A stretch of 64,000 nucleotides of DNA, taken from Stachybotrys elegans (lineage: Eukaryota; Ascomycota; Sordariomycetes; Hypocreales; Stachybotryaceae). Location: assembly GCA_020746835.1 (NCBI GenBank), contig JAGPNK010000044.1, forward strand, positions 1 through 64,000. Direction: 5' to 3'. Shown here piece by piece: positions 1-64,000 of the stretch. Under the pieces are notes generated by a model. The model worked only from the letters and a program-made list of their open reading frames with translations, was not told the origin of the DNA and ran no database searches. Position 1 is the stretch's first letter. Every line of letters begins with the position of its first letter. The translations under genes and the position numbers were made by a program.

Positions 1-3000
1 AATTAAGCTAGATAAATAGTAAAATTAACTCTTTTAGTAATCTATTTATAAGTATTAAAACCTTAAAGATAGTAGTTTATATAAGGCAATTAATATAGAC
101 CTAAGTAAGACAAAGAGAAATCTATAAGTTTTTAATATTATTATTATAATTCCCTAAGTAAATTTATAAGTTTATTATTTAAAGAATCTATAGAATAATT
201 TAAGCTATTATTAAGTAAAGTAATCTATTATAATTATAATTAAAAAGAGTACTTTACTACTTTATATTTATATTTAAAGAAAGTATATTTAAAGAAATAC
301 TATAATAAGGCCTTTATAATTAAACTAAATAATATATTAATATAAAAGTAAGCTTAAAATAGTAAAACTATAGTAAATATTATAGTTTAAATAAATATAT
401 ATAATATATACTATTAGTTATATAAAATAAACCTTTTTAATAGTAATATATTAGTAAACTTAATAAACTATAGATTTATATTTAACTCTTTATAGACTTA
501 TATTAAATATATTTTAAAGTGTTTAATAAATATATAATAAAGGCCTTTAAGAATATATAGTAAAATTAAACTATTAGTTAATATATTAAATAGTAAAAGA
601 ACTTTAAAAATATAGTAAGTTTACTTTATAATAGTAAATACCTTTATAAACCCCTTAGTATTAAAGAAACTATAGCTTAATAAGGCTAATTTATAAGTAC
701 TATAGTAAAAAACTAACTATTAATATATATACTATACTTTATAACTTATAAAGTTATAACTATTTCTAAGGTAATTTACTAAGTTTATTATAAAGTAATT
801 AAAACTTTAGTATTAAAGTCTATTATAATAGATTTTAAAAAGGCTTTTATTTATAGCCTTAAAAATCTTAGTTTATTATTAAAAGTAAGGGTTTAATATA
901 TTAATAAAAACCTAAGAAAGCTATAAAAAGACTAAAGAAATCTATACTTTAAGTTTAAATATTTCTTTAATATAAAGAAAGCTATAAAGCTAGTATTACT
1001 AAGTAATAAAGTTTATAAAATTAAACTAAAACTAAATATAAGTTTAATTTATAAACCTATTTATAACTTTATTAAAAAAGAACTATAAGTTCTCTATAAG
1101 TATATTAAAAGCTTATTAAAAAAGGAATAAATATAATACTCTTTAAGTCTAGTTAGTATCTCTATATTATTTATTTTAAAGTTTAATAGAAAGCTTTAAT
1201 TATATATTAATTATAGAATACTTAATAAAGTTACTATTAAAAACTAAGTAATATTACTACTTATTAATAAGATTTTTAATAGATTAAAAAAAGATAAAAT
1301 ATTTACTAAAATTAACTTTAAAAATATCTATTACTATATTTATATTATAAAGAGTAATAAGTAAAAGATAGCTTTTATTACTATTATAATTACTTTAAAT
1401 ATTTTATAATACTATTTAACTTTATTAATATTTTAATTATATACTAAAAGTATATTAATAAAGTCTTAGAGAAGTTTATAAATACTATTTATATAGTATA
1501 TTTTAATAATATTTTAATATATAATAGTAACTCTAAAAGATATAAAGAGAATATTTATAGTATTTTATATAAACTATAAAAAACCAATTTATTTAAAAAT
1601 CTTAAAAGTATAAATTTTTAATAAATAAAGTTATATTCTTTAGTTATATAGTAATACCTAAGAGAGTTATTATAAACTAAAGTTATATTAAGTTTATTAT
1701 AATTTAATAAAAGCTTTATAATATTAAAGAGATTTTAGTATTTCTTAAGTTTATAAAATATTATTATTACTTTATATAGAATTATATTAAGATTACTATA
1801 CTATTAATAAATTTATTAAAAGAAAAGCTAAGTATAGCTTAGAAAATTACTTTTATTAATAAAGCTCTTAAAGTATTTATAAAGCTATATTATACCTTTA
1901 TTAAAGTATTTATTTTATAATACTTTAATTTCTAACTTTTAATCTATATTAAAATAAATATATCTAGCTTTATAATAAAAGTTATTTTATTTTAGTTATA
2001 TAAAGACTAATAGTACTCTATAGTATATTTCTTATATAAGCTTAATAAAACTAAAGTAAGGTATTATACTTTTAATATAAAGCTTTTAGTAATTATAAAG
2101 TTATTTTATATTTAGAGATACTATATAGTCTATAGTAAATATAAAGTATTAATACTTATTAACTATTTAAACTACTATTACTTTATAATTAAACTAAAGC
2201 TAAGTCTTTAATAGAGTTTAATATTAAAAAAGTTAAATCTTTTTAATTTCTAAATTAAATATAAACTAGAATTAATAAATTTAGCTAACTCTCTATTATA
2301 TTACTTTAAGTACTAGAATATTATAAATATTTAAAAAGCTTATAATAGTATATTATTAGTATTTCTAAAGAAGTTTTATAAATAAAGTAATTTAAACTAA
2401 AAAGTCCCCTTAAATAAAGTATAGTAAGGTACTTATTAACTCTCTAGGGTTTTAAATATTAAAAAGCTAAAGAAATTCTATTTATAAGTCTATTAAAATA
2501 TATATAAAGATTATAGTTATAGAAATATAAGCCCTAGCTATAGAGTAATAAAGCTATTTTTTAGCTCTTTTTAAAGACTTTAAAATATAAATAAAATAAA
2601 CTATAAAAGTAAAAGCTACTATAGAAAAGTAATAACTAAAAAAGAATTACTTTTTAATTATTCTTTAAGTTTATTTTAAAAAGCCTTTACTATTTATAAA
2701 CTTACTATAAGAAAATAATAAACCACTTTTTAAATCTATTTTAAAAATATCTTTATTATTAAAAACTATTAAAAATACCCTTTAAAAATATAGAAATAAA
2801 ACCTAGAGATATAAGCCTTAAAGAACTAGTTATAAATAAATAAAGGGCTTAAAAAGCTTTAATTATAACTATAATAGCTAGATTACTAAGGCTTATTATA
2901 TTAGTATAAAGCTATTTATATATTAGAAAGTATAAGAAAGAAAGTTCTTATATTTATATATAATAACTCTATTATAAAGTATTAAAGAGTTAATAAAACT

Positions 3001-4210
3001 TTAAAAAGACTATAGTAGTATTACTACTAGCTATAAAAAAAATATAATAAGCTATATTTATTATTATTATTTATACTAAATAAATAAAATAAATATTACT
3101 AACTTTATAGTAAGTTTATAATACTATTAATTCTAAATAAACTATTTAAAAAGATTTTAATAGACTTTATTATAAATCTACTTAAAGCTATTAATATATT
3201 TAGTTATAAAAGAAATATAATTTTAATAATTATAGACTAGTTAATAAAGTACTATATATATATAGTAATTTTAAAGATATTTATAATAGAAAGCTTAATA
3301 AACCTTTTAGTTAATAAACTATATTATAATTATAGTATATTTAAAAATATTATAACTAATAGAGAATTACTATTTATAAATAACTATTAGTAAATCTTTT
3401 ATTACTTTATTATAATTAAATAATAACTTAGTATTACTTTTTATTTTTAAATTAATAAATAAATAGAGTAAATAAACTAATCTATAGAATACTTTCTTTA
3501 TATTTATATTATTAAGTAATAGTAAAACTAAATAAATTAGGTATTATTAGGATAATTTATATATAATATAAATATATATATAGACTTTAATAAAAGCTTT
3601 ATAAAGGTATTAAAAGGCTTTAATTTAAAATATCTAGAGATATTAAGTATAAACTTTATAATTATTAATAAATAAATAGAACTATAGTTATAAAAACTCT
3701 ATTATAATTTTAATAGCTTAATATAAAAACTTATAAAATATAAAAATTCTTTATAAAATATTATAATAAAATAAAAGTTAATAAATACTTTACTAAGAGT
3801 AAATAGATTTTTTTTTATAAAAAACCTTAAGCTAAAGTAATTTAATAAAAAGTTTATATTAAAATTTTTAAATCTATATAAAATAACTTAAATAATAAAT
3901 AAAATAAAAATAATATATTAGTTAAATCTATTTAAGTTATTAAAGATATATAATATATTTTTAGTTTTAATATTAAAAGAATATTATAGTAAGCTTTTTA
4001 TAAAAATATAAAAAATAGTTACTAAGAATAATAAAATATATAAAATTAAATATATTATTAAGTATAGAAATATTATTATAGAAAGTATTTTATAAAATAA
4101 AAGGAATATTTTAGTAAAAATAACTTATAGATATTTTATAAAGACTTTACTTTAAAGCTTCTATAAAAAGCTTATAATAGTTAGCTTTAATATAATATAG
4201 TAAAGGCTTA
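1..4210 (+). mobile_element. RIP-mutated Ty3/Gypsy retrotransposon (pol region)
   Basis: Almost only A and T remain, but Gypsy pol domains are still readable on the + strand through many stops. Reverse transcriptase lies near 1190-1630: a stretch at 1299-1340 reads FTKINFKNIYYYIYI, matching the family's FTKLDLKNAYHRIRI. The catalytic Y/F-x-D-D box near 1500-1530 reads YFNNILIYN, so both aspartates have become asparagine by G-to-A changes. An RNase H region (1920-2220) keeps the pattern of the SRKL...KELLAIVEA block. An integrase core (about 3125-3480) reads ILIDFIINLLK and IIIDxLIKYY, like the family's SIDFIxxLPK and VVDRLTK. A chromodomain-like tail near 4020-4150 is only a weak suggestion. 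The order RT-RNaseH-IN is Gypsy, not Copia. The 5' end lies outside the window and no LTR was identified. The element is dead. Confidence 0.77.
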
Positions 4211-6380
4211 TAATAGTATAATAAAAAAAATATAAAAAAATATAAAAAGTAAAGGGAAATAGAAAAATAGTAATAGTAAGATTATAAAAAGATATAAATA
4301 AAAAAGAAATAGAAATACTAAAGAATTTATTAATTAATATTTAAAGATAGTATACTAAATATTAAAAAGCAAAATATAGTAAAATAAAATAAAAAGACTT
4401 TAAAGGTATTAAAAGCTTAAAAAATACCTAAAGGTATATTATTATAATTCTAAAGAATCTTTATTTTTTCTTTTTTTATTATTTTTATTATTTTTTCTAA
4501 AGTTTTTTAAAAAGAAAGAAAGATAGTTAGATTTAATTAATACTTTAATATTTAAAATATTCTTTTAAATAGTAAACTAAATATAGTAAATTAATAATAA
4601 ACTTATAGAATATATAGTAAAAATACTTATAGAGAGCTAAGTAATTTAATACTTAATAATAATATATATATACTAGGTAATATTAATTATAAAGCTAGTA
4701 TAAGTAATAGTAATAGTATAAAGTACTATTTAAATATTTATAAAATTAATAGTAATAATAATAGTTTAATAGACTATTAATAATAAACTTATAGTAAGAA
4801 TATATAGAGAAAAATATATAGTAGTAATAGTTAGATTAATAGAATACTTTTTAGTTTACTAAAGATAATATTTAGCTTTTTAAAAAGCTTTACTAAATAG
4901 CTATTTACTAATTAGTAATAAATATATAGTAGAATATTTATTAATATATAGTATTAAATATACTAAAGAATAGTATAGTTTTAGCTATAGATTTATATAG
5001 TTTAAATAGTTTCTAAAAGGCTTTATAATCTAAACTATATAGTTAGTAATATATTAATAATAAACCTATAAAAATCCCTTTCTTTTTTCTCTAAGAAATA
5101 TACTAAAATATAATTTTTATCTTTTTAAAAATACTAAATATACTTAGATAATATAGCTATATAGAGTTAAAACCTACTATACTAACTTAAAGAAAGTATA
5201 TAGAAATAAAATTACTTATAGCTAAACTTAAGCTTATAAACTAATACTAGAATATTATTGCTTTTACTATTCTTAGGCTTTTAATTTATTAAAGTATAGA
5301 GATATTAAGTATAAATACTAAGTTAAGTTAATAATAAAGCCTTTATAAAACTATAGTAATAAGTAAGTATACTATTTATAGTATAATAGATAAAAAAAAG
5401 TAAAAGATTAAATTAAATTAAAAACTATTTCTATATATTAGTAAATAGTAAACTATATCCTTAAATATAACTATAATTACTTAATAAAAATAAAAAATAG
5501 TTATTAAAGAACTATATAAAAAGACTTATTAATATAGCTAATAATATAAAAGAGAGAGAAAGAGAAAAAAAGCTATTATATATTAGTAATAATATTATAA
5601 ATATATAATAAAGTAAGTAAGATATTTATTTCTTAAATAAAAAAGCTAAAGAAAAAAGAAAGAAAAAAAAGGTTAAAATTATAAAGGTAATAAGATTTAT
5701 ATAGCTAGTAGCTAGTAGTATAAATAGCTATAGCTTTACTTTATATTTATTATAATATTTTAATATAGTACTTACTATTATACTATATTAAATAAAGTTT
5801 AATAATTAAATATTATATTATAAGCTTATAGTTTAATTATAATACTTTATTTAATATTTATTATAAATAGATTATTAAATGCCTTTAATAAAATAGTTCT
5901 TTTTTAAAACTAAAGTAATAACTTCTCTTTACTATTAGTTATTAATAGACTTAGTTAGTATAGGTTTATAACTTTACTATAAGCTCTTTACTATTTACTA
6001 TAAAAATATAAAGGCTCTTTAAAAACCTTTATAACTATCTCTTTTAAATCCCTATAAACTTTATTCTTACTATTATATATATATAGAAAGCTATAAAGTC
6101 TTTATAAAGTCTTTAAAACTCTTTTTTATAGCTAAAAATAGCTATAATAAAAGAGAGTAATTTATTATAATTTATAAATCTAAGGCTTTTAAATAGCTTT
6201 AAGACTTTAATAAAGCTATAAACTAATACTAGAATAATTTAATTTTAAATAAAATATCTAGAGTAAAAACTATATTAAAATAGAAAGGTAAGAATTAAAA
6301 CTATTACTAATCTAAATCTAGCTATAAGATTTCTATAACTTTATTATATATTTATTTACTCTTCTAGCAGACTTTAATTC
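4211..6380. other. AT-only RIP-type DNA, content unresolved
   Basis: This continues the AT-only block beyond the Gypsy integrase and chromodomain-like region. Residual G and C sit mostly in aag/ctt, agc/gct and agg/cct contexts and CpG is nearly absent, as expected after repeated C-to-T change on both strands. I could not identify a coding domain or LTR boundary. It probably holds the 3' end of the Gypsy element plus another mutated repeat. The block ends abruptly at about 6.38-6.42 kb, where ordinary-composition DNA begins. Confidence 0.6.
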
Positions 6381-6417
6381 CTAATACAATCCTAGCTATA
6401 GTACCTAAAGATAGGTC

Positions 6418-7098
6418 CTAGCCTTCACTATTATTGTTTGAGACTAGGGAAGGAGACAGTGAAGATTCCCTAGGGGTTAGTAGTGTCGGGCTGCTAGAGG
6501 TGACTGTATGCGTGGACTGGTTTGCTTGGGAAACCGAGGCTAGGTCGGTCGACCGGTAGTTGAGCTGAAACATGGGCGCGAAGAGGGTTGGCGGAACCAG
6601 TATCGTGGCCCCGTTGGCAGTGTTTGTCGATCGAGGTATGGGCTCTAGCGTTATAGTGGTCAGATCGGCCGTACTCGTCCCTTCACACGTCCCCACGGAC
6701 ACGGTGACGGGATCGCTGGCGATTTGTATGCAGGTATTCCCGCTGAAGTTGGTGCAGGAGTAGCCCTCTGGGCAGCATCCCACGGCCGTCTCGCCAGGGA
6801 CCAGGGAGAATTGCATTTGCCATCCCGGCCTCTCCCCTTGAACCGCCGTGCAAGCGTCCCTGTACTCCGTCGGACAGACCAACCCTGGAGAGTATACACC
6901 TCGTCCACGAAAGGGGTGCGTGGGTGTATCTGCATTATCAGAGGCCGCGGGTGGCCAGCATTCGTCGTCATCTTGAACAGGGTCGACGGGGTAATCGACA
7001 CATCTATCCCCAACTCGAAGAAAGATGGCGCAGGTCGGACAAAGAAGGGCAACGCTGCATCGAGAGGGCATGGACCGCACCATGCACAGTAGCTCCAC
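6418..7098 (-). CDS. Cys-rich fungal surface protein, truncated at the AT-rich border
   Basis: An open frame of about 226 codons. It carries the Cys-pattern ectodomain common in fungal membrane-anchored secreted proteins: GVYSPGLVCPTEYRDACTA, then GETAVGCCPEGYSCTNFSGNTC. A Ser/Thr-rich stretch follows, which in the family leads to one transmembrane helix and a cytoplasmic tail. Here the frame stops at 6418, exactly where the AT-only block starts, and no membrane helix is seen, so the 3' part has been lost or mutated away. The N-terminus is uncertain: there is no clear signal peptide, and an upstream exon may exist. The function of the family is unknown; a cell-wall or surface role is inferred from its composition. 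Likely a non-functional remnant. Confidence 0.6.
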   Translation of the reverse strand: MELLCMVRSMPSRCSVALLCPTCAIFLRVGDRCVDYPVDPVQDDDECWPPAASDNADTPTHPFRGRGVYSPGLVCPTEYRDACTAVQGERPGWQMQFSLVPGETAVGCCPEGYSCTNFSGNTCIQIASDPVTVSVGTCEGTSTADLTTITLEPIPRSTNTANGATILVPPTLFAPMFQLNYRSTDLASVSQANQSTHTVTSSSPTLLTPRESSLSPSLVSNNNSEG

Positions 7099-7099
7099 A

Positions 7100-8060
7100 T
7101 GCTGCCTTACATGCTACATTAGCGCAAGATCAGCAAAGGCCTTTCACGCCCTGCGAACATTGGGCTCGAGGGAAAGAGGTAGAGAGGATTAAAGTACCTA
7201 ATTTACTCGTTGGTTGCGTCAGTTTACTTGTGGAAGGTGGCTGACACGGCCCCACGGAATTAGAACCAACAACCAACGTGTCAGAACAGTAAACATTGTT
7301 GCAGCCCGGTGAGGGGTAAGACTTGGCACGAATGAGCTTGGCCAGGATAATATCGACAGGAATCACTCTGCACAATGTAACCAACATGTTCCATTATAAT
7401 CGCATGGACGAAGTAAGCGGCGGCATGGCCGCCGGAACTAATGCGAGACCTCTTACAGGCGAGGAAGGGACGAGACTCTTAGATTCCTTTATTCGGCCCT
7501 GCTTGGTATATCTATTCTTATTACTAGGAGACCTCTTTAGATGAATTAGTCTCTGGGTAAGGGTCTTTGCCAACTTCTTGTTCTACACACGTAATTATTG
7601 TATTCACTGGTAGTACATGACTCACAGTTTCGCTTCTTCCCTCTTCAAAATCTCCTCTATCGACCCATGTTTGGTACGTTGAGACAAGTTGGAACGGACG
7701 AGGGCCCATGCTTTGTTAGAACGAGTTCCCCACCATTCGAAAGAAAAGACAGAGCAAGGCAGTGCAGATTGCTTGCATCTTGTATCGAAGCAGTAAGGTA
7801 TTTTGGCAGTACTTTTATAGTGCACATGGCACAAAACCCGGATTCATAATAACCGAAGGCCCAGCTCAAATGCACTGGCCTGAGTAGAGGACAACAGTGT
7901 CAATACCCAGAACCGCCCGGTATCCGACTTCGCAAGGCAAAAATCCTTGGGACATTATCAAGCCAGTCGAAAATCAGCGATACAACACTGGTAACTCCTG
8001 ACACTACTGGTGATGGAGATGATGGGATTGGCCTAGGGATTCCCGAAATTCTCGATCACA
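7100..8060. other. Intergenic, no supported gene
   Basis: Only short overlapping frames occur, without recognisable domains or a consistent coding strand. Base composition is normal for the fungal part of the window. I see no tRNA, no long repeat and no clear promoter. Confidence 0.5.
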
Positions 8061-8063
8061 CTC

Positions 8064-8617
8064 ATGGCGATGCTGGTCAACTGTGCATTTTGCTCGCTGG
8101 AATCTCCATATATCATGCTGGTCTTATCTATCGATTTCAAGGTACTTGAAAGTGCCGAGACACTCTACTCAGGCCTTTGCCTGAAACAAGCTATTCTGAA
8201 ACAGATCATATCTTGCAAGCTTTCCCGAGGCAGTCGCAGAGACATACCAATCACTCGCCGATGCCTGAGGAGCGTCATACAGGCGTTCTTGGAACGAGAA
8301 CGTTCGGAAATCCAAGTTCATGTACGGTAGATCGGGTTGGAGTTCCAAAGAACGAAAATCTTCAACCGCGGTCGTCTGCTTTGATCCCAAGACGATCCGG
8401 GTGGGTAAAGGTTGGCAAGTGGCGGCTTGACGTTAAGGATGAGCATCTGGTCATTCAGAGTTTACTCATGGCCCGAGTAGACAAGCTCAATCATTTGGCC
8501 CAAATTTTAGAAAGATTAGTGGACAAGAATGGCTGGTCAGGGCATGCGGATGTGTGCCAGGCACTTCAGGAAAGGATATGTAGCATTACAGCAACTTCGA
8601 GAAAGGGGTATGACTGA
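8064..8617 (+). pseudogene. Possible C-terminal fragment of a fungal pathway regulator
   Basis: The last ~60 codons read GWVKVGKWRLDVKDEHLVIQ and continue as a helical segment with ILERLVDKNG. This resembles the extreme C-terminus of AflR-like Zn2Cys6 regulators, which end in a [VI]xLGxYxLDxxDE...LL..RLxKL..L pattern. No Zn2Cys6 DNA-binding domain is visible upstream, and two overlapping frames (8064-8330 and 8177-8617) suggest a frameshift or unrecognised intron. If real, it is a truncated regulator beside a P450, a SnoaL-like gene and a membrane protein, a mix often seen in secondary-metabolite clusters. The call rests on one short region and could be coincidence. Confidence 0.33.
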
Positions 8618-8619
8618 AG

Positions 8620-9320
8620 GATAATTCTATCAAATTGTTGACCGTATGTGGACGTGTATCCAGTTGGGTTTATAGTGTCTGATTTCTATTACGGTAGTAA
8701 CTGTTTATAAAAGTATATAAAGAGAAATATCTTTATGACAGAAGACTTGTAAATGCAGGGGGGGCAGGGAACAATGAAGCGCGTGTGGACAGTGGGAGAG
8801 GAAGAATAGAGTCAAGCAATGAACGCGCTATTAGACTACTAAAAATTGCCTATTGGAGCAATAAGGCAGCCGCGACAGTAGCAGCAGCAACCGCATATAC
8901 GCATATACAGTCAGAAGACTTATAAATAGCAGACTTAAAGGGTGTACCCACAGTTTGTCGAGGCTGGCTAAAGATGCTATCGTATGTACCAAGACCGAAG
9001 CCTCAAGATCGGGATGCCATAGCAATGCCGGAAGAACCCCTTAGATTGCGAAGTCTGACGATGAAGAAGCACGTGATGGTTGCGGAGAGATACCTTTATA
9101 CACCAGTAAGGGATATTAGGAATGAGGCGTTGGCTTGTAATATAGCTCAGTCCGTCAGCTATCCTCTGCACTTGGCAATAGCCTCACTATTGCTTCCCCT
9201 ATTGCTTCTTCCATCTCAGACTGCATACCTCTCTTCATCTTCATATCATCTTATTTACATATAGGGTCTGCCGATTCATGGAACACCAAGCTCCGTTGCA
9301 GCGATGGGCCACAAATCATC
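8620..9320. other. Intergenic, includes one copy of a dispersed repeat
   Basis: No gene supported. Positions about 9150-9262 resemble 15823-15990: both contain CAATAGCCTCACTATTGCTT-like sequence followed by a CATACCTCTTCxTATCATC segment. In both places the repeat encodes a hydrophobic IASLLL stretch resembling a signal peptide, but no convincing mature protein follows here. Confidence 0.4.
9153..9262 (+). repeat. Dispersed repeat, copy A (pairs with about 15823-15990)
   Basis: It shares with copy B, in the same order: a GTCAGCTA start; CTCTGCAC; a nearly identical AATAGCCTCA(C/T)TATTGCTT core; and an ending ACATACCTC(T)CTTC-ATC. Copy B has extra sequence between core and end. No TIR or target duplication was recognised. 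Confidence 0.45.
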
Positions 9321-9325
9321 CACAA

Positions 9326-10523
9326 CTAGTTGGCTCTGGGGCCATTGTCAGCGGTCTTGTCCTTGATGTTGATTTCGTATCCCTTGGTATGCATAATATG
9401 CCCCCCTCTCTCCTGATCGCTCGGCCCCGACCCAACATTAAAGCGGGCTTGAACTTCGTTATAGTTGGGAAGTATAGCCACCTCATCGCGAACAGGATTG
9501 TCTCGTCTTGACTGGCTGAAACTCCAGATCGTAGCAGTCAGAAGCACTGGGTTTGTTTGACCCAGAGCCCCTGCTTCCATGAGTCCACTGCCTCAAAGTC
9601 AAGAGTTTGACCAGTGATGAAGCAGCAATTGAGATGCGAATGAAATCCATCTTAGTCAATGCCCAGATTGCGGGGACACAGACAATCACCAAGCATTGCT
9701 CAATGCCCGACTAGAGGATAATCGAACTTGGATTGTCTTCATAATTTTGTAGTTAATGATAAGGCCATCATCGAAGCGAGTCCAACCTTACGACGCAAGG
9801 ACACATTGAGACGACTGATTATTATCACGGTAAACAGGACATAGAGTAAGTCGGAAAGGGTAAGCAGAGCTGAAAACGCGTTACTGTATATTTCAATGCA
9901 TAAGCATGGCCTTCGGGAGATATCTATACCTTGAATGTTGTCGACAATGTTTCTGGAAACTGTTGGAGGTCTCCGGTGAGCTGGTGTGAAAGGATCCCAT
10001 AAACCTTGAATGGGGTCTGCTTGCGTCCACAATACGGGCGTACATCCAATAACTAATGCTGTCAAGAACCACTCGAACCAAATCTTTGTGCCGAAAAGTC
10101 GCAGAAATAGCAAAGTTAACGAAATCCTGGCCATGGTGGAGGCAGCAAGATTTGATACGACAACAATAAAGTTCCACATTTGGATGTTTATAAGTTGCGG
10201 ATCGTAGGTCGGGTCTCTATCGTGCTGCCCGAGACCCCAGTGAAATGCTACGGTATAGCATGATTGGCAACCCATTTGCATGGCCTTTTCTCGGCATATC
10301 AGCAACGAAGAGTATGTTTTGAGGGAAAGCTCACCAGTGCGATCAACATGGTCCAGTCATCTGCCCCGAATATTCGTGATCTGATTCGCGAATAGCACCG
10401 CAAAACCACGACCACTATTGCAAACCCCAGCATTGTCCACGTCACAGCCATGATGACTGGTCCACGGCCGGGGTCTCCAGGATTTTCAGGAGGGGGAAAG
10501 TCTGACCGGTTTGTCGAGGACAT
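9326..10523 (-). pseudogene. Pth11/rhodopsin-like fungal integral membrane protein, decayed
   Basis: Exon 1 (10335-10523) starts at an ATG and carries the first helix (VTWTMLGFAIVVVVLRCYSR), ending in the family's DDWTML motif. A 50-bp GT-AG intron (10285-10334) follows. The next exon (to 9739) contains HWGLGQH, several helices, a QGLWDP segment (the usual CxPxxALWDP region) and IISRLNVSLRRKVGLASMMA, all in family order. It then hits a stop at 9739, where normal members continue with two more helices. Fragments of the expected tail occur out of frame down to 9326 (an ILPNYNEVQARF-like segment). Members are plasma-membrane proteins with seven helices; some are non-canonical receptors. This copy seems disrupted in its last third, though an unrecognised intron is possible. 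Confidence 0.62.
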
Positions 10524-10529
10524 GAATTA

Positions 10530-11005
10530 GTCATTAAGAGAAAGGTTGACATATGGCGGAATAGAAAGCTTGATGTAGAAATGTAGGAATCAAACTCCAG
10601 CTTTGGTGGTTAATACCAAGCCTCAGTAGTTCTACTTTTCCAGTGAATAGTTGTGTCCCCCTTTGTGGACAGGGTTCTCGTAATAGATCCTCATGCATAA
10701 CGAGCACCCTCACAGCTTCGTTATTCCAAACCGTTTTACGCGAGGCGGTCAAAGGGGCAAATAGGCCCGCCATTGATATCCCACACAAAGCTGTTGGGTT
10801 GCATTCCCATCGGACAATTTCTGCCAAATGAGGAAGTCCGAAATGTTTCTGTCCCCACTATGCAGGTCATGTATAGCACACTCTGTCTGGTATGGGGCCA
10901 AATTACTTTTGTACACTGGTTCCCTTGCTTTGCACTTTGACACTCGTTGCTATCGTTGATAGATACATCTTTTCGCAACCCATCCGTCTCCACACTATTT
11001 TACCA
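10530..11005. other. Intergenic, no supported gene
   Basis: Short overlapping minus-strand frames (for example 10736-10993, with several cysteines) lack an ATG start and recognisable motifs. I do not call a gene. Confidence 0.4.
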
Positions 11006-11008
11006 GCC

Positions 11009-11506
11009 TTAGACACATGTAGGAACGTTAGGGACTCTTTCCAAATACGACAGTAGATAAGCTGTTTCTTGGTGGCCAAGATACTCCCTCAGCTCAGTCA
11101 GCTTGCCATCCACCACACGAAATGCCATGACCACCGTCTGATGGTACAGAAAGGTACCGGGTCCCTCTCCCCTACCAACACCCTCCATAATGACCGTGTC
11201 CCTGTCTGCTGCAATGTGGGTTATCGTCAGATTGAAGTGATCAAAGACTCCCACAAACTGAGGAAACCCTGCAATTCTCTGCGACACTGGGCGGACGCCT
11301 GCAGCGCTGGTGCGTGCAGGAGATCCATTAATCCAGTATGGATCAGGTGGTGACGAGAACAATCCGAGGGCACTATCTTACTGGCCTGCATTGACCAAAG
11401 AAACATATTGTCGGACCAAATCTCGATTACCGCCCTTGTCTTGGGCATTTGTGACTTGCAGTTGACACAGGCCAGTAATGCCAAGAAGCGTACGTGTGAG
11501 GCGCAT
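11009..11506 (-). pseudogene. SnoaL/NTF2-like secreted protein with in-frame nonsense codon
   Basis: From the ATG at 11506 the frame gives a signal-peptide-like start (MRLTRTLLGITGLCQLQ), then NRDLVRQYVSLVNAG, the usual first helix of SnoaL-like/NTF2-like proteins. Codon 43 is TAA at 11378-11380. The same frame then resumes with LGLFSSPPDPYWING, VFDHFNLTITHIAADRDTV and FRVVDGKLTELREYLGH. That is the full family pattern of alternating helix and strands, and the frame ends normally at 11009. The length (about 165 codons) is normal for the fold. Members include polyketide cyclases and epoxide hydrolases, but the exact activity cannot be told. The stop fits a single C-to-T change (CAA to TAA). 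It sits between a membrane protein and a P450, which suits a metabolic-cluster remnant. Confidence 0.68.
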
Positions 11507-11509
11507 AGT

Positions 11510-12546
11510 AATGGACAGAATGCAGGTCGCCGTATTGAACAGGGGCGGCGGGCGTCCAGTCGCGTATAGTCCACTGTAGATGACGGGCTCTGATACTTTG
11601 GTTTTTCAACAGGCTAAGGATGAGGGACATCTGTTTCATAGGCACAGAAACGTATGTTAAATATAGAACGGTAAGACTAAGTTCATAGCCCATTGCAGCT
11701 TAACCGGATCCTAGCCTCCCACCCGCCACCAGTCTCGGAGAGGGTTTTCCACAATTGGACTCCGATATGCTATTCTTGGCCTCCACCCACACACACGACG
11801 CCGGTTGTCATATGAGACCCAACATTTGGCAGCGGCCCTCGCCACGCAATTTATTTTTAGTTCTTGGAGAGTCCGAGGTACTCAAGCCTTCCCCAGTGCT
11901 TTGTGGACAGCTAAGTATCATGGTTTTCTAGTGCGGCTTGATACCGTCTCGTCGTTAGAGGAGGCCACTTTGAAGTCACTGATTTTTATACTAACGGGAT
12001 ATTGCAAATTGGCCGACTTACAGACGCTGATGCATCTCATCCCGAACACTGTTCTAGAAAGATTGGCCGGATTGCAATCCATCCCATGATTATCAAAGAT
12101 AAGCGCGGCCGGTAAAAGTATTACTGTTCATGTAGAAAATTGTGATGTAGGTATTCTCACAATCAAGGCGGGTAAGAACTGGTGTCGCAATGTCTGTACA
12201 TATTATGGCGGCGTGATAAGGTCCGGTCCATGTCGCCAAATCGGACAGTAGGAAGCCCAGGGAAGATATTGTGGAGTGATGCATATTCTGTATGAGAAGT
12301 GCAAGCATATGTTGACATTGGTCCTTTTGTCCACAGGGTAGCGACAACTGTCTCTCTATTTTTCCTCACAACGAGATCCAGTGCATGTGATCGGACAAGG
12401 ATATATAAAAGCCCGCATCAGTCCTGCCACGGGAGAACAACCAACATTTACGTACGTCATAACTCTACCCCGCCCTCATTTTGCCATTTGGGCATAAATG
12501 ACTGCGTGATCACCCTCGAATTGACCACAAGAGTTCAGCGGCCAAT
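11510..12546. other. Intergenic region upstream of the P450
   Basis: Several short frames on both strands (for example 11805-12089 +, 12093-12347 -), none with recognisable motifs. The last few hundred bases probably hold the promoter of the P450 at 12547; a TATA-like ATATATAAA occurs near 12400. No other structure seen. Confidence 0.4.
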
Positions 12547-14317
12547 ATGCTTTATTTCCAACTACTTCTCCGGCTTGCCTCGGCGGTATTCGTAGCATGG
12601 CTCATCAAATTTCTTCTTGAGGGCGCTGCAATCCGCTTGAGGCTCGGCAAGTTAAAGAATCGTGGGCTTGTGAGTGTTTCTCCTACAAGAAGGATTACCG
12701 TCTAAACTATATTCTTAGCCAGTGCCTGAGCCGTATTCGATGCTATTTGGACATCTTCTTCTGATGAAACAGCTTCGAGAAGGCCTGCCACCTGACGCTC
12801 ACAGCACATATAGCAACGTCAGACTCGTCCAAGACTGGAAGCGATATTTCCCAACCGCCGTGGAATGTCCTCCTGTCATCTACCTCGATCTTTGGCCACT
12901 GATGTCTGTTCCATTTATTTATGTTATTTCTCCCGAGCTCTGCTCCCAACTCACACAGGAGGATCCCCAGCCCAGGCATCCCATGTTCGTCTGGGCGCAG
13001 TGGCCTCTTACCAATGGTCTGGATCTGTTGTCCATGAATAAGGCTGATCACAAACGATGGCGATCAATTCTAAACCCTGGATTCTCTCTCAAGAGCCTCA
13101 CCACTCAAATTCCAGTGTTGGTGGAGGAGGTAAGCATATTCGCGGACAACATCAAGGCTCAGGCAGGCAAGCATGGCACCTGGGGGCCTGTGTTCACCCT
13201 TTACGATCGGACGGCTTCGTTAACGTTTGACATAATTACACGCATATCTATGTAAGAGAACACTCTCTAGACATGAATCAGACAGCTTATGATGCCAGTG
13301 GACTTTGTGTCCACGAACAGACAGATGGCCCCGGAGTATTGTTTACCGCAATGAAGGGGCTAATTGCTTGTTGCAAGATTGCAAGTATTTTCAATAAGCT
13401 GGAGCGCATGACCCCATCATTCAAGAGGCGCATTTTGTCCAGTGATATGGCTATTCGACACATTGTGCAACCGCAGATATTGAAGAACAATTCAGACTCG
13501 GAACATTACAAATCAACCATTGATCTGGCCCTCAGAGATCTGAGGGCAGTGGATGGACAACTGGATCCACGGTTTTTGGAGATCATGATCGCAAACATGA
13601 AGCTATTCCTATTCGCAGGCCACGAGACAACTGCCCAAACTCTGTAAGAAGCCCTGTTTCGAGTTGTGATAGAAGGCTGACAGACACAGATGCTGGGTCC
13701 TGTACGAGATCCATAAGTATCCTCATGTCTTGAGTCAGCTTCGGACAGAGCACGACAATATTTTGGGCATTGACACGGCCTTGGCAAAAGACACTCTTAT
13801 ACGATCGCCCCAGGTGCTAAATGAGTTGAAGTACACGTCAGCGGTTATCAAAGAGACTTTGAGACTACACACACCTGCTGGTAGTTTACGCTTAGGAAAT
13901 CCCGGTTTTGTGTTGGTGAAAGACGGAAGACAATATCCTGTATACGACTCGGTTATCCAAACTCTCCCAGCGGCTTCTCATATTCATCCCGACCTATGGC
14001 CTGAGGCACAGGCGTTTATGCCAGAGCGTTTCTTACAGCCTCAAGGACACCCATCGCATCCTCTCAAGAACGCCTTCCGGCCATTCGAACTGGGAAACAC
14101 ACGATGTATTGGTGAGGAGCTTGCTATGATGGAAATAAAGCTGGCTCTCGTCTTTACCATTCGAGAGCTTGAGTTCGACTTTGGCTGCAAATCGTGGAAT
14201 GAAGGCAAAGCCATCAATAAGGATCACATCAATGGTGAGTATACATATCGGGCCGGACAAGGTATGGGACATATTAAGAACAACCTTCCAACATCAGTTC
14301 GTCCAAGGGTATTCTAA
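12547..14317 (+). CDS. Cytochrome P450 monooxygenase
   Basis: The ATG at 12547 opens an N-terminal membrane anchor (LLRLASAVFVAWLIKFLL). Intron 1 is 12670-12718 in phase 0. The protein shows P450 motifs in order: WRSILNPGF (helix C region), I-helix FLFAGHETTAQT, intron at 13644-13689, K-helix KETLR (ExxR), the MPERFL motif, and heme loop FELGNTRCIG with the cysteine ligand. It ends at 14317, about the usual 500 residues. It is predicted to be an ER-anchored heme monooxygenase; the substrate is unknown. One problem remains: the frame before about 13251 and after 13273 cannot be joined by the visible GTAAGA donor and any nearby AG without a one-base mismatch. The gene is either frameshifted there or spliced in a way I missed. 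Confidence 0.85.
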
Positions 14318-14319
14318 GA

Positions 14320-15985
14320 AACATTAGCAAATATGGTCAATAATACATGGGTTCATGCTGAACCACGGTCTGCACCAAAACCCCAGTGCGCACTGCAAAA
14401 TAAGCTTCCATCATTAAACATATCAACAGATATAGCTATGTCCATATGGTAACGCGACTATTCCCCAAAATTCAGAGCGCTCATGCTAAGCCAGCAACAT
14501 TCCAAGGTGTAGGACAGCAACTTATTGGAGAACGTGGAGGAAGCGAATTGTCTTGTGGATGCTGAACCCTTGGGTACCCTATATTAGTGCGAAGCTTGCT
14601 TGTCCAATCCCTCTCGGGATTATATAATTGTTGGAAAGATATGTGAACCTGTTGTGGTATATCAAGAACTATAGAAGCTAAGCCTACAGTAAGCTCATAG
14701 AAATACAGCGTAATATTGTGCTGTCAATAACATGTTCTTGGCTATCATAGACACTGGGGGGCGGCTCAAGTAGGGTTGATTGTCTAGCGAGTGAAGTAGT
14801 CTTGTACGTGCCAGGCATACTTTCTCTGGGAAGTCGTCGGTCTTTGACAGTTGGTTTGACAAATGTGAAAGACTTCATGCTTGTAAATTTGCAAGTCCGG
14901 ATCCCAGGACGTTTTACGTGTGTAAGAGCAGTGCGAGGTTCCCGATGCAATACGGCATGATTTTGGGAAGGAGCTTTTCTTCTATAAACTGTCAAGGCTA
15001 ATTGTCAGATAGCCTTTAGGCTTACAGCATAAGGGGTCAGGACATACTTTGCTCCTTGTCTTCCGCAACGTACACGCCCTCTCTGGTGAATGCTTCCTGA
15101 ATCCACCAGTCATCTGTTTCATTCAATGCTAGTTGTGCATGTCTCTAATGGGCTTTGGATTCAATGCCACAGAAATCGGTTATCATGGTTACAAGATCTA
15201 GTGGAGGGAAATCTTCGATCTCGTCATTGGCGTCGAATGCGTGTAAGCCGTCAGATTGGGTAAAGCCCACGTCCGTTGCCGTCTGTACCAATGAACTCAT
15301 TGTCTCGAAAAAGAATCTGAACTCGCAGGTTACTTGCTTAACGCTGGATACGGTTATGCTCTCAAGCTACAAGACTTTGATATCACCCCCAATATCACGG
15401 TTTGGAATGAGGCTGTTTTAACCCAAACGGAGATCAGTAGAAGAACCTCTGGGGAAAGAATGCCTGCATAAAATGATAAGTAGTGGGATCTCAATAATTA
15501 TATACTTGGCGTAAATTTGAAAGCGTACTCGCTGACGTCCCGACGGCGCTGGCACCTACACCTAGGTTGGGTAGGGGCGGAAGAACATTGGCGTATTAGC
15601 CGTCGTCTGCGTTGAAGTCAGTCCCTTCCTGTTGGGTTGCTCTCTGCTCGAAATCCATAGTGCGAAATCGGCTATGCGTCCAGTTCTAGACGCCATAAAA
15701 ATGATTCTGTCATGACATCTGAGGAATCATTCAGCACAGAGCAGTCATTAGGCGAATGCTTTTAATTTCCATCAGCTACCGTGTCTCTTTAATCATCATA
15801 AACCATACTCCGCCGCCAGTCAGCTACTCTGCACGCTTGATAATAGCCTCATTATTGCTTTTCCTACTGGCCACGCCTGCCTTTGTTGCCGGGGCACCGG
15901 ACACTCACTACCTTGATGTCTCTCAGCTTATCCCTTGTTAACTGCTCCTTTCACCTTGGAATACATACCTCTTCTTATCATCATA
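14320..15985. other. Intergenic, no firm gene; dispersed repeat copy B inside
   Basis: Frames at 14684-14995 (-) and 15155-15421 (+) show no family motifs and I do not call them. A frame at 15756-15941 begins with a signal-peptide-like stretch (ARLIIASLLLFLLATPAF) within repeat copy B (about 15823-15990). It may be a tiny secreted peptide of 61 residues or just part of the repeat. Confidence 0.4.
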
Positions 15986-15990
15986 ACCTA
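15823..15990 (+). repeat. Dispersed repeat, copy B (pairs with 9153-9262)
   Basis: Shares the CAGTCAGCTA...CTCTGCAC...AATAGCCTCATTATTGCTT core and the ACATACCTCTTCTTATCATC ending with copy A, with about 50 extra bases in the middle. Confidence 0.45.
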
Positions 15991-18900
15991 TACGTCTTTC
16001 TGTCTCCCCCAAACCTTGCTTGCTTCGGCTTGGAAACCCTTAAGCTCGCGACAGGCTGCAGTCAACCACTTGATACCCGCCCTGTGCTGCGAAATCAAGA
16101 ACCCCTTGCGTTGCGAGGCTCCACGGGGAAGGGTAGAGCTTGAAGTTTGGCTCATCCTCAATGCTAAACACTCGTACAAGAATGTAGGCATGTAACGCGT
16201 CATTGTTGTATCTTTGCATCTGCAGAACAGACCCATATTAGCAAACAAGCCTCCCCTCACTTTGTAGACCAGATGCACTCTTACCAAGGCTACTTGATTA
16301 TGGCTCATGTAAAACGGCTCCCCACAACGACCCACAGTCGTCTTGACTTCTAGATGATACGTGGTGCTATTCGACCATGCCGCATTCACAGACAATCCCG
16401 CACTTTGGAGATATGCCTTCATACCTCCATCTCGGTCAATGTAGGTAAAATCAGAGAAATCACCCTCAGGCATATCAAAGGGCGGGTAGCCGGCATCACT
16501 TCGGAACTTGCTGGTCCAGTTCTCAAACGTCCAGTCTGGCAACAGTCGTTCAAATAGTAAATAAACCTAGCAATTAGTAATTGGTAAGTTAGGGTCAGGA
16601 CATGCCCAGTTTGGGGTGGGATCAATCTTACAAATGTTTCTCCATGGATGCCAATCTCATGGTTTCTGGCTTGCTCGGCGGCCGATTGTGCCTCCGCGGG
16701 CTGAGAAGAGGCATGGATTTGGCGACGAAAAGTGGAAGAAACGTGGCTGTAAATGCCGTGTGCAGGCCGACGAGCATGTTGCGTTTCGTTGTATGTAGGC
16801 TGTGGAGCTTGTGCTGTGTCTCGGATTGTAGGCAGCGGCAAAGAAACCACCTGAGCACGTCGGCTCGGTGGTGTAGGAACTTCAACTATTGTGTCATCGA
16901 TAGGGGGAGGGACCTCGTAAACGTCGTTGTCCTGACTGAAGCCCTTGGAGTTGTCCGTCACCAAAGGGTCATCGATAACAATCACGTCCGGTTGCCCCAA
17001 GGGTTCAGAGCCCTGTGATTGTCCATGTCTCTCGCTCCGTACCCGCGTGTAGGATGCGCCGTGAGCAACGGGACTCTTAGACACGCGGAACTGCCTCGCG
17101 CTGGTGGTTGCGCTCTGAGATCTCTGGAATGAAGGTACCAGCTCCCGGATGGAATGCTGGTCTTCGATGCTGAGAACAAGCGGTGTTGGCGAACCCACTA
17201 AGTCTATTGGGTCTCCGGATTCGCCTGCGTCATGTTGTGGCGCGCCGCTCGTGCCCAGAAGAAAGCGCTCGTTGGTGCGCATGATCTCATCGAGATCCGC
17301 TATTGGCGCCTCCAGTAGAGAATTGACTATGGTGCTATCTTGTGCTTGCACTGAGTACTGTTGGCAGAGGAAGTGGCTGAGGGCAAAGGTGATTTTGTAC
17401 TTCTTGGAATGTGGCGCTCCTGTGTGCAGGTAAATATCAGTCGATTCCTCACCTTCCTGGACCGTGACCAGATTCTCATCTTCAACCACAATGTTTCTCA
17501 AACGTCGTGTAACGACAATGGATGGGACGTTCCATACGCGCAGCCGCTCAACAAACCTGCAGTGGTTCGTTTCCCGCGGCGTCCCGAGGCTATTTTAATT
17601 CAGCGACTGGGCCGTGACTGAGGGAAAGACTATGACTTAGACTTACCAAGCAATGTAGCGTAAACGAGCGCGGAGGTCCTTTTCTCTGTCCATGTCACGA
17701 GTAATAGACCCTCTCGGCTCAACTGTTTCCTGGACAACGGCGGAGAGATATCTGTCCCGAAATATGGGCAACGAGAAAACGGCACTAAGTGCTTTGACTT
17801 CCTGCACAGGAAGGGCAAGCATATCGACCCTGCCGCGAAGGGTAGCCTCCAACGTCAGTCGATCCGGAATATACCATTCGTCTGTTGGCGACCCCGAACA
17901 GAGCATCACATTGCCAGCCTGAGGCCCGCTGGCTTTTACGACAGGGAACAGATTCGCCGTCAAGAGACGGGATAGTTCGAGAGTGGTGGCGCTGGAGTCG
18001 CCTATGCAGTCTAATAGAGCAGGCATCAGACCCTTGAACCGTTGAAGAGCGTCTCTGGGGCTGTTTGTCTGCAAGGACACGAGCTCATCCACGACATGAC
18101 GGACACCGGCCGGGGCTACATCGAGGAACTCGCAGAATAGCTTTTTACACTCGCTGTATCTTCTTGAAAGCTTCGTTACCAGTTTCAGGACAGCCGGCGC
18201 ACTCCAAACACAGCTCGTGTGAGAAATCCACTCAGGTTGCGGCCCGGATATAAAGACCAAGGGTTTGGTGTTGAAGGCCGACCTGAAATAAATTGTCACC
18301 ATACAATGCTGAGAGGGAAAATGTATTTACTCACCGAATCCTTGCCTTCTCCACCATCGATATGTTCGAACTCAACCATCGGTAGCATTCTTTGACGATA
18401 TTTGCGTCGACCGAGGCCATACTAGACAAGGCGGCAAGTTCTTCGAGGATCGTTTCCGTGGTTGGGCGGGTGGTGATTTTGAACTTTGCGAGAAAACCCC
18501 AGCTCTCAGGATCTGGGAGATCGGCGAAGACGATGTGTGGACACGTCTGCACAAGCTTGTGTGTCGGTATGGCCACATCAGCTAGAGCTCGATCGAAACC
18601 ATTACGACAAGGGACTTTCAGCCGCGGAATTTCTGCCGCAAGTTGACTGGAAAGTTTCCTCTTGGCGTCGAGATCCCTGATAATCATCAAAATGTCCCTG
18701 GCATCTCTGTTTCGCAGAAACAGCCACTCGGGAGTGAGATTGCGCTCGCAAACCAGAGCGGGCGTTGTTTCGACCGACTGCTCAGCCACTAACCACTGAA
18801 GAAAGCTATGTGTATTCTCCTCGTCTGTGCCGCATATGGTCTCCACGTATCGCTCGTCAAGCATGGGAAAAGGACTCCCCGGCTCATCTTTATATTTGCT

Positions 18901-20953
18901 CATAACTCTCCCACCCGTGCTATCGGTGATGATGTAAACGCGGGAATTACTGTTGGCAAAAGTCCCTTTTTGATTCGTCAACAAGTGAAGGACGGGCGTA
19001 GAGTTTCTCCAATAAAGAGATCTGTGTCGAAATAGATAGGCCACATCGGCTACCATGTCGACAACATCGCGGTTTGCTACGTTGGACATATGCCGGTGCA
19101 GCTCCCCTATCAGGTCGCACACCTCTTTCTTATCGTAAGTCGGAATGTCCAGAAACTCGAAGAGCGCTCTCCTGGTCGGGTTCAAAGATGTGGCTTTGTC
19201 CACGAGAGATATCGAAATCCCTCGAGGAACTTGGACATCATCCGTTTCGGAGAATAGGTATAGCCGCTTCGTATTTGCACTCACCCAGGAACCATCCACA
19301 AGAGGAATAATGGGCAGGTCCTTGAGACGACCTTTTATTTCATGGCTCTGCTGAAAGGCGAAAGCCATTTTTTCATGCCATCTGTCGGGCTTGGCGCTAA
19401 GTGCGGCAGCACCATTCTCTGTGAGCCAAGTCAATAGCTCTGTCACCATATCGCTGGGGGTCAAATCCGCGATGCCGATATGCCTGAGCTCATGCTGAAC
19501 TTGATCATAGCCAAAGGATAGGTGTCTTCTGCGAGTTGATGGACAGTCAAACAGAGCCTGACCCTCAAAGCGAAACAGCTCCGGCACGTAGCGTAGATCT
19601 GTGGCCCTGAAGAAGCCTGCCATCGCATCACAGGATTGGAGAATATATGCACTGCTTAGATCATGTATTATGCCAGCGTGCAGTGCATTCCAGAAGCTGT
19701 GCGCGCTGGTGTGGTGATTGATATACTTGGGCCACATGTAGCACATCGAGTCATCCCCAGCATCTGCCGGAGCGGTGACGAATCGTGCAATTGCTGCTGA
19801 GAAGGCGGCCTGGACTGCGTCCCGCAGGGAAACGTTCCATGGGCGGCCATATTCGAGTCCTTCTCGGCTGGCAACCAGAAGAAAGTCGGCGTGTATTAAA
19901 AACTGACATTTTTAGTTATTTCGCTGTCCCACTGATTGATCGTAGCGTTATGCCATGACATACCTTGAAGCCGTAATCATCAATTGGCAGGAAAGCAAAA
20001 ACCTTTTGGTTTGACGTTATTGGCGTATTTGAGCCCCTGACTGGAAACGCCAGGACGACTTCTGATGTTGTCACTCCTTCCCTTCGACCATCGTGAGGCA
20101 TCCCACCGTGATCATGGCGCACGATAATGTACTTCATCTCCGTACCCATATCATCTTCCGCCTTACTCAAGGTAATGGTCTTTGTTTCACCAAAGCTTCC
20201 AGCAGTCGTTTCATGGGTTACTACTCGATATAGCATGCTGCTCTGGCTTGATGTGATAGTCATCTCTTGTAGGTTCCGTAGGAACAACAGTAGCTGTGGC
20301 TCGACGTGGTGCAGGTCTCGCTTGATCCTATCGTAGTCGTCTCTGGTTCTGATCTGGAGCAGAAACTGCGTGTAACCCGGCCGGCGTTCCAGCGTCGGAA
20401 ATGGTGCGAGGATTGGAAGGATCATGCCGAGCGTGCCGTTGCGGTCAAACATGAATTCATAGTAGCCACTTGCGACACGGACGACATCGGCAACCTTGAA
20501 AATTGATTTGAAGCCAACACCCTTCTCGCCGATGTAACCCTTTTTTCCGCCAATGGCAGACGCTTTGGTGCTTTGGCCAACCAGAGTCATGGCACGTAGG
20601 TTGTTTTGTGTCAAGCCAACCTCGTTGCAATCGGATCGGAGATAGAGACTGTCCTCCACCGAGTAGAGATTAAGGGACAGGCTAGGCGTAACACCAAAGA
20701 AGGTATTGTCATCGGCATTCTGGATGAGCTCAAGAAGGAAGTGAGACGGATCCTGGTAGAGCTGGTCTGAGAGGCTCCTACGGATTAGCTGGGAAGAGTC
20801 ATGGATACTGGATGCTTCTTACATGGATAGTGACGCATTTAGGCTGGACACGAGGCCCGAATTTTGACCGTTTAGTCCATCGATTCCCACGTCCTGGCGA
20901 CGTTCCTCGATATGAGCTATTGCTTCAGCTAGGGACCTTGGTGTATTGCCCAT
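15988..20953 (-). CDS. Sacsin-like HSP90-type ATPase protein with DUF3883-like C-terminus
   Basis: Five exons read well: 20953-19964, 19902-18335, 18282-17647, 17556-16632 and 16566-15988. All introns are GT-AG with consistent phases and total 1566 codons. The Bergerat ATPase region has FLLELIQNADDN (N-box), GYIGEKGVGFKSIFKV (G-loop) and FAFLPIDDYGFK. A long middle region follows, then a low-complexity linker. The C-terminus has LPDWTFENWTS, DFTYIDRDG and YHLEVKTT, the DUF3883 nuclease-like pattern. Related fungal genes are large and of unknown function; chaperone or nucleic-acid defence roles are guesses. One oddity: codon 45 is TAA (20819-20821), just before the ATPase domain and with no ATG after it. 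A 63-bp in-frame intron with a weak GTGTCC donor and TTCCCAG acceptor would remove it. Otherwise the gene is broken. Confidence 0.8.
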
Positions 20954-20954
20954 C

Positions 20955-23900
20955 GTGATTACCCCTCTGCGAGTCGACGGGTGGGTATGGACCGTTATTG
21001 CGGATAAGGGGAAAAAGCGAGAGAGTGGATTGAGTTGGGAACTATTCCTCTTTATAAAGAATGTACTGGGGATTCAGCTGAACCACCTGGGTGCAGGGGT
21101 TGTTACATGCCAAGTTGAGCTGAAGCATCCTGGCATTTCCAAGACCGCCAAGCTGGTTCTAAACCAGACTCAGCCATGCTGTCCTACCCACTCTTCTAAC
21201 CTGAGTCATGTAGCCTTCCTTCGCTAATTCTTCCCACAGAAATATTCTCTGGCACTCACTACAGCGAGTTACTATTGTTTCCAATGAGGTTCGGTGAGTT
21301 GCGAAGGCTCCCTCTTATACCAGTGCTGAAAAGCTTATAGGTCTAAGACGCTTAGATTGCTACTGCCAGTACACTTACATATACTGTTAGATTTAAACTA
21401 CTTGTTTTTCTATCTTTCTCTTATCTAATTATACTATAATTAAGATAATGCTGTCTATATATTAGGCACTCCCTTTGTTCGGGGTAGCGGGCTAGCCGAG
21501 GAAAGAACTGTTCCGTGCGATGTGTGGATCAGCCTCATCACTTACTTTGCTGGCTTGGGCGCCCTTGACCACTTTCCATATCAAGACTAGTGCTGCTCGA
21601 ATTGGGAGCCAACGAGGATTTCTTAAAGCGTCCCAGATGAGTTCCGATGAGGGTCACTTAGCAGAGACCTTTAAAGGACAGAAATCGCTCACGTTTTTGA
21701 AGTGCCTTTGCCTACTTAAACATGAATGGACTCCTCTCGGCCCGATCTATGCTCTTCCAGCCACCGCCTTGTCTTCTTCGGTTCGTACTTTTGGTGCCGA
21801 AGACGACTCTCGTTAAGACACCAAAATAATTTCATTATGAAACACTAGATGCTATTGCAAAGTTAGCGATGAGCATCTCCCAAATAGGTCAACTCCATTA
21901 TTGAGGCGTACTTTGTGCAATGGTCGCCGTATCGCAAGCTATTTGCAGTTGTTATTGCAGGGCCGTCAGGCCAGTAGAATTGGCCATTCCCCCTTTCATC
22001 AAGGAAATTGCTTGTCATCTCATCAAGACCAATCTAATGACTTTTTGATTTCAAGTCTGTCAGATTTGATGCTATTAAACCTTGATTCGTAGTATAGTTC
22101 TTGCGAAAGGCTCGCATAGCGGCAACGAGCTTTTTCCAGCGCCATGCTTTCCCATCGCCATAGTCGAGCTGATTGCGTAATTCACTGGCGCTAGGGATTG
22201 CGGTGCCGTGACGCGGCTGCTCCATATCGTAGACACAAGTAGAAATTGAGACGTTCGGGAGGTAGAGCCAAAAGCCGGCGTGACCAGACGAGGGGAAGGA
22301 GGTTTGTGTTGTCAGGGCGGTAGGCTGTCATAGCTTCCGAGGGCATCTTGTGTGTTATGGACAAAGACTTAACCCTTGTCATCTTGCCCGCTTTTCCCTT
22401 TCCATCTATACCTCATGGCCGTCAGGTCTGATCATCCTGATAAATTGTCTAGAATCACACTCCACCTAAGCTCGGCTGTATTGCGGGTTGTTGTATGCAC
22501 TTGGCAAAGGCGGCTGAAGTTTGCGTAATGCTAGGGACATGTTGTTGATACAAGCTCGAACAGGGAGGCCTTGGCAATGAGCAGAAGTACAAGCTACGTG
22601 AATTCATGGGCTCTCGTCTAGTAAGATGCTGGATCTATGTAGATATAAACCACGGTTTCAACGCCTAGTCCATGAGTACAACAAAAGTTTGTCTCCTTAC
22701 CATTCCATAACATAGTAAATCTTTCATGTCCCACGAGTTGCAGGCCCACAGGTATTCATGGACATTCTCCCAATATTTATTCCTTGACAACTGACAAATC
22801 TAATCTTTCCAACGTAATTTAAGGAGTTTATGATAGCTGTCTGGATTTTCGGGCAAACGAAAAGGGACGCGAGGAGTCTCGTGAAGAAGAGAGACGATGG
22901 ATGCCAAAGTAGTCACTTCATGTTTCGAAGTATAGCCGTTGAACGAGTCGCCTTTGGGTCGCCCTCTTCACTGAGGGAAGTGGGAGGTAGATGAGAGGCC
23001 TGAAAAGACATGGAAATAAATTCTGAATACGCATTTAAAGTTCAGGTTGGATTGAGGTCCAGGTTCTTGTCGTCGGCAGCCTGTTTCCAGGTCTGAGCTT
23101 TATGCTGTCATTGAGCACTGGTCCCTTCCCCTAGCTAGAGTTTTCTCCACTGACTGCTGTAAGGATACCAGCTCCTGCGCACCCTTATCCTTCTTCTCAT
23201 CTTGAGACGGTATCGGTATTTGAGCGAGCATAGGGTAATCTTTACAACTCGACGAAATGTGACTTTACTACATTGGAGCGCGCGTCTGTTGTGTGAAACA
23301 GCCAGCCGCTATTGACACACTTTATGGAGTCTACTAATTGAGGCTTAGTAAAAAAGTCTAGCTATCGAGTCTCGCATATCATCCTGCGTCGCGCCTTTCA
23401 TCAAGAGGCCGAGGTGATTCAGAGAGAAGGGCGCATCTGGCTCGATTATTACCGTCGCGGCGCTCATCTTGTCTTGTCACGCAACCTATTCGATACTTAC
23501 AAAGGGGAAGGAATGAAGACCTTACGGGCTGTACGGGGCATGGGCAAGACGTTGCGGTACATTGTGTATCTATTCGTCCCAGTCGCGCTGCCTCGTCAGG
23601 CGTAGGGTCGCCTTAGACGTATGCAAAGCCTCCGGCATCAGAAACCTTCCAATTTCTACCCCAAACCCCATGATCAATATAAAGCCGAATCACTCCACCT
23701 AGATAGCTTGTCGTTTTAAGAATCCTCACATATTCACCAAGTGTCTGCTCATCAGGACTTTCCTCCTTGGGGTCCGAGTCATTAGAACCGTGCTCCCTTT
23801 CATGCTTAAAGTAGTAAACGTCTATGTAAATGCATCCTCCCTAAATACGCGGATGGTGGTGAAGGGTTAAGAACACAATATGATATCCGTCCTTTGATGT

Positions 23901-24188
23901 AGTTGAGCAAAGGGTGCATTTATTGATGTCGAGAACCATTCCACACTGGCAGATCAAAATAGCTTCTCAAACTCCATTGGTAAGATCCGACGATAGAAAA
24001 TGGAGAGGTGGTTTTATTGGTATTTATAGTGATAAATAGAGAAGGAGAAAGTAAGGAGGTAGTTTTGTTAGTGAGTGGTGCCTGTCTGCTGAGACCGATG
24101 ATCGTACCCGTGGCCCAGCTCTGGAATGTAGTTAGCAGGAATAAAGAACAAGATATCTCCAGTTATTTGCACTTACACGTCTATCAAT
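20955..24188. other. Gene-poor intergenic region
   Basis: About 3.2 kb without a convincing gene. Frames such as 21520-21816 (+) and 22034-22382 (-) have no recognised motif. A short AT-rich patch at 21365-21475 looks like a small RIP-affected repeat remnant. The 200 bases upstream of 20953 are the likely promoter region of the ATPase gene. Confidence 0.45.
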
Positions 24189-24189
24189 G

Positions 24190-24450
24190 ATCGGTCCTGG
24201 TAACTTCTTTGAGACTACGTTGTTAACTGCCGACAATATTGTCGGGGTAATTCTCCGATATAAGTCTAATTCGCTTTACAATGGCAATGCAGTTATCCCA
24301 GTCTATCTGGTGAGGCAAGGCTAATCAACTGTACCGCCAAGGAAGCGGAACTCAAGACAGCAGCCTTACCATTTAGAGCAAGCTCAAACTGGATTCATCA
24401 TCCTTAGCCAGACTGATCCTACCATCTACAAAACAAGCGTTGGAGACATA
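24190..24450 (+). pseudogene. Relic of a long-helical protein, paralogous to the gene at 33.6-35.1 kb
   Basis: The stretch aligns by eye with 34610-34910, including a former intron. Both have a GTCCTG...CTTCTT...GACT segment, an ATxTAAGTCTA donor region, a TCCCAG acceptor, then CTTACC...AGAxCAAGCTC and an identical AAAACAAGCGTTGGAG. It is a degraded duplicate with no usable frame. The matched part covers the central hydrophobic segment and the start of the C-terminal helices of that protein. Similarity stops at about 24450. Confidence 0.6.
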
Positions 24451-24459
24451 CTAAGTTTA

Positions 24460-26785
24460 CGACGCTATAGGCTCATGAAACCCTGGCTTGGTACAACCAC
24501 CTACCTGCGTCACGGGCAGCGAGTTGCAGAATACGGTCTCGATACAGTGGTCGTGGTTTCGAACAGTCAACTACCAAGTGCCTAGCTGTGCCCAAACGCC
24601 ACCAGTACATGCTACCATAGACGAACATGGATTTTCTTTAGCTTATGTGGGCTCTCGGGTATTACGACTTGGCCCGTCTCATTTGCTGGCAAAGTCCCCC
24701 ATCGGCACATCAACTGTAGGCCGGGTTGCCTCTGATCATCGGTGATTCATGCGTGGATGCCTGAGCAGGCGCCTCAGCAAGCGTTTGATCGAGATGGCTT
24801 CCTTGCTTCTCGACCTCCGGGTTTCTGCTGCCCCTTCCCGTTTTCTCATTGGTCTCCCCGAATGCTCCTTGACACTAGCCCCCATTTCCTGATCATTTAC
24901 AATGGGCAGACTGGTGTTTCTGAGAACGTGTGCGCTGACCAGGAAGCCCCTGACAAAGAAATGGGCCTTGTGTGAGTTGACCTGCGGCGTTGTTCAGTGT
25001 AGCGGTGAGCGTTGCCATTGCGAGACTCAGTGCTGCAACTAGAAGGAGGCAGCAGAGTTGCTTGCATCCCAAAGTAGGACCGCCTTGACCGTAATCGGAT
25101 ACCTCTAGGGAATACCCTTGTCATCCTGCCAATGCATAGACGTGCATATCCGTACACGTAGAATCACCGTAGCGGAGCTATGGGTTGCCATTCGCTTTTT
25201 CAGCCTCCCAATATATCTGCCCGAAATGCGGCCAATACTCCTGCTCGGCCCATCTCTTCAACCGCTCCAGCCACACGAGTAGTCTGTAGATGCCTTCCTC
25301 AGATCTCGTGTCTCTGAGCGGTATGACCGGCCGAAAGAGTAGCCACATGGTCGCGTTCGTCTTGCATTGTGACGACAAACTGCTAGTCATGACCGAGCGA
25401 TCAAGCCCGCCAGGAACTTGATGTAGAGGGAGCGGGCGCCCTGCCCCGAGTGCCATGTTGCAATCTGCAGAAGGGCGGCGTCGTAGTCCGCCTGACGTGT
25501 AGTCTCGACGGAAATGGCCATCTGTCCTCGCTGTGGTTGATGGAGGCGCCGGGCGGGTGGCGCGTATCGGTTCGATGTCGCGCTGGTCCTGAGGCGAATC
25601 AGGCGAATCAGGCTGCAGGGGGGCAGTAGATCATCTTACTAGGATGTCGTAGGACGGGTGCCGCAATGCTTCGGGCCGGTTGCCAGTCAAAGAGATTGTG
25701 CCGCTGTTCGCAAGTGCCAGGCTCTTACCAATATTGCAGGGTGAGTGGTCCGGTAGCGACAGCGTCCTCTTTGAGCATGGCGTCCATGACGCCTCGGGGC
25801 TCAATTCCTGTCGTGCGTGTTGGCCTGGCTCTAGGCCTTGACAAGCCGGCGAGAAGGAATCGAAGGGCGATCGTGGACGGGGAGTCTTGAAGAACTCGAG
25901 CGGCATGTTGAGATCATCAAGCTACATTACCCTTAGCAATGAGCGGTGGCCGCGGTACATACAGGCTTCTGCAAGCAACACGGATATGTTCCGACGCCAA
26001 GCCAATACGCTGCAAGTCCTGGCAGTAGCAGGTCCAACGCAAATGGCCTGTCGAAATCCAGTAGCATTGAGTCCCGCCTGGATCTGCCTGGTATGAGCTG
26101 CGGGATGAGGCGATGCTTTCGGTGTCATGAAGGTCGTGGGGATTGGCCAAGATGCGGTGCGGTCGGGGCATGAGGTCAATCGGCGGTCCGGCCGACGGCG
26201 CAGTGGCAGATGTCGAAGGAGATATTGAACATCGTTGGCGTCGGCTGCAGCCATTCCCAGACAGGGCCGCGGGTGTTAAGCGAAGTCTGCATTGCTTCGT
26301 GTGGCAGGCCCATCAAGGTAGATGTCATGAAGAAAGCTGTAACGGTAACGAGGGCCAGGAAGCTTTTGTTAGAGAATGAGCAGCATGGACATTTTCTAGA
26401 TCAAACAGCGTGTTGCCTACCCTAGACTCTGCAATTGGTCCTACTAGGAAATATAATAAAGGCCAAGTTGGTTTCCACCATGCCGACCACCAGAATGCAA
26501 TTTCAGAACGTGTTTTTCATATGTACGTAATGAATACAATCTTTTGTTGTATTATCAATAGGTGCGCAAGCAAGACCTTCTTTATTTTTGATGGCAAGAT
26601 TAAGAATGTTCTAGCAGCGAATATAACACTATAGAACCTGCGATTGGTTCATTGTGTAAACACAGCCAGGCATGTCAGGACACGATTGATCAAAGAAAAA
26701 CATTACTGGCTACTGGCGTAGTACATTGAGTTCCAACGTAACGGTTCCTTAAACTACGCCAACTAAAGACATTCAGCTCGGTGGA
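24460..26785. other. No firm gene; possibly decayed coding DNA on the minus strand
   Basis: Composition at 25.2-26.25 kb is coding-like and frames switch often. A minus frame at 25178-25456 reads GIYRLLVWLERLKRWAEQEY and another at 25922-26254 has a weakly dinucleotide-fold-like stretch, but neither is enough to name a family. I treat it as probable unrecognised gene debris. Confidence 0.3.
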
Positions 26786-26790
26786 AATCA

Positions 26791-29310
26791 TCAACGAAAT
26801 GGAGAACTGCTTCCGCAAAACTCCAGGTAAGCCTCCGAGACCCCTGTCCAGTCCACCGTACCATTCACCGTTTCCCTTATAGTGACACGCCATGATCTAA
26901 AGGGCCCAATGGGCGCTTGCGCGTGTGTGTTGGCGCCGTTTGCGCCCATCCAGTCCGAGGGCAGCACCTGGCGACTGGTTGTAACGTTCCCGCCAATGTC
27001 GGCTGCTCCCACTACCTCAGCCCACTTGTAGGAAGATGCAAGCTGTACAGGCCAGTGGCGGAACGCGACCTGCACATTGTCTGGGTCTACACTGACCTCA
27101 TCCCCTCCATGTTGCAGCTCCACGTAGAGTCGCATTTCTGCTACCGTCTTCTCTGTGTTGATAGATGCAAGTCGGATGCCAGGCGCGAAGAACCGAACTT
27201 GGGATATCCGCACGTTCGTGTGTCCGGCAAAGGGGCTCGCGAGAAATGATGTCTGACGACTAGCGGGTTCCTTGAGACCGTTGACGACAACCGTTACACG
27301 GTTGATCTTGACGTCCCCATTACCAGCATATGGCTGCGGAGGGCGCCGAGCTCCTGGACGCTCAGTCGATAGAGTTACCGGAAACGGCTGGCGCGCTGCC
27401 CAGGTGAGTCGGGAAAAGGAGGAGAGGCGCGACACGGCCTTTTCGTACTCGGAGAGCAAGACGCCCAAATGCGCCTCCATCTCGTCTAGGCTCGACAGCA
27501 GACTGGGCCCATCGAAGCGCGCCGTATCAAGCAGACCCCAGAAGCGCAGCGCGAGAGCAGCTTTCCTGACGGAGCGTAGGATGCCAAAGCGTGAGTCGTT
27601 TCGCAAGCGCTAGTAGAAGGCGACAATGGACGGCAGCGCCAGGCTTTCACGAATAACCTCGGAACCGTTTGCTCCGCTTGTTTGGCAGAGAGCTTCTTCA
27701 GCATATGCTTCTCGTACAAGGTAATCCCCGCCTGTGTACGCCACGATGTCGTTGTTTCGTGCTTTTGACGCTTCAGTGAACTCGTCAAGGGCGGCCTGTT
27801 TTGACTTGGGAAATGGAGTCTTGAGCTGGCTCTCGATGATAGCAATCTTGCGCGTGTCCTCGTAGTTGACGGATGTGGTTCGTTCTAGTTCACCTGAAAC
27901 GTGGCACTAAGGACCGACGACACATCGCCCTCGCACGTCGCCTGACGACGAACTTCTTGTTGACCTTATTGCCGTCATCGTCAGTCATGTTCTTGGAGGC
28001 GTCGTCCCCAAACTGCCAGAGAGAGGAACCAGCAGCCAGGCTTGCCATGCCTACGGAAGCCCAGCCCACAGACCGTAACCACAAGAGACGTAAGCGCAGT
28101 CATGAATGATCCTGCTCCCGGCCAATGCCGTCCACTCAGGGCCCCCTTGAGCTCCGAGATGCCATTCGCCAACGCCTTCTTGTTGAAAGCGACTGCGCCA
28201 CTCTCAATGGACCGCTCATTAGCCTGCAAAGTCTCGATAGCGCGGCTGATGTCTTCATTTATCTGCTTGGTGTGGTAGAGCCTTTCTCCCAACACTTGAG
28301 TCTCGCGCATCTGGACTTGATAGCTGTCCCAAAACCCCTAAAGGACTTTTCGTAGCCCTTTAACCGAAGGATCTAGGCCATTGCTGAGTCTGAGTAGTTC
28401 ACGACAGCCTTGGCGCAGTGTCATGAGGCAGGCCAAAGAGCCCATTCGAATCTGGTCAAGCCAGATGCAGACTTGAGCGTACACATAGGCCAGAGCATCA
28501 AGCGTCCACTGGGACAATTGATTTGCTTCTAGCTGTTGAATTGCCTTCATGACTTGTGGTGGCTTTTGTAGTCCTTGCTGGAGCATATTAGACAGTGTAG
28601 GCACAAAGTGAGCCTTTGAATACTGGTACAGCCTTGATGCATCATCGAGGCGTTTGCAAAGTAGAATGAGTCCGCCTGACGTAGCAGCATCTGGAATTGA
28701 TCGGGATGGACCATCAAATGCGGAATCTTCGTGTTCTCTATCCTAGGATACTGGCACAGCCCTACTCGCTTGAGCAGGTGCGACACTTGCTATTAGGATG
28801 AAATCATCAGCATTCGGCAAAATGTAGCATGGCGAGATGGTGCGTACCAGAAATCACTTGTCCAATCTTGGACCGGAAAGACTGAACTATTTTCCATATC
28901 TTGTCAACTGATTCAGCCATGGCGGCACTCCCATTTACCTTGGAGTCAAGGACAGATATGGTGCGTTGCAGGCTCTGCGCTAACTTGGCGCTCTGTTTCG
29001 ATGCTTCCCCCATGGGACACGGTACACAGCTTCTAGAGCCTGGAGCAGCTCCGTCAATGGTGCGGTTAGTTCTGAGCGCAGGGATGAATAATCCCGGACA
29101 CTCTGGACTTCGTTGATCCGCGCTGCCGCTGTTTGTGCCAGCTCGGCAGAGCTGCCCGTTAGCTCAACCTCGTCAATGTATTGTACAATGCGGGCCCTGG
29201 TATCAAAAAGGGCCAGCATGCCATTTGTAAGCTTGGCCAAAGAAGCCACGTCTTCTGTAAGGACACGAAATTCGCCTGTTACTACCTCATCGGACGCAAT
29301 CAGCTTGGCT
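26791..29310 (-). pseudogene. Broken large helical protein with beta-rich C-terminal domain, unrecognised family
   Basis: Successive minus-strand frames form one degraded protein. The N-terminal part (29250-28810) is long amphipathic helix (LAQTAAARINEVQSV; SAKLAQSLQRTISVLDSKV). The middle (28604-27981) has more helix (INEDISRAIETLQANERSIE) followed by a hydrophobic segment (FMTALTSLVVTVCGLGF). The C-terminal part (27606-26791) is an open frame rich in beta strands (VKINRVTVVVNGL, NVRISQVRFFAPGIRL), ending WRVTIRETVNGT...AYLEFCG. At least four frame changes separate the pieces. Long helices around a hydrophobic segment recall alpha-helical pore-forming proteins, but I cannot name the family and the assignment is only structural. 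A further coding-like piece at 29732-29950 may belong upstream. Confidence 0.5.
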
Positions 29311-29311
29311 T

Positions 29312-30214
29312 AAGAGTAGTTGTTTGACTGCTGCTATAGGCGAGGTAATGTTTGATGGCCATCATATGCTGGCGCTCTGGTAAGCTTCAAACATGCAATG
29401 TGGGTCATTTCCCGATCTCAACTGACATAGGGGTACATGCCTCAGCTCTTGGGATCCATATAGGTCATACAAGGAAGATGCCCATCTCTGGAACTGGTTA
29501 CCGTACACAAGAACAGAACCTGCATGTAATTAGCCGCATTCATCTATGGGGGCGTGAAGCACTCTACTGTTGGACGGTATTCCCTTGAAGCCAGTCTGTC
29601 GAGTTTGATCTGTGGCACTTTCCGGGTCCACAAGAACATTCACCTTGAAGCCAACTGGCCACGCTATTGGACCTGAATCAACAGCAAGGTCGTGGATATG
29701 GAGCAGCGGCAGCAGAAAGAGTTGGTTCGCCTCACCGCTCCAGACTTGACTGTTCGACCAGGTCGTCTGGTTGCAGCAAAGGTCTATGTCCTTTCCTGAA
29801 CGCGGATGCTCTGCATAAACAATCGCGCTGCGTCATGACACGAAGTCTCTCCTGCGTCGCTATGAAGCTCGGGCCGCTGAGAACGAGGGTGGTGTCGCCC
29901 TGAACGTAGACGGCATAGTTGTCATCTCGGGACAACGTTACTGACGGCACAACAGTCTCCTATGGCGCCAGAGAGAATTGGTCAGAAAGTATTTTCTGCA
30001 CAGAAAAATAATTCAATGAAAACAAGCCCACTGAATCGTGGTCAGTTAAAACTGAGGTTAGGGACTCGCATAGAGGCAGCCCGGTCAAGCTGTCTTGTGA
30101 TGCCCAAAAATGCCAAGTGGTGTCGCATTCGGCCTAGAATAAATTCAGCATCCTGCAGGGGCCGTGTTCGATAGATGAAACCCATGCTAGCCACGGCGGT
30201 TAGTGGCTCCCCGT
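29312..30214. other. Intergenic or decayed DNA
   Basis: No supported gene. A minus frame at 29732-29950 (SVTLSRDDNYAVYVQGDTTL) is coding-like and may be the displaced N-terminal end of the broken gene to its left. Confidence 0.3.
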
Positions 30215-30470
30215 TTCCTCATTCTCTGTATGGCTTTGTTAGATCCAAGCTGAATACAAATTGCTTCGTTCTAGGCCATGCGGGCCGAGCCTCGACTTAC
30301 CGAAAACAGCTCTGTCTCAGGGGCATCAAGATTCACTATTCTCGCTTCCCCATTCTCTACACGGCTTCGTTAGATTCAAGCTGAATGTGAACTGCTTTGT
30401 TCTAAGCCAAGCCTCAACTTACCAAAACAGCTGTATTGTTTCAAGGGCCCAATTGTTATCTATTAATCTG
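30215..30470 (+). repeat. Two-copy degenerate tandem repeat, unit about 130 bp
   Basis: Copy 1 (30215-30345) and copy 2 (30346-30470) share TTCC(T/C)CATTCTCT, GGCTT(T/C)GTTAGAT(C/T)CAAGCTGAAT, TGCTT(C/T)GTTCTA and ACTTACC(G)AAAACAGCT. A piece of the unit (CAGGGGCATC(A/G)xGATTCACT) recurs near 30570. Confidence 0.7.
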
Positions 30471-30557
30471 ATATTGTCTTTATCGCCAGAGGGGGCCTCC
30501 TCGAAGTCCCTGGTCCGTATCCCATTGAGGCACACGAACGGGAAATTCCACATTGTT
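30458..30557 (+). repeat. Dispersed repeat, copy 1 (pairs with 41866-41966)
   Basis: About 100 bases match 41866-41966 on the same strand: TTGTTATC(T/C)ATT(A/G)ATCTGAT, CAGAGGGGGCCTCCTC, AAGTC(C/A)CTGGT, TATCCCATTGAGGCACAC, GGAAAT(T)CC. It has no coding motif and may be an LTR or untranslated remnant of a dispersed element. Confidence 0.75.
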
Positions 30558-30741
30558 CAGGGGCATCGGGATTCACTGTGCCTTTTTTGTTTTGCATCGT
30601 GCATCGTGAGTTCCGCGTTGGACTTTCTGAAGTTACGACTGTTTCCCGTCAAAGCCAGTTCTTCCACAGTCTTGACAATAGTTCCCTGTTTCTCAAAGTA
30701 TCGCCTTGTTCAATCGATCAGAAGAAGGACACATCCCCAAA

Positions 30742-32560
30742 ATGTCATCTTCTCTTGCAAACGAGCGCCTTGCCCTGACCCTATGGAGCGATCCAGGAAA
30801 CCTTACTACGGCTGTGCTCCGATCCCTCAAAACAGAGGATGATCTTGGACCAGAAGTTATGGGCGTCCTTGAATCCTTTCTTCTGGAGAATCGCTTTCGT
30901 AATGCCGACTTGTGCGGGCTGCTGACGCCCTCCTCGGGTTTCGTCTCAACGGGTTGGTCAACCAGAGCAGCTTGTGACAGTTTCTTCTACGTCAGAACAA
31001 ATTCTACCGGTGTCATACGCTAGAGCAGCCTGTGTCGGTGTCATCTACGTCAGACCAGCTCGACCTAGGGCAGTCTCTACGGGAGCAATTGTCGACATAT
31101 TGGATCGCATAAAGATCAAGAGCTCTCTAGGATCACCAAACTGGGCGAGCAATTGGCTGGCAGTGATTCAAGCCTAGGAAATATTCATGTGGCGGCGCAT
31201 GGCACAGACTTGAACCAGCGCCTCATCTCGCTCACTGAGCCCGGCGCCCGCCTTCTCAGCAGGAGAGGTGGCTCTATCCAGCTCAGGACGGAAGGCGCTT
31301 CGACCCCCTACGATCTGGAGTTTTGGGTAGAGCCCGTCAGCGATACGCAATTCACTATTACATTCGGGGCGATATTGCTATGGATGCAAGTCAAACCTCA
31401 GTCGAGGGCGTTTTCGCCTGTTCCTTTTCCTCTGCTGCGTAGGCCCTGTTGACTGCAACAATCGCAGGCACGTATGTTCCCACCGCGAACCTCCAAACCT
31501 CGGCAATCGGCCACCGCAACGATATGACCTAGAAGACGACGACCTGGAGCCTGGATACTGGCCTTCGGCACCCGAAGAGGAACTCCCGCCTGGCGTCACA
31601 CGATTCCGCCCAGAAATTATCAGGGTACGTCCGCGCCGCGTGTCGTGTACTGGGCCTGAAGTGCCTCAGGTAATCGGATGGCCGGTGAACGGCCAACAAC
31701 GTGGAACAGCTTCCAAACCAGAAAGAACCTGGTCCCACTGGCTCCCCAGGACATTCTTGTCGAGGATTTAGACGTACCAGACACGGCCGCGGCGCAACAG
31801 CCCAAGAGCAACCCATTCTACCAGCGCATGCGAGTCCAGGTTGCAGAATAATTGTCCGGGAGCAGCCAAAAAGGACGACGAAGGCGATCCAGACGTTGAC
31901 GGAGGTTACCAAAGGGATTTCACAACCTTGCTGCATGGGCTCGGCATCCCAACAGCATCGTAATCCCCGCAGTCGGGTGGCAATACGGGGGCCAAGAATG
32001 GGCGCAACAACACATGGCGAGCTCAGCAGAAAGCTGACCTTTTCATTGGTGAACGGGAGCTTCAACAACCTATTCTGTACCCACGACATGGTCAGAAACA
32101 CACTCTGTGGAGATCTCGGCGCATGCATGCCATAGTCTGTTGCAGACGCTGCCTGGAGTAGACCCAAAGACTGGTGTTATGGTCAAACCAGCTTGGGACA
32201 TCGAGTGGGAAGCTGTTGAACAGCCTCACTCAGTACTCTACGCCGACGGATGTTGAAGCTATCCAAGAAGCCTTTTGTAAAGTCCTGCCATAATTTGCAT
32301 GGCCATCCAAGACGTGGTCGAGAGTTCCCAGTTTCGGGAGGCTCTCTCCAAGGAAGCTCGTCGCATTGCCTGTATGGACGCTCGAGAGGAGATGCGAACG
32401 TTTGAACATGGTGTCGTGCCAGCACTGAGTGACATAAAGCTTCGTTTAGAGACGCAACAGCAAGTACAACTGGTCATTGATGGACTGAACCGGCGACGGA
32501 GGATGGAAAGCTCGCAAATGCAGCATCTGCCCAAGCTACTGTCAAGGCACTGGACTTGAA
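30742..32560 (+). pseudogene. Decayed coding region, unrecognised
   Basis: Starts with a good ATG context and a helical frame (MSSSLANERLALTLWSDPGN...VLESFLLENRFRNADLCGLL). Two copies of a QxVxVSSTSxQ linker at about 30958-31060 follow in a shifted frame, then DLNQRLISLTEPGARLL (31150-31450). Frames then change repeatedly through 31500-32200, and a helical stretch appears at 32299-32559 (IQDVVESSQFREALSKEA). Codon-like composition persists throughout, so this is probably one gene broken by several indels. No family recognised. Confidence 0.35.
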
Positions 32561-32569
32561 GCAAGTCCA

Positions 32570-33620
32570 AAGTGACAGCTTTGCTCCGCTAACACAGCCA
32601 TGCGGCTTCCGGCGTACCAACATGGCTCTTCCTTACGCAGATGAAGCAACAAGGACAGCCCACTGGTGAGAAGCCACCGCCTGCTAAGCCCAAGGCAGAG
32701 CCTGCCCAGCCCTAGCAGTGCCTGCCCAACCCAACCCTCCGCCAAAGGTAACTATACATATGATGCCGCGGTCGACCATCCGCTGGGTTAGCGGTCCACG
32801 CAGGCCAAGTTCTAAAGGCCGGGGATATTGTATTCAACCAAGGGAGTCTTCAGAGCCCAATTATGGTAGAAGTGAGATCGCCAGTCTCTCATTAATTTAA
32901 GAAGGAATCAGTAAAAGTTTCAATTCAATTGGCCAATCTTTACAGTCACTTTGTGCGGGCAGCTGATCTTATGAGAAAAAAAATATGAACGTTGCGGTCA
33001 TCTGCGGGCTCATCTGGGCAGAACTGCAGACTTGCAACTGTAGAGCCTCGGTCAATAAAGATTGTAGTGTGAATAAAGACAGTTTGGCCGCCAAATCTGT
33101 ACTTGATCATTACGATACAACAGTCATTTAATGTAAAAAGCGCCTGGGCAAGAGAACACGTGTTGATTCCACCTGAGAAAGACGGCCACAGCGCACTAGA
33201 TGATGCACAGGGCATGGGTTTCGTAGGCCTGGACAAACTATTGCTTGTCTTTCCATGATTCTCGACTACGCCAAGCTCGTCGTAGGCTCGGTCCGCTACG
33301 GAACGCATCCGCCCGGTTGGCCTGGACCGTATACTTTAGCTGAGAATGTGACAGCTGCGAAGCAAGGATCAGACGTTCCAATATTTGGACTCGCCTCGTC
33401 CAAGGCATACGAATATCTCAGCAGGCGACCATATAAGGGCGGCAGTTCACCACTACAGCTATGAGAGGCGCGACCATACAGAGACGAGGTCAATAGGGAC
33501 GTCAGCTCCATGGCACTTAGCCTAACATTGACAGTATACAAGTGTGAGCCAGCTACACCGCTGATATACTCCCAGATTGGCTATCAATACATTGCATCTT
33601 TCACGTAACGATTATTCATC
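32570..33620. other. Intergenic, no supported gene
   Basis: Short opposing frames at 33255-33541 show no family motif. The last 100 bases probably carry the promoter of the gene starting at 33628. Confidence 0.35.
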
Positions 33621-33627
33621 GCTCAAC

Positions 33628-35098
33628 ATGTCTACGCCAACCTTTGAGTCTGTCGCCGCTGAGCTTAAGGCGGCCCAGAGGCTGTGAACAAGCAGATCGC
33701 TGAGCTTTCAGAAGAAAAGAAGTAAGTTCTCATTGCTAATGCCGACAAGCTGTTTAGTCTTGGAAACGAAGACATCCACAAGGCATTTACCACCTCCTTG
33801 ATCACATACTTGACTTCCGATGCTGGGCTGAACCACCTAGAGGAGACAGCAAAGGTCACAGCAAGGGCCATCAAGACCTCGGACATGTTAAATGCACTCG
33901 AAGCAAGGTTGCGCACCATTGACTCGAAGTACAGTCTGGAACACAAGAAGTTTGCTTCTGTCTTGTTGCAGCATGAGAATGTGAGCCGCTCCGTTTGTTT
34001 TTGGGGAGCTTGCTATTACAGATGTAACATTTTGTAGGACTTCAATGACGCCATCAAGACCAGCAAGGAAGAGGCCATATATATTGCGGTTTACGGCGAA
34101 AGTCTGTAGTCCTTGGCATGACCTCAATAGTTGCGTCCAGCTGACTGGCCTTCCCCAGGGTTTGCACAAGTCATTCTCCCGGTGATTAAGGATGATACAT
34201 TCTCCGTGGACGATAAGAACTCTCATTGCTGCCTTAATCGATGTGAGTCAAAAAGTCTCCTCCCTGATTGGGCTCCACAGCAGGGCACTTGAAGAAACCC
34301 AGAGTTTAAGGAGAGCGAGGATGTTGCACAGAAGTTTGTCGACCTTGAGAAGAAGTTTTCTGATTTCATCGATACCTTCAAGCAGTTAGGCGACGACCAG
34401 AAAGCCCCCATCAATGCCAGGCTTACTGCCCTAGAGGGGAGATCAAGTCCCTCACCGACCAGATAAAGAGCACCAGAAATGCCACCAAGACAGGCATGGG
34501 AGCTGTTGCAGGAGTGGCCGCAGTAGGGCTTGTATTTCTCGGCCTCCCTTTCCCGCCCGAGCTTCCGGCTGTTATTGTAAGTTTACTAACCTTGGAGAGC
34601 ATAATAAGTCCTGACAGCTTCTTCAGACTGGTGGCTGCTACGTCTGTGGTGCAATCTTAACCGCCGGTGCAGTTTCAGGGGCCATTCTCACATGTAAGTC
34701 TAGATCACTCTACGGTTGCAACATATAGTCCCAGTTTCTACGGTCAGGTTAATCAAAACATAATAGCCTGGGAATCGGACCTCCGCGCAAAGCTGAAGGA
34801 GAAGGACGATTTGAGCAGGAGTCTTACCGATATAGAACAAGCTCGCACCGGACTCATCACCCTTGGTGAGATCGATCTAGCCATATACAAAACAAGCGTT
34901 GGAGGGATCTCTAGCATTTGGAAGAGCGCACAATTGAGTGCAAAGGAGTTGCTGTCGTGGCTCGAGGCCGCAGAGACTGACGTGAGCTGGGTATGTAAAC
35001 CCCTTTTATAAAAGGGTCAAAACTAAATCTCCCCTACAGATCAATAAAGCGCCTTCCATGGTCGCGACTGATCTCGATCAGGCCGTCAAAATATGTAA
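33628..35098 (+). pseudogene. Long-helical protein with central hydrophobic segment, frameshifted (alpha-pore-former-like)
   Basis: ATG at 33628 (MSTPTFESVAAELKAA). A one-base frame break comes within 20 codons, and helix then continues to an intron near 33720. Next come helices IHKAFTTSLITYLTSDAG and VTARAIKTSDMLNALEARL, an intron at about 33979, and further helix with stops near 34100. A hydrophobic stretch (GMGAVAGVAAVGLVFLGLPF, about 34490-34545) continues over an intron into a second hydrophobic part. The C-terminal helices (DLRAKLKEKDDLSRSLTDIE; ELLSWLEAAETD) run to about 35098. Two long-helix arms around a hydrophobic core is the layout of ClyA/HBL-type alpha-pore-forming proteins; that is inferred from layout only. 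The gene is broken in at least two places. A second relic of the same family lies at 24.2 kb. Confidence 0.55.
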
Positions 35099-35099
35099 G

Positions 35100-35390
35100 A
35101 CATATCTACCCGTAAATCCTCCTAACACTTGGATGATGGCTAACTTGCAATAAGATTGCACCATGGCAAAATATTTGCGAGACTATGCGCATGGTGTCGA
35201 GACGACCTGCATCATGTAAATACATGCAAATGTTAATGACATTCAATGGGACACAATCGTAAAGCTCCAAATCTCCTGGGCTTGAATATAGATGCAATGC
35301 ATTCAATTACTGACGCTATGAATGTGAACTTGACCCTACTACAACTTTGAGCGCGTAAACTAGTGATCGATTCAGGGTTCTGGGCTCTGA
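35100..35390. other. Intergenic, nothing recognised
   Basis: Short stretch between two broken genes with no motif or repeat that I can see. Confidence 0.4.
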
Positions 35391-35405
35391 ATTGCTACAT
35401 TACAT

Positions 35406-36668
35406 CTAAGACAGGCCGTCCTGGAGAACCACACGCCTATTCTTGACGTTGCAATTCTTCTCCCGCCCCAGCGCCACTTTTCCCTCATCGTCGGTGGTTG
35501 ATCTGGGGTTTTCTGACGAGGTAGAAGCCTTTTTCCGGCTCTGTAACACCCAAAGCCTCGCAGATGCACTGTCCGACGACAGGCAGAAATTGAAGCCATG
35601 CCCTGAGCCCCCAGTTGCGACACTGAGAGCCTTGATTTCAGGATGATGGTCGATGCCAGCCTCCATTTGGAGTTGTAGCATCCCAGCAGATTTTATGTCG
35701 AAGAACTCTTTCTTTGCTAGGCTCCTAAAGGCTGAAAACGTGCCGAATGCCCTCCTCTGATGGCGGGTATGCGCCCTGATTCCTGCGAGCCCTTCAGGGA
35801 AGAGTTTGCAATACGTCTCTCTTCTCTTTAGATGCCGCTGAGTCGAGTGAATCCCGCGATGCAAGACCTAGCTTCATGAGGCGAGTAGAAGGGTTAGGTG
35901 GGAAGAAGTAACCGTGATGATACATGTCGACGACTGGATGAGCCAGCCATGCTTTTAATTCCTCGTCGTCAGCTTCCAATGTGCGATGGCAAACCCTGGG
36001 TTATCTGCGTGTCTATTCCGTGCAACAGGCCTGGGTTGGATGTCGTAAAGGCGCCAGTGGCGTAGATGAGTTGGTCGGCGCGGTGAGACGGGCCGTCTGC
36101 CGTCTTGACCCCGATCACCTTTGCCTTGCCACCTGATATCTCCAAGATTTTTTCGGTGACTAGTCCACGGACGTCGCCGATATCTCCTCCTAGGCGCAGA
36201 TATTCCTTGATTGCTGCGATGATGGACTCGCGCGGATTTACCCACCCAGCAGCCTGATGTGAGTGTCAGCGCTTCCCGTCCGACCAATGCTCAGTGCCTT
36301 GTTTTCAGTTGTGCTTACCGGGTATGGTAGAAGTCCTATCCTTGAAGCTTTTTCTCGTCCCCAAGTAGAGGAAACTTTTTCTGCAGGTTTGTGACCTGTC
36401 CTGTAGAGCCAAACTCGTCAAGAGGGACACTGACAGCCTTCCTCTCGACAGTTCTATACAAACGCGATCCTGGAGTGAAGCAGCAACTCAGCCGGCCTCT
36501 CTGTATTGACTGGAGAATACGGGTCTTTGCGCAGCGTGACCGGTCAAAGTTCAATCGGGGCTTGCTGCTGTTAAAGCCGGGAAAGGAGAAGTGCTCTAAG
36601 TACGGCCTCTGCACACCACAGACGAAGACCATCGACTCATCGAACTCTAGGGACAACGAACTCATCAT
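35406..36668 (-). pseudogene. FAD-dependent amine oxidase-like protein (fructosyl-amine/sarcosine oxidase type), broken
   Basis: Minus-strand pieces follow family order. 36668-36336 contains VTNLQKKFPLLGDEKKLQG, like the ELRKRFP.L region of sarcosine and fructosyl-amine oxidases. After an apparent intron comes GWVNPRESIIAAIKEYLRLG (near 36250), VIGVKTADGPSHRADQLIYATGAF (about 36050-36120), and ELKAWLAHPVVDMYHHGYFF (about 35890-35960), the conserved C-terminal substrate-domain region. Several stops and frame changes separate these pieces, and the N-terminal GxGxxG nucleotide-binding motif is not found. In intact relatives FAD accepts hydride from a C-N bond of a modified or secondary amine. 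This copy looks non-functional. Confidence 0.62.
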
Positions 36669-36679
36669 GAAGTTGGTGC

Positions 36680-37060
36680 AAACTTTCTACATCAAGGCGC
36701 CACAGTTTTCCTGCCAAGGGCCCTGTCTACTCAACCTATCCGCCCCTGGTTATGCCAAGACCACCGCATCCTGCCCTGGGCGCGCAGCGGGAGCCCAAAG
36801 ACGACGCCCTGGGAGACAAGCGCAACAAGGTCCCGTGGTTTTACCCAAGACAAGATGAACCTTGCCCTAGTAGCATTATGTGTGGAACGTAGTTGACTGA
36901 AGAGAGTCGGCTACGCAGGTGGGCGATTTATACACCCGGGCAGTCCATATCCCACTATGCTCCTGACTGATTCAGTTTAAACAGACGGACATTGACCGTT
37001 TCAATGACAGTGGAGTTGCTGGCATAATCACAGCCACGACGCCAGTCTCAAATCTCGTTG
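36680..37060. other. Intergenic, nothing recognised
   Basis: Coding-like composition but no domain or repeat that I can identify. Confidence 0.35.
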
Positions 37061-37069
37061 GCCGGAGCA

Positions 37070-37866
37070 GAAGAAGATTGAAGCGTTCAGACTCCATCAC
37101 CCAGACCTCTTTAAGGGTCTATTGTCCATGTTCGATGAACAGAATGTGATTTCCTGTCTAGGTGCCCCAATGAGATATACAAGATAATATTAGATCAATA
37201 CATGACAGGCTGGAAATTCGATCGAGAAAGCTTGATGCTTGTGGCTGCGGATGTTGTCAAGGTTTTCCAGCCACCGTTGATGAATAGAATAACCGCCAAG
37301 TGCCCGCGTCTCCAACACAACCCAGTACAAGTAACTTGTGTACATGCGTAACATCAACACCACGGGCCGTCGCTGACGTCTAAGACAATCTTCTCCGTCG
37401 TGGTGAGTGGCCGCACCAGACCGTTAGACAACGAGTCTGCCGCCTCGGTCTCGGCGCACCTCGAGACAGCGGAGAAACCATAGCTATTTTTTACTACAGC
37501 AAGGGGCTTCTTCGGACGCGCTGCAGGCAGCATGCAACCGGGACCCCAACTTGAAGTTTGTGTCGCTACTACTCGAAACGGTGCCGATGTTCATCTACAG
37601 GGCGGCCGTTTTGGCAGCGCCTGGCATGCGGCGGCGTCCAAATTAGGTAAGGACAACAACTGCTAGGTCAGGGCGTGATGTCAACGACGCGCGCGGCATA
37701 CAGCATGCCACGGCCTTGCAAGCTGCTCTTGAGATCAAGTGGGACTACACGGACCATAACGAGGATGACTAGACGTACAGCTTTGATCATTACCGGCTCC
37801 ATAATAAGGACGACATCGAGTTCAACTTTGATCGCACTTACCAGGAGCCTAACACAAGGCTATATA
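37070..37866 (+). pseudogene. Ankyrin-repeat protein, 5' part, interrupted by a transposon
   Basis: A helical stretch near 37170-37270 (YMTGWKFDRESLMLVAADVV) resembles the segment before ankyrin arrays in fungal NLR-type proteins. Ankyrin units follow: SDALQAACNRDPNLKFVSLLL, then in another frame GADVHLQGGRFGSAWHAAA, then VNDARGIQHATALQAALE. Frame changes show decay. The coding signal runs to the edge of the AT-only element at 37867. Ankyrin coding resumes on the same strand at 41250, so both parts probably came from one gene, although the missing middle cannot be checked here. Confidence 0.6.
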
Positions 37867-37892
37867 GGCCCTGATCTTAAGTTTAGGATAAT
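37867..37892 (+). repeat. Left terminal inverted repeat
   Basis: Pairs with 41212-41237; 23-24 of 26 positions match in inverted orientation by eye. Confidence 0.75.
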
Positions 37893-40800
37893 AGTAATTC
37901 TACCCTTGGCCCTACATTGAAATAAATGAAAATATAAAGCTAGTATATTCCCAGTTAGCCTTTTACCTTAATAAAGAAAGTTATAGTATAGAATAAAAAT
38001 ATATAGCTACTAGAATGTATTTCTTTTATATTAGGCTTAAAGTTATATAGATTATTACTATAATGTCTATTTTAGTAGGAATTTAATAGAAAAATAGAAT
38101 AATAGCTTAGTATTATAGTATATTACTAAGCTATTATTCTAGACTAATAAAAAGTTAAAGACTATAGTAAAAAATAGTTTATATAGTTAATAATATTTAA
38201 GAAAAGTAATATTAGTAATATAAATAGCTTTATATTAAAGTATATTAGTAGTTTTCTCTTTATTAAAGCTACTCTATAGAAATAGAACTAAAAGAAATAC
38301 TATAGTAAGTCTAAATACTATAGTATTATAGTAAAAAGTTAGTTTATTATAATAAATCTTTATTATAGCTTTAAATAGTAATTTAAAAACCTTTTTTAAA
38401 TATAGTATAATATATTTAATTTATTATATAACTAGCTTAGTTAATATATAAAACTCTATTTTTATAGTAATAACCCTTTAGATAGAAGGTTATAATCTTT
38501 CTATATATATATATATAAAGAAAAACCTAGTAAAATATAGTATACTTTTTTAAGCTTTTATAAAGTTTAATATTCTATATATTTAATAAGGTATTAAGAA
38601 TAATAATAAAGCTATATATTAAGTTTATTAGGCTTTTTAATAATAACTTTATTACTATTAAGATTAAGCTATTAAATAAGTTAAAGGTATTTATAAAATA
38701 CATTAATATACTTAATAGAGTTTATATTACTATTTATTTTCTTACTTAAAATTAAAAAAGATTCTTTAATTAAAAGAAAAAAGTTATATAGAATATATTT
38801 ACTACTATTTATTTTAATATATAGTTTTTCTTTATATATATAGAAGCTAAAGGAAGTATATATAATATATTATTATATTATTAAGTAATAAATAATAGCT
38901 TTATAATACTATTAAAAAGGTTTTATTTTATTAATTCTAGAGTTTTATAAAGTTAAGAAGTTATAATATCTTTTTCTATTAAAAGATATTATTTTAAAAA
39001 GTTTAAAAAAAGAGAATAATTAGTAATAGTAAAGAATAGTTTTAATTTATAGTATACTAAACTCTAGTTAGTAATTAAAAGAGTATTTAATATTATAAAG
39101 TAAAAGTTTAAAATACTATAAGAAAATCTAGCTAAGTATAAGTTTAAGAACTAGATATATATTATATATATACTTACTAGAATCTAAAACTTTATTCTTA
39201 TTAAGAAAGGTATAATAGATAATTTCTTTAATATAGACTTTAATAAGAAACTTAATAGAGTCTAGAAAAGAGTAAAGTAATAAGTTAGATATCTAAATGG
39301 TTTTATACTATAGAAAAAGATTAAAAAGAAGAATTAAAAAGTATCTAGGTATATAAAGCAGTAGAAAATATATAGAAGTTAAAAAAAGGCTATAAAGTTA
39401 AAGTATTAAAGATATTAATATTAAAAACCTAGGCTCTTTAAGCTAGCTATAGAGACTATTATATAATTATAAACTAAAGCTTTAAAGCTTATAATAAATT
39501 ATTATAGACTAATAGCTTTTAACTACTAAACTAGTATAGAGAGATTCTAAAGACCTCTTAATACTATTATTATAAATAGAGTTATTTAACTAACTTATAT
39601 AATTCTATTTTTAAAACTTTAATTCTAATAAAATTAAATACTTTTTTTTAGTAAATTTAATATAGAGAAATTAATTCTAAGCTCTATTTCTAAATTATAT
39701 AAAAGCTAAAATTATTATAATAGTATAAAGTTATTAAAATATACTAGAATTATAAAGCCTTTAATATAGCCCTTTTACTTTAATAGTTAAGCTTTATAAT
39801 AACTTTATAGTAGTTTATATATATATAAAATAGAGCTTAGTAGCCCTAATAGCCCTACTATTTATAGTGAATTTTATACTATTTAAAGCTATATATTATA
39901 ACTTTAACTTTATTAATTTCTTCTAGCTATTTAAATTCAGGCTTTTTATTAACTATAATACTAACTTTTTCCTCTAGTTAGTATCTTTTAGTCTTTTTAT
40001 TATTATTAAGTGAATTCTAAAAAACTTTTTTCTATAGATTTTCTATTATTTTAATAAATTTAAATATTTTTTTATTAAAAAGCCTAAAGATCTATTTATA
40101 GTCTTTAATAGTAACTATAATTATATAAGTACTAAAAAGTTTAACTAGCCTTAATAGTAGCTTTAACTTTATTTTTATAGTATTATTTTAGTTATAAATT
40201 TATAGTTTTTCTAGAAATCTACTATTTTTACTAAAATTCTTTCTTTTTTTAACTATTAGTAAAACTAAACTTAAGAATAATTACTTTTTAAAAAAGCTTA
40301 GAGAGAAAATAAACTATAATAATTCTATAGCTTATAACTTAAATATATTTTTAGTATTACTATTAGAGTTAATTATTATAGTATTTATAATTAACTTTCT
40401 CTAAGTTTTATTATTTTTAAAAACCTTATTATATAATTCTATATATAGAAACCCTTTTAACTTTAATTAGTTACTATACTTATTAAATACTTTTTTAAAA
40501 GCTTTTTACTACTTAATACTTACTATTATATTCTTAGTATTAAAATTATAGTAAGTATTAGTTTTATTATTCTACTATAAAAACTAATTATATTTACTTT
40601 TAAAATTCTTTTAGTAATTATATAGCTTTATTATAGTCTATAAATACTAAGAAAAAATTTTTTTTATTTAAAGTAAAATTACTTTAAGTACCTTTTTAAT
40701 TAATACTATTTTATTATTATATAATTTACTTTAGTTTTACTATTTATATAAAAACTTAAAAAATATTATAATATAAATCTACTATTAATATATTTTATTT

Positions 40801-41211
40801 TAATTCTTTATTTCTATTTATTAGTTAGATAATATTTAATTAATTAATAGAAGTATTAATATAAAATTACTAATAATAGTAATCTTATATATATTATTAA
40901 AGTAATTAAAAGGATTATTAGTAATAGTAAAAGAATTAGTAATAATAATAAAGATAATACTACTATTATTAATAGTAGTAGTAATATTATTACTACTACT
41001 CTATATTAAGGTATTATTATAGATAAAGTTCTAGAAGGTTATTATATATACTTTAGTAATAGCTTAGTAAAAGTAGCCTTATAATAGTAGCTTTATATAG
41101 CTAGTTAAAGGCAGTAAGACTCTTTCCTTTCTTTTTTATATTTAATAGGACTTAATAGTATATTTAATAAATTTATAGAATAAAAGTTATAGTAGGTTAT
41201 TATTCTAAAAG

Positions 41212-41237
41212 ATTATCCTGAACTTAAGATTAGAGCC
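41212..41237 (-). repeat. Right terminal inverted repeat
   Basis: Inverted partner of 37867-37892. Its outer edge coincides with the return of normal base composition. Confidence 0.75.
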
Positions 41238-41244
41238 ATAAAGT

Positions 41245-41863
41245 AATAAAGATGCATGAATGGCGAGGATCCGCCTTCCTGTTAGCTGGGGCGCCGACCC
41301 CAATATCAAGGCTGGAAATACGGGTTTCTGCTGCAGTCGGCACGTGCGAACCCAAAAGGTTTCGACGTACTAACCGAGTGTCCAAACGTCAACATCAATT
41401 CGCAGGGTGGTGGATCAGCTCTGCAGGCTGCAGTGTACTCGAGCGAGCCACGTACGGTAAAGCTGCTGCTGGATAGGGGCGCTGAAGTTGATATGCGCGG
41501 CAAGTATGGCAGCGCCCTCAACGAAGCTATCAGGGGGCTATGGGATTATGTCGATGTGGCGCGAAGCCAGATTGTCAGATCATATCAGAGCCTGATAAGG
41601 AGTGGCTTAAAAGCATTCTTAAGGAAGACGTCCCCAGGAACAATCCGTCTCGTACGTTGGCAGACCCGACTGCGTCACTCGCCAAAGCCACATCGCCCAA
41701 CTGCATCGCTCGCCGGAGCCACATCGTATGTATTGACCCTGTGGCGGAAGCCATCTCTGCAGAAGCCTTCTCCCGACGCCACGGCGGCATCGTGACGGAA
41801 GCTTCTAGTCAATTGCAGTGGCTGGAAAACTTTGACATCAGCCGCAGCCACAAGATTTTCTAA
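41245..41863 (+). pseudogene. Ankyrin-repeat protein, 3' part
   Basis: Reads NINSQGG, SALQAAVYSSEPRTVKLLL and DRGAEVDMRGKYGSALNEAI in one frame (about 41390-41540), a good double ankyrin unit. The following frame to 41795/41863 is not repeat-like and may be a degraded tail. Composition changes from AT-only to normal at 41238. It is on the same strand as the ankyrin units before the transposon, which suggests one gene split by the insertion. Confidence 0.62.
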
Positions 41864-41865
41864 CG

Positions 41866-41966
41866 AATTGTTATCCATTGATCTGATCGCCTTTATCATC
41901 AGAGGGGGCCTCCTCAAAGTCACTGGTCTATCCCATTGAGGCACACAAATAGGAAATCCCATATAA
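41866..41966 (+). repeat. Dispersed repeat, copy 2 (pairs with 30458-30557)
   Basis: Same strand as copy 1. It shares the CAGAGGGGGCCTCCTC and TATCCCATTGAGGCACAC blocks and lies just after the ankyrin remnant. Confidence 0.75.
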
Positions 41967-41969
41967 AAG

Positions 41970-42575
41970 CCTTAGGTGGGCGTGGTGAATAGCTTAGCAG
42001 TCCGACTGCCAGTGGAAAATTTGAGTTTGAGGGGGCAACTACGTTTACTTAGTCGCGACGCCATCTTTCATCAGCTGAGGCGCTAATATATGTGCAGCTT
42101 GGAGAATAATCCACAAGGCCCCCTCCTTGGACAGATAGTTCAACGGTATTGGAGGGTAGTAAGCCGGGACAGGAGGACACATGTGATTATGTGTCGTTAG
42201 TGTTTATGCCACTGTCGAGTGAAATACCTGACTTCCACTCAATCTAGTCCGAGGCAATAGCTGAAATGTCCATGCCATCGACATCCCGTCGGAGCATTAA
42301 GCCCGAGAAAAGCCAGCTCTCTAACCGTGACCTCATAACCAAAACCTGCAATAATTAAGGATTGAGCCCTGTTCTTCGCAGCAAAGTAGAGAGAAATATT
42401 TAATGGAGTTTTTAAGGTTAGAGATGTATAGAGGCGCCGGGTGGATCAGTACATGGAGAATGAGGATCCGGATTGTTATACATAAAATTCCCGGCTCATT
42501 TTCTACAGGCATGTTAAGCATCCGGTCAGCTGTCTTCAGTATCCCAAGGGCTCCATTACCAACTCGATAGGCAAT
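41970..42575. other. Intergenic, upstream of the membrane-protein gene
   Basis: No gene seen. It probably contains the promoter of the gene at 42576. Confidence 0.4.
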
Positions 42576-43556
42576 ATGCCCGGGGAAACAGGGCCAGTCT
42601 CTCCTCCCTTGGCCGTCTCTCTAACCATCACTGCTCTATTCGGCATGGCCTGCCTCAACTGCGCAGAAATCCCCATCATGGTCCTTTATACTTTTAGGCG
42701 CTATACCGGCCTATACTTCTGGAGCATAATTGTCGCTGACCTGGGCACTGTCATCTACGCAATCGTAAACCTACTGCGACTCTTTGCTCTCGCACCCAAC
42801 ACCTTGATGTCCGTTCTCTTGGCCCTCAGCTGGTGGGGGATGGTCACCGGCCAGTCTGTTATCTTATACTCTCGGCTGCATCTCGTGGTTTACAACAAAA
42901 AGAAAACCCGTGGCGTGCTTATCATGATCATCACCAACTTCTTTATTATTCACATCCCCCTTTCCGTCCTCTGGATTGGCTGCAACATCGATCCCGATGT
43001 TTTTCTCGATGCATTCAACATCTACGAACGGCTGCAGCTGTGTGCATTCTTCGTCCAAGAATGCATTATTTCTGGCCTTTATATTTGGGAGGCAGGCCAC
43101 ACACTGGAACCTATCATCTCTGCCAGAGGTGGCACAGGGAAGAATATCGTCCATGAACTCGTCGTTATCAACATTATCGTCATCATCCTCGATATCACTC
43201 TTCTCGTTACATTACTCACTGGGCATTTCTACATCCAGACTTCATACCAGCCCCTTGTGTACAGCATCAAACTCAAGTTGGAGCTCTTTATTCTCAACAA
43301 GCTAAAAGCGTTTGTCGAGCAGCGGCCATGCGACATCATGTACACACAATATCCGCAATCCCAATCATGCACAGGATCGCCTCTCGGGTGCCCACAACAT
43401 ACCATGGAGCGGGCCTGCAGGGACCGGCCATTAAACGGAAGACTGCAAGGGCCCGAGACTGTGACTACTCTGGAAGCGATTCACAGTGAATATCACGCTT
43501 TCACCAGCACTTCTCGCGCACGTCGGCTATTTGATATCGACTATGGGACGCAATGA
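42576..43556 (+). CDS. Seven-helix fungal membrane protein (DUF7703-like)
   Basis: A single uninterrupted 326-codon frame from an ATG at 42576. It has about seven hydrophobic helices: AVSLTITALFGMACLNCAEI, GLYFWSIIVADLGTVIYAIV, MSVLLALSWWGMVTGQSVIL, VLIMIITNFFIIHIPLSVLW, LCAFFVQECIISGLYI, VVINIIVIILDITLLVTLL and a short last one. The FRRYTGLYFWS and YSRLHLV signatures after helices 1 and 3 match the fungal DUF7703 family. A charged cytoplasmic tail of about 80 residues follows. The function of the family is not established. The gene appears intact, unlike most of its neighbours. Confidence 0.85.
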   Translation: MPGETGPVSPPLAVSLTITALFGMACLNCAEIPIMVLYTFRRYTGLYFWSIIVADLGTVIYAIVNLLRLFALAPNTLMSVLLALSWWGMVTGQSVILYSRLHLVVYNKKKTRGVLIMIITNFFIIHIPLSVLWIGCNIDPDVFLDAFNIYERLQLCAFFVQECIISGLYIWEAGHTLEPIISARGGTGKNIVHELVVINIIVIILDITLLVTLLTGHFYIQTSYQPLVYSIKLKLELFILNKLKAFVEQRPCDIMYTQYPQSQSCTGSPLGCPQHTMERACRDRPLNGRLQGPETVTTLEAIHSEYHAFTSTSRARRLFDIDYGTQ

Positions 43557-43559
43557 AAA

Positions 43560-44335
43560 GCTCAATCTTATAAGATCTGCTGCTATCGTGGCACCAGACC
43601 GGCACAATGGGCATTCCGGCCCCCTCCAGAGCGGCGGCATGCCTCATCCATCGGTATCAGTAGTTGTTGGTGACCGGCAGCTCTGAGATTATTTGAGGCA
43701 GACATTGCATAACCTCATCCTCACCTTGAAGGTTGAAGAGTGCCGAATGTTGCGTGGGCAACTGATGACGTCCTCAAGAGTTGGTTCTGCCTGGCATGGC
43801 CAGGAGAGACTTGCTTGCTGTGCTGCCGGAAGTGATGAACCTATTATCCTTTCCCATTGCACTGGAAGTCGTGCTACTAGCTTATAACGCGTACTTTTCT
43901 GACAGGCTTGTGCAAGGCAAGGCGTGGAAGAGCAGGACTAAGCATAGCCTACAAAGGGTACTATGCCTTTGAATCAAGACATAGATTGCCATCTGAGCGT
44001 ACAGAGCTCCCTTGGGCCCAAAGCTGCAGACTGGCGAGCTGAGCAACTGCCTGGTAGCCGGTAAGATTCACGGTGAGCCATATACTGGGTTGTTAAGTTC
44101 GAGCTGAGTGTGTCGTCGTCAAAGAATCACAAACCAGAGCATCCAGTCCTGCAAGATGCGCTGCTGCTCTTTGGAAAAGTATAGAAATCGCAGCACGCAG
44201 TTCAGCTTTGCAAGAGACTGGAGTCATGCTCCATCTGAACTCTGTCATCAGGTCAGCATATGTCTCTGGAGCGTGCTGGAGACGTCAAGGTCCAAAGGCG
44301 TTTGTACAGTAATCTTAGTTCCCAGCAGCCTTTCC
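43560..44335. other. Intergenic, nothing recognised
   Basis: Only short frames without motifs. The GC-rich, ATG/GTC-rich texture of the virus-like segment begins near 44340. Confidence 0.4.
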
Positions 44336-44340
44336 ATCGT

Positions 44341-45590
44341 CACAACTCGGCCGCCATCCTGTCCGACGGGTTGTTCATGACGCTGGCGGTCATGTGCAAG
44401 TTGATGGTCGCGTCTGCGGTGCTGCGGCGTTGAAGTACTTGTGCTTGGTCAGGTGCCATGAGATGATCTTGCTGCGCTGTCCACATCGTAATCTTCGGCT
44501 ATGTGCGAGTCCTTGGTCACGTTTCCACCGAGACCATATACCCGACCTTGACCGTGTACATGTCCATGATTACGATCTTGTTTTTGAACTAGCTCACGGG
44601 GTGCACGTGATCACGTTGCCGGTCTTGATGTCGGTCACGATCATGAACTCGGACATGACTGGGAGCCTGAATCTGACCGCATTCACGCTCGAGCCCACCT
44701 TGCCGCACTCGGTGCAGGACCGGCCATCTTGTAGTGCGCGTATGTGTCGTTGGACGGGGTCCACATCTTGTCAGTGGCCGAGTGCTTGGGCATGTGATGG
44801 TTCACCTGCAGTCCATGATTGTGGTCAGGGACTCGTCCTTGACTTGTCCTTGCACTTGATGCACTCCAAGAAGTTGTACGTGCCCGTGGTGTTGTAAGAT
44901 GTGTTGTCCACGTTACGTTTTCAACATGTTGACCGTGTCGCGTTGATCATGATGTCAAACGGTGGCGCGGACTCGGGGTCGATCTTGTCCCCGCACTTGA
45001 GCCAGGCCACGCCCAGCTGCATGTCCATCGTCTAGAGGTTGTACTTCTCGTTCATCGAGGACGTGGGGATGATCGAGAACTCGGGCAGGAGCATCTGCTG
45101 GTATCGCGCTTGAAGATCTCGCAGGCCATGGGGTCGTTGTGGCCCCAGTCGCAAGCCGCGATCAGCATCTGGTACGTGTTACAGGGTGGACGTACCAGCA
45201 CATCTTCGTGGTCGAGATCCTTATCTTGCACAAGTCAGTGTTCGGGTACTCGGATTTCGCCGTGCCTATGACGATGTTGATGTGCGTGTACATGTACATA
45301 TGTCGATCGTGTACGGGGTGTCCAGGTCCGGGTTTTTGATCATGTCCATATACGCGATTGCGTAGATCTACTGCTTCGTCGACTTGAGCCTCTCCTCGAC
45401 GTCGATCACCTCCTTGCTCTCGGGCACCTTCTTGCACCAGACCTCGACCATATACTCCATAGCAGCCTCGTGTTCCCGTTGTCTGTGTCCAACAGCACGC
45501 GTATGTCCTTGACGTAGCACCAGGACCCGTCGTCCTCCGTGTGCTTGTATATGGTCTTGATGCAGACCACCTCCCCGTTATTTAAAAGGG
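44341..45590 (-). pseudogene. Virus-like (NCLDV-type) coding relic, unassigned protein(s)
   Basis: The minus strand carries strong coding signal (purine at codon position 1, G/C at position 3) broken by frame changes about every 30-60 codons. Readable pieces are SWCYVKDIRVLLDTDN (about 45500), MEYMVEVWCKKVPESKEVID (45420), AYMDMIKNPDLDTPYTI (45330), INIVIGTAKSEYPNTDLCKI (45250), FLECIKCKDK (44860) and SCTECGKVGSSVNAVRFRLP (44710). The CxxC pairs suggest zinc binding. I could not assign a family. The codon style, unlike the fungal genes, matches the segment at 53.45-59.25 kb, so I place it with the same virus-like DNA. Strand choice rests on codon-position bias. Confidence 0.5.
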
Positions 45591-45599
45591 CAAGACCCG

Positions 45600-46060
45600 A
45601 AGGAAGATGTAGCCCTACTCTCGTACACCCCGGGACCGTCAGCAGCATAACGGCAAATAACGCCGATGGGCACCTCACAGGGCGGATACGTAGCAGTCCG
45701 CAATTAAAACAAAATAGCAGGAAATCCACATGTGTGAGGGGCTCAGCTTGCCAAGACCAAAAGCTTGTTGAAGGTCGACACACCTGTCGTAACTGGGTTG
45801 ATAGCTTCTAATTACACGCAGTCACGCAATGAGCTCTATCAGGATGGATAGGGTCTCTCGCCTGATATGGAGACATGACTCAACCCAATTGGCCAGCCAC
45901 TTTATTGTCACTAGTTGATGCGTATGGCATCGGACGGCAGCCGGATCACTTCCGCAAAACGTTGCTGATCAAGAATTCCCAAACATTCTCTCGAACGAAA
46001 AGGCATTTTTTGTTTGCAGTACTCGATGAATACAAAAAAAACAGTTATTTGAGATAATCC
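45600..46060. other. Intergenic, between the virus-like relic and the helicase 3' end
   Basis: No motif or repeat recognised. Composition returns to fungal-like. Confidence 0.4.
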
Positions 46061-46065
46061 GAGAT

Positions 46066-48885
46066 CTAATATTTGGAAAGGAGCTTAGCAATTTGCTCCT
46101 TTCTACCCTGGCAGCTAACAACCGACTAGATAATCATTAGTAGTTAAACCTTTAATATAGAGTAACCCTCGGCTAGATAAATTAGGGTGCTTACCTCTTC
46201 AATAGAATCCCTCATCATGTAGCGCATTGTTACCACAGGCTTTTTCTGTCCCATTCTATATACCCTAGCCATGGCCTGTTGCTCAATGGCCGGATTCCAT
46301 TGCGGCTCGACGAGGTGAATCCTGGATGCAGCAGTAAGATCAAGGCCAACACCCCCGCAGGAAACCGTCAAGAGGATGACTGTGATATCTATATCGTTCC
46401 GGAAGCGCTCCAAAACAGCATGTCGCTGGTTACCCTTCATGGATCCGTCGACACGGGCGCATTGGATTCCTGCGTTATGTAGACCTTGTTGAATCATGTC
46501 CAAACTTGTTCTCCAAAATGATAACACGACGCTGGAAAATCTCAGCAACCCGTAGAACAAATAGGAGAAACTTACTGCTTCTCCAACCTCGCATTCCAAA
46601 TCTCTTCAACCACAGCTCGTGCCTTGCTTGATAGACCATAGAAAGACAATGCTCCCGCCTGGGTGTCTGCAACTCCCATACATTCTCCAAGGACCAGAGG
46701 CTGGAGGGCGCATACTGCCCCTGGGCCACATATACAGTCAGGGCTATTCCGAGTACTGTTCCGCTTTGAGCAGTTCAAGCAAAGAATCTGGAGACAAGAC
46801 GAGTAGTAAAGTACAGGGCAAGATTCCCTAGGCTCCTCAGCATCCGGGGGGGAAATGAAACTCCTGCACTCGGAGCACTCTGTTCCGCCCGTGTAGAGCT
46901 CATACACTATCCGAGTGGTAGGCAGAGAAGATGATGGCAAAGATCTTTGTTCTTTAAAGTCTGTGGATGACGCAGCCAGACCCAGATTGCATACCCGTCG
47001 CAGCTTGTCGATCGTCTGTATTCCTTGATGACCTGATTGACTTCCATCGCTCATCTCATCGAAAACTATATGAGACAGCTCAACCTCTCTGTACCATCTC
47101 AGCTCGGCTGCAGAGAAGTCGATTGTTCGCGTCAGGTCCTGGCGATCTGGCAGGTTAATCATAGCAGCAGGTCGACGAATCAGGATGGTTTGAAACAGAG
47201 TTTTAAACCGTCTCAGCCCCTCATCTCGCGTATCTCCGTTGAGATGGCTGAATATGTTGTTGTCCAGCACATGAGGATCGCCGTAAGGGTGAAATTGGAG
47301 GAAATGCAATAATCCTCTCAAATCTTGAAGGCCATTTTGCACTGGTGTCCCGGTAACCGCCCAACGGGAATGCGCCTTCAAAGAGCAAACGGCCAGGGAT
47401 GTAGAAGTTTTCATGTTGCGAATGATGTGGGCTGTGAGACATCAGTTCCTGTGTATACCACTGAGCATGGGGTAGCCGACCTTCGTCCAAAATTATTCGC
47501 CGCCACTTATGACGAAAAAGAGCGCTAGAACACGAGTTTGAACGCCGAAAGTCATGCTGCACTTTGTGATAAGTTGTGAGAACAACGTCAGGGTATTCGT
47601 CATCCTGCTGTAGTCGTTGTGCACCATGATAACGAGTCCACGAGAGTCGGCCTTTTTTAACGTGTCTTGACAGATATGAGTATACTTGACCTTTACATCT
47701 TTTCAACGGGAGCGCTCACTTAGTTAATTGGTACTCCCATGTATCTAATACTGTAGCGGAAGGGTTAGTATCTCGTGGAAATTTGAGGAGGTATCAACAT
47801 ACGTGGTGGTGGCAGAATGACCAATGTCGATGGCGTCATTCCCGTCCTTGAGGCAGACGTGGTATCAGATTCCTGAGCCTTGCTTGCGGCTATCAGAGAG
47901 ATCATCTGCAGTGTTTTACCGAGACCCATCTCGTCAGCAAGGATTCCTCCACTCCATATGCTGGGTGGCTGAGGAGATTGCATCTTGGTAATCTGGTCTC
48001 TGTATCTAAGTATTGTCAGTCTTCACTCATGAAGAGTGCAATATGGACAAAGGCCTGCTGTCATACATTGGTGGATTGTTCGGGGACAGTTCTCTCTGCC
48101 AGATCCGGTTCCAGTTTTTATGTTCTTCCCGCATCAAAAAAAACCACAAGGCCTGCAATTGATATCTTGTGTCGTCAGAAATATCCACGTTTTATTATGG
48201 GGAATGTACCGAGTGAGCTTGGTGGCAATATCCTCAGGCTGGGTCCATTCAAGATACGCGTCGTTAGTTTGGAGTGCCATGAGTGAGTCGGAAGCCGAGA
48301 ATGCCATCGATAGAGCATTGTTTGGACTCGAAAGTGCGAAAGTAAGCTGAGGCTCCTCGAAAAGCGTCGAAATGCAATGTGGGTTCTTGTACAGGACATT
48401 GCGATCGCAGCCGTAGGGATCTTGCAGACAGTAGCCGCATTTGTCCAGGAAGACACCGATGTCCTCAGCCAGATCGGCTGGCCCGTAAATGATCACTGAT
48501 GCCCAGCCAATTACACCCGACTTGCGAGAAGCCGCTCGGCTTTTGGATTGGAAACTATTGCTGTTGCTCATCATGAATTGAATGTGTACTCCCTGCTCGT
48601 CCCTGATTTTTGAAAGGCACTCCAGGGTTCTCGCACCGATTTTGCCCACGGGCGAACGATCAGACATACGGCATACGATTCCGTGATCATCGAAGTATCC
48701 ATAGACAAGCTCGGTGCCGTCAATAACAGCGGCCTTGGCGATAGTTGTAATGGGAATTCGCTCGAGCTTGGTCAACCATATTGTCAGCTTCTAGCGACAG
48801 CAGTGTGCTGGCCCAAGCATACCATTCCGTAGCAGACATCAGTCGGAGGGGCTTCGTCGTTCTCTGTGGGCCTGGCGATTTTCAT
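46066..48885 (-). CDS. SNF2-family helicase (Rad5/HLTF-like)
   Basis: Nine exons give 790 codons with all phases consistent: 48885-48823, 48766-48210, 48165-48067, 48005-47803, 47750-47720, 47665-47481, 47431-46576, 46531-46195 and 46107-46066. Motifs in order: a YQLQALWFF box (the Q-motif-like HQ is YQ here), Walker A ILADEMGLGKT, YPDVVLTTYHKV, DEAH completed across an intron, SRWAVTGTPVQN (motif III), a Cys-rich RING-like insert (CSECRSF...CLNC), SCGGVGLDLTAA (motif V) and QQAMARVYRMGQ (motif VI). The family moves along duplex DNA using ATP; Rad5/HLTF types act in DNA-damage tolerance, but fungal paralogues are diverse. The RING looks incomplete, so ubiquitin-ligase activity is doubtful. 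The gene is divergent from the NLR gene and appears intact. Confidence 0.88.
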
Positions 48886-49133
48886 GGTTGAAAAGCGGCC
48901 AGTTTAATGGCGCTCACAACGACTGCTGAACCGGAAGAAGCATCTGCAATACAATGCAGCAGGAAAGAATTGAGTGTCAGCGACAGGCAGAAATGTGATG
49001 GCTCAGCCCTGTGCAACCTGAATTTGTTCACGTGATTAGAGAAGTCTAAGCCTCGCCGAACACAGCCCTTTCCCCGCTTCCTTGAACAATTGCTTCAACA
49101 CGGCAGCATTTGTTATCCATCATCGCAAGCCTC
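48886..49133. promoter_or_regulatory. Shared 248-bp divergent intergenic region (SNF2 helicase / NLR)
   Basis: The start codons of the two divergent intact genes (48885 minus, 49134 plus) are only 248 bases apart, so their promoters must overlap or abut. No specific operator recognised. Co-regulation is an inference from the spacing. Confidence 0.5.
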
Positions 49134-52100
49134 ATGTCCGCCCAGCAAAACAATACCACGACTGTGCAGGCAGAAAAAATCATTTCTGATGCCGCCAGTC
49201 GCTTCAAAAATGTCGTGACCCCTGATGACATCGCAACGTTCAACGCTACAACGGCAGATAGTGTGATCATCGCGCTCCGGGTGATCCAGGACGATCTCCG
49301 CAAGAAGCGGGAGAACCGGAATCTACGCAAGCTCGTTCCCTTTCTTGAGGGTCTGAAGAAGTATGGAGCAGCCGTGGATGTCCTTAGCAACGGGCTGAGT
49401 CCATTCCTACCCTTCGCGTGGGCTCCGATGAAACTCTTCCTCCAGGTAAGCAATCTGAACGGTTCAATTATTTTACGCTATCTTTATTAACGACGCAAAT
49501 GCCGGAAATGGCTAACTCTACTATCCAATGTACACAGATCACCGCCGACCATCTCGATGCTTTTGACAAACTTGTCGAGGCCTACTCAAAAATCGCCGAC
49601 ACACTTCCGCATGTCAATATCCTCGCCGAATCATTCAGCGACAAACCGTCGATGCTCACGAAGATCGCTCTATACTTTGCCGAATTGCTAGAATTCCATC
49701 GAAGAGCGTACAAGTTTGTCCGACGCCAATCGTGGAAGAGTTTCTTCATGACAACCTGGGGCCAATTTGACCTACGGTTTGAGTCGATACTGAAGAGCTT
49801 AACCTATTACAGCGACGCTATAATGCAAGAGGCGGCGACAATAGATCTCTACGAGGCCAGACGCTGGAGAGAGCGCTTAATGGACGAAGTCAAAAAGCAA
49901 GAGGCAGATAGGGCCGAAGTTCAGAGACTCGCACTCCTAGCATGGCTAGGCGTAGAGCCCATTCCACAGGAAGAGGAACAAGAAAAGCTACTCCGTGACT
50001 ATATGCCAGGGACAAGTGACTGGCTTCAGGGAACGTTGAAACCGTGGCTTGAAACGACCTCTTCTCAGCAGTCTATTGTATGGTTACATGGAAAACCAGG
50101 CGCAGGTACGCTGTATCCTGTGGTTTAACAAAGATAGCTGCTGATACACAAGCTAGGGAAAAGCGTTTTATGCGCGAGCCTGATCGACTCGTTGAAGGAC
50201 CCTTCCATGAGGGTCCTATATTATTTTTGCCAACATCATCATCCATCCGTAACGTCATCCCAGATCCTGAGAGCTCTTGTTCGGCAGGCCGTTGCATTCG
50301 ATGCGGGCCTGATCCCTGCGGCTTATATCAATTTCGCCGCCCGTTCTACATCACCTACCAGAAGTGTACTGAGAGAAATGCTGTTCGGCTCCGCTAACAA
50401 CCCCGGAATGCTGGCTGAATTGTCCATCTGTCGAGTTATCGTTGATGGCATAGACGAGTGTGGGGATGACGAACAAAAACTGATTGTGGGGGATTTGATG
50501 CAGGCTGCTTTAAAATCAGCATCATCCAATTGCAAGTTGCTCATGAGCAGTCGTGATATTCGGAACATTTCCAAGGCTCTCGGCAAAAGACGACAAGATA
50601 TATTTGAGATTTCTTTATCCCGAGAACAGCGATTTCTCAATGATTCCATTCGGAGCTATGTGGGCAAACGACTCGCTGATATAAGAGATGAGTCAACGGA
50701 CCTATGGGCTACCGAGGGAATGGTCAACGATGTACAGCAAGCAATGATAGAGAGAGCTGACGGTAAGCGGCAATTGTGATGTGCTGATGAATGGTTTATC
50801 TAATTTTTGTAGGAATGTTCCTTTGGGTCAGGCTCGTGTTGGACATACTTTCCGATATCGACAGCCTAGGGGAGTTGCACAGTGCAATCATGGCCATGCC
50901 GAAAGAGTTACCACAACTCTATAGAAGAATCCTCGACCGGATGTTCCATGGACTTACTGACCATCAGATAAATAATCTTCGCCGTATTCTTGCCTGGCTT
51001 GCGTTCGCAAAAAGGCCCTTGAAACGTCACGAGCTACTCCATGTGGCCTTGATCACCTATAATGATCTGCTGCCAACGAAACGGGATGTACTTCACGCAA
51101 CAGCCATAAACAAATGCAAACCCCTAGCAGAGGAGCTCCCCGGTGGCACTGTCGCACTTGTTCATTCCACGGCCGAAGAGTATGTTACAAGGAGTTTGAA
51201 GTACAGACAACAACTAATTGCGACAAGATATCTGCGAGAAAGCTGCCAGAGTCTCAGCTTCGACATTCTCAACTACAAGGAGTTAATTGCATATGCTTGC
51301 GTGTCAACATTAACAGAGGGTTTGGCTCTACTTGAACCTGACATACCGTTGTACACCCACTTGAACCATATTGCACAAGGGCTCTACACCATTCTCCCAT
51401 ATGCAATAGACTTTTGGACCCAACATATCCAGGAAGTTTCAATACCCGAGCGACAAGATATGCCGCCTCGATTGGCTGTGGAGCTATCGAGATTAGACTC
51501 CCGTCATAAACAGCTGCGCCAAAGATTATCCGATTCTTCGCTTGAACAACAAACTGATCCCTCTTCAACCAGCGACTCCATTTATTCATTGTTCTCGTGG
51601 TTCCAGAAGAATCACAAAGACCTCTCTGCCACGAATGGTGAAGGTAGGAGATCACCGTATTTTCGTAATGCTACTACTTCTAATCGCGTTCAGAGTGGCA
51701 GCAACTTGTTCAAAGTAAAGATCCAACGCTTCTTACTGCTCTGAGCGCAAAGCTTGATGGTCTCATCCAGTCATTAGCCTCCGGTCAGAATCATACAGGA
51801 CATATCCCCGAAGTGGATTTGAGAAAATTTCTGACTGCTCACGGCTCTTGCTTATTTCGATGTCGGTTTTTGCCCTGTACGAACTCATCGCTTGGGTTCG
51901 ACACTGATGGTGCCAGACTGGCACACGAACGACTCCACACCCAACGTCTTTTATGTCCGCAGCCCGGTTGCCGTATGGGCCGCATAGGCTTCCAGAAACA
52001 CCAAGATCTGAAACGGCACATGAGAGCCCATCATCAGGAAGGGGGCTTGCTCGTACCGCCAAAGGTGCGCCAGTCTTCAGCCAACCGGCTTTCTCCAGAC

Positions 52101-53387
52101 ACCAACCACGGAGAGATCGTCTTCGACGAGAGAGTAGAGAGTAAGTGTATCACCATCCTAAGTAAATTCTGTCATTTTTCTAATCGACGATTACACCATA
52201 AAGGGTGCCCAAACGGAATGTCGGGCGGCGTTCAGGTCCTTAAGGGCTCTGACGTGAGGTACGAGTTTCGGAACGGTAACATCATTCAACATGCGACCAC
52301 GGATTGGATCTACTTCTGCGACCTAGAAAAGCCCGATCGACTTCGCATTGACCATCTACACAGTTTAGATACCAAAGGGCTCTGTAACGATATTCGATTC
52401 AGTCATGGCGGGGACCTCGTGGCTTTTTCTAGTCATCTTAGCATCCAGTTGCACAGAGTCAAGACGGGACAATTTATCGCGGCATTCAAATGCTCCGATG
52501 GGTTGGCCCGAAGCGCCTGCTTTAGTGCTGATGACAAAGTTTTTGTTGCTGCCACGGATACTGGAAAAGTCATGGTAAGTGAAACCTTTTAAATTTGCAG
52601 TCTGATTTACTAAATAGAAGTCCGGGTGAGCTCATATTTTCTAGGCTTGGGACATTTCAACCAAACTTCTACTCAGATCAACCGAAATCGGTAATGCATA
52701 TGTAAATGATCTCATGATGAGTCTGGATGCAGGACTTCTCGCTTGTGCGACCAGAGATAATACTGTGAGACTCTGGGACATCATGGGCGATCAGAGACCA
52801 GAAGACGGCCAACGACTAAGCCTGGCTACTGACCCTTGGTGCATCGCCTTCTCTCCTGATGAGAAATCACTCATTGTCGGCTGTGAGAAAGGGGAGCTTC
52901 ACATCTGGGATCTGGTGTCAGGCTCGAAACAGTTCGATAGGCGGAATGGTCACCGTGATACAGTCAACAGTATTAGTTTCAGCCCCGACGGTCTACTCTT
53001 CGTCACAGCTAGCCATGACTCCACCGCAAAACTATGGTCACTAGCAGACCGAAACTGCATCAGATCATTCAATCCAGGATTGGTAGGTTCTAAAGACTCC
53101 CGCATATAGTTAAAGTCTAACAAACGTACAATTAGACCGATTGGATTTGCTCGGCTAAATTTCTTCCTGCTATAGGGAATAATAAAGCTAGGGTTATATT
53201 GTCTTCAGGTGATTATAAAATCCAAGTTTGGGACTTGGAAACAGGGGATGTTAAGCTGATCCTGATGTATAATAATGTATATCCTATAGATCTCTTAGAC
53301 GCTACTTTTTTTGAAAGCGGGTGTCTAATAGCTAGTGCTTCAGAGACTGACTCTGCTTATATATGGTCGATTTCTGTCTCATTTTAA
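49134..53387 (+). CDS. NLR-type STAND NTPase: DUF7708-like N-terminus, NACHT, zinc-finger-like linker, WD40
   Basis: Eight exons give 1274 codons in one consistent frame: 49134-49445, 49538-50105, 50157-50762, 50813-51643, 51694-52140, 52204-52574, 52645-53082 and 53136-53387. The N-terminal ~280 residues resemble the fungal DUF7708 helical domain (FAWAPMKLFLQ). NACHT Walker A (WLHGKPGAGKS) is completed across intron 2, and Walker B reads VIVDGIDEC. Residues about 800-880 hold C/H pairs (CLFRCRFLPC...HERLHTQRLLCPQPGC...KRHMRAHH) like C2H2 fingers. The C-terminus has WD40 units (VRLWDIMGD, LHIWDLVSG, AKLWSLADR, IQVWDLETG). Such proteins are cytosolic sensors in heterokaryon incompatibility and innate-like responses. 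Few WD units remain and they are diverse. Apparently intact. Confidence 0.88.
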
Positions 53388-53455
53388 AATCACAATATTT
53401 ATTTTCAATCAGTAATGCCTCAAATATCCATGATAGAAGTTTGATTGATGATAAG
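53388..53455. other. Junction between the fungal NLR gene and virus-like DNA
   Basis: Within about 70 bases after the NLR stop, composition changes from AT-leaning fungal 3' sequence to the GC-rich, GC3-biased virus-like segment (from about 53460). No repeat or duplication is obvious at the border. Confidence 0.5.
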
Positions 53456-53459
53456 ATTT

Positions 53460-53935
53460 CGTCGACCTGGACTCGTTGCACGACCTTCTCAGGATCCCCT
53501 TCTTACCCGACAGCCTCTTGAAGCAAAAGTCCGCGAGCTCCTGCTTGGTCTTGTCCCCAGCGAGGACTGCCTTGTTCATGACGAACCCGTCCGACTGCAT
53601 GACCTCGTCGCCCGTCGTGAACCCATACGGGATCAGATACGCGTCCGTCTGGTCGAACGTTGCCCCTTGCAGCTCGTGCCCTTGTGGATACAGCAGCCCT
53701 GCCCCGTGTTCATCTGCTCAACCATGGCCAGGATCGTCACCAAGTTCTTGACGTTGAGCATGATCCACTCTCACCTTACGACCCTGGGCGGCCAGTGACC
53801 TTGTGCCTGACCTTGATGACCCTCGTGGTCGTGTCCACCCTCAAGCTCTCGATCTTGTATGCGATGTCATCCACGTCTGCGTCGTTATCCTAATTATATA
53901 TGCCGCTCGACGCATGCTGGTCTAGTAGCGGACCG
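53460..53935 (-). pseudogene. Virus-like coding relic, unassigned
   Basis: Minus-strand frames carry the coding bias: DVDDIAYKIESLRVDTTTRV (about 53860), NVKNLVTILAMVEQMNTGQG (53730), TDAYLIPYGFTTGDEVMQSD (53600) and KQELADFCFKRLSGKKGIL (53510). Each sits in a different frame, so there are at least two indels and one stop. The order vaguely recalls the middle of an RNA polymerase largest subunit, but no diagnostic motif (such as DFDGD) is present and I leave it unassigned. It abuts, head to head, the capping-enzyme relic starting near 53940. Confidence 0.45.
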
Positions 53936-53939
53936 TGGC

Positions 53940-55940
53940 CATGACCATGTACCGCAACACGAACAGGTGCGTGATCTGCGGCCTCTCCAAGACCGTGGAA
54001 GGGCCGACTTCGTGCACGTGAGGTTGGGGTTGGACGAGCCCCCGGAGCAGATGTTGTGCATGTGCAGGACCATGAGCGAGCACATGTCCATGATCCAGGA
54101 CAAGTTCGCAGACTCAATGTCGCTAGTGCCTAAGATGGTGGATGGGTACATGAACCAGATCCCGTACAGGAGCGTGGAACCAGTCACGATCGTGTCCCAG
54201 ACCGCGAACCTGGAGATAGAACTGAGGATGAACTCTGACCAGTCCAAGCGCATATTTCAGATCATGTCTAAGGGCGGGTTCGGAGACATAGTCAGGTATG
54301 ATTAAGGAGGAGGGCTGCTTGTGGTGGACGGGCAAGTCCATGAATGTAAATGCGAAGGTGAGGTGGAGGTTGGATGGCGAGATGACTGAAGATGCCTATT
54401 GCCTGGCATAAGGTCATGCCCGGGTTCATGCTTGGGATTTGTACAAGTATATACTTATAGCCAAGATCATGCGCCCTAAGTACAAGACATACATGTTCTA
54501 GTATAGGTGTAAGGTCTTGGTTAGGGGCGTGCTAGTGCGGGTGATTGCGAGGAAGCATCTTGACACAAGGGCAAGCATACATACACGTTAGAGGTCAAGT
54601 TCATGTCCACGTCCTTACGCTCAGTCTTAGCAGAGATCTTAGACATGTGCAGGAGCATGAATACAATATTGAGAGAGGTTAACTACAAGCTCATAAGCCA
54701 GGTCAGGAGGGCAGACCATACCATTGTTAATATACAAGACACATCCCTGTATACAGGCATCTTCATGCTCAAGGCCGACAGTGTTAGGTGTATGTATTCT
54801 GCTACTCATTCGTCATGACATACACAGACAGCGTCTTGTGTGTGATCTTGGCCCAGTGCATCGACTTACCCACCCCCATCTACGAGATCACGTCCACACC
54901 CAACATCTTAGTCTCGGAAATCTTGATGGACGGGTCCTTGGTCTATATTGACACCTTGGCCATGAATGGGCACGTGGTCAAGCAGTGTGTACACGAGGAA
55001 GCCCACGACCAAGTTCTACACCCCGCCCATGATTGTGAGGAGGTGCTGGGACAAGATGCTGACTGTGAACCTGTTGTCATTCAAGAGCATGCCCTTAGAC
55101 GGCCTTGTGTGTGACCCCGTTCAGGACCTTGAGGATAAAGATCCCCACGATTGACCTTATGTACATGGGCGGGTCTCTGTTCGCATCCAAGGACGGCAAT
55201 ATGATTAGGATCAGGAAGGGGCACAGACATGAGCGAGAATGCGATCTACGAGATGACCTTTATAAGCTTGCCCACAGCAGCATGGTTATAGCCAGGAACC
55301 CAACTGAGTGCGCGTCCAAGACCAGGCCCAACAGCATGGACATAGTATGTCCTTCAGGGTCTACGAGATGGCGCAGTTGTATGCGTTCTCGACGAGGGGC
55401 GTGATTGTGGTCTTCGGCGCGGGCAGGTTCCAGGAACTGTACCAGATGAAGGTTAGGCAGTTCTTCTATATAGCGATCGAAACCGAGTTCGACATTGGGC
55501 GGGCGTGACGTGGCCGTGCCGTACAACATGACCAAGCCCATGAACAGACACATCTCCTTCGGGCAAGAGGGGCTATATGCTCTATGCCAAGTGCAAGTCC
55601 GAGGACATCATCGTGCAGACGAACGCGGCTATGTCCTCGATGGGGGTCTCGTGCCACATATCGGTCATTAACATATTGGCGTCCTCGGATGTGAGGTTGT
55701 ACCACGACAGGATGGACAAAGTCATCGGCAAGTCTCCGGTCATGATGACGTACATAGGAAGGACTCGTGAGACGCCCCGCTCGTGGTATCGACCTTCGCC
55801 AAGTCGACGTACGTGGAGCCGGTTTTGAACATGAACATGGTCCCGGGCATATGCTCGATCAAGGATATAAAGCCAGATGTATGGAAGGGCGTCGACGAGA
55901 GCACGTACCCCATTATGAGCAGGTGCGTGATCATGAGCTA
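53940..55940 (+). pseudogene. Virus-type mRNA-capping enzyme relic (triphosphatase, guanylyltransferase, N7-methyltransferase)
   Basis: A chain of plus-strand frames follows the layout of three-domain capping enzymes of large DNA viruses. The N-terminal part has NLEIELRMNSDQ (about 54210), like the ExExR strand of viral triphosphatases. LKADSVR (about 54770) occupies the place of the KxDG nucleotidyl motif, with its glycine replaced. EILMDGSLVYIDTLAMNG (about 54930) matches motif III/IIIa. VIVVFGAGRFQELYQM (about 55400) matches the SAM-binding loop of cap N7-methyltransferases, and coding continues to a stop at 55938-55940. There are at least six frame changes and several stops, so it is dead. 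Fungal capping enzymes are separate proteins and do not have this layout. Confidence 0.6.
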
Positions 55941-57960
55941 GTCATGAACCCGAGCGTGTAAATGGGCTTGTCTGGCATTTTGAGCATGGCGATGGTTGCG
56001 AATACGGTCATCTCCACAAGCGAGTACCTGGTCTGGGTCAACCTCGCGATCCCGTAGTTGCACAACCCCTTTGGAACCTTGGGCACGACCTTGGACTCGG
56101 GTGTGAAGATGCACTTGCCGATGGGCTTCTGCAAGGTCCTGAACGAGCGGATCGACTCGTACGCAGACGTCATCGCCGACATCTCCCCGATCAACCCACC
56201 GATTCCGCTCGTGATGTTCTTTGTGTTCACAAGCACTTAGGGCGCACCTTCTCCCCCGTTGTCGTCCACGATTACTAGCATGTCCATAAGCGGGATGAGC
56301 TCTCTAACCGTGCATTTGACACTATGCCTGAGCATAAGCTTGTCCCTGATCCTGAGTGTCTTTTACCATATGTATACATCTGCAACCTGCTGCCCGTAGA
56401 TCATACCCTCCATCGTGGGCACTCACTAGTGCTGGTCCTTGAGCTTCATGCTGGGCGTGATTACGCTGCAGTTGCAGGGTAGCGAATATATAATATTGCC
56501 CTCCCACGCAAACGCGCCTGACTCTGCCCACTCCTTTATGATGCTGACTGCATCCTCTGTGTTACGCTCGCGGTTGATAAAGGCAATGACCGTGTTCTTG
56601 CCCGCGATTCTTATCGGGGACTCGGAGCTGGAGCGCCATCTATATCCCGAGGTTTTCCCTGGGCTCGGCTAACAACAAGATCGAGCTGAACTGCTCGGCC
56701 TCGGTGGTGCGCTTTGGGGAGTCTACGCCCAGGAACTTCATCGTGGACTGCCATGCTGTCGACATACGGCCCCTCAAACATGAACGTGCCAGCCTTCACA
56801 CACACGCTAATGGGGCAGATCAAAACCCCGGTCGTGGTTGAGATGACGATCACCCTCTCGGCCTCGAATATATGCAAGACCGGCATGTTGTCCTCGCACA
56901 TGTTCTTCCACACGCGCAACAGCACGGCTTCGACCGTGACCGTGCACATGAAACCCTTCCATCTCAAGATCCAGTCGCCGGATGAGAACATGATCGTGGG
57001 CTCCATCGCGGATATGATCATATTCACGAGTTCGTACGTCCTCGTCGTCTCGATCCTCTGCGAGACCCCGAACACCAACGTCCTCGCCCTCCCGGCCCCT
57101 TGGTCTGCGGGGTTTAGCACACATCGATGAAGCCGTCGTGCCGCACGTGTCTCCCATCGAGAGCGCGGGGCATTAATGGCACGGCTCTTTCGCAGACCAT
57201 CCACAGTTGTGTTGAAGATCAAGCCCCTCCACCCATACTGGCACGAGTACGCCTCCATGGGCTTGTACAACTATAGCTGTCTGAGCTGTGGTTCATACCT
57301 CCAATACCGCCACGTTCGAGTACTCGAGGAGAGGCCCGTTCTTGATATAGCAGGTCGCGGTATTATCTGTGCATGGTATGCGTAGGCCTCACGTTGCCGG
57401 GTTCGAGTCCGCACACCCATCTCAGTGGCGTTAAGGGGCAGTACGTAGTCGCGTTCACCATGTCGGTCGCGGACAACGTCGCGTATATGGGCTTGCACAC
57501 GCACAAGGCCTTGTTCCTGTGGCCCAGGGTCAGGATCTGGATGCACATTGTGTACATGTCACTGGCGCTGGTTGTGTTCGAGTCCCTATCTGGGGCCAAT
57601 GATATGATCATTATCCTGCCGCTGTTGTTCCTGTAGTACCCGCTTGACATCCTGAGCACGGCCATTAATTCGATCGCAGTCAGGAGCTTGCACTCGGGCG
57701 AGAAGTTGGCCAGGTTCATGTTGACGTAGAGGAGTGTGGTCGAGTACGAGTATGTGCGTCTTGACATTGTCGTTTCGCACGGCCCGACCTACATCTCATC
57801 GTCTCCCACCAAGACCTTGCTGAGGCACGTGTCAGCGACAAGATCTTGTACCTGTACTTGAGCACAACATGGTCGGAAACACGAACACATCCAACTTGGA
57901 GATCCCCGGCACAAGCTGCATGACCAACCACCAGGTTGGGATCAGAGGCAAGGTTTACAT
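55931..57960 (-). pseudogene. Virus-type RNA polymerase second-largest subunit (RPB2) relic
   Basis: Minus-strand frames match RPB2 in order. NLANFSPECKLLTAIELM (about 57690) is near the N-terminal end. ELVNMIISAMEPTIMFSSG and RVIVISTTTGVLICPIS (57010-56820) correspond to the lobe ending in the TDAGRxxRPL motif. NTVIAFINRERNTEDAVSII (about 56590) sits where RPB2 has the VAVxxYxGYNQEDS motif. LTQTRYSLVEMTVFATIAML (about 56000) is near the GDKFxSRHGQKG region. Key residues are degenerate, and there are multiple frameshif and stop interruptions. The coding signal ends at 55931, before the C-terminal zinc-binding region, where it meets the opposite-strand relic almost base to base. The N-terminal part is also shorter than normal. 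Confidence 0.6.
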
Positions 57961-58665
57961 CTACAGGTAACAATGTACAACGGGACTTGATCCGCTGCGG
58001 GTATTCGTACAGCCCCTACTGCAAGCACGAGAACGAGTACAAAGCCATGCAGAAGGGCGTGAACCTGAACCAGTCCGACCACGGCGTCAGGTTCGTGAGA
58101 TGGACAAGCGCACGATCGTGTCGCCGTTCAAGTACGAGCGCAAGCCCTGGTTCTGCTGTAGGTGCTTATCCTGATATTGTCTCCGGTCGATGATGTGGCG
58201 ATGCACCCGTGCATGGCCTACAAGTTTCAAGTGAAGTGCGACGAGTGCATGGATTTGCCTGACTCCGAGAAGAAGAACTTAAACATGGGCAGGTCCACTA
58301 GTCCAACGCCGGGCAAGGAGTCGCACGTCACCTGCAGCATCGACCTCATCCCGGTCAAGTCTCGTACGAGGACATCACCAGAGCGCGAACAAGGTCGAGG
58401 GCTTGCTGTAGATTGCAGACGTGTACAGGCCAGGCCGTGCGCACACCCACCGACCGGTCCAGTGGCACGGACTCGTCGAGGAATTCGAGACCAATATCAC
58501 GGACCCCGTTGCTGACATGATCCAGACCACGGCCTCGCGCTTGACCGGGGACGACTACGCGAACTCGATTTGAACATGGAAGGGCGCTACCTCAAGTCCA
58601 GGTCCTCGTTCTTGGACCAGATCGGCCACGTGTACGAGGCGATGACGAGCGTTCCTCAAGCCTGA
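57950..58665 (+). pseudogene. Virus-like Cys-rich coding relic, unassigned
   Basis: Plus-strand coding signal with frame breaks. Pieces are DLIRCGYSYSPYCKHENEYK (58000), TIVSPFKYERKPWFCCR (58130), HPCMAYKFQVKCDECMDLPD (58230), VEEFETNITDPVADMIQTT (58500) and FLDQIGHVYEAMTSVPQA (to a stop near 58665). CxC and CxxC pairs suggest metal binding. No family recognised. It lies between two minus-strand relics (RPB2 and DNA polymerase), in the tight alternating layout usual in viral genomes. Confidence 0.42.
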
Positions 58666-59430
58666 TCGACTCGTAGGCAAAGAGCATTCCAAGACCTTGT
58701 TCATGCCCATCGCCGTCAGCAAGCCATCGAGCGCGCTCTTGATCCTGTCCACGACCCGCCTCTTGTTCACGTTCGTTATCTTCTCTCCAATGTCCATCAA
58801 AATGCTCTGCGTCCTCCCGTTCGAGTCCAGATGGGGCTGGCGGTTGATCCTCTTCTCGACTACCATCGACCTCTTGGGCACCTCGTCGTTCTGGATCGCA
58901 TGCATGACCCTGCCCGAACCTGGTCAAAGCCTCAAACATCTGCTCGCGCGTCATGTCGCTGTTGATCACGTCCAGGGCCTTCCTCATGACGTAGCGCACG
59001 TCCTTCACCGGCGCGAGCCCCTTTGTGTCCAAGAAGCCGTCCCACAATACACCCTCATATTCCTTCTTGCTCGATGTCGCGATCGACTTGTAGTTCCCCT
59101 TGATGTCGGCGCCCACCTGCTCGAACACTGTCCCCCTCATGAGCCTGTAAATCTTCCTCTTGATGCGCAAGCCCGCGGTTATGCACTCGGACTCAGTCCT
59201 GGCCTTAATGTGGACGAAGATTGAGTCGGTGCCCCTATATATTATATTATAGCCGTACCACTTTGCGACCTTAATTATCTTCCTTAGGTAGTCTCTAGCT
59301 ATATATATTATAATCTCTATATACGTTTTTAAAAATAAAACTCTATACTTACTTTTAGTTATACTAAAGAACTATTAAACTTTAGGGTATTTATAATTAA
59401 TTAAATTATATTTAATTAACTATTTATTCT
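58660..59430 (-). pseudogene. Family-B DNA polymerase relic (delta/NCLDV type), C-terminal half
   Basis: The minus strand reads YRGTDSIFVH at about 59236-59207, the place of the YGDTDS catalytic motif C; the first aspartate is lost. IKRKIYRLMRGTVFEQVGA and then SSKKEYEGVLWDGFLDTKGL (about 59075-59015) follow, matching the KKxYxGxxxx...DxKGxxxxRRD block diagnostic of delta-type family-B polymerases. KALDVINSDMTREQMFEAL (58980) follows, and frames shift to an end near 58660. Upstream, at about 59380, inside the AT-only block, LKFNSSL is a faint remnant of the Kx3NSxYG motif. The gene is thus half GC-rich and half AT-mutated. Protein-primed plasmid polymerases lack the KKxYxG block. Confidence 0.66.
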
Positions 59431-60560
59431 CTAGACTATTTTTCTATTTAAATAGCTTTATATATAAATATTTAATTAAATTTAAACTAATTATGTAATA
59501 TATATTTATTTATTTTATAGTTCTATTTATTATTTTAATATTTATATTTATATTATATATATTATAAACTTAATATACTTTTTAATTTTAACTTAAAGTA
59601 TAATTTAATATATTTTTTTAAATTTAACTTTATAGAGTTAAATTTACTATAATATTAATTTAATTAAATAATTTAAAATAATTTATTTTATTTATAAAGT
59701 CTTTATAATATAAACTTTTTAATTTATTATATTAAACTTAAATAATTATTAATAAATATAAAAATTATATATTTAATTTATAAATTAATAAAAAAATTAA
59801 GTTAATAATTTAAATATTTAATAATTAAATTATTTAATTTTTTAAATTTAAAACAGTTATTTATAAAATTCTTTTTAATTTTACTTTTTTTAATTAAAAA
59901 TACTTTTATATTAACTTTTAAATTAAATTTTTAAAATAATAATATTAATATTTATTTTAAATTAATAGCTATTAAATAGTAAATTACTATTATATTAAAA
60001 AACTAATACTTTATTTAAATAATTTAATACTTAAATAATAAAGTTATAATAAAAAAAAGTATATAATAAAAAAAAGAGTATATAGTATAGAGTATAAGTA
60101 GTAAAGAGTAAATAAATAGTAGAGATAGTATTTAGTACTTTAATAACTAATATAATTATAAATAATAGAAAAAAATAATAATAAAGCTATTATTAAACTG
60201 TTTATATAGAGTAGCTAATTAGTTAAGTAATTAAGCTATAAATAGCTATAATATTATAAACTATATATATATAAATATATAATATAATGGAATATTAAAC
60301 TAGCCTTATATATAAAAAGTTAAAGTAAAGTTAGTATTTAGTTAAAAAGCTTTAATTAACTTATTAAATAAAGTTATATTATAAAAGCCTTATTATAATT
60401 TATATTTAAATAAAGAGTACTATTAGTAATATTAATAAAAAGCTTTAATAATATTAAAAAAGCCATTACTTTAAACTACTAATAAAGAAAAGCTTAATTT
60501 ACCTTATTTATAGCTATATAAAGCTTTTAAGTCTATTTTAAATTCACAATGAACTCTTAA
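59240..60560. other. AT-only RIP-type block, beginning inside the polymerase relic
   Basis: Composition switches to almost pure A/T at about 59.24-59.29 kb, within the DNA polymerase relic. The first ~200 bases still seem to align with that polymerase. Beyond 59.5 kb I can recognise nothing. Confidence 0.55.
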
Positions 60561-60569
60561 ATAGTTTAT

Positions 60570-63560
60570 TAATAGGGGGGGTCTAATCTATGCTAAAGTA
60601 GTAGTCTACCCTAGATATTATACCTATAGAGTTTATTGAGTTAGGTTTAGAAGAGTTTATTAAACCTATTTCCTCCCCCTCCCTTCTCTAGATATATTCT
60701 ATTCTACTACTAGCCTAATCTTATTAGCTAGTAAGCTATTTTAATTTAATTAAAGTAAAGTAAGGTAGTTAGTTATATAATTAAGCTAAATATATATTAA
60801 ATTTATATTAATTAAACTAAACTCTAGGCAGGCACTAAATTCATACTCTATAGTCTATAGTATAAAAGCCATATATATACAGTCTCTACTAGCTAGCTAG
60901 CTAGCTAATTATATAATATAGTAGAATAGAACTATTTATATAGTTTAATAACTATATATACTTAATATATATAGTATATAGTATTAGTATTTTAATAAGT
61001 AAGATAGATATATACTTAAAGAATAAGTATAGTATTAATCCTAAGTAAATATAATTAATTATTAAATAAGTTAAAGATCTATTAACCCTAGCTATATTGT
61101 AGAATAATCTTATTAAGCTCTAAAAGCCTTTACTAATAATTTAGTCCCTTAGCTATTTATAGTCTCCAATAATAGATAGGATTATCTATATCTAGTATAA
61201 CTATATTGTCTAATTAATTTAGAAGATATAAGAGTATGCCTAGTATAAGTATAGCTAGGTTAATATCTAGTAGAAGGGTAGGAATATTAAGCTTAAGCTT
61301 TAGAGAGACTAAGATATTCTCTAGGTATAAGGCATTCTCTACTAGTACTTCTTTACTAGTTAAAGGGGTAGTGGGTAGTTTAAGATAGACTATAGTTAGG
61401 CTTTTAAAATAAAATACTAAATAAGTAATAATAGTTTTGTTTTTAAAGCTTTATAATTTATAAAATATAAGTATAAGTAGTTAGTAAAAGAAGTTATTTA
61501 ATCTATCTTTAGTAAGCTAGAGCTAAATATATGGCTTGAATAAATAAAATAGATTTACTACCTCTAGGGATTTATAGTAGAGAAGGTATTTCTTATATTC
61601 TAGACCTCTAAAGATAATAATAAAGACATTGTCTTTTATTATAAAATACTTAACTAAATACTAAATGCTATATTTAAAAATATATATATAATGGATATTA
61701 ATACACTTATTAAAATAGAGTAGAAAGAGCTAAGTATTAACCCTTTAAAGCTACTATATTATAAGCTAGATAGTAATAGCTAGGTTTAATATAAAAATAT
61801 ATAGTATTAACTATTTAACTTCTAGCTATACTTAGAGATATACTAGAATGAGTTTAAAAGACTATATACTTTTATATAGATATAGTTTAATTAATATAAC
61901 TAGTGGATTAATATAGTAGAGAATAAGCAAGGGAGCTATATAGATTTAAGTATAGTAGTTTCTCTATACCTTGAGTTTCTCTATAGCCTACTTAACTATA
62001 TAATTAAGGGAGAATCCTAGTAAAATATATTAATTAATAGACTTTCCTTTTTTAGTATAATAGACTTAAAGAGATAGGTAGACCCCTTATAGTTCACTAC
62101 TAATCTATTTACTATTATAAAAATAGTATAACTTTTTATTATACTAAAGGCTACTATAGAATAAAAGGAGGCTAAGTAGTATAGAGAAGAACCTAGGTAT
62201 ATACTATTAAATTAAATATAAAAGTATATAGTAAAGTATATAGTAAAGCTTTATAATAAATAGAAATACTTATATTTAATATATTAGATATATTACCTCT
62301 ATATCTATAGGACTATAATTTACATAACTATACCTACTAACCCTATACTATTCTGGGATAATAATACTATTTCTATATATAGCATTTAACTATTAATTAG
62401 TACTCTATAGAGTATAATATAAAAGCTATATACCAAGATATTATCTAATCTTAAATAGGTATATAAGTACTATGGAAAAGGAGTGAATCTTCTAGCTATT
62501 CTCTAGGATAATATTATAGATAATATAGGGAAAACTAAACCTAGTTACTTTTTTCTAGCTAATAATAGAAATACTTGGGTTAGTAAAGGAGAGAACTGGA
62601 TTATATACTAAATTTAGAAGTTCTACTATATCTTGGCTAAGTGGTAGAACTTACTAAAGAAGGGAAAAGCTAGAGTATTCTAGTATAACTTTAGGATATT
62701 TTATAAGTGCTTATAGCTTCTTATATATATTATAGACAGCTAGCTAGAATAAGTAATAGAGATTTACTTTATTTAATAAGCTAATATTTATTAGGTAGGG
62801 CTATATAATATCTTCTTTATATATAGTATTATTTATATAGTAATATATTATTATAAAAACTTTAACTAGACTTAAAGAGTAAAGCCTATCTATAGGTTTC
62901 TACTCTAACTAGTAGTAGAGCTATTTATCTAGTTTCTATAGCTTGTAGTCCTCTTTTAGAAGAGTGTAGAGGCAAAGATTAAATCCTAGTTAAGCTTCTC
63001 TCTCTACCTCTAGGCAATAGAACCATAGGTATAAAAGATAGGCATTATAGATACTACCTTGGCAATAATACTACTCTCTGTCTAGATAACTAACTATTAT
63101 AGTAGGATAATAAAGTAATATATAAAGGGTCTATTTGGCATTAAGATTCTCTTTAGTATATAGTGGTATATTACTATTTCTATTGTCTTTTAATATATAA
63201 GGCAGCCCTTTAATATATAGGGGTTTTATAGAGGTATGCATGGTAATAAACCAGAGTTAGATAATAAGCTAGTTAATCTATAAGCTAGCTATTTATTTTA
63301 TATAGTGAGCCTAATTTATATAAGGGAGATATATAATGGGTCTATTAATTTAAGGTACTTAAAAGAGAAATATCTCTAGATTAGCTATAAATGGCATAAA
63401 CTCCTTAAGGTAGATATATATATAGTTTTATAACTAAATAAGGATTTAGTAGCTATATTAAAGGGCTAAGTTCTAGAGCTATTATATACTAGAATTCCAG
63501 CTACTATATATTTAACTGGAATAGTAAATACTAAATAGAGTATATCTAGAGATAAAGCTC
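60570..63560 (+). pseudogene. RIP-decayed TLH-type (telomere-linked helicase-like) gene, region upstream of the helicase
   Basis: Through many stops, the plus strand from about 62540 reads in the order of a domain common in fungal TLH-like genes: NxxTWVSKGENWIIY (62560), a long helical part, LYNIFFIYSIIYIVIYYYK (where relatives have RNIFIxxGxVxFVTRYHKG), RVKPIYRFL (62877; relatives xxKIIHRYLP), VVELFI...LVVLF (relatives VGELLVYYLWLVLPF) and finally SLIYIREIYN...YKWHKLL (63300-63410; relatives AGLIYARGxxE...AWHRFL). A Cys2His2 region is expected upstream but not readable. The RecQ helicase domain would lie beyond, possibly past the window end. Relatives are frequent near fungal telomeres but also dispersed. 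Confidence 0.6.
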
Positions 63561-63644
63561 TACTAGAGATAGTAGGTTCTACTAGCTTAATAGATTATTT
63601 TATAATACTATAGAGTTTAGTACTATATATACTAAACCTTTTTA

Positions 63645-63905
63645 AACTAATAAACTCTTTTAGTATAATAAACTCTTATATACTAATAAACTCTTTTAGT
63701 ATAATAAACTCTTATATATTAATAAACTCTATTAGTTTAATAAATCTTTATACTTTAATAAACTTTACTAGTCTAATAAACCCTTATAGATCTATAAACT
63801 TAAGTAAGTTAATAAACTCTTCTAGTTTAATAAACCATTATATATTAATAAACTCTACTAGTCTAATAAACTCTTTTAGCTTAATAAACTCCACTAGTTA
63901 AATAA
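63645..63905 (+). repeat. 18-bp degenerate tandem repeat, about 14 units
   Basis: Units resemble TAATAAACTCTTTTAGTA in steady 18-base phase. On the plus strand they read as an open six-residue repeat around SLINSx for more than 70 codons with no stop, although surrounding DNA has stops everywhere. It lies just downstream of the TLH-like relic and could be a mutated coding minisatellite of the same gene. Confidence 0.8.
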
Positions 63906-64000
63906 ATATAGACTTAGAATATTTACTATATTTCTATAGTAAGCTAAATAAAGGGCTTATTAATTAACTCTAACTATAGCTAGTATAATTTAAATAGCTA
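63906..64000. other. AT-rich window end, nothing recognised
   Basis: Continuation of the AT-only block to the end of the window. Confidence 0.5.

What the first reader, a model, noticed from the sequence alone, without database searches (positions are those of the whole stretch)
53460..59430. Giant-virus-like (NCLDV) genome fragment fossilised in an ascomycete chromosome
Three hallmark genes of nucleocytoplasmic large DNA viruses are recognisable side by side on alternating strands with tiny gaps: a three-domain capping enzyme, an RPB2 subunit and a delta-type family-B DNA polymerase. Two unassigned virus-like frames accompany them. Codon position 3 is strongly G/C, unlike the nearby fungal genes, and none of the frames looks spliced. 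This combination is not explained by fungal chromosomal genes, whose capping domains are separate and whose RPB2 and polymerase genes are intron-bearing and conserved. Seen: motifs and strand layout. Known: the combination is typical of Nucleocytoviricota. Inferred: an ancient insertion, now decayed.
Basis: partly seen in the sequence, partly recalled or inferred. Interest (0 to 1): 0.93.

Follow-up and report, generated by a model that had tools for sequence, protein, structure and literature searches.

The report
Decayed large-virus fragment beside fungal telomere
A 5.9-kb stretch near a chromosome end of a filamentous fungus looks like the broken remains of genes from a large DNA virus (a DNA-copying enzyme, an RNA-capping enzyme and probably a transcription enzyme), a fossil infection of a kind that we did not find reported from this branch of fungi.

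Summary
53.46-59.33 kb is decayed coding DNA: period-3 signal z 30, 25 frame changes, 11 in-frame stops. PolB (58651-59326, minus) is certain: Pfam E 4.4e-7, profile E 2.7e-9. A capping enzyme (54000-55938, plus) is well supported: collinear profile score 50.9 bits; best of 300 shuffles 37.1, best of 44 window tiles 31.7. Its methyltransferase domain is not shown (84 of 300). RPB2 (55948-57021, minus) is likely: a narrow profile failed, a broader one put the signature piece first of 1449 (E 0.0041; whole profile 1 of 120 shuffles). Three coding runs stay unassigned. On the left lies a fungal NLR/WD40-type gene; on the right the PolB frame runs into RIP-mutated DNA, and the contig ends in TTAGGG repeats 18.5 kb further on, so contamination is unlikely. 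Best reading: relic of a nucleocytoplasmic-type large DNA virus in an ascomycete subtelomere. The virus lineage is unresolved (PolB tree: 39% support, branch 1.87); 'delta-type' is not supported. The published endogenous fungal cases that I found are in early-diverging phyla.

The parts
49418..53384 (+). Fungal NLR-type gene (DUF7708, NPHP3_N, WD40) read in several frames; left neighbour of the viral segment
   Evidence: Pfam on six open pieces: DUF7708 E 1.4e-10, NPHP3_N 1.6e-11, WD40 3.1e-20; the piece 50791-51741 gave nothing. Introns and decay were not told apart.
53460..53999 (-). Unassigned decayed coding run
   Evidence: Codon-model runs, 3 frame changes, 2 stops, GC3 0.89; no Pfam match for the pieces given
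54000..55938 (+). Decayed capping enzyme; 12 frame changes, 2 stops
   Evidence: Chain score 50.9 bits; 0 of 120, 0 of 300 and 0 of 150 null sequences reach it
54183..54737 (+). Triphosphatase blocks (first strand at 54183, second strand and helix at 54567-54737)
   Evidence: 4 of 300 shuffles, reversed 40 of 300; piece 54564-54815 ranks first for its slice (E 0.21), the first strand alone does not rank
54771..55109 (+). Guanylyltransferase blocks: KADSVR (KxDG motif, changed), PNILVSEIL, MPLDGLV
   Evidence: alone weak: 12 of 300 shuffles, reversed 19 of 300
55147..55347 (+). End of the guanylyltransferase (OB-fold part): TIDLMYMGGSL, NAIYEMTFI, KTRPNS
   Evidence: 0 of 300 shuffles, reversed 236 of 300
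55348..55938 (+). Coding signal where a methyltransferase domain would lie; domain not shown
   Evidence: 84 of 300 shuffles; GAGRF-like stretch seen by eye only
55948..57021 (-). Probable decayed RPB2: blocks at 57021-56983, 56605-56510, 56362-56279 and 55965-55948
57429..57859 (-). Unassigned decayed coding run (perhaps the start of RPB2, not supported)
   Evidence: RPB2 N-terminal slice 48 of 150 shuffles over 56640-57850
57860..58650 (+). Unassigned decayed coding run
   Evidence: no Pfam match above cut-off
58651..59326 (-). C-terminal part of a family-B DNA polymerase, motif C at about 59210-59235
59240..64000 (.). RIP-mutated AT-rich DNA that begins inside the PolB frame; goes on past the window

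Best explanation
A piece of a large double-stranded DNA virus with nucleocytoplasmic-type genes was joined into the subtelomere of a RIP-competent filamentous ascomycete, next to an NLR-type gene, and has decayed since. Shown: the gene remnants, their order and strands, the frame damage, the fungal gene on one side, RIP-mutated DNA and a telomere on the other, and a PolB frame that crosses the RIP edge. Inferred: one insertion by end-joining near a chromosome end; RIP struck the right-hand part because it, or something inserted in it, was repeated; the left 5.8 kb, single copy today, escaped RIP and decayed by ordinary indels and substitutions. It is a relic: the frames as they stand could not make the enzymes, and no present function is proposed.
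For: PolB. Capping chain: with motif order. RPB2. Host guanylyltransferase and methyltransferase are separate genes on other contigs. Coding decay. Integration. Relatives of the capping profile include records from Linnemannia elongata and Mortierella. The Rhizophagus element has PolB, both large RNA polymerase subunits and a capping enzyme (PMC10640383, passages).
Against: No single open piece matches a capping or RPB2 family in Pfam, nor was the segment among the genome hits of PF00562, PF03291, PF01331 or of P0012. The narrow RPB2 profile failed and its reversed form did as well. The methyltransferase is not shown. PolB cannot be placed. No capsid (PF16903), VLTF3 (PF04947) or D5 (PF08706) match in the genome (the controls of the first two were silent).
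Confidence: 0.72

Rival explanations
1. Relic of a large DNA virus, but not of Nucleocytoviricota: for example a Naldaviricetes-like virus (DNA polymerase, LEF-8 as RPB2, LEF-4 as triphosphatase-guanylyltransferase without methyltransferase) or a mirusvirus (gene contents recalled).
For: Methyltransferase not shown; PolB not placed; one LEF-4 protein (PF05098, P0040) is a distant hit of the capping profile.
Against: Coding signal goes on for about 590 bases after the last guanylyltransferase motif, room for a third domain. No LEF family among the Pfam hits, though decayed genes of any kind were mostly missed.
Confidence: 0.15
2. Nuclear capture of a yeast-type cytoplasmic linear element (VLE), which also carries a vaccinia-like capping enzyme, RNA polymerase and a family-B DNA polymerase.
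For: VLEs live in ascomycete yeasts and encode this set (PMC6211774, passages).
Against: VLE replication is terminal-protein based (PMC6211774); the PolB here matches PF00136, and no PF03175 match was found in the genome (control weak; that VLE polymerases fall in PF03175 is recalled). VLEs of three yeasts are over 75% A/T (PMC4431711, abstract start in the listing); the segment is 54% GC.
Confidence: 0.07
3. Unrelated pseudogenes of fungal nuclear PolB, RPB2 and capping genes that happen to lie together.
For: All three functions exist in the nucleus.
Against: Host polymerases score below viral ones against the PolB piece (19.6 against 29.5 bits); no DNA similarity elsewhere in the genome; triphosphatase and guanylyltransferase blocks follow each other in one gene; three separate captures side by side are unlikely.
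Confidence: 0.03
4. Contaminant or misjoined viral contig.
For: The contig is short (77.9 kb) and no reads were available.
Against: PolB homology continues into RIP-mutated DNA; fungal gene on the left, telomere repeats at the right end; frame decay would be odd in a live contaminant.
Confidence: 0.03

Closest known systems
1.5-Mb endogenous asfarvirus-related region of Rhizophagus irregularis (PMC10640383; listing, abstract start, passages)
   Same: Nucleocytovirus-type PolB, RNA polymerase and capping genes in a fungal chromosome, with pseudogenes.
   Different: Glomeromycete host and 1.5 Mb; here a RIP-competent ascomycete, 5.9 kb, subtelomeric, frames heavily broken, lineage unresolved.
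Virion genomes from oceanic crust assigned to Ascomycota hosts (PMC9894930; passages)
   Same: Claimed link between Nucleocytoviricota and Ascomycota.
   Different: Free virions of the mesomimiviridae (section title seen) with the host inferred from co-occurrence and gene transfer; not compared by sequence here.
IMG/VR contig 3300046454_001203 (L158) and its capping-enzyme relatives, some from Linnemannia and Mortierella records
   Same: PolB and a fused capping enzyme on one contig; the family's profile finds the window's capping blocks.
   Different: Its other proteins do not match the window beyond chance, and its PolB is not close (18% over 126 columns).
Yeast cytoplasmic virus-like elements (PMC6211774; passages)
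   Same: Capping enzyme, RNA polymerase and DNA polymerase on one element in ascomycetes.
   Different: Terminal-protein replication and very AT-rich; neither seen here.

Membership tests
Endogenous viral element in the host chromosome | Viral genes continuous with host DNA | tested here: met
   NLR-type gene on the left, PolB frame into RIP-mutated DNA on the right, telomere at the contig end; reads not available
Endogenous viral element in the host chromosome | Decay of reading frames | tested here: met
   25 frame changes, 11 stops in 30 of the 32 runs; two runs of 18 and 4 codons left out
Nucleocytoviricota | Family-B DNA polymerase of PF00136 type | tested here: met
   shared with many other viruses and with cells
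Nucleocytoviricota | Fused triphosphatase-guanylyltransferase-methyltransferase capping enzyme (found in most, not in every lineage; recalled) | tested here: inconclusive
   Whole profile 0 of 300; methyltransferase 84 of 300
Nucleocytoviricota | Multi-subunit RNA polymerase (RPB2; not in every lineage, recalled) | tested here: inconclusive
   Likely: E 0.0041 for one of ten slices tried, chain 0 of 180, whole profile 1 of 120; narrow profile negative
Nucleocytoviricota | Capsid protein, VLTF3, D5 primase and other core genes | tested here: inconclusive
   No matches in the whole genome for PF16903, PF04947, PF08706; controls silent for the first two; only a fragment is present
Nucleocytoviricota | Phylogenetic placement | tested here: inconclusive
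   PolB piece, 126 columns: 39% support, branch 1.87; the 43 sequences hold few known nucleocytoviruses
Yeast cytoplasmic linear element (VLE) | Protein-primed family-B polymerase | tested here: inconclusive
   PF00136 matches, PF03175 does not, but the control was weak
Yeast cytoplasmic linear element (VLE) | Very AT-rich DNA (over 75%) | tested here: not met
   Segment 54% GC
Naldaviricetes | LEF-4, LEF-8, LEF-9 and other core genes | tested here: inconclusive
   No LEF family in Pfam scans of pieces, but those scans also missed the capping and RPB2 remnants

The most novel reading that the evidence does not exclude
A so far unsampled lineage of large DNA viruses with nucleocytoplasmic-type genes infected filamentous ascomycetes, and its DNA was caught in a subtelomere where host RIP mutated part of it. 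The RIP edge inside a viral gene is a built-in mark that the DNA was in the host nucleus.
Probability: 0.55. Interest if true: 0.9.

Novelty: new variant of a known kind. Interest (0 to 1): 0.8.

Why it matters
Whether large DNA viruses infect higher fungi is open: PMC10640383 says at the start of its abstract that no double-stranded DNA virus infecting fungi is known, and the endogenous cases that I found in print are in early-diverging phyla (searches; open-licence papers only, and searches listed 20 of 2,922, 20 of 199 and 10 of 22). A relic in an ascomycete chromosome would make the question testable by screening ascomycete genomes with frame-tolerant profiles of the capping enzyme, RPB2 and PolB. 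It also shows why ordinary searches can miss such relics: frames break often, and RIP erases what is repeated.

Tried and rejected
Family scans of open pieces in Pfam (20 pieces; further ones in 76 and 108), NCBIfam (10) and PHROGs (10) named only PolB; an RFC_C match (E 0.0014, below its cut-off) lies on the triphosphatase helix piece 54564-54815 and was not followed. PDB sequence searches: weak polymerase matches for the PolB piece (best E 0.0078); for four other pieces nothing or unrelated proteins. Close viral relatives of the PolB piece in IMG/VR: none. Protein search with the PolB piece: 44 candidates, none at E 0.01.

RPB2: the narrow profile (16 IMG/VR, 3 fungal) gave a best segment piece of -0.8 bits against 3.2 elsewhere, 93 of 180 shuffles, and 1 of 45 with the reversed profile at 2 of 45; on a stretch picked afterwards 7 of 300. 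I rejected RPB2 for a time. The profile widened by 40 of 72 phage-type subunits changed this. Ten slices were tried in all (seven, three), so E 0.0041 should be read as about 0.04; the slice used for the chain was chosen after the match was seen.

Capping: frame-tolerant local scores at heavier frame penalties gave nothing (28 and 18 of 180); a light penalty gave 1 of 180, the collinear-block score 0 of 300. One slice, guanylyltransferase alone, is hardly better than its reverse (12 against 19 of 300), and the first triphosphatase strand alone does not rank.

Also without result: L158 proteins against the window and the AT-rich island; R/Y words shared between segment and island (one 28-mer); Rfam on 64-78 kb; flanking repeats at the edges (one 12-base AT match); PolB tree; a pattern for capping methyltransferases (3 unrelated stretches); the last viral scan returned multi-subunit polymerases of phage type.
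Full report
Setting. The window is the first 64 kb of contig C39 (77,936 bases) of a 43.4-Mb genome in 61 contigs. It has 6 kb of AT-rich DNA, then DNA of about 50% GC with an AT-rich island at 38-41 kb, then the segment at 53.4-59.3 kb, then AT-rich DNA to the contig end. The AT-rich stretches up to 70 kb carry a strong RIP signature: TpA/ApT 1.5-1.6 and (CpA+TpG)/(ApC+GpT) 0.02-0.31, against 0.6-0.8 and 1.2-1.3 in the GC-balanced parts; 70-78 kb is milder (1.3 and about 1.0). The contig ends in TTAGGG repeats (15 matches, 0.07 expected), 18.5 kb from the segment; no such repeat is in the window. RIP of this type and the NLR gene point to a filamentous ascomycete (inference); the species was not identified.

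Decayed coding DNA. GC by position modulo 3 differs by 0.34 on average in 150-base windows (shuffled 0.12, z 30), about twice the value in the gene-bearing flanks. The phase jumps often. A codon model gave 32 runs in five strand blocks; 30 of them (two runs of 18 and 4 codons left out) hold 25 frame changes and 11 in-frame stops, GC3 0.80-0.89. The GC3 is partly circular, because the model prefers such codons. Five ORFs elsewhere in the window have GC3 0.50-0.62 and three host RNA polymerase genes 0.62-0.73. A DNA search of the genome finds the segment once; it is not RIP-mutated. Host RNA polymerase genes read in long open frames, so general sequencing error does not explain the breaks.

PolB. 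The open piece 58595-59371 (minus) matches DNA_pol_B at E 4.4e-7. That family finds it in the whole genome at E 1.5e-5, besides six matches at host polymerases. A profile of 42 PolB proteins gives E 2.7e-9, next best of 1449 pieces 5.6. Collinear blocks run from before motif C (YRGTDSIF) through the palm to about 58700; 0 of 120 shuffles reach the score. The last part alone (58560-58915) is not significant (32 of 120), nor is the AT-rich DNA upstream (34 of 120). The best single matches are IMG/VR viral polymerases (29.5 bits), the best host polymerase has 19.6. A tree of 43 sequences over 126 columns leaves the piece unplaced, 39% support on a branch of 1.87. 'Delta-type' is not supported.

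Capping enzyme. An IMG/VR contig (L158), found by a PolB motif, carries PolB, a helicase, a lectin-like protein, an RPB1 part and a 606-aa protein that Pfam does not name but that has triphosphatase, guanylyltransferase and methyltransferase motifs by eye. Relatives of that protein (41) include records from Linnemannia elongata and a Mortierella. A profile of the first 33 ranks 54564-54815 (plus) first of 1449 open pieces, though only at E 0.7, and 55099-55401 fourth. A score that chains collinear blocks, with a profile of 38, gives 50.9 bits for 54000-55960. Triplet shuffles reach at most 37.1 (300), Markov sequences 34.7 (150), 44 equal tiles of the window 31.7; the reversed profile gives 25.1, the opposite strand 23.5. 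The blocks in order are LEIELRM, YTLEVKF with a helix, KADSVR, PNILVSEIL, MPLDGLV, TIDLMYMGGSL, NAIYEMTFI and KTRPNS. By slice, shuffles that reach the score: triphosphatase 4 of 300 (reversed 40), guanylyltransferase 12 (reversed 19), OB part 0 (reversed 236), methyltransferase 84 (reversed 20). So the whole is well supported, the OB part strongest, the methyltransferase not shown.

RPB2. The narrow profile found nothing. Widened by 40 of 72 phage-type subunits, it puts piece 56240-56362 (minus; IRDKLMLRHSVKCTV against the GDKxxxRHGxKG signature) first at 13.1 bits, E 0.0041, and 56429-56668 third for the block before it, though only at E 9.8. The chain scores 32.9 bits: 0 of 180 triplet shuffles (reversed 57-60 of 180), 0 of 150 Markov sequences, 74 tiles at most 25.8. 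The unsliced profile gives 1 of 120 on this strand (reversed 29) and nothing on the other strand or on the capping gene. The slice was chosen after the match was seen. The parts before and after are not supported (48 and 74 of 150). I hold RPB2 as likely, not proven.

Integration. On the left the coding signal starts 75 bases after the end of the last open piece of a DUF7708-NPHP3_N-WD40 gene that is read in several frames. On the right GC falls from 0.52 to 0.15 between 59180 and 59359, while PolB homology goes on to 59317. Viral coding sequence thus passes into DNA marked by RIP, a fungus-specific process (PMC7882544, abstract start in the listing), on a contig that ends in a telomere. This is the best argument against contamination and misassembly.

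What it most likely is. The relic of a large DNA virus with nucleocytoplasmic-type genes, joined near a chromosome end and decayed. PolB, two RNA polymerase subunits and a capping enzyme are among the five markers found in the Rhizophagus element (PMC10640383). Main rivals: another large-virus class (a missing methyltransferase would fit) and a yeast-type linear element (wrong polymerase type and composition). That RIP hit one side because it was repeated is inference; no RIP copy of the left side was seen on this contig.

Novelty. Ten paper searches (nine on this question) found endogenous nucleocytovirus genes in early-diverging fungi (PMC10640383, PMC5294986; passages) and virions assigned to ascomycetes (PMC9894930), but no relic in an ascomycete chromosome. 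The library holds open-licence papers only and long lists were cut. I file it as a new variant of a known kind: an endogenous giant-virus-type element in a new host phylum, lineage unresolved.

Noticed in passing
contig C39 77832-77934 (L015 3832-3934): TTAGGG repeats at the contig end: the segment is subtelomeric.
   Followed up: yes
contig C39 70-77.9 kb (L014, L015): 8 kb of about 34% GC with only a mild RIP signature and no ORF of 80 aa (L015) or 120 aa (L014); origin unknown.
   Followed up: partly
53460-53999 (-), 57429-57859 (-), 57860-58650 (+): Three decayed coding runs with the codon habit of the viral genes; the pieces scanned matched no Pfam family above cut-off.
   Followed up: partly
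L158 (IMGVR_UViG_3300046454_001203) 1-14809: Virus contig with a short PolB (804 aa), a fused capping enzyme, a helicase, an RPB1 part and a 1145-aa protein with a mannose-lectin domain; capping relatives occur in Linnemannia and Mortierella records, so this may be a virus group tied to fungi.
   Followed up: partly
49418-53384 (+): DUF7708-NPHP3_N-WD40 gene read in several frames directly beside the viral segment.
   Followed up: partly
63648-63906: An 18-base tandem repeat of 14.4 copies inside RIP-mutated DNA.
   Followed up: no
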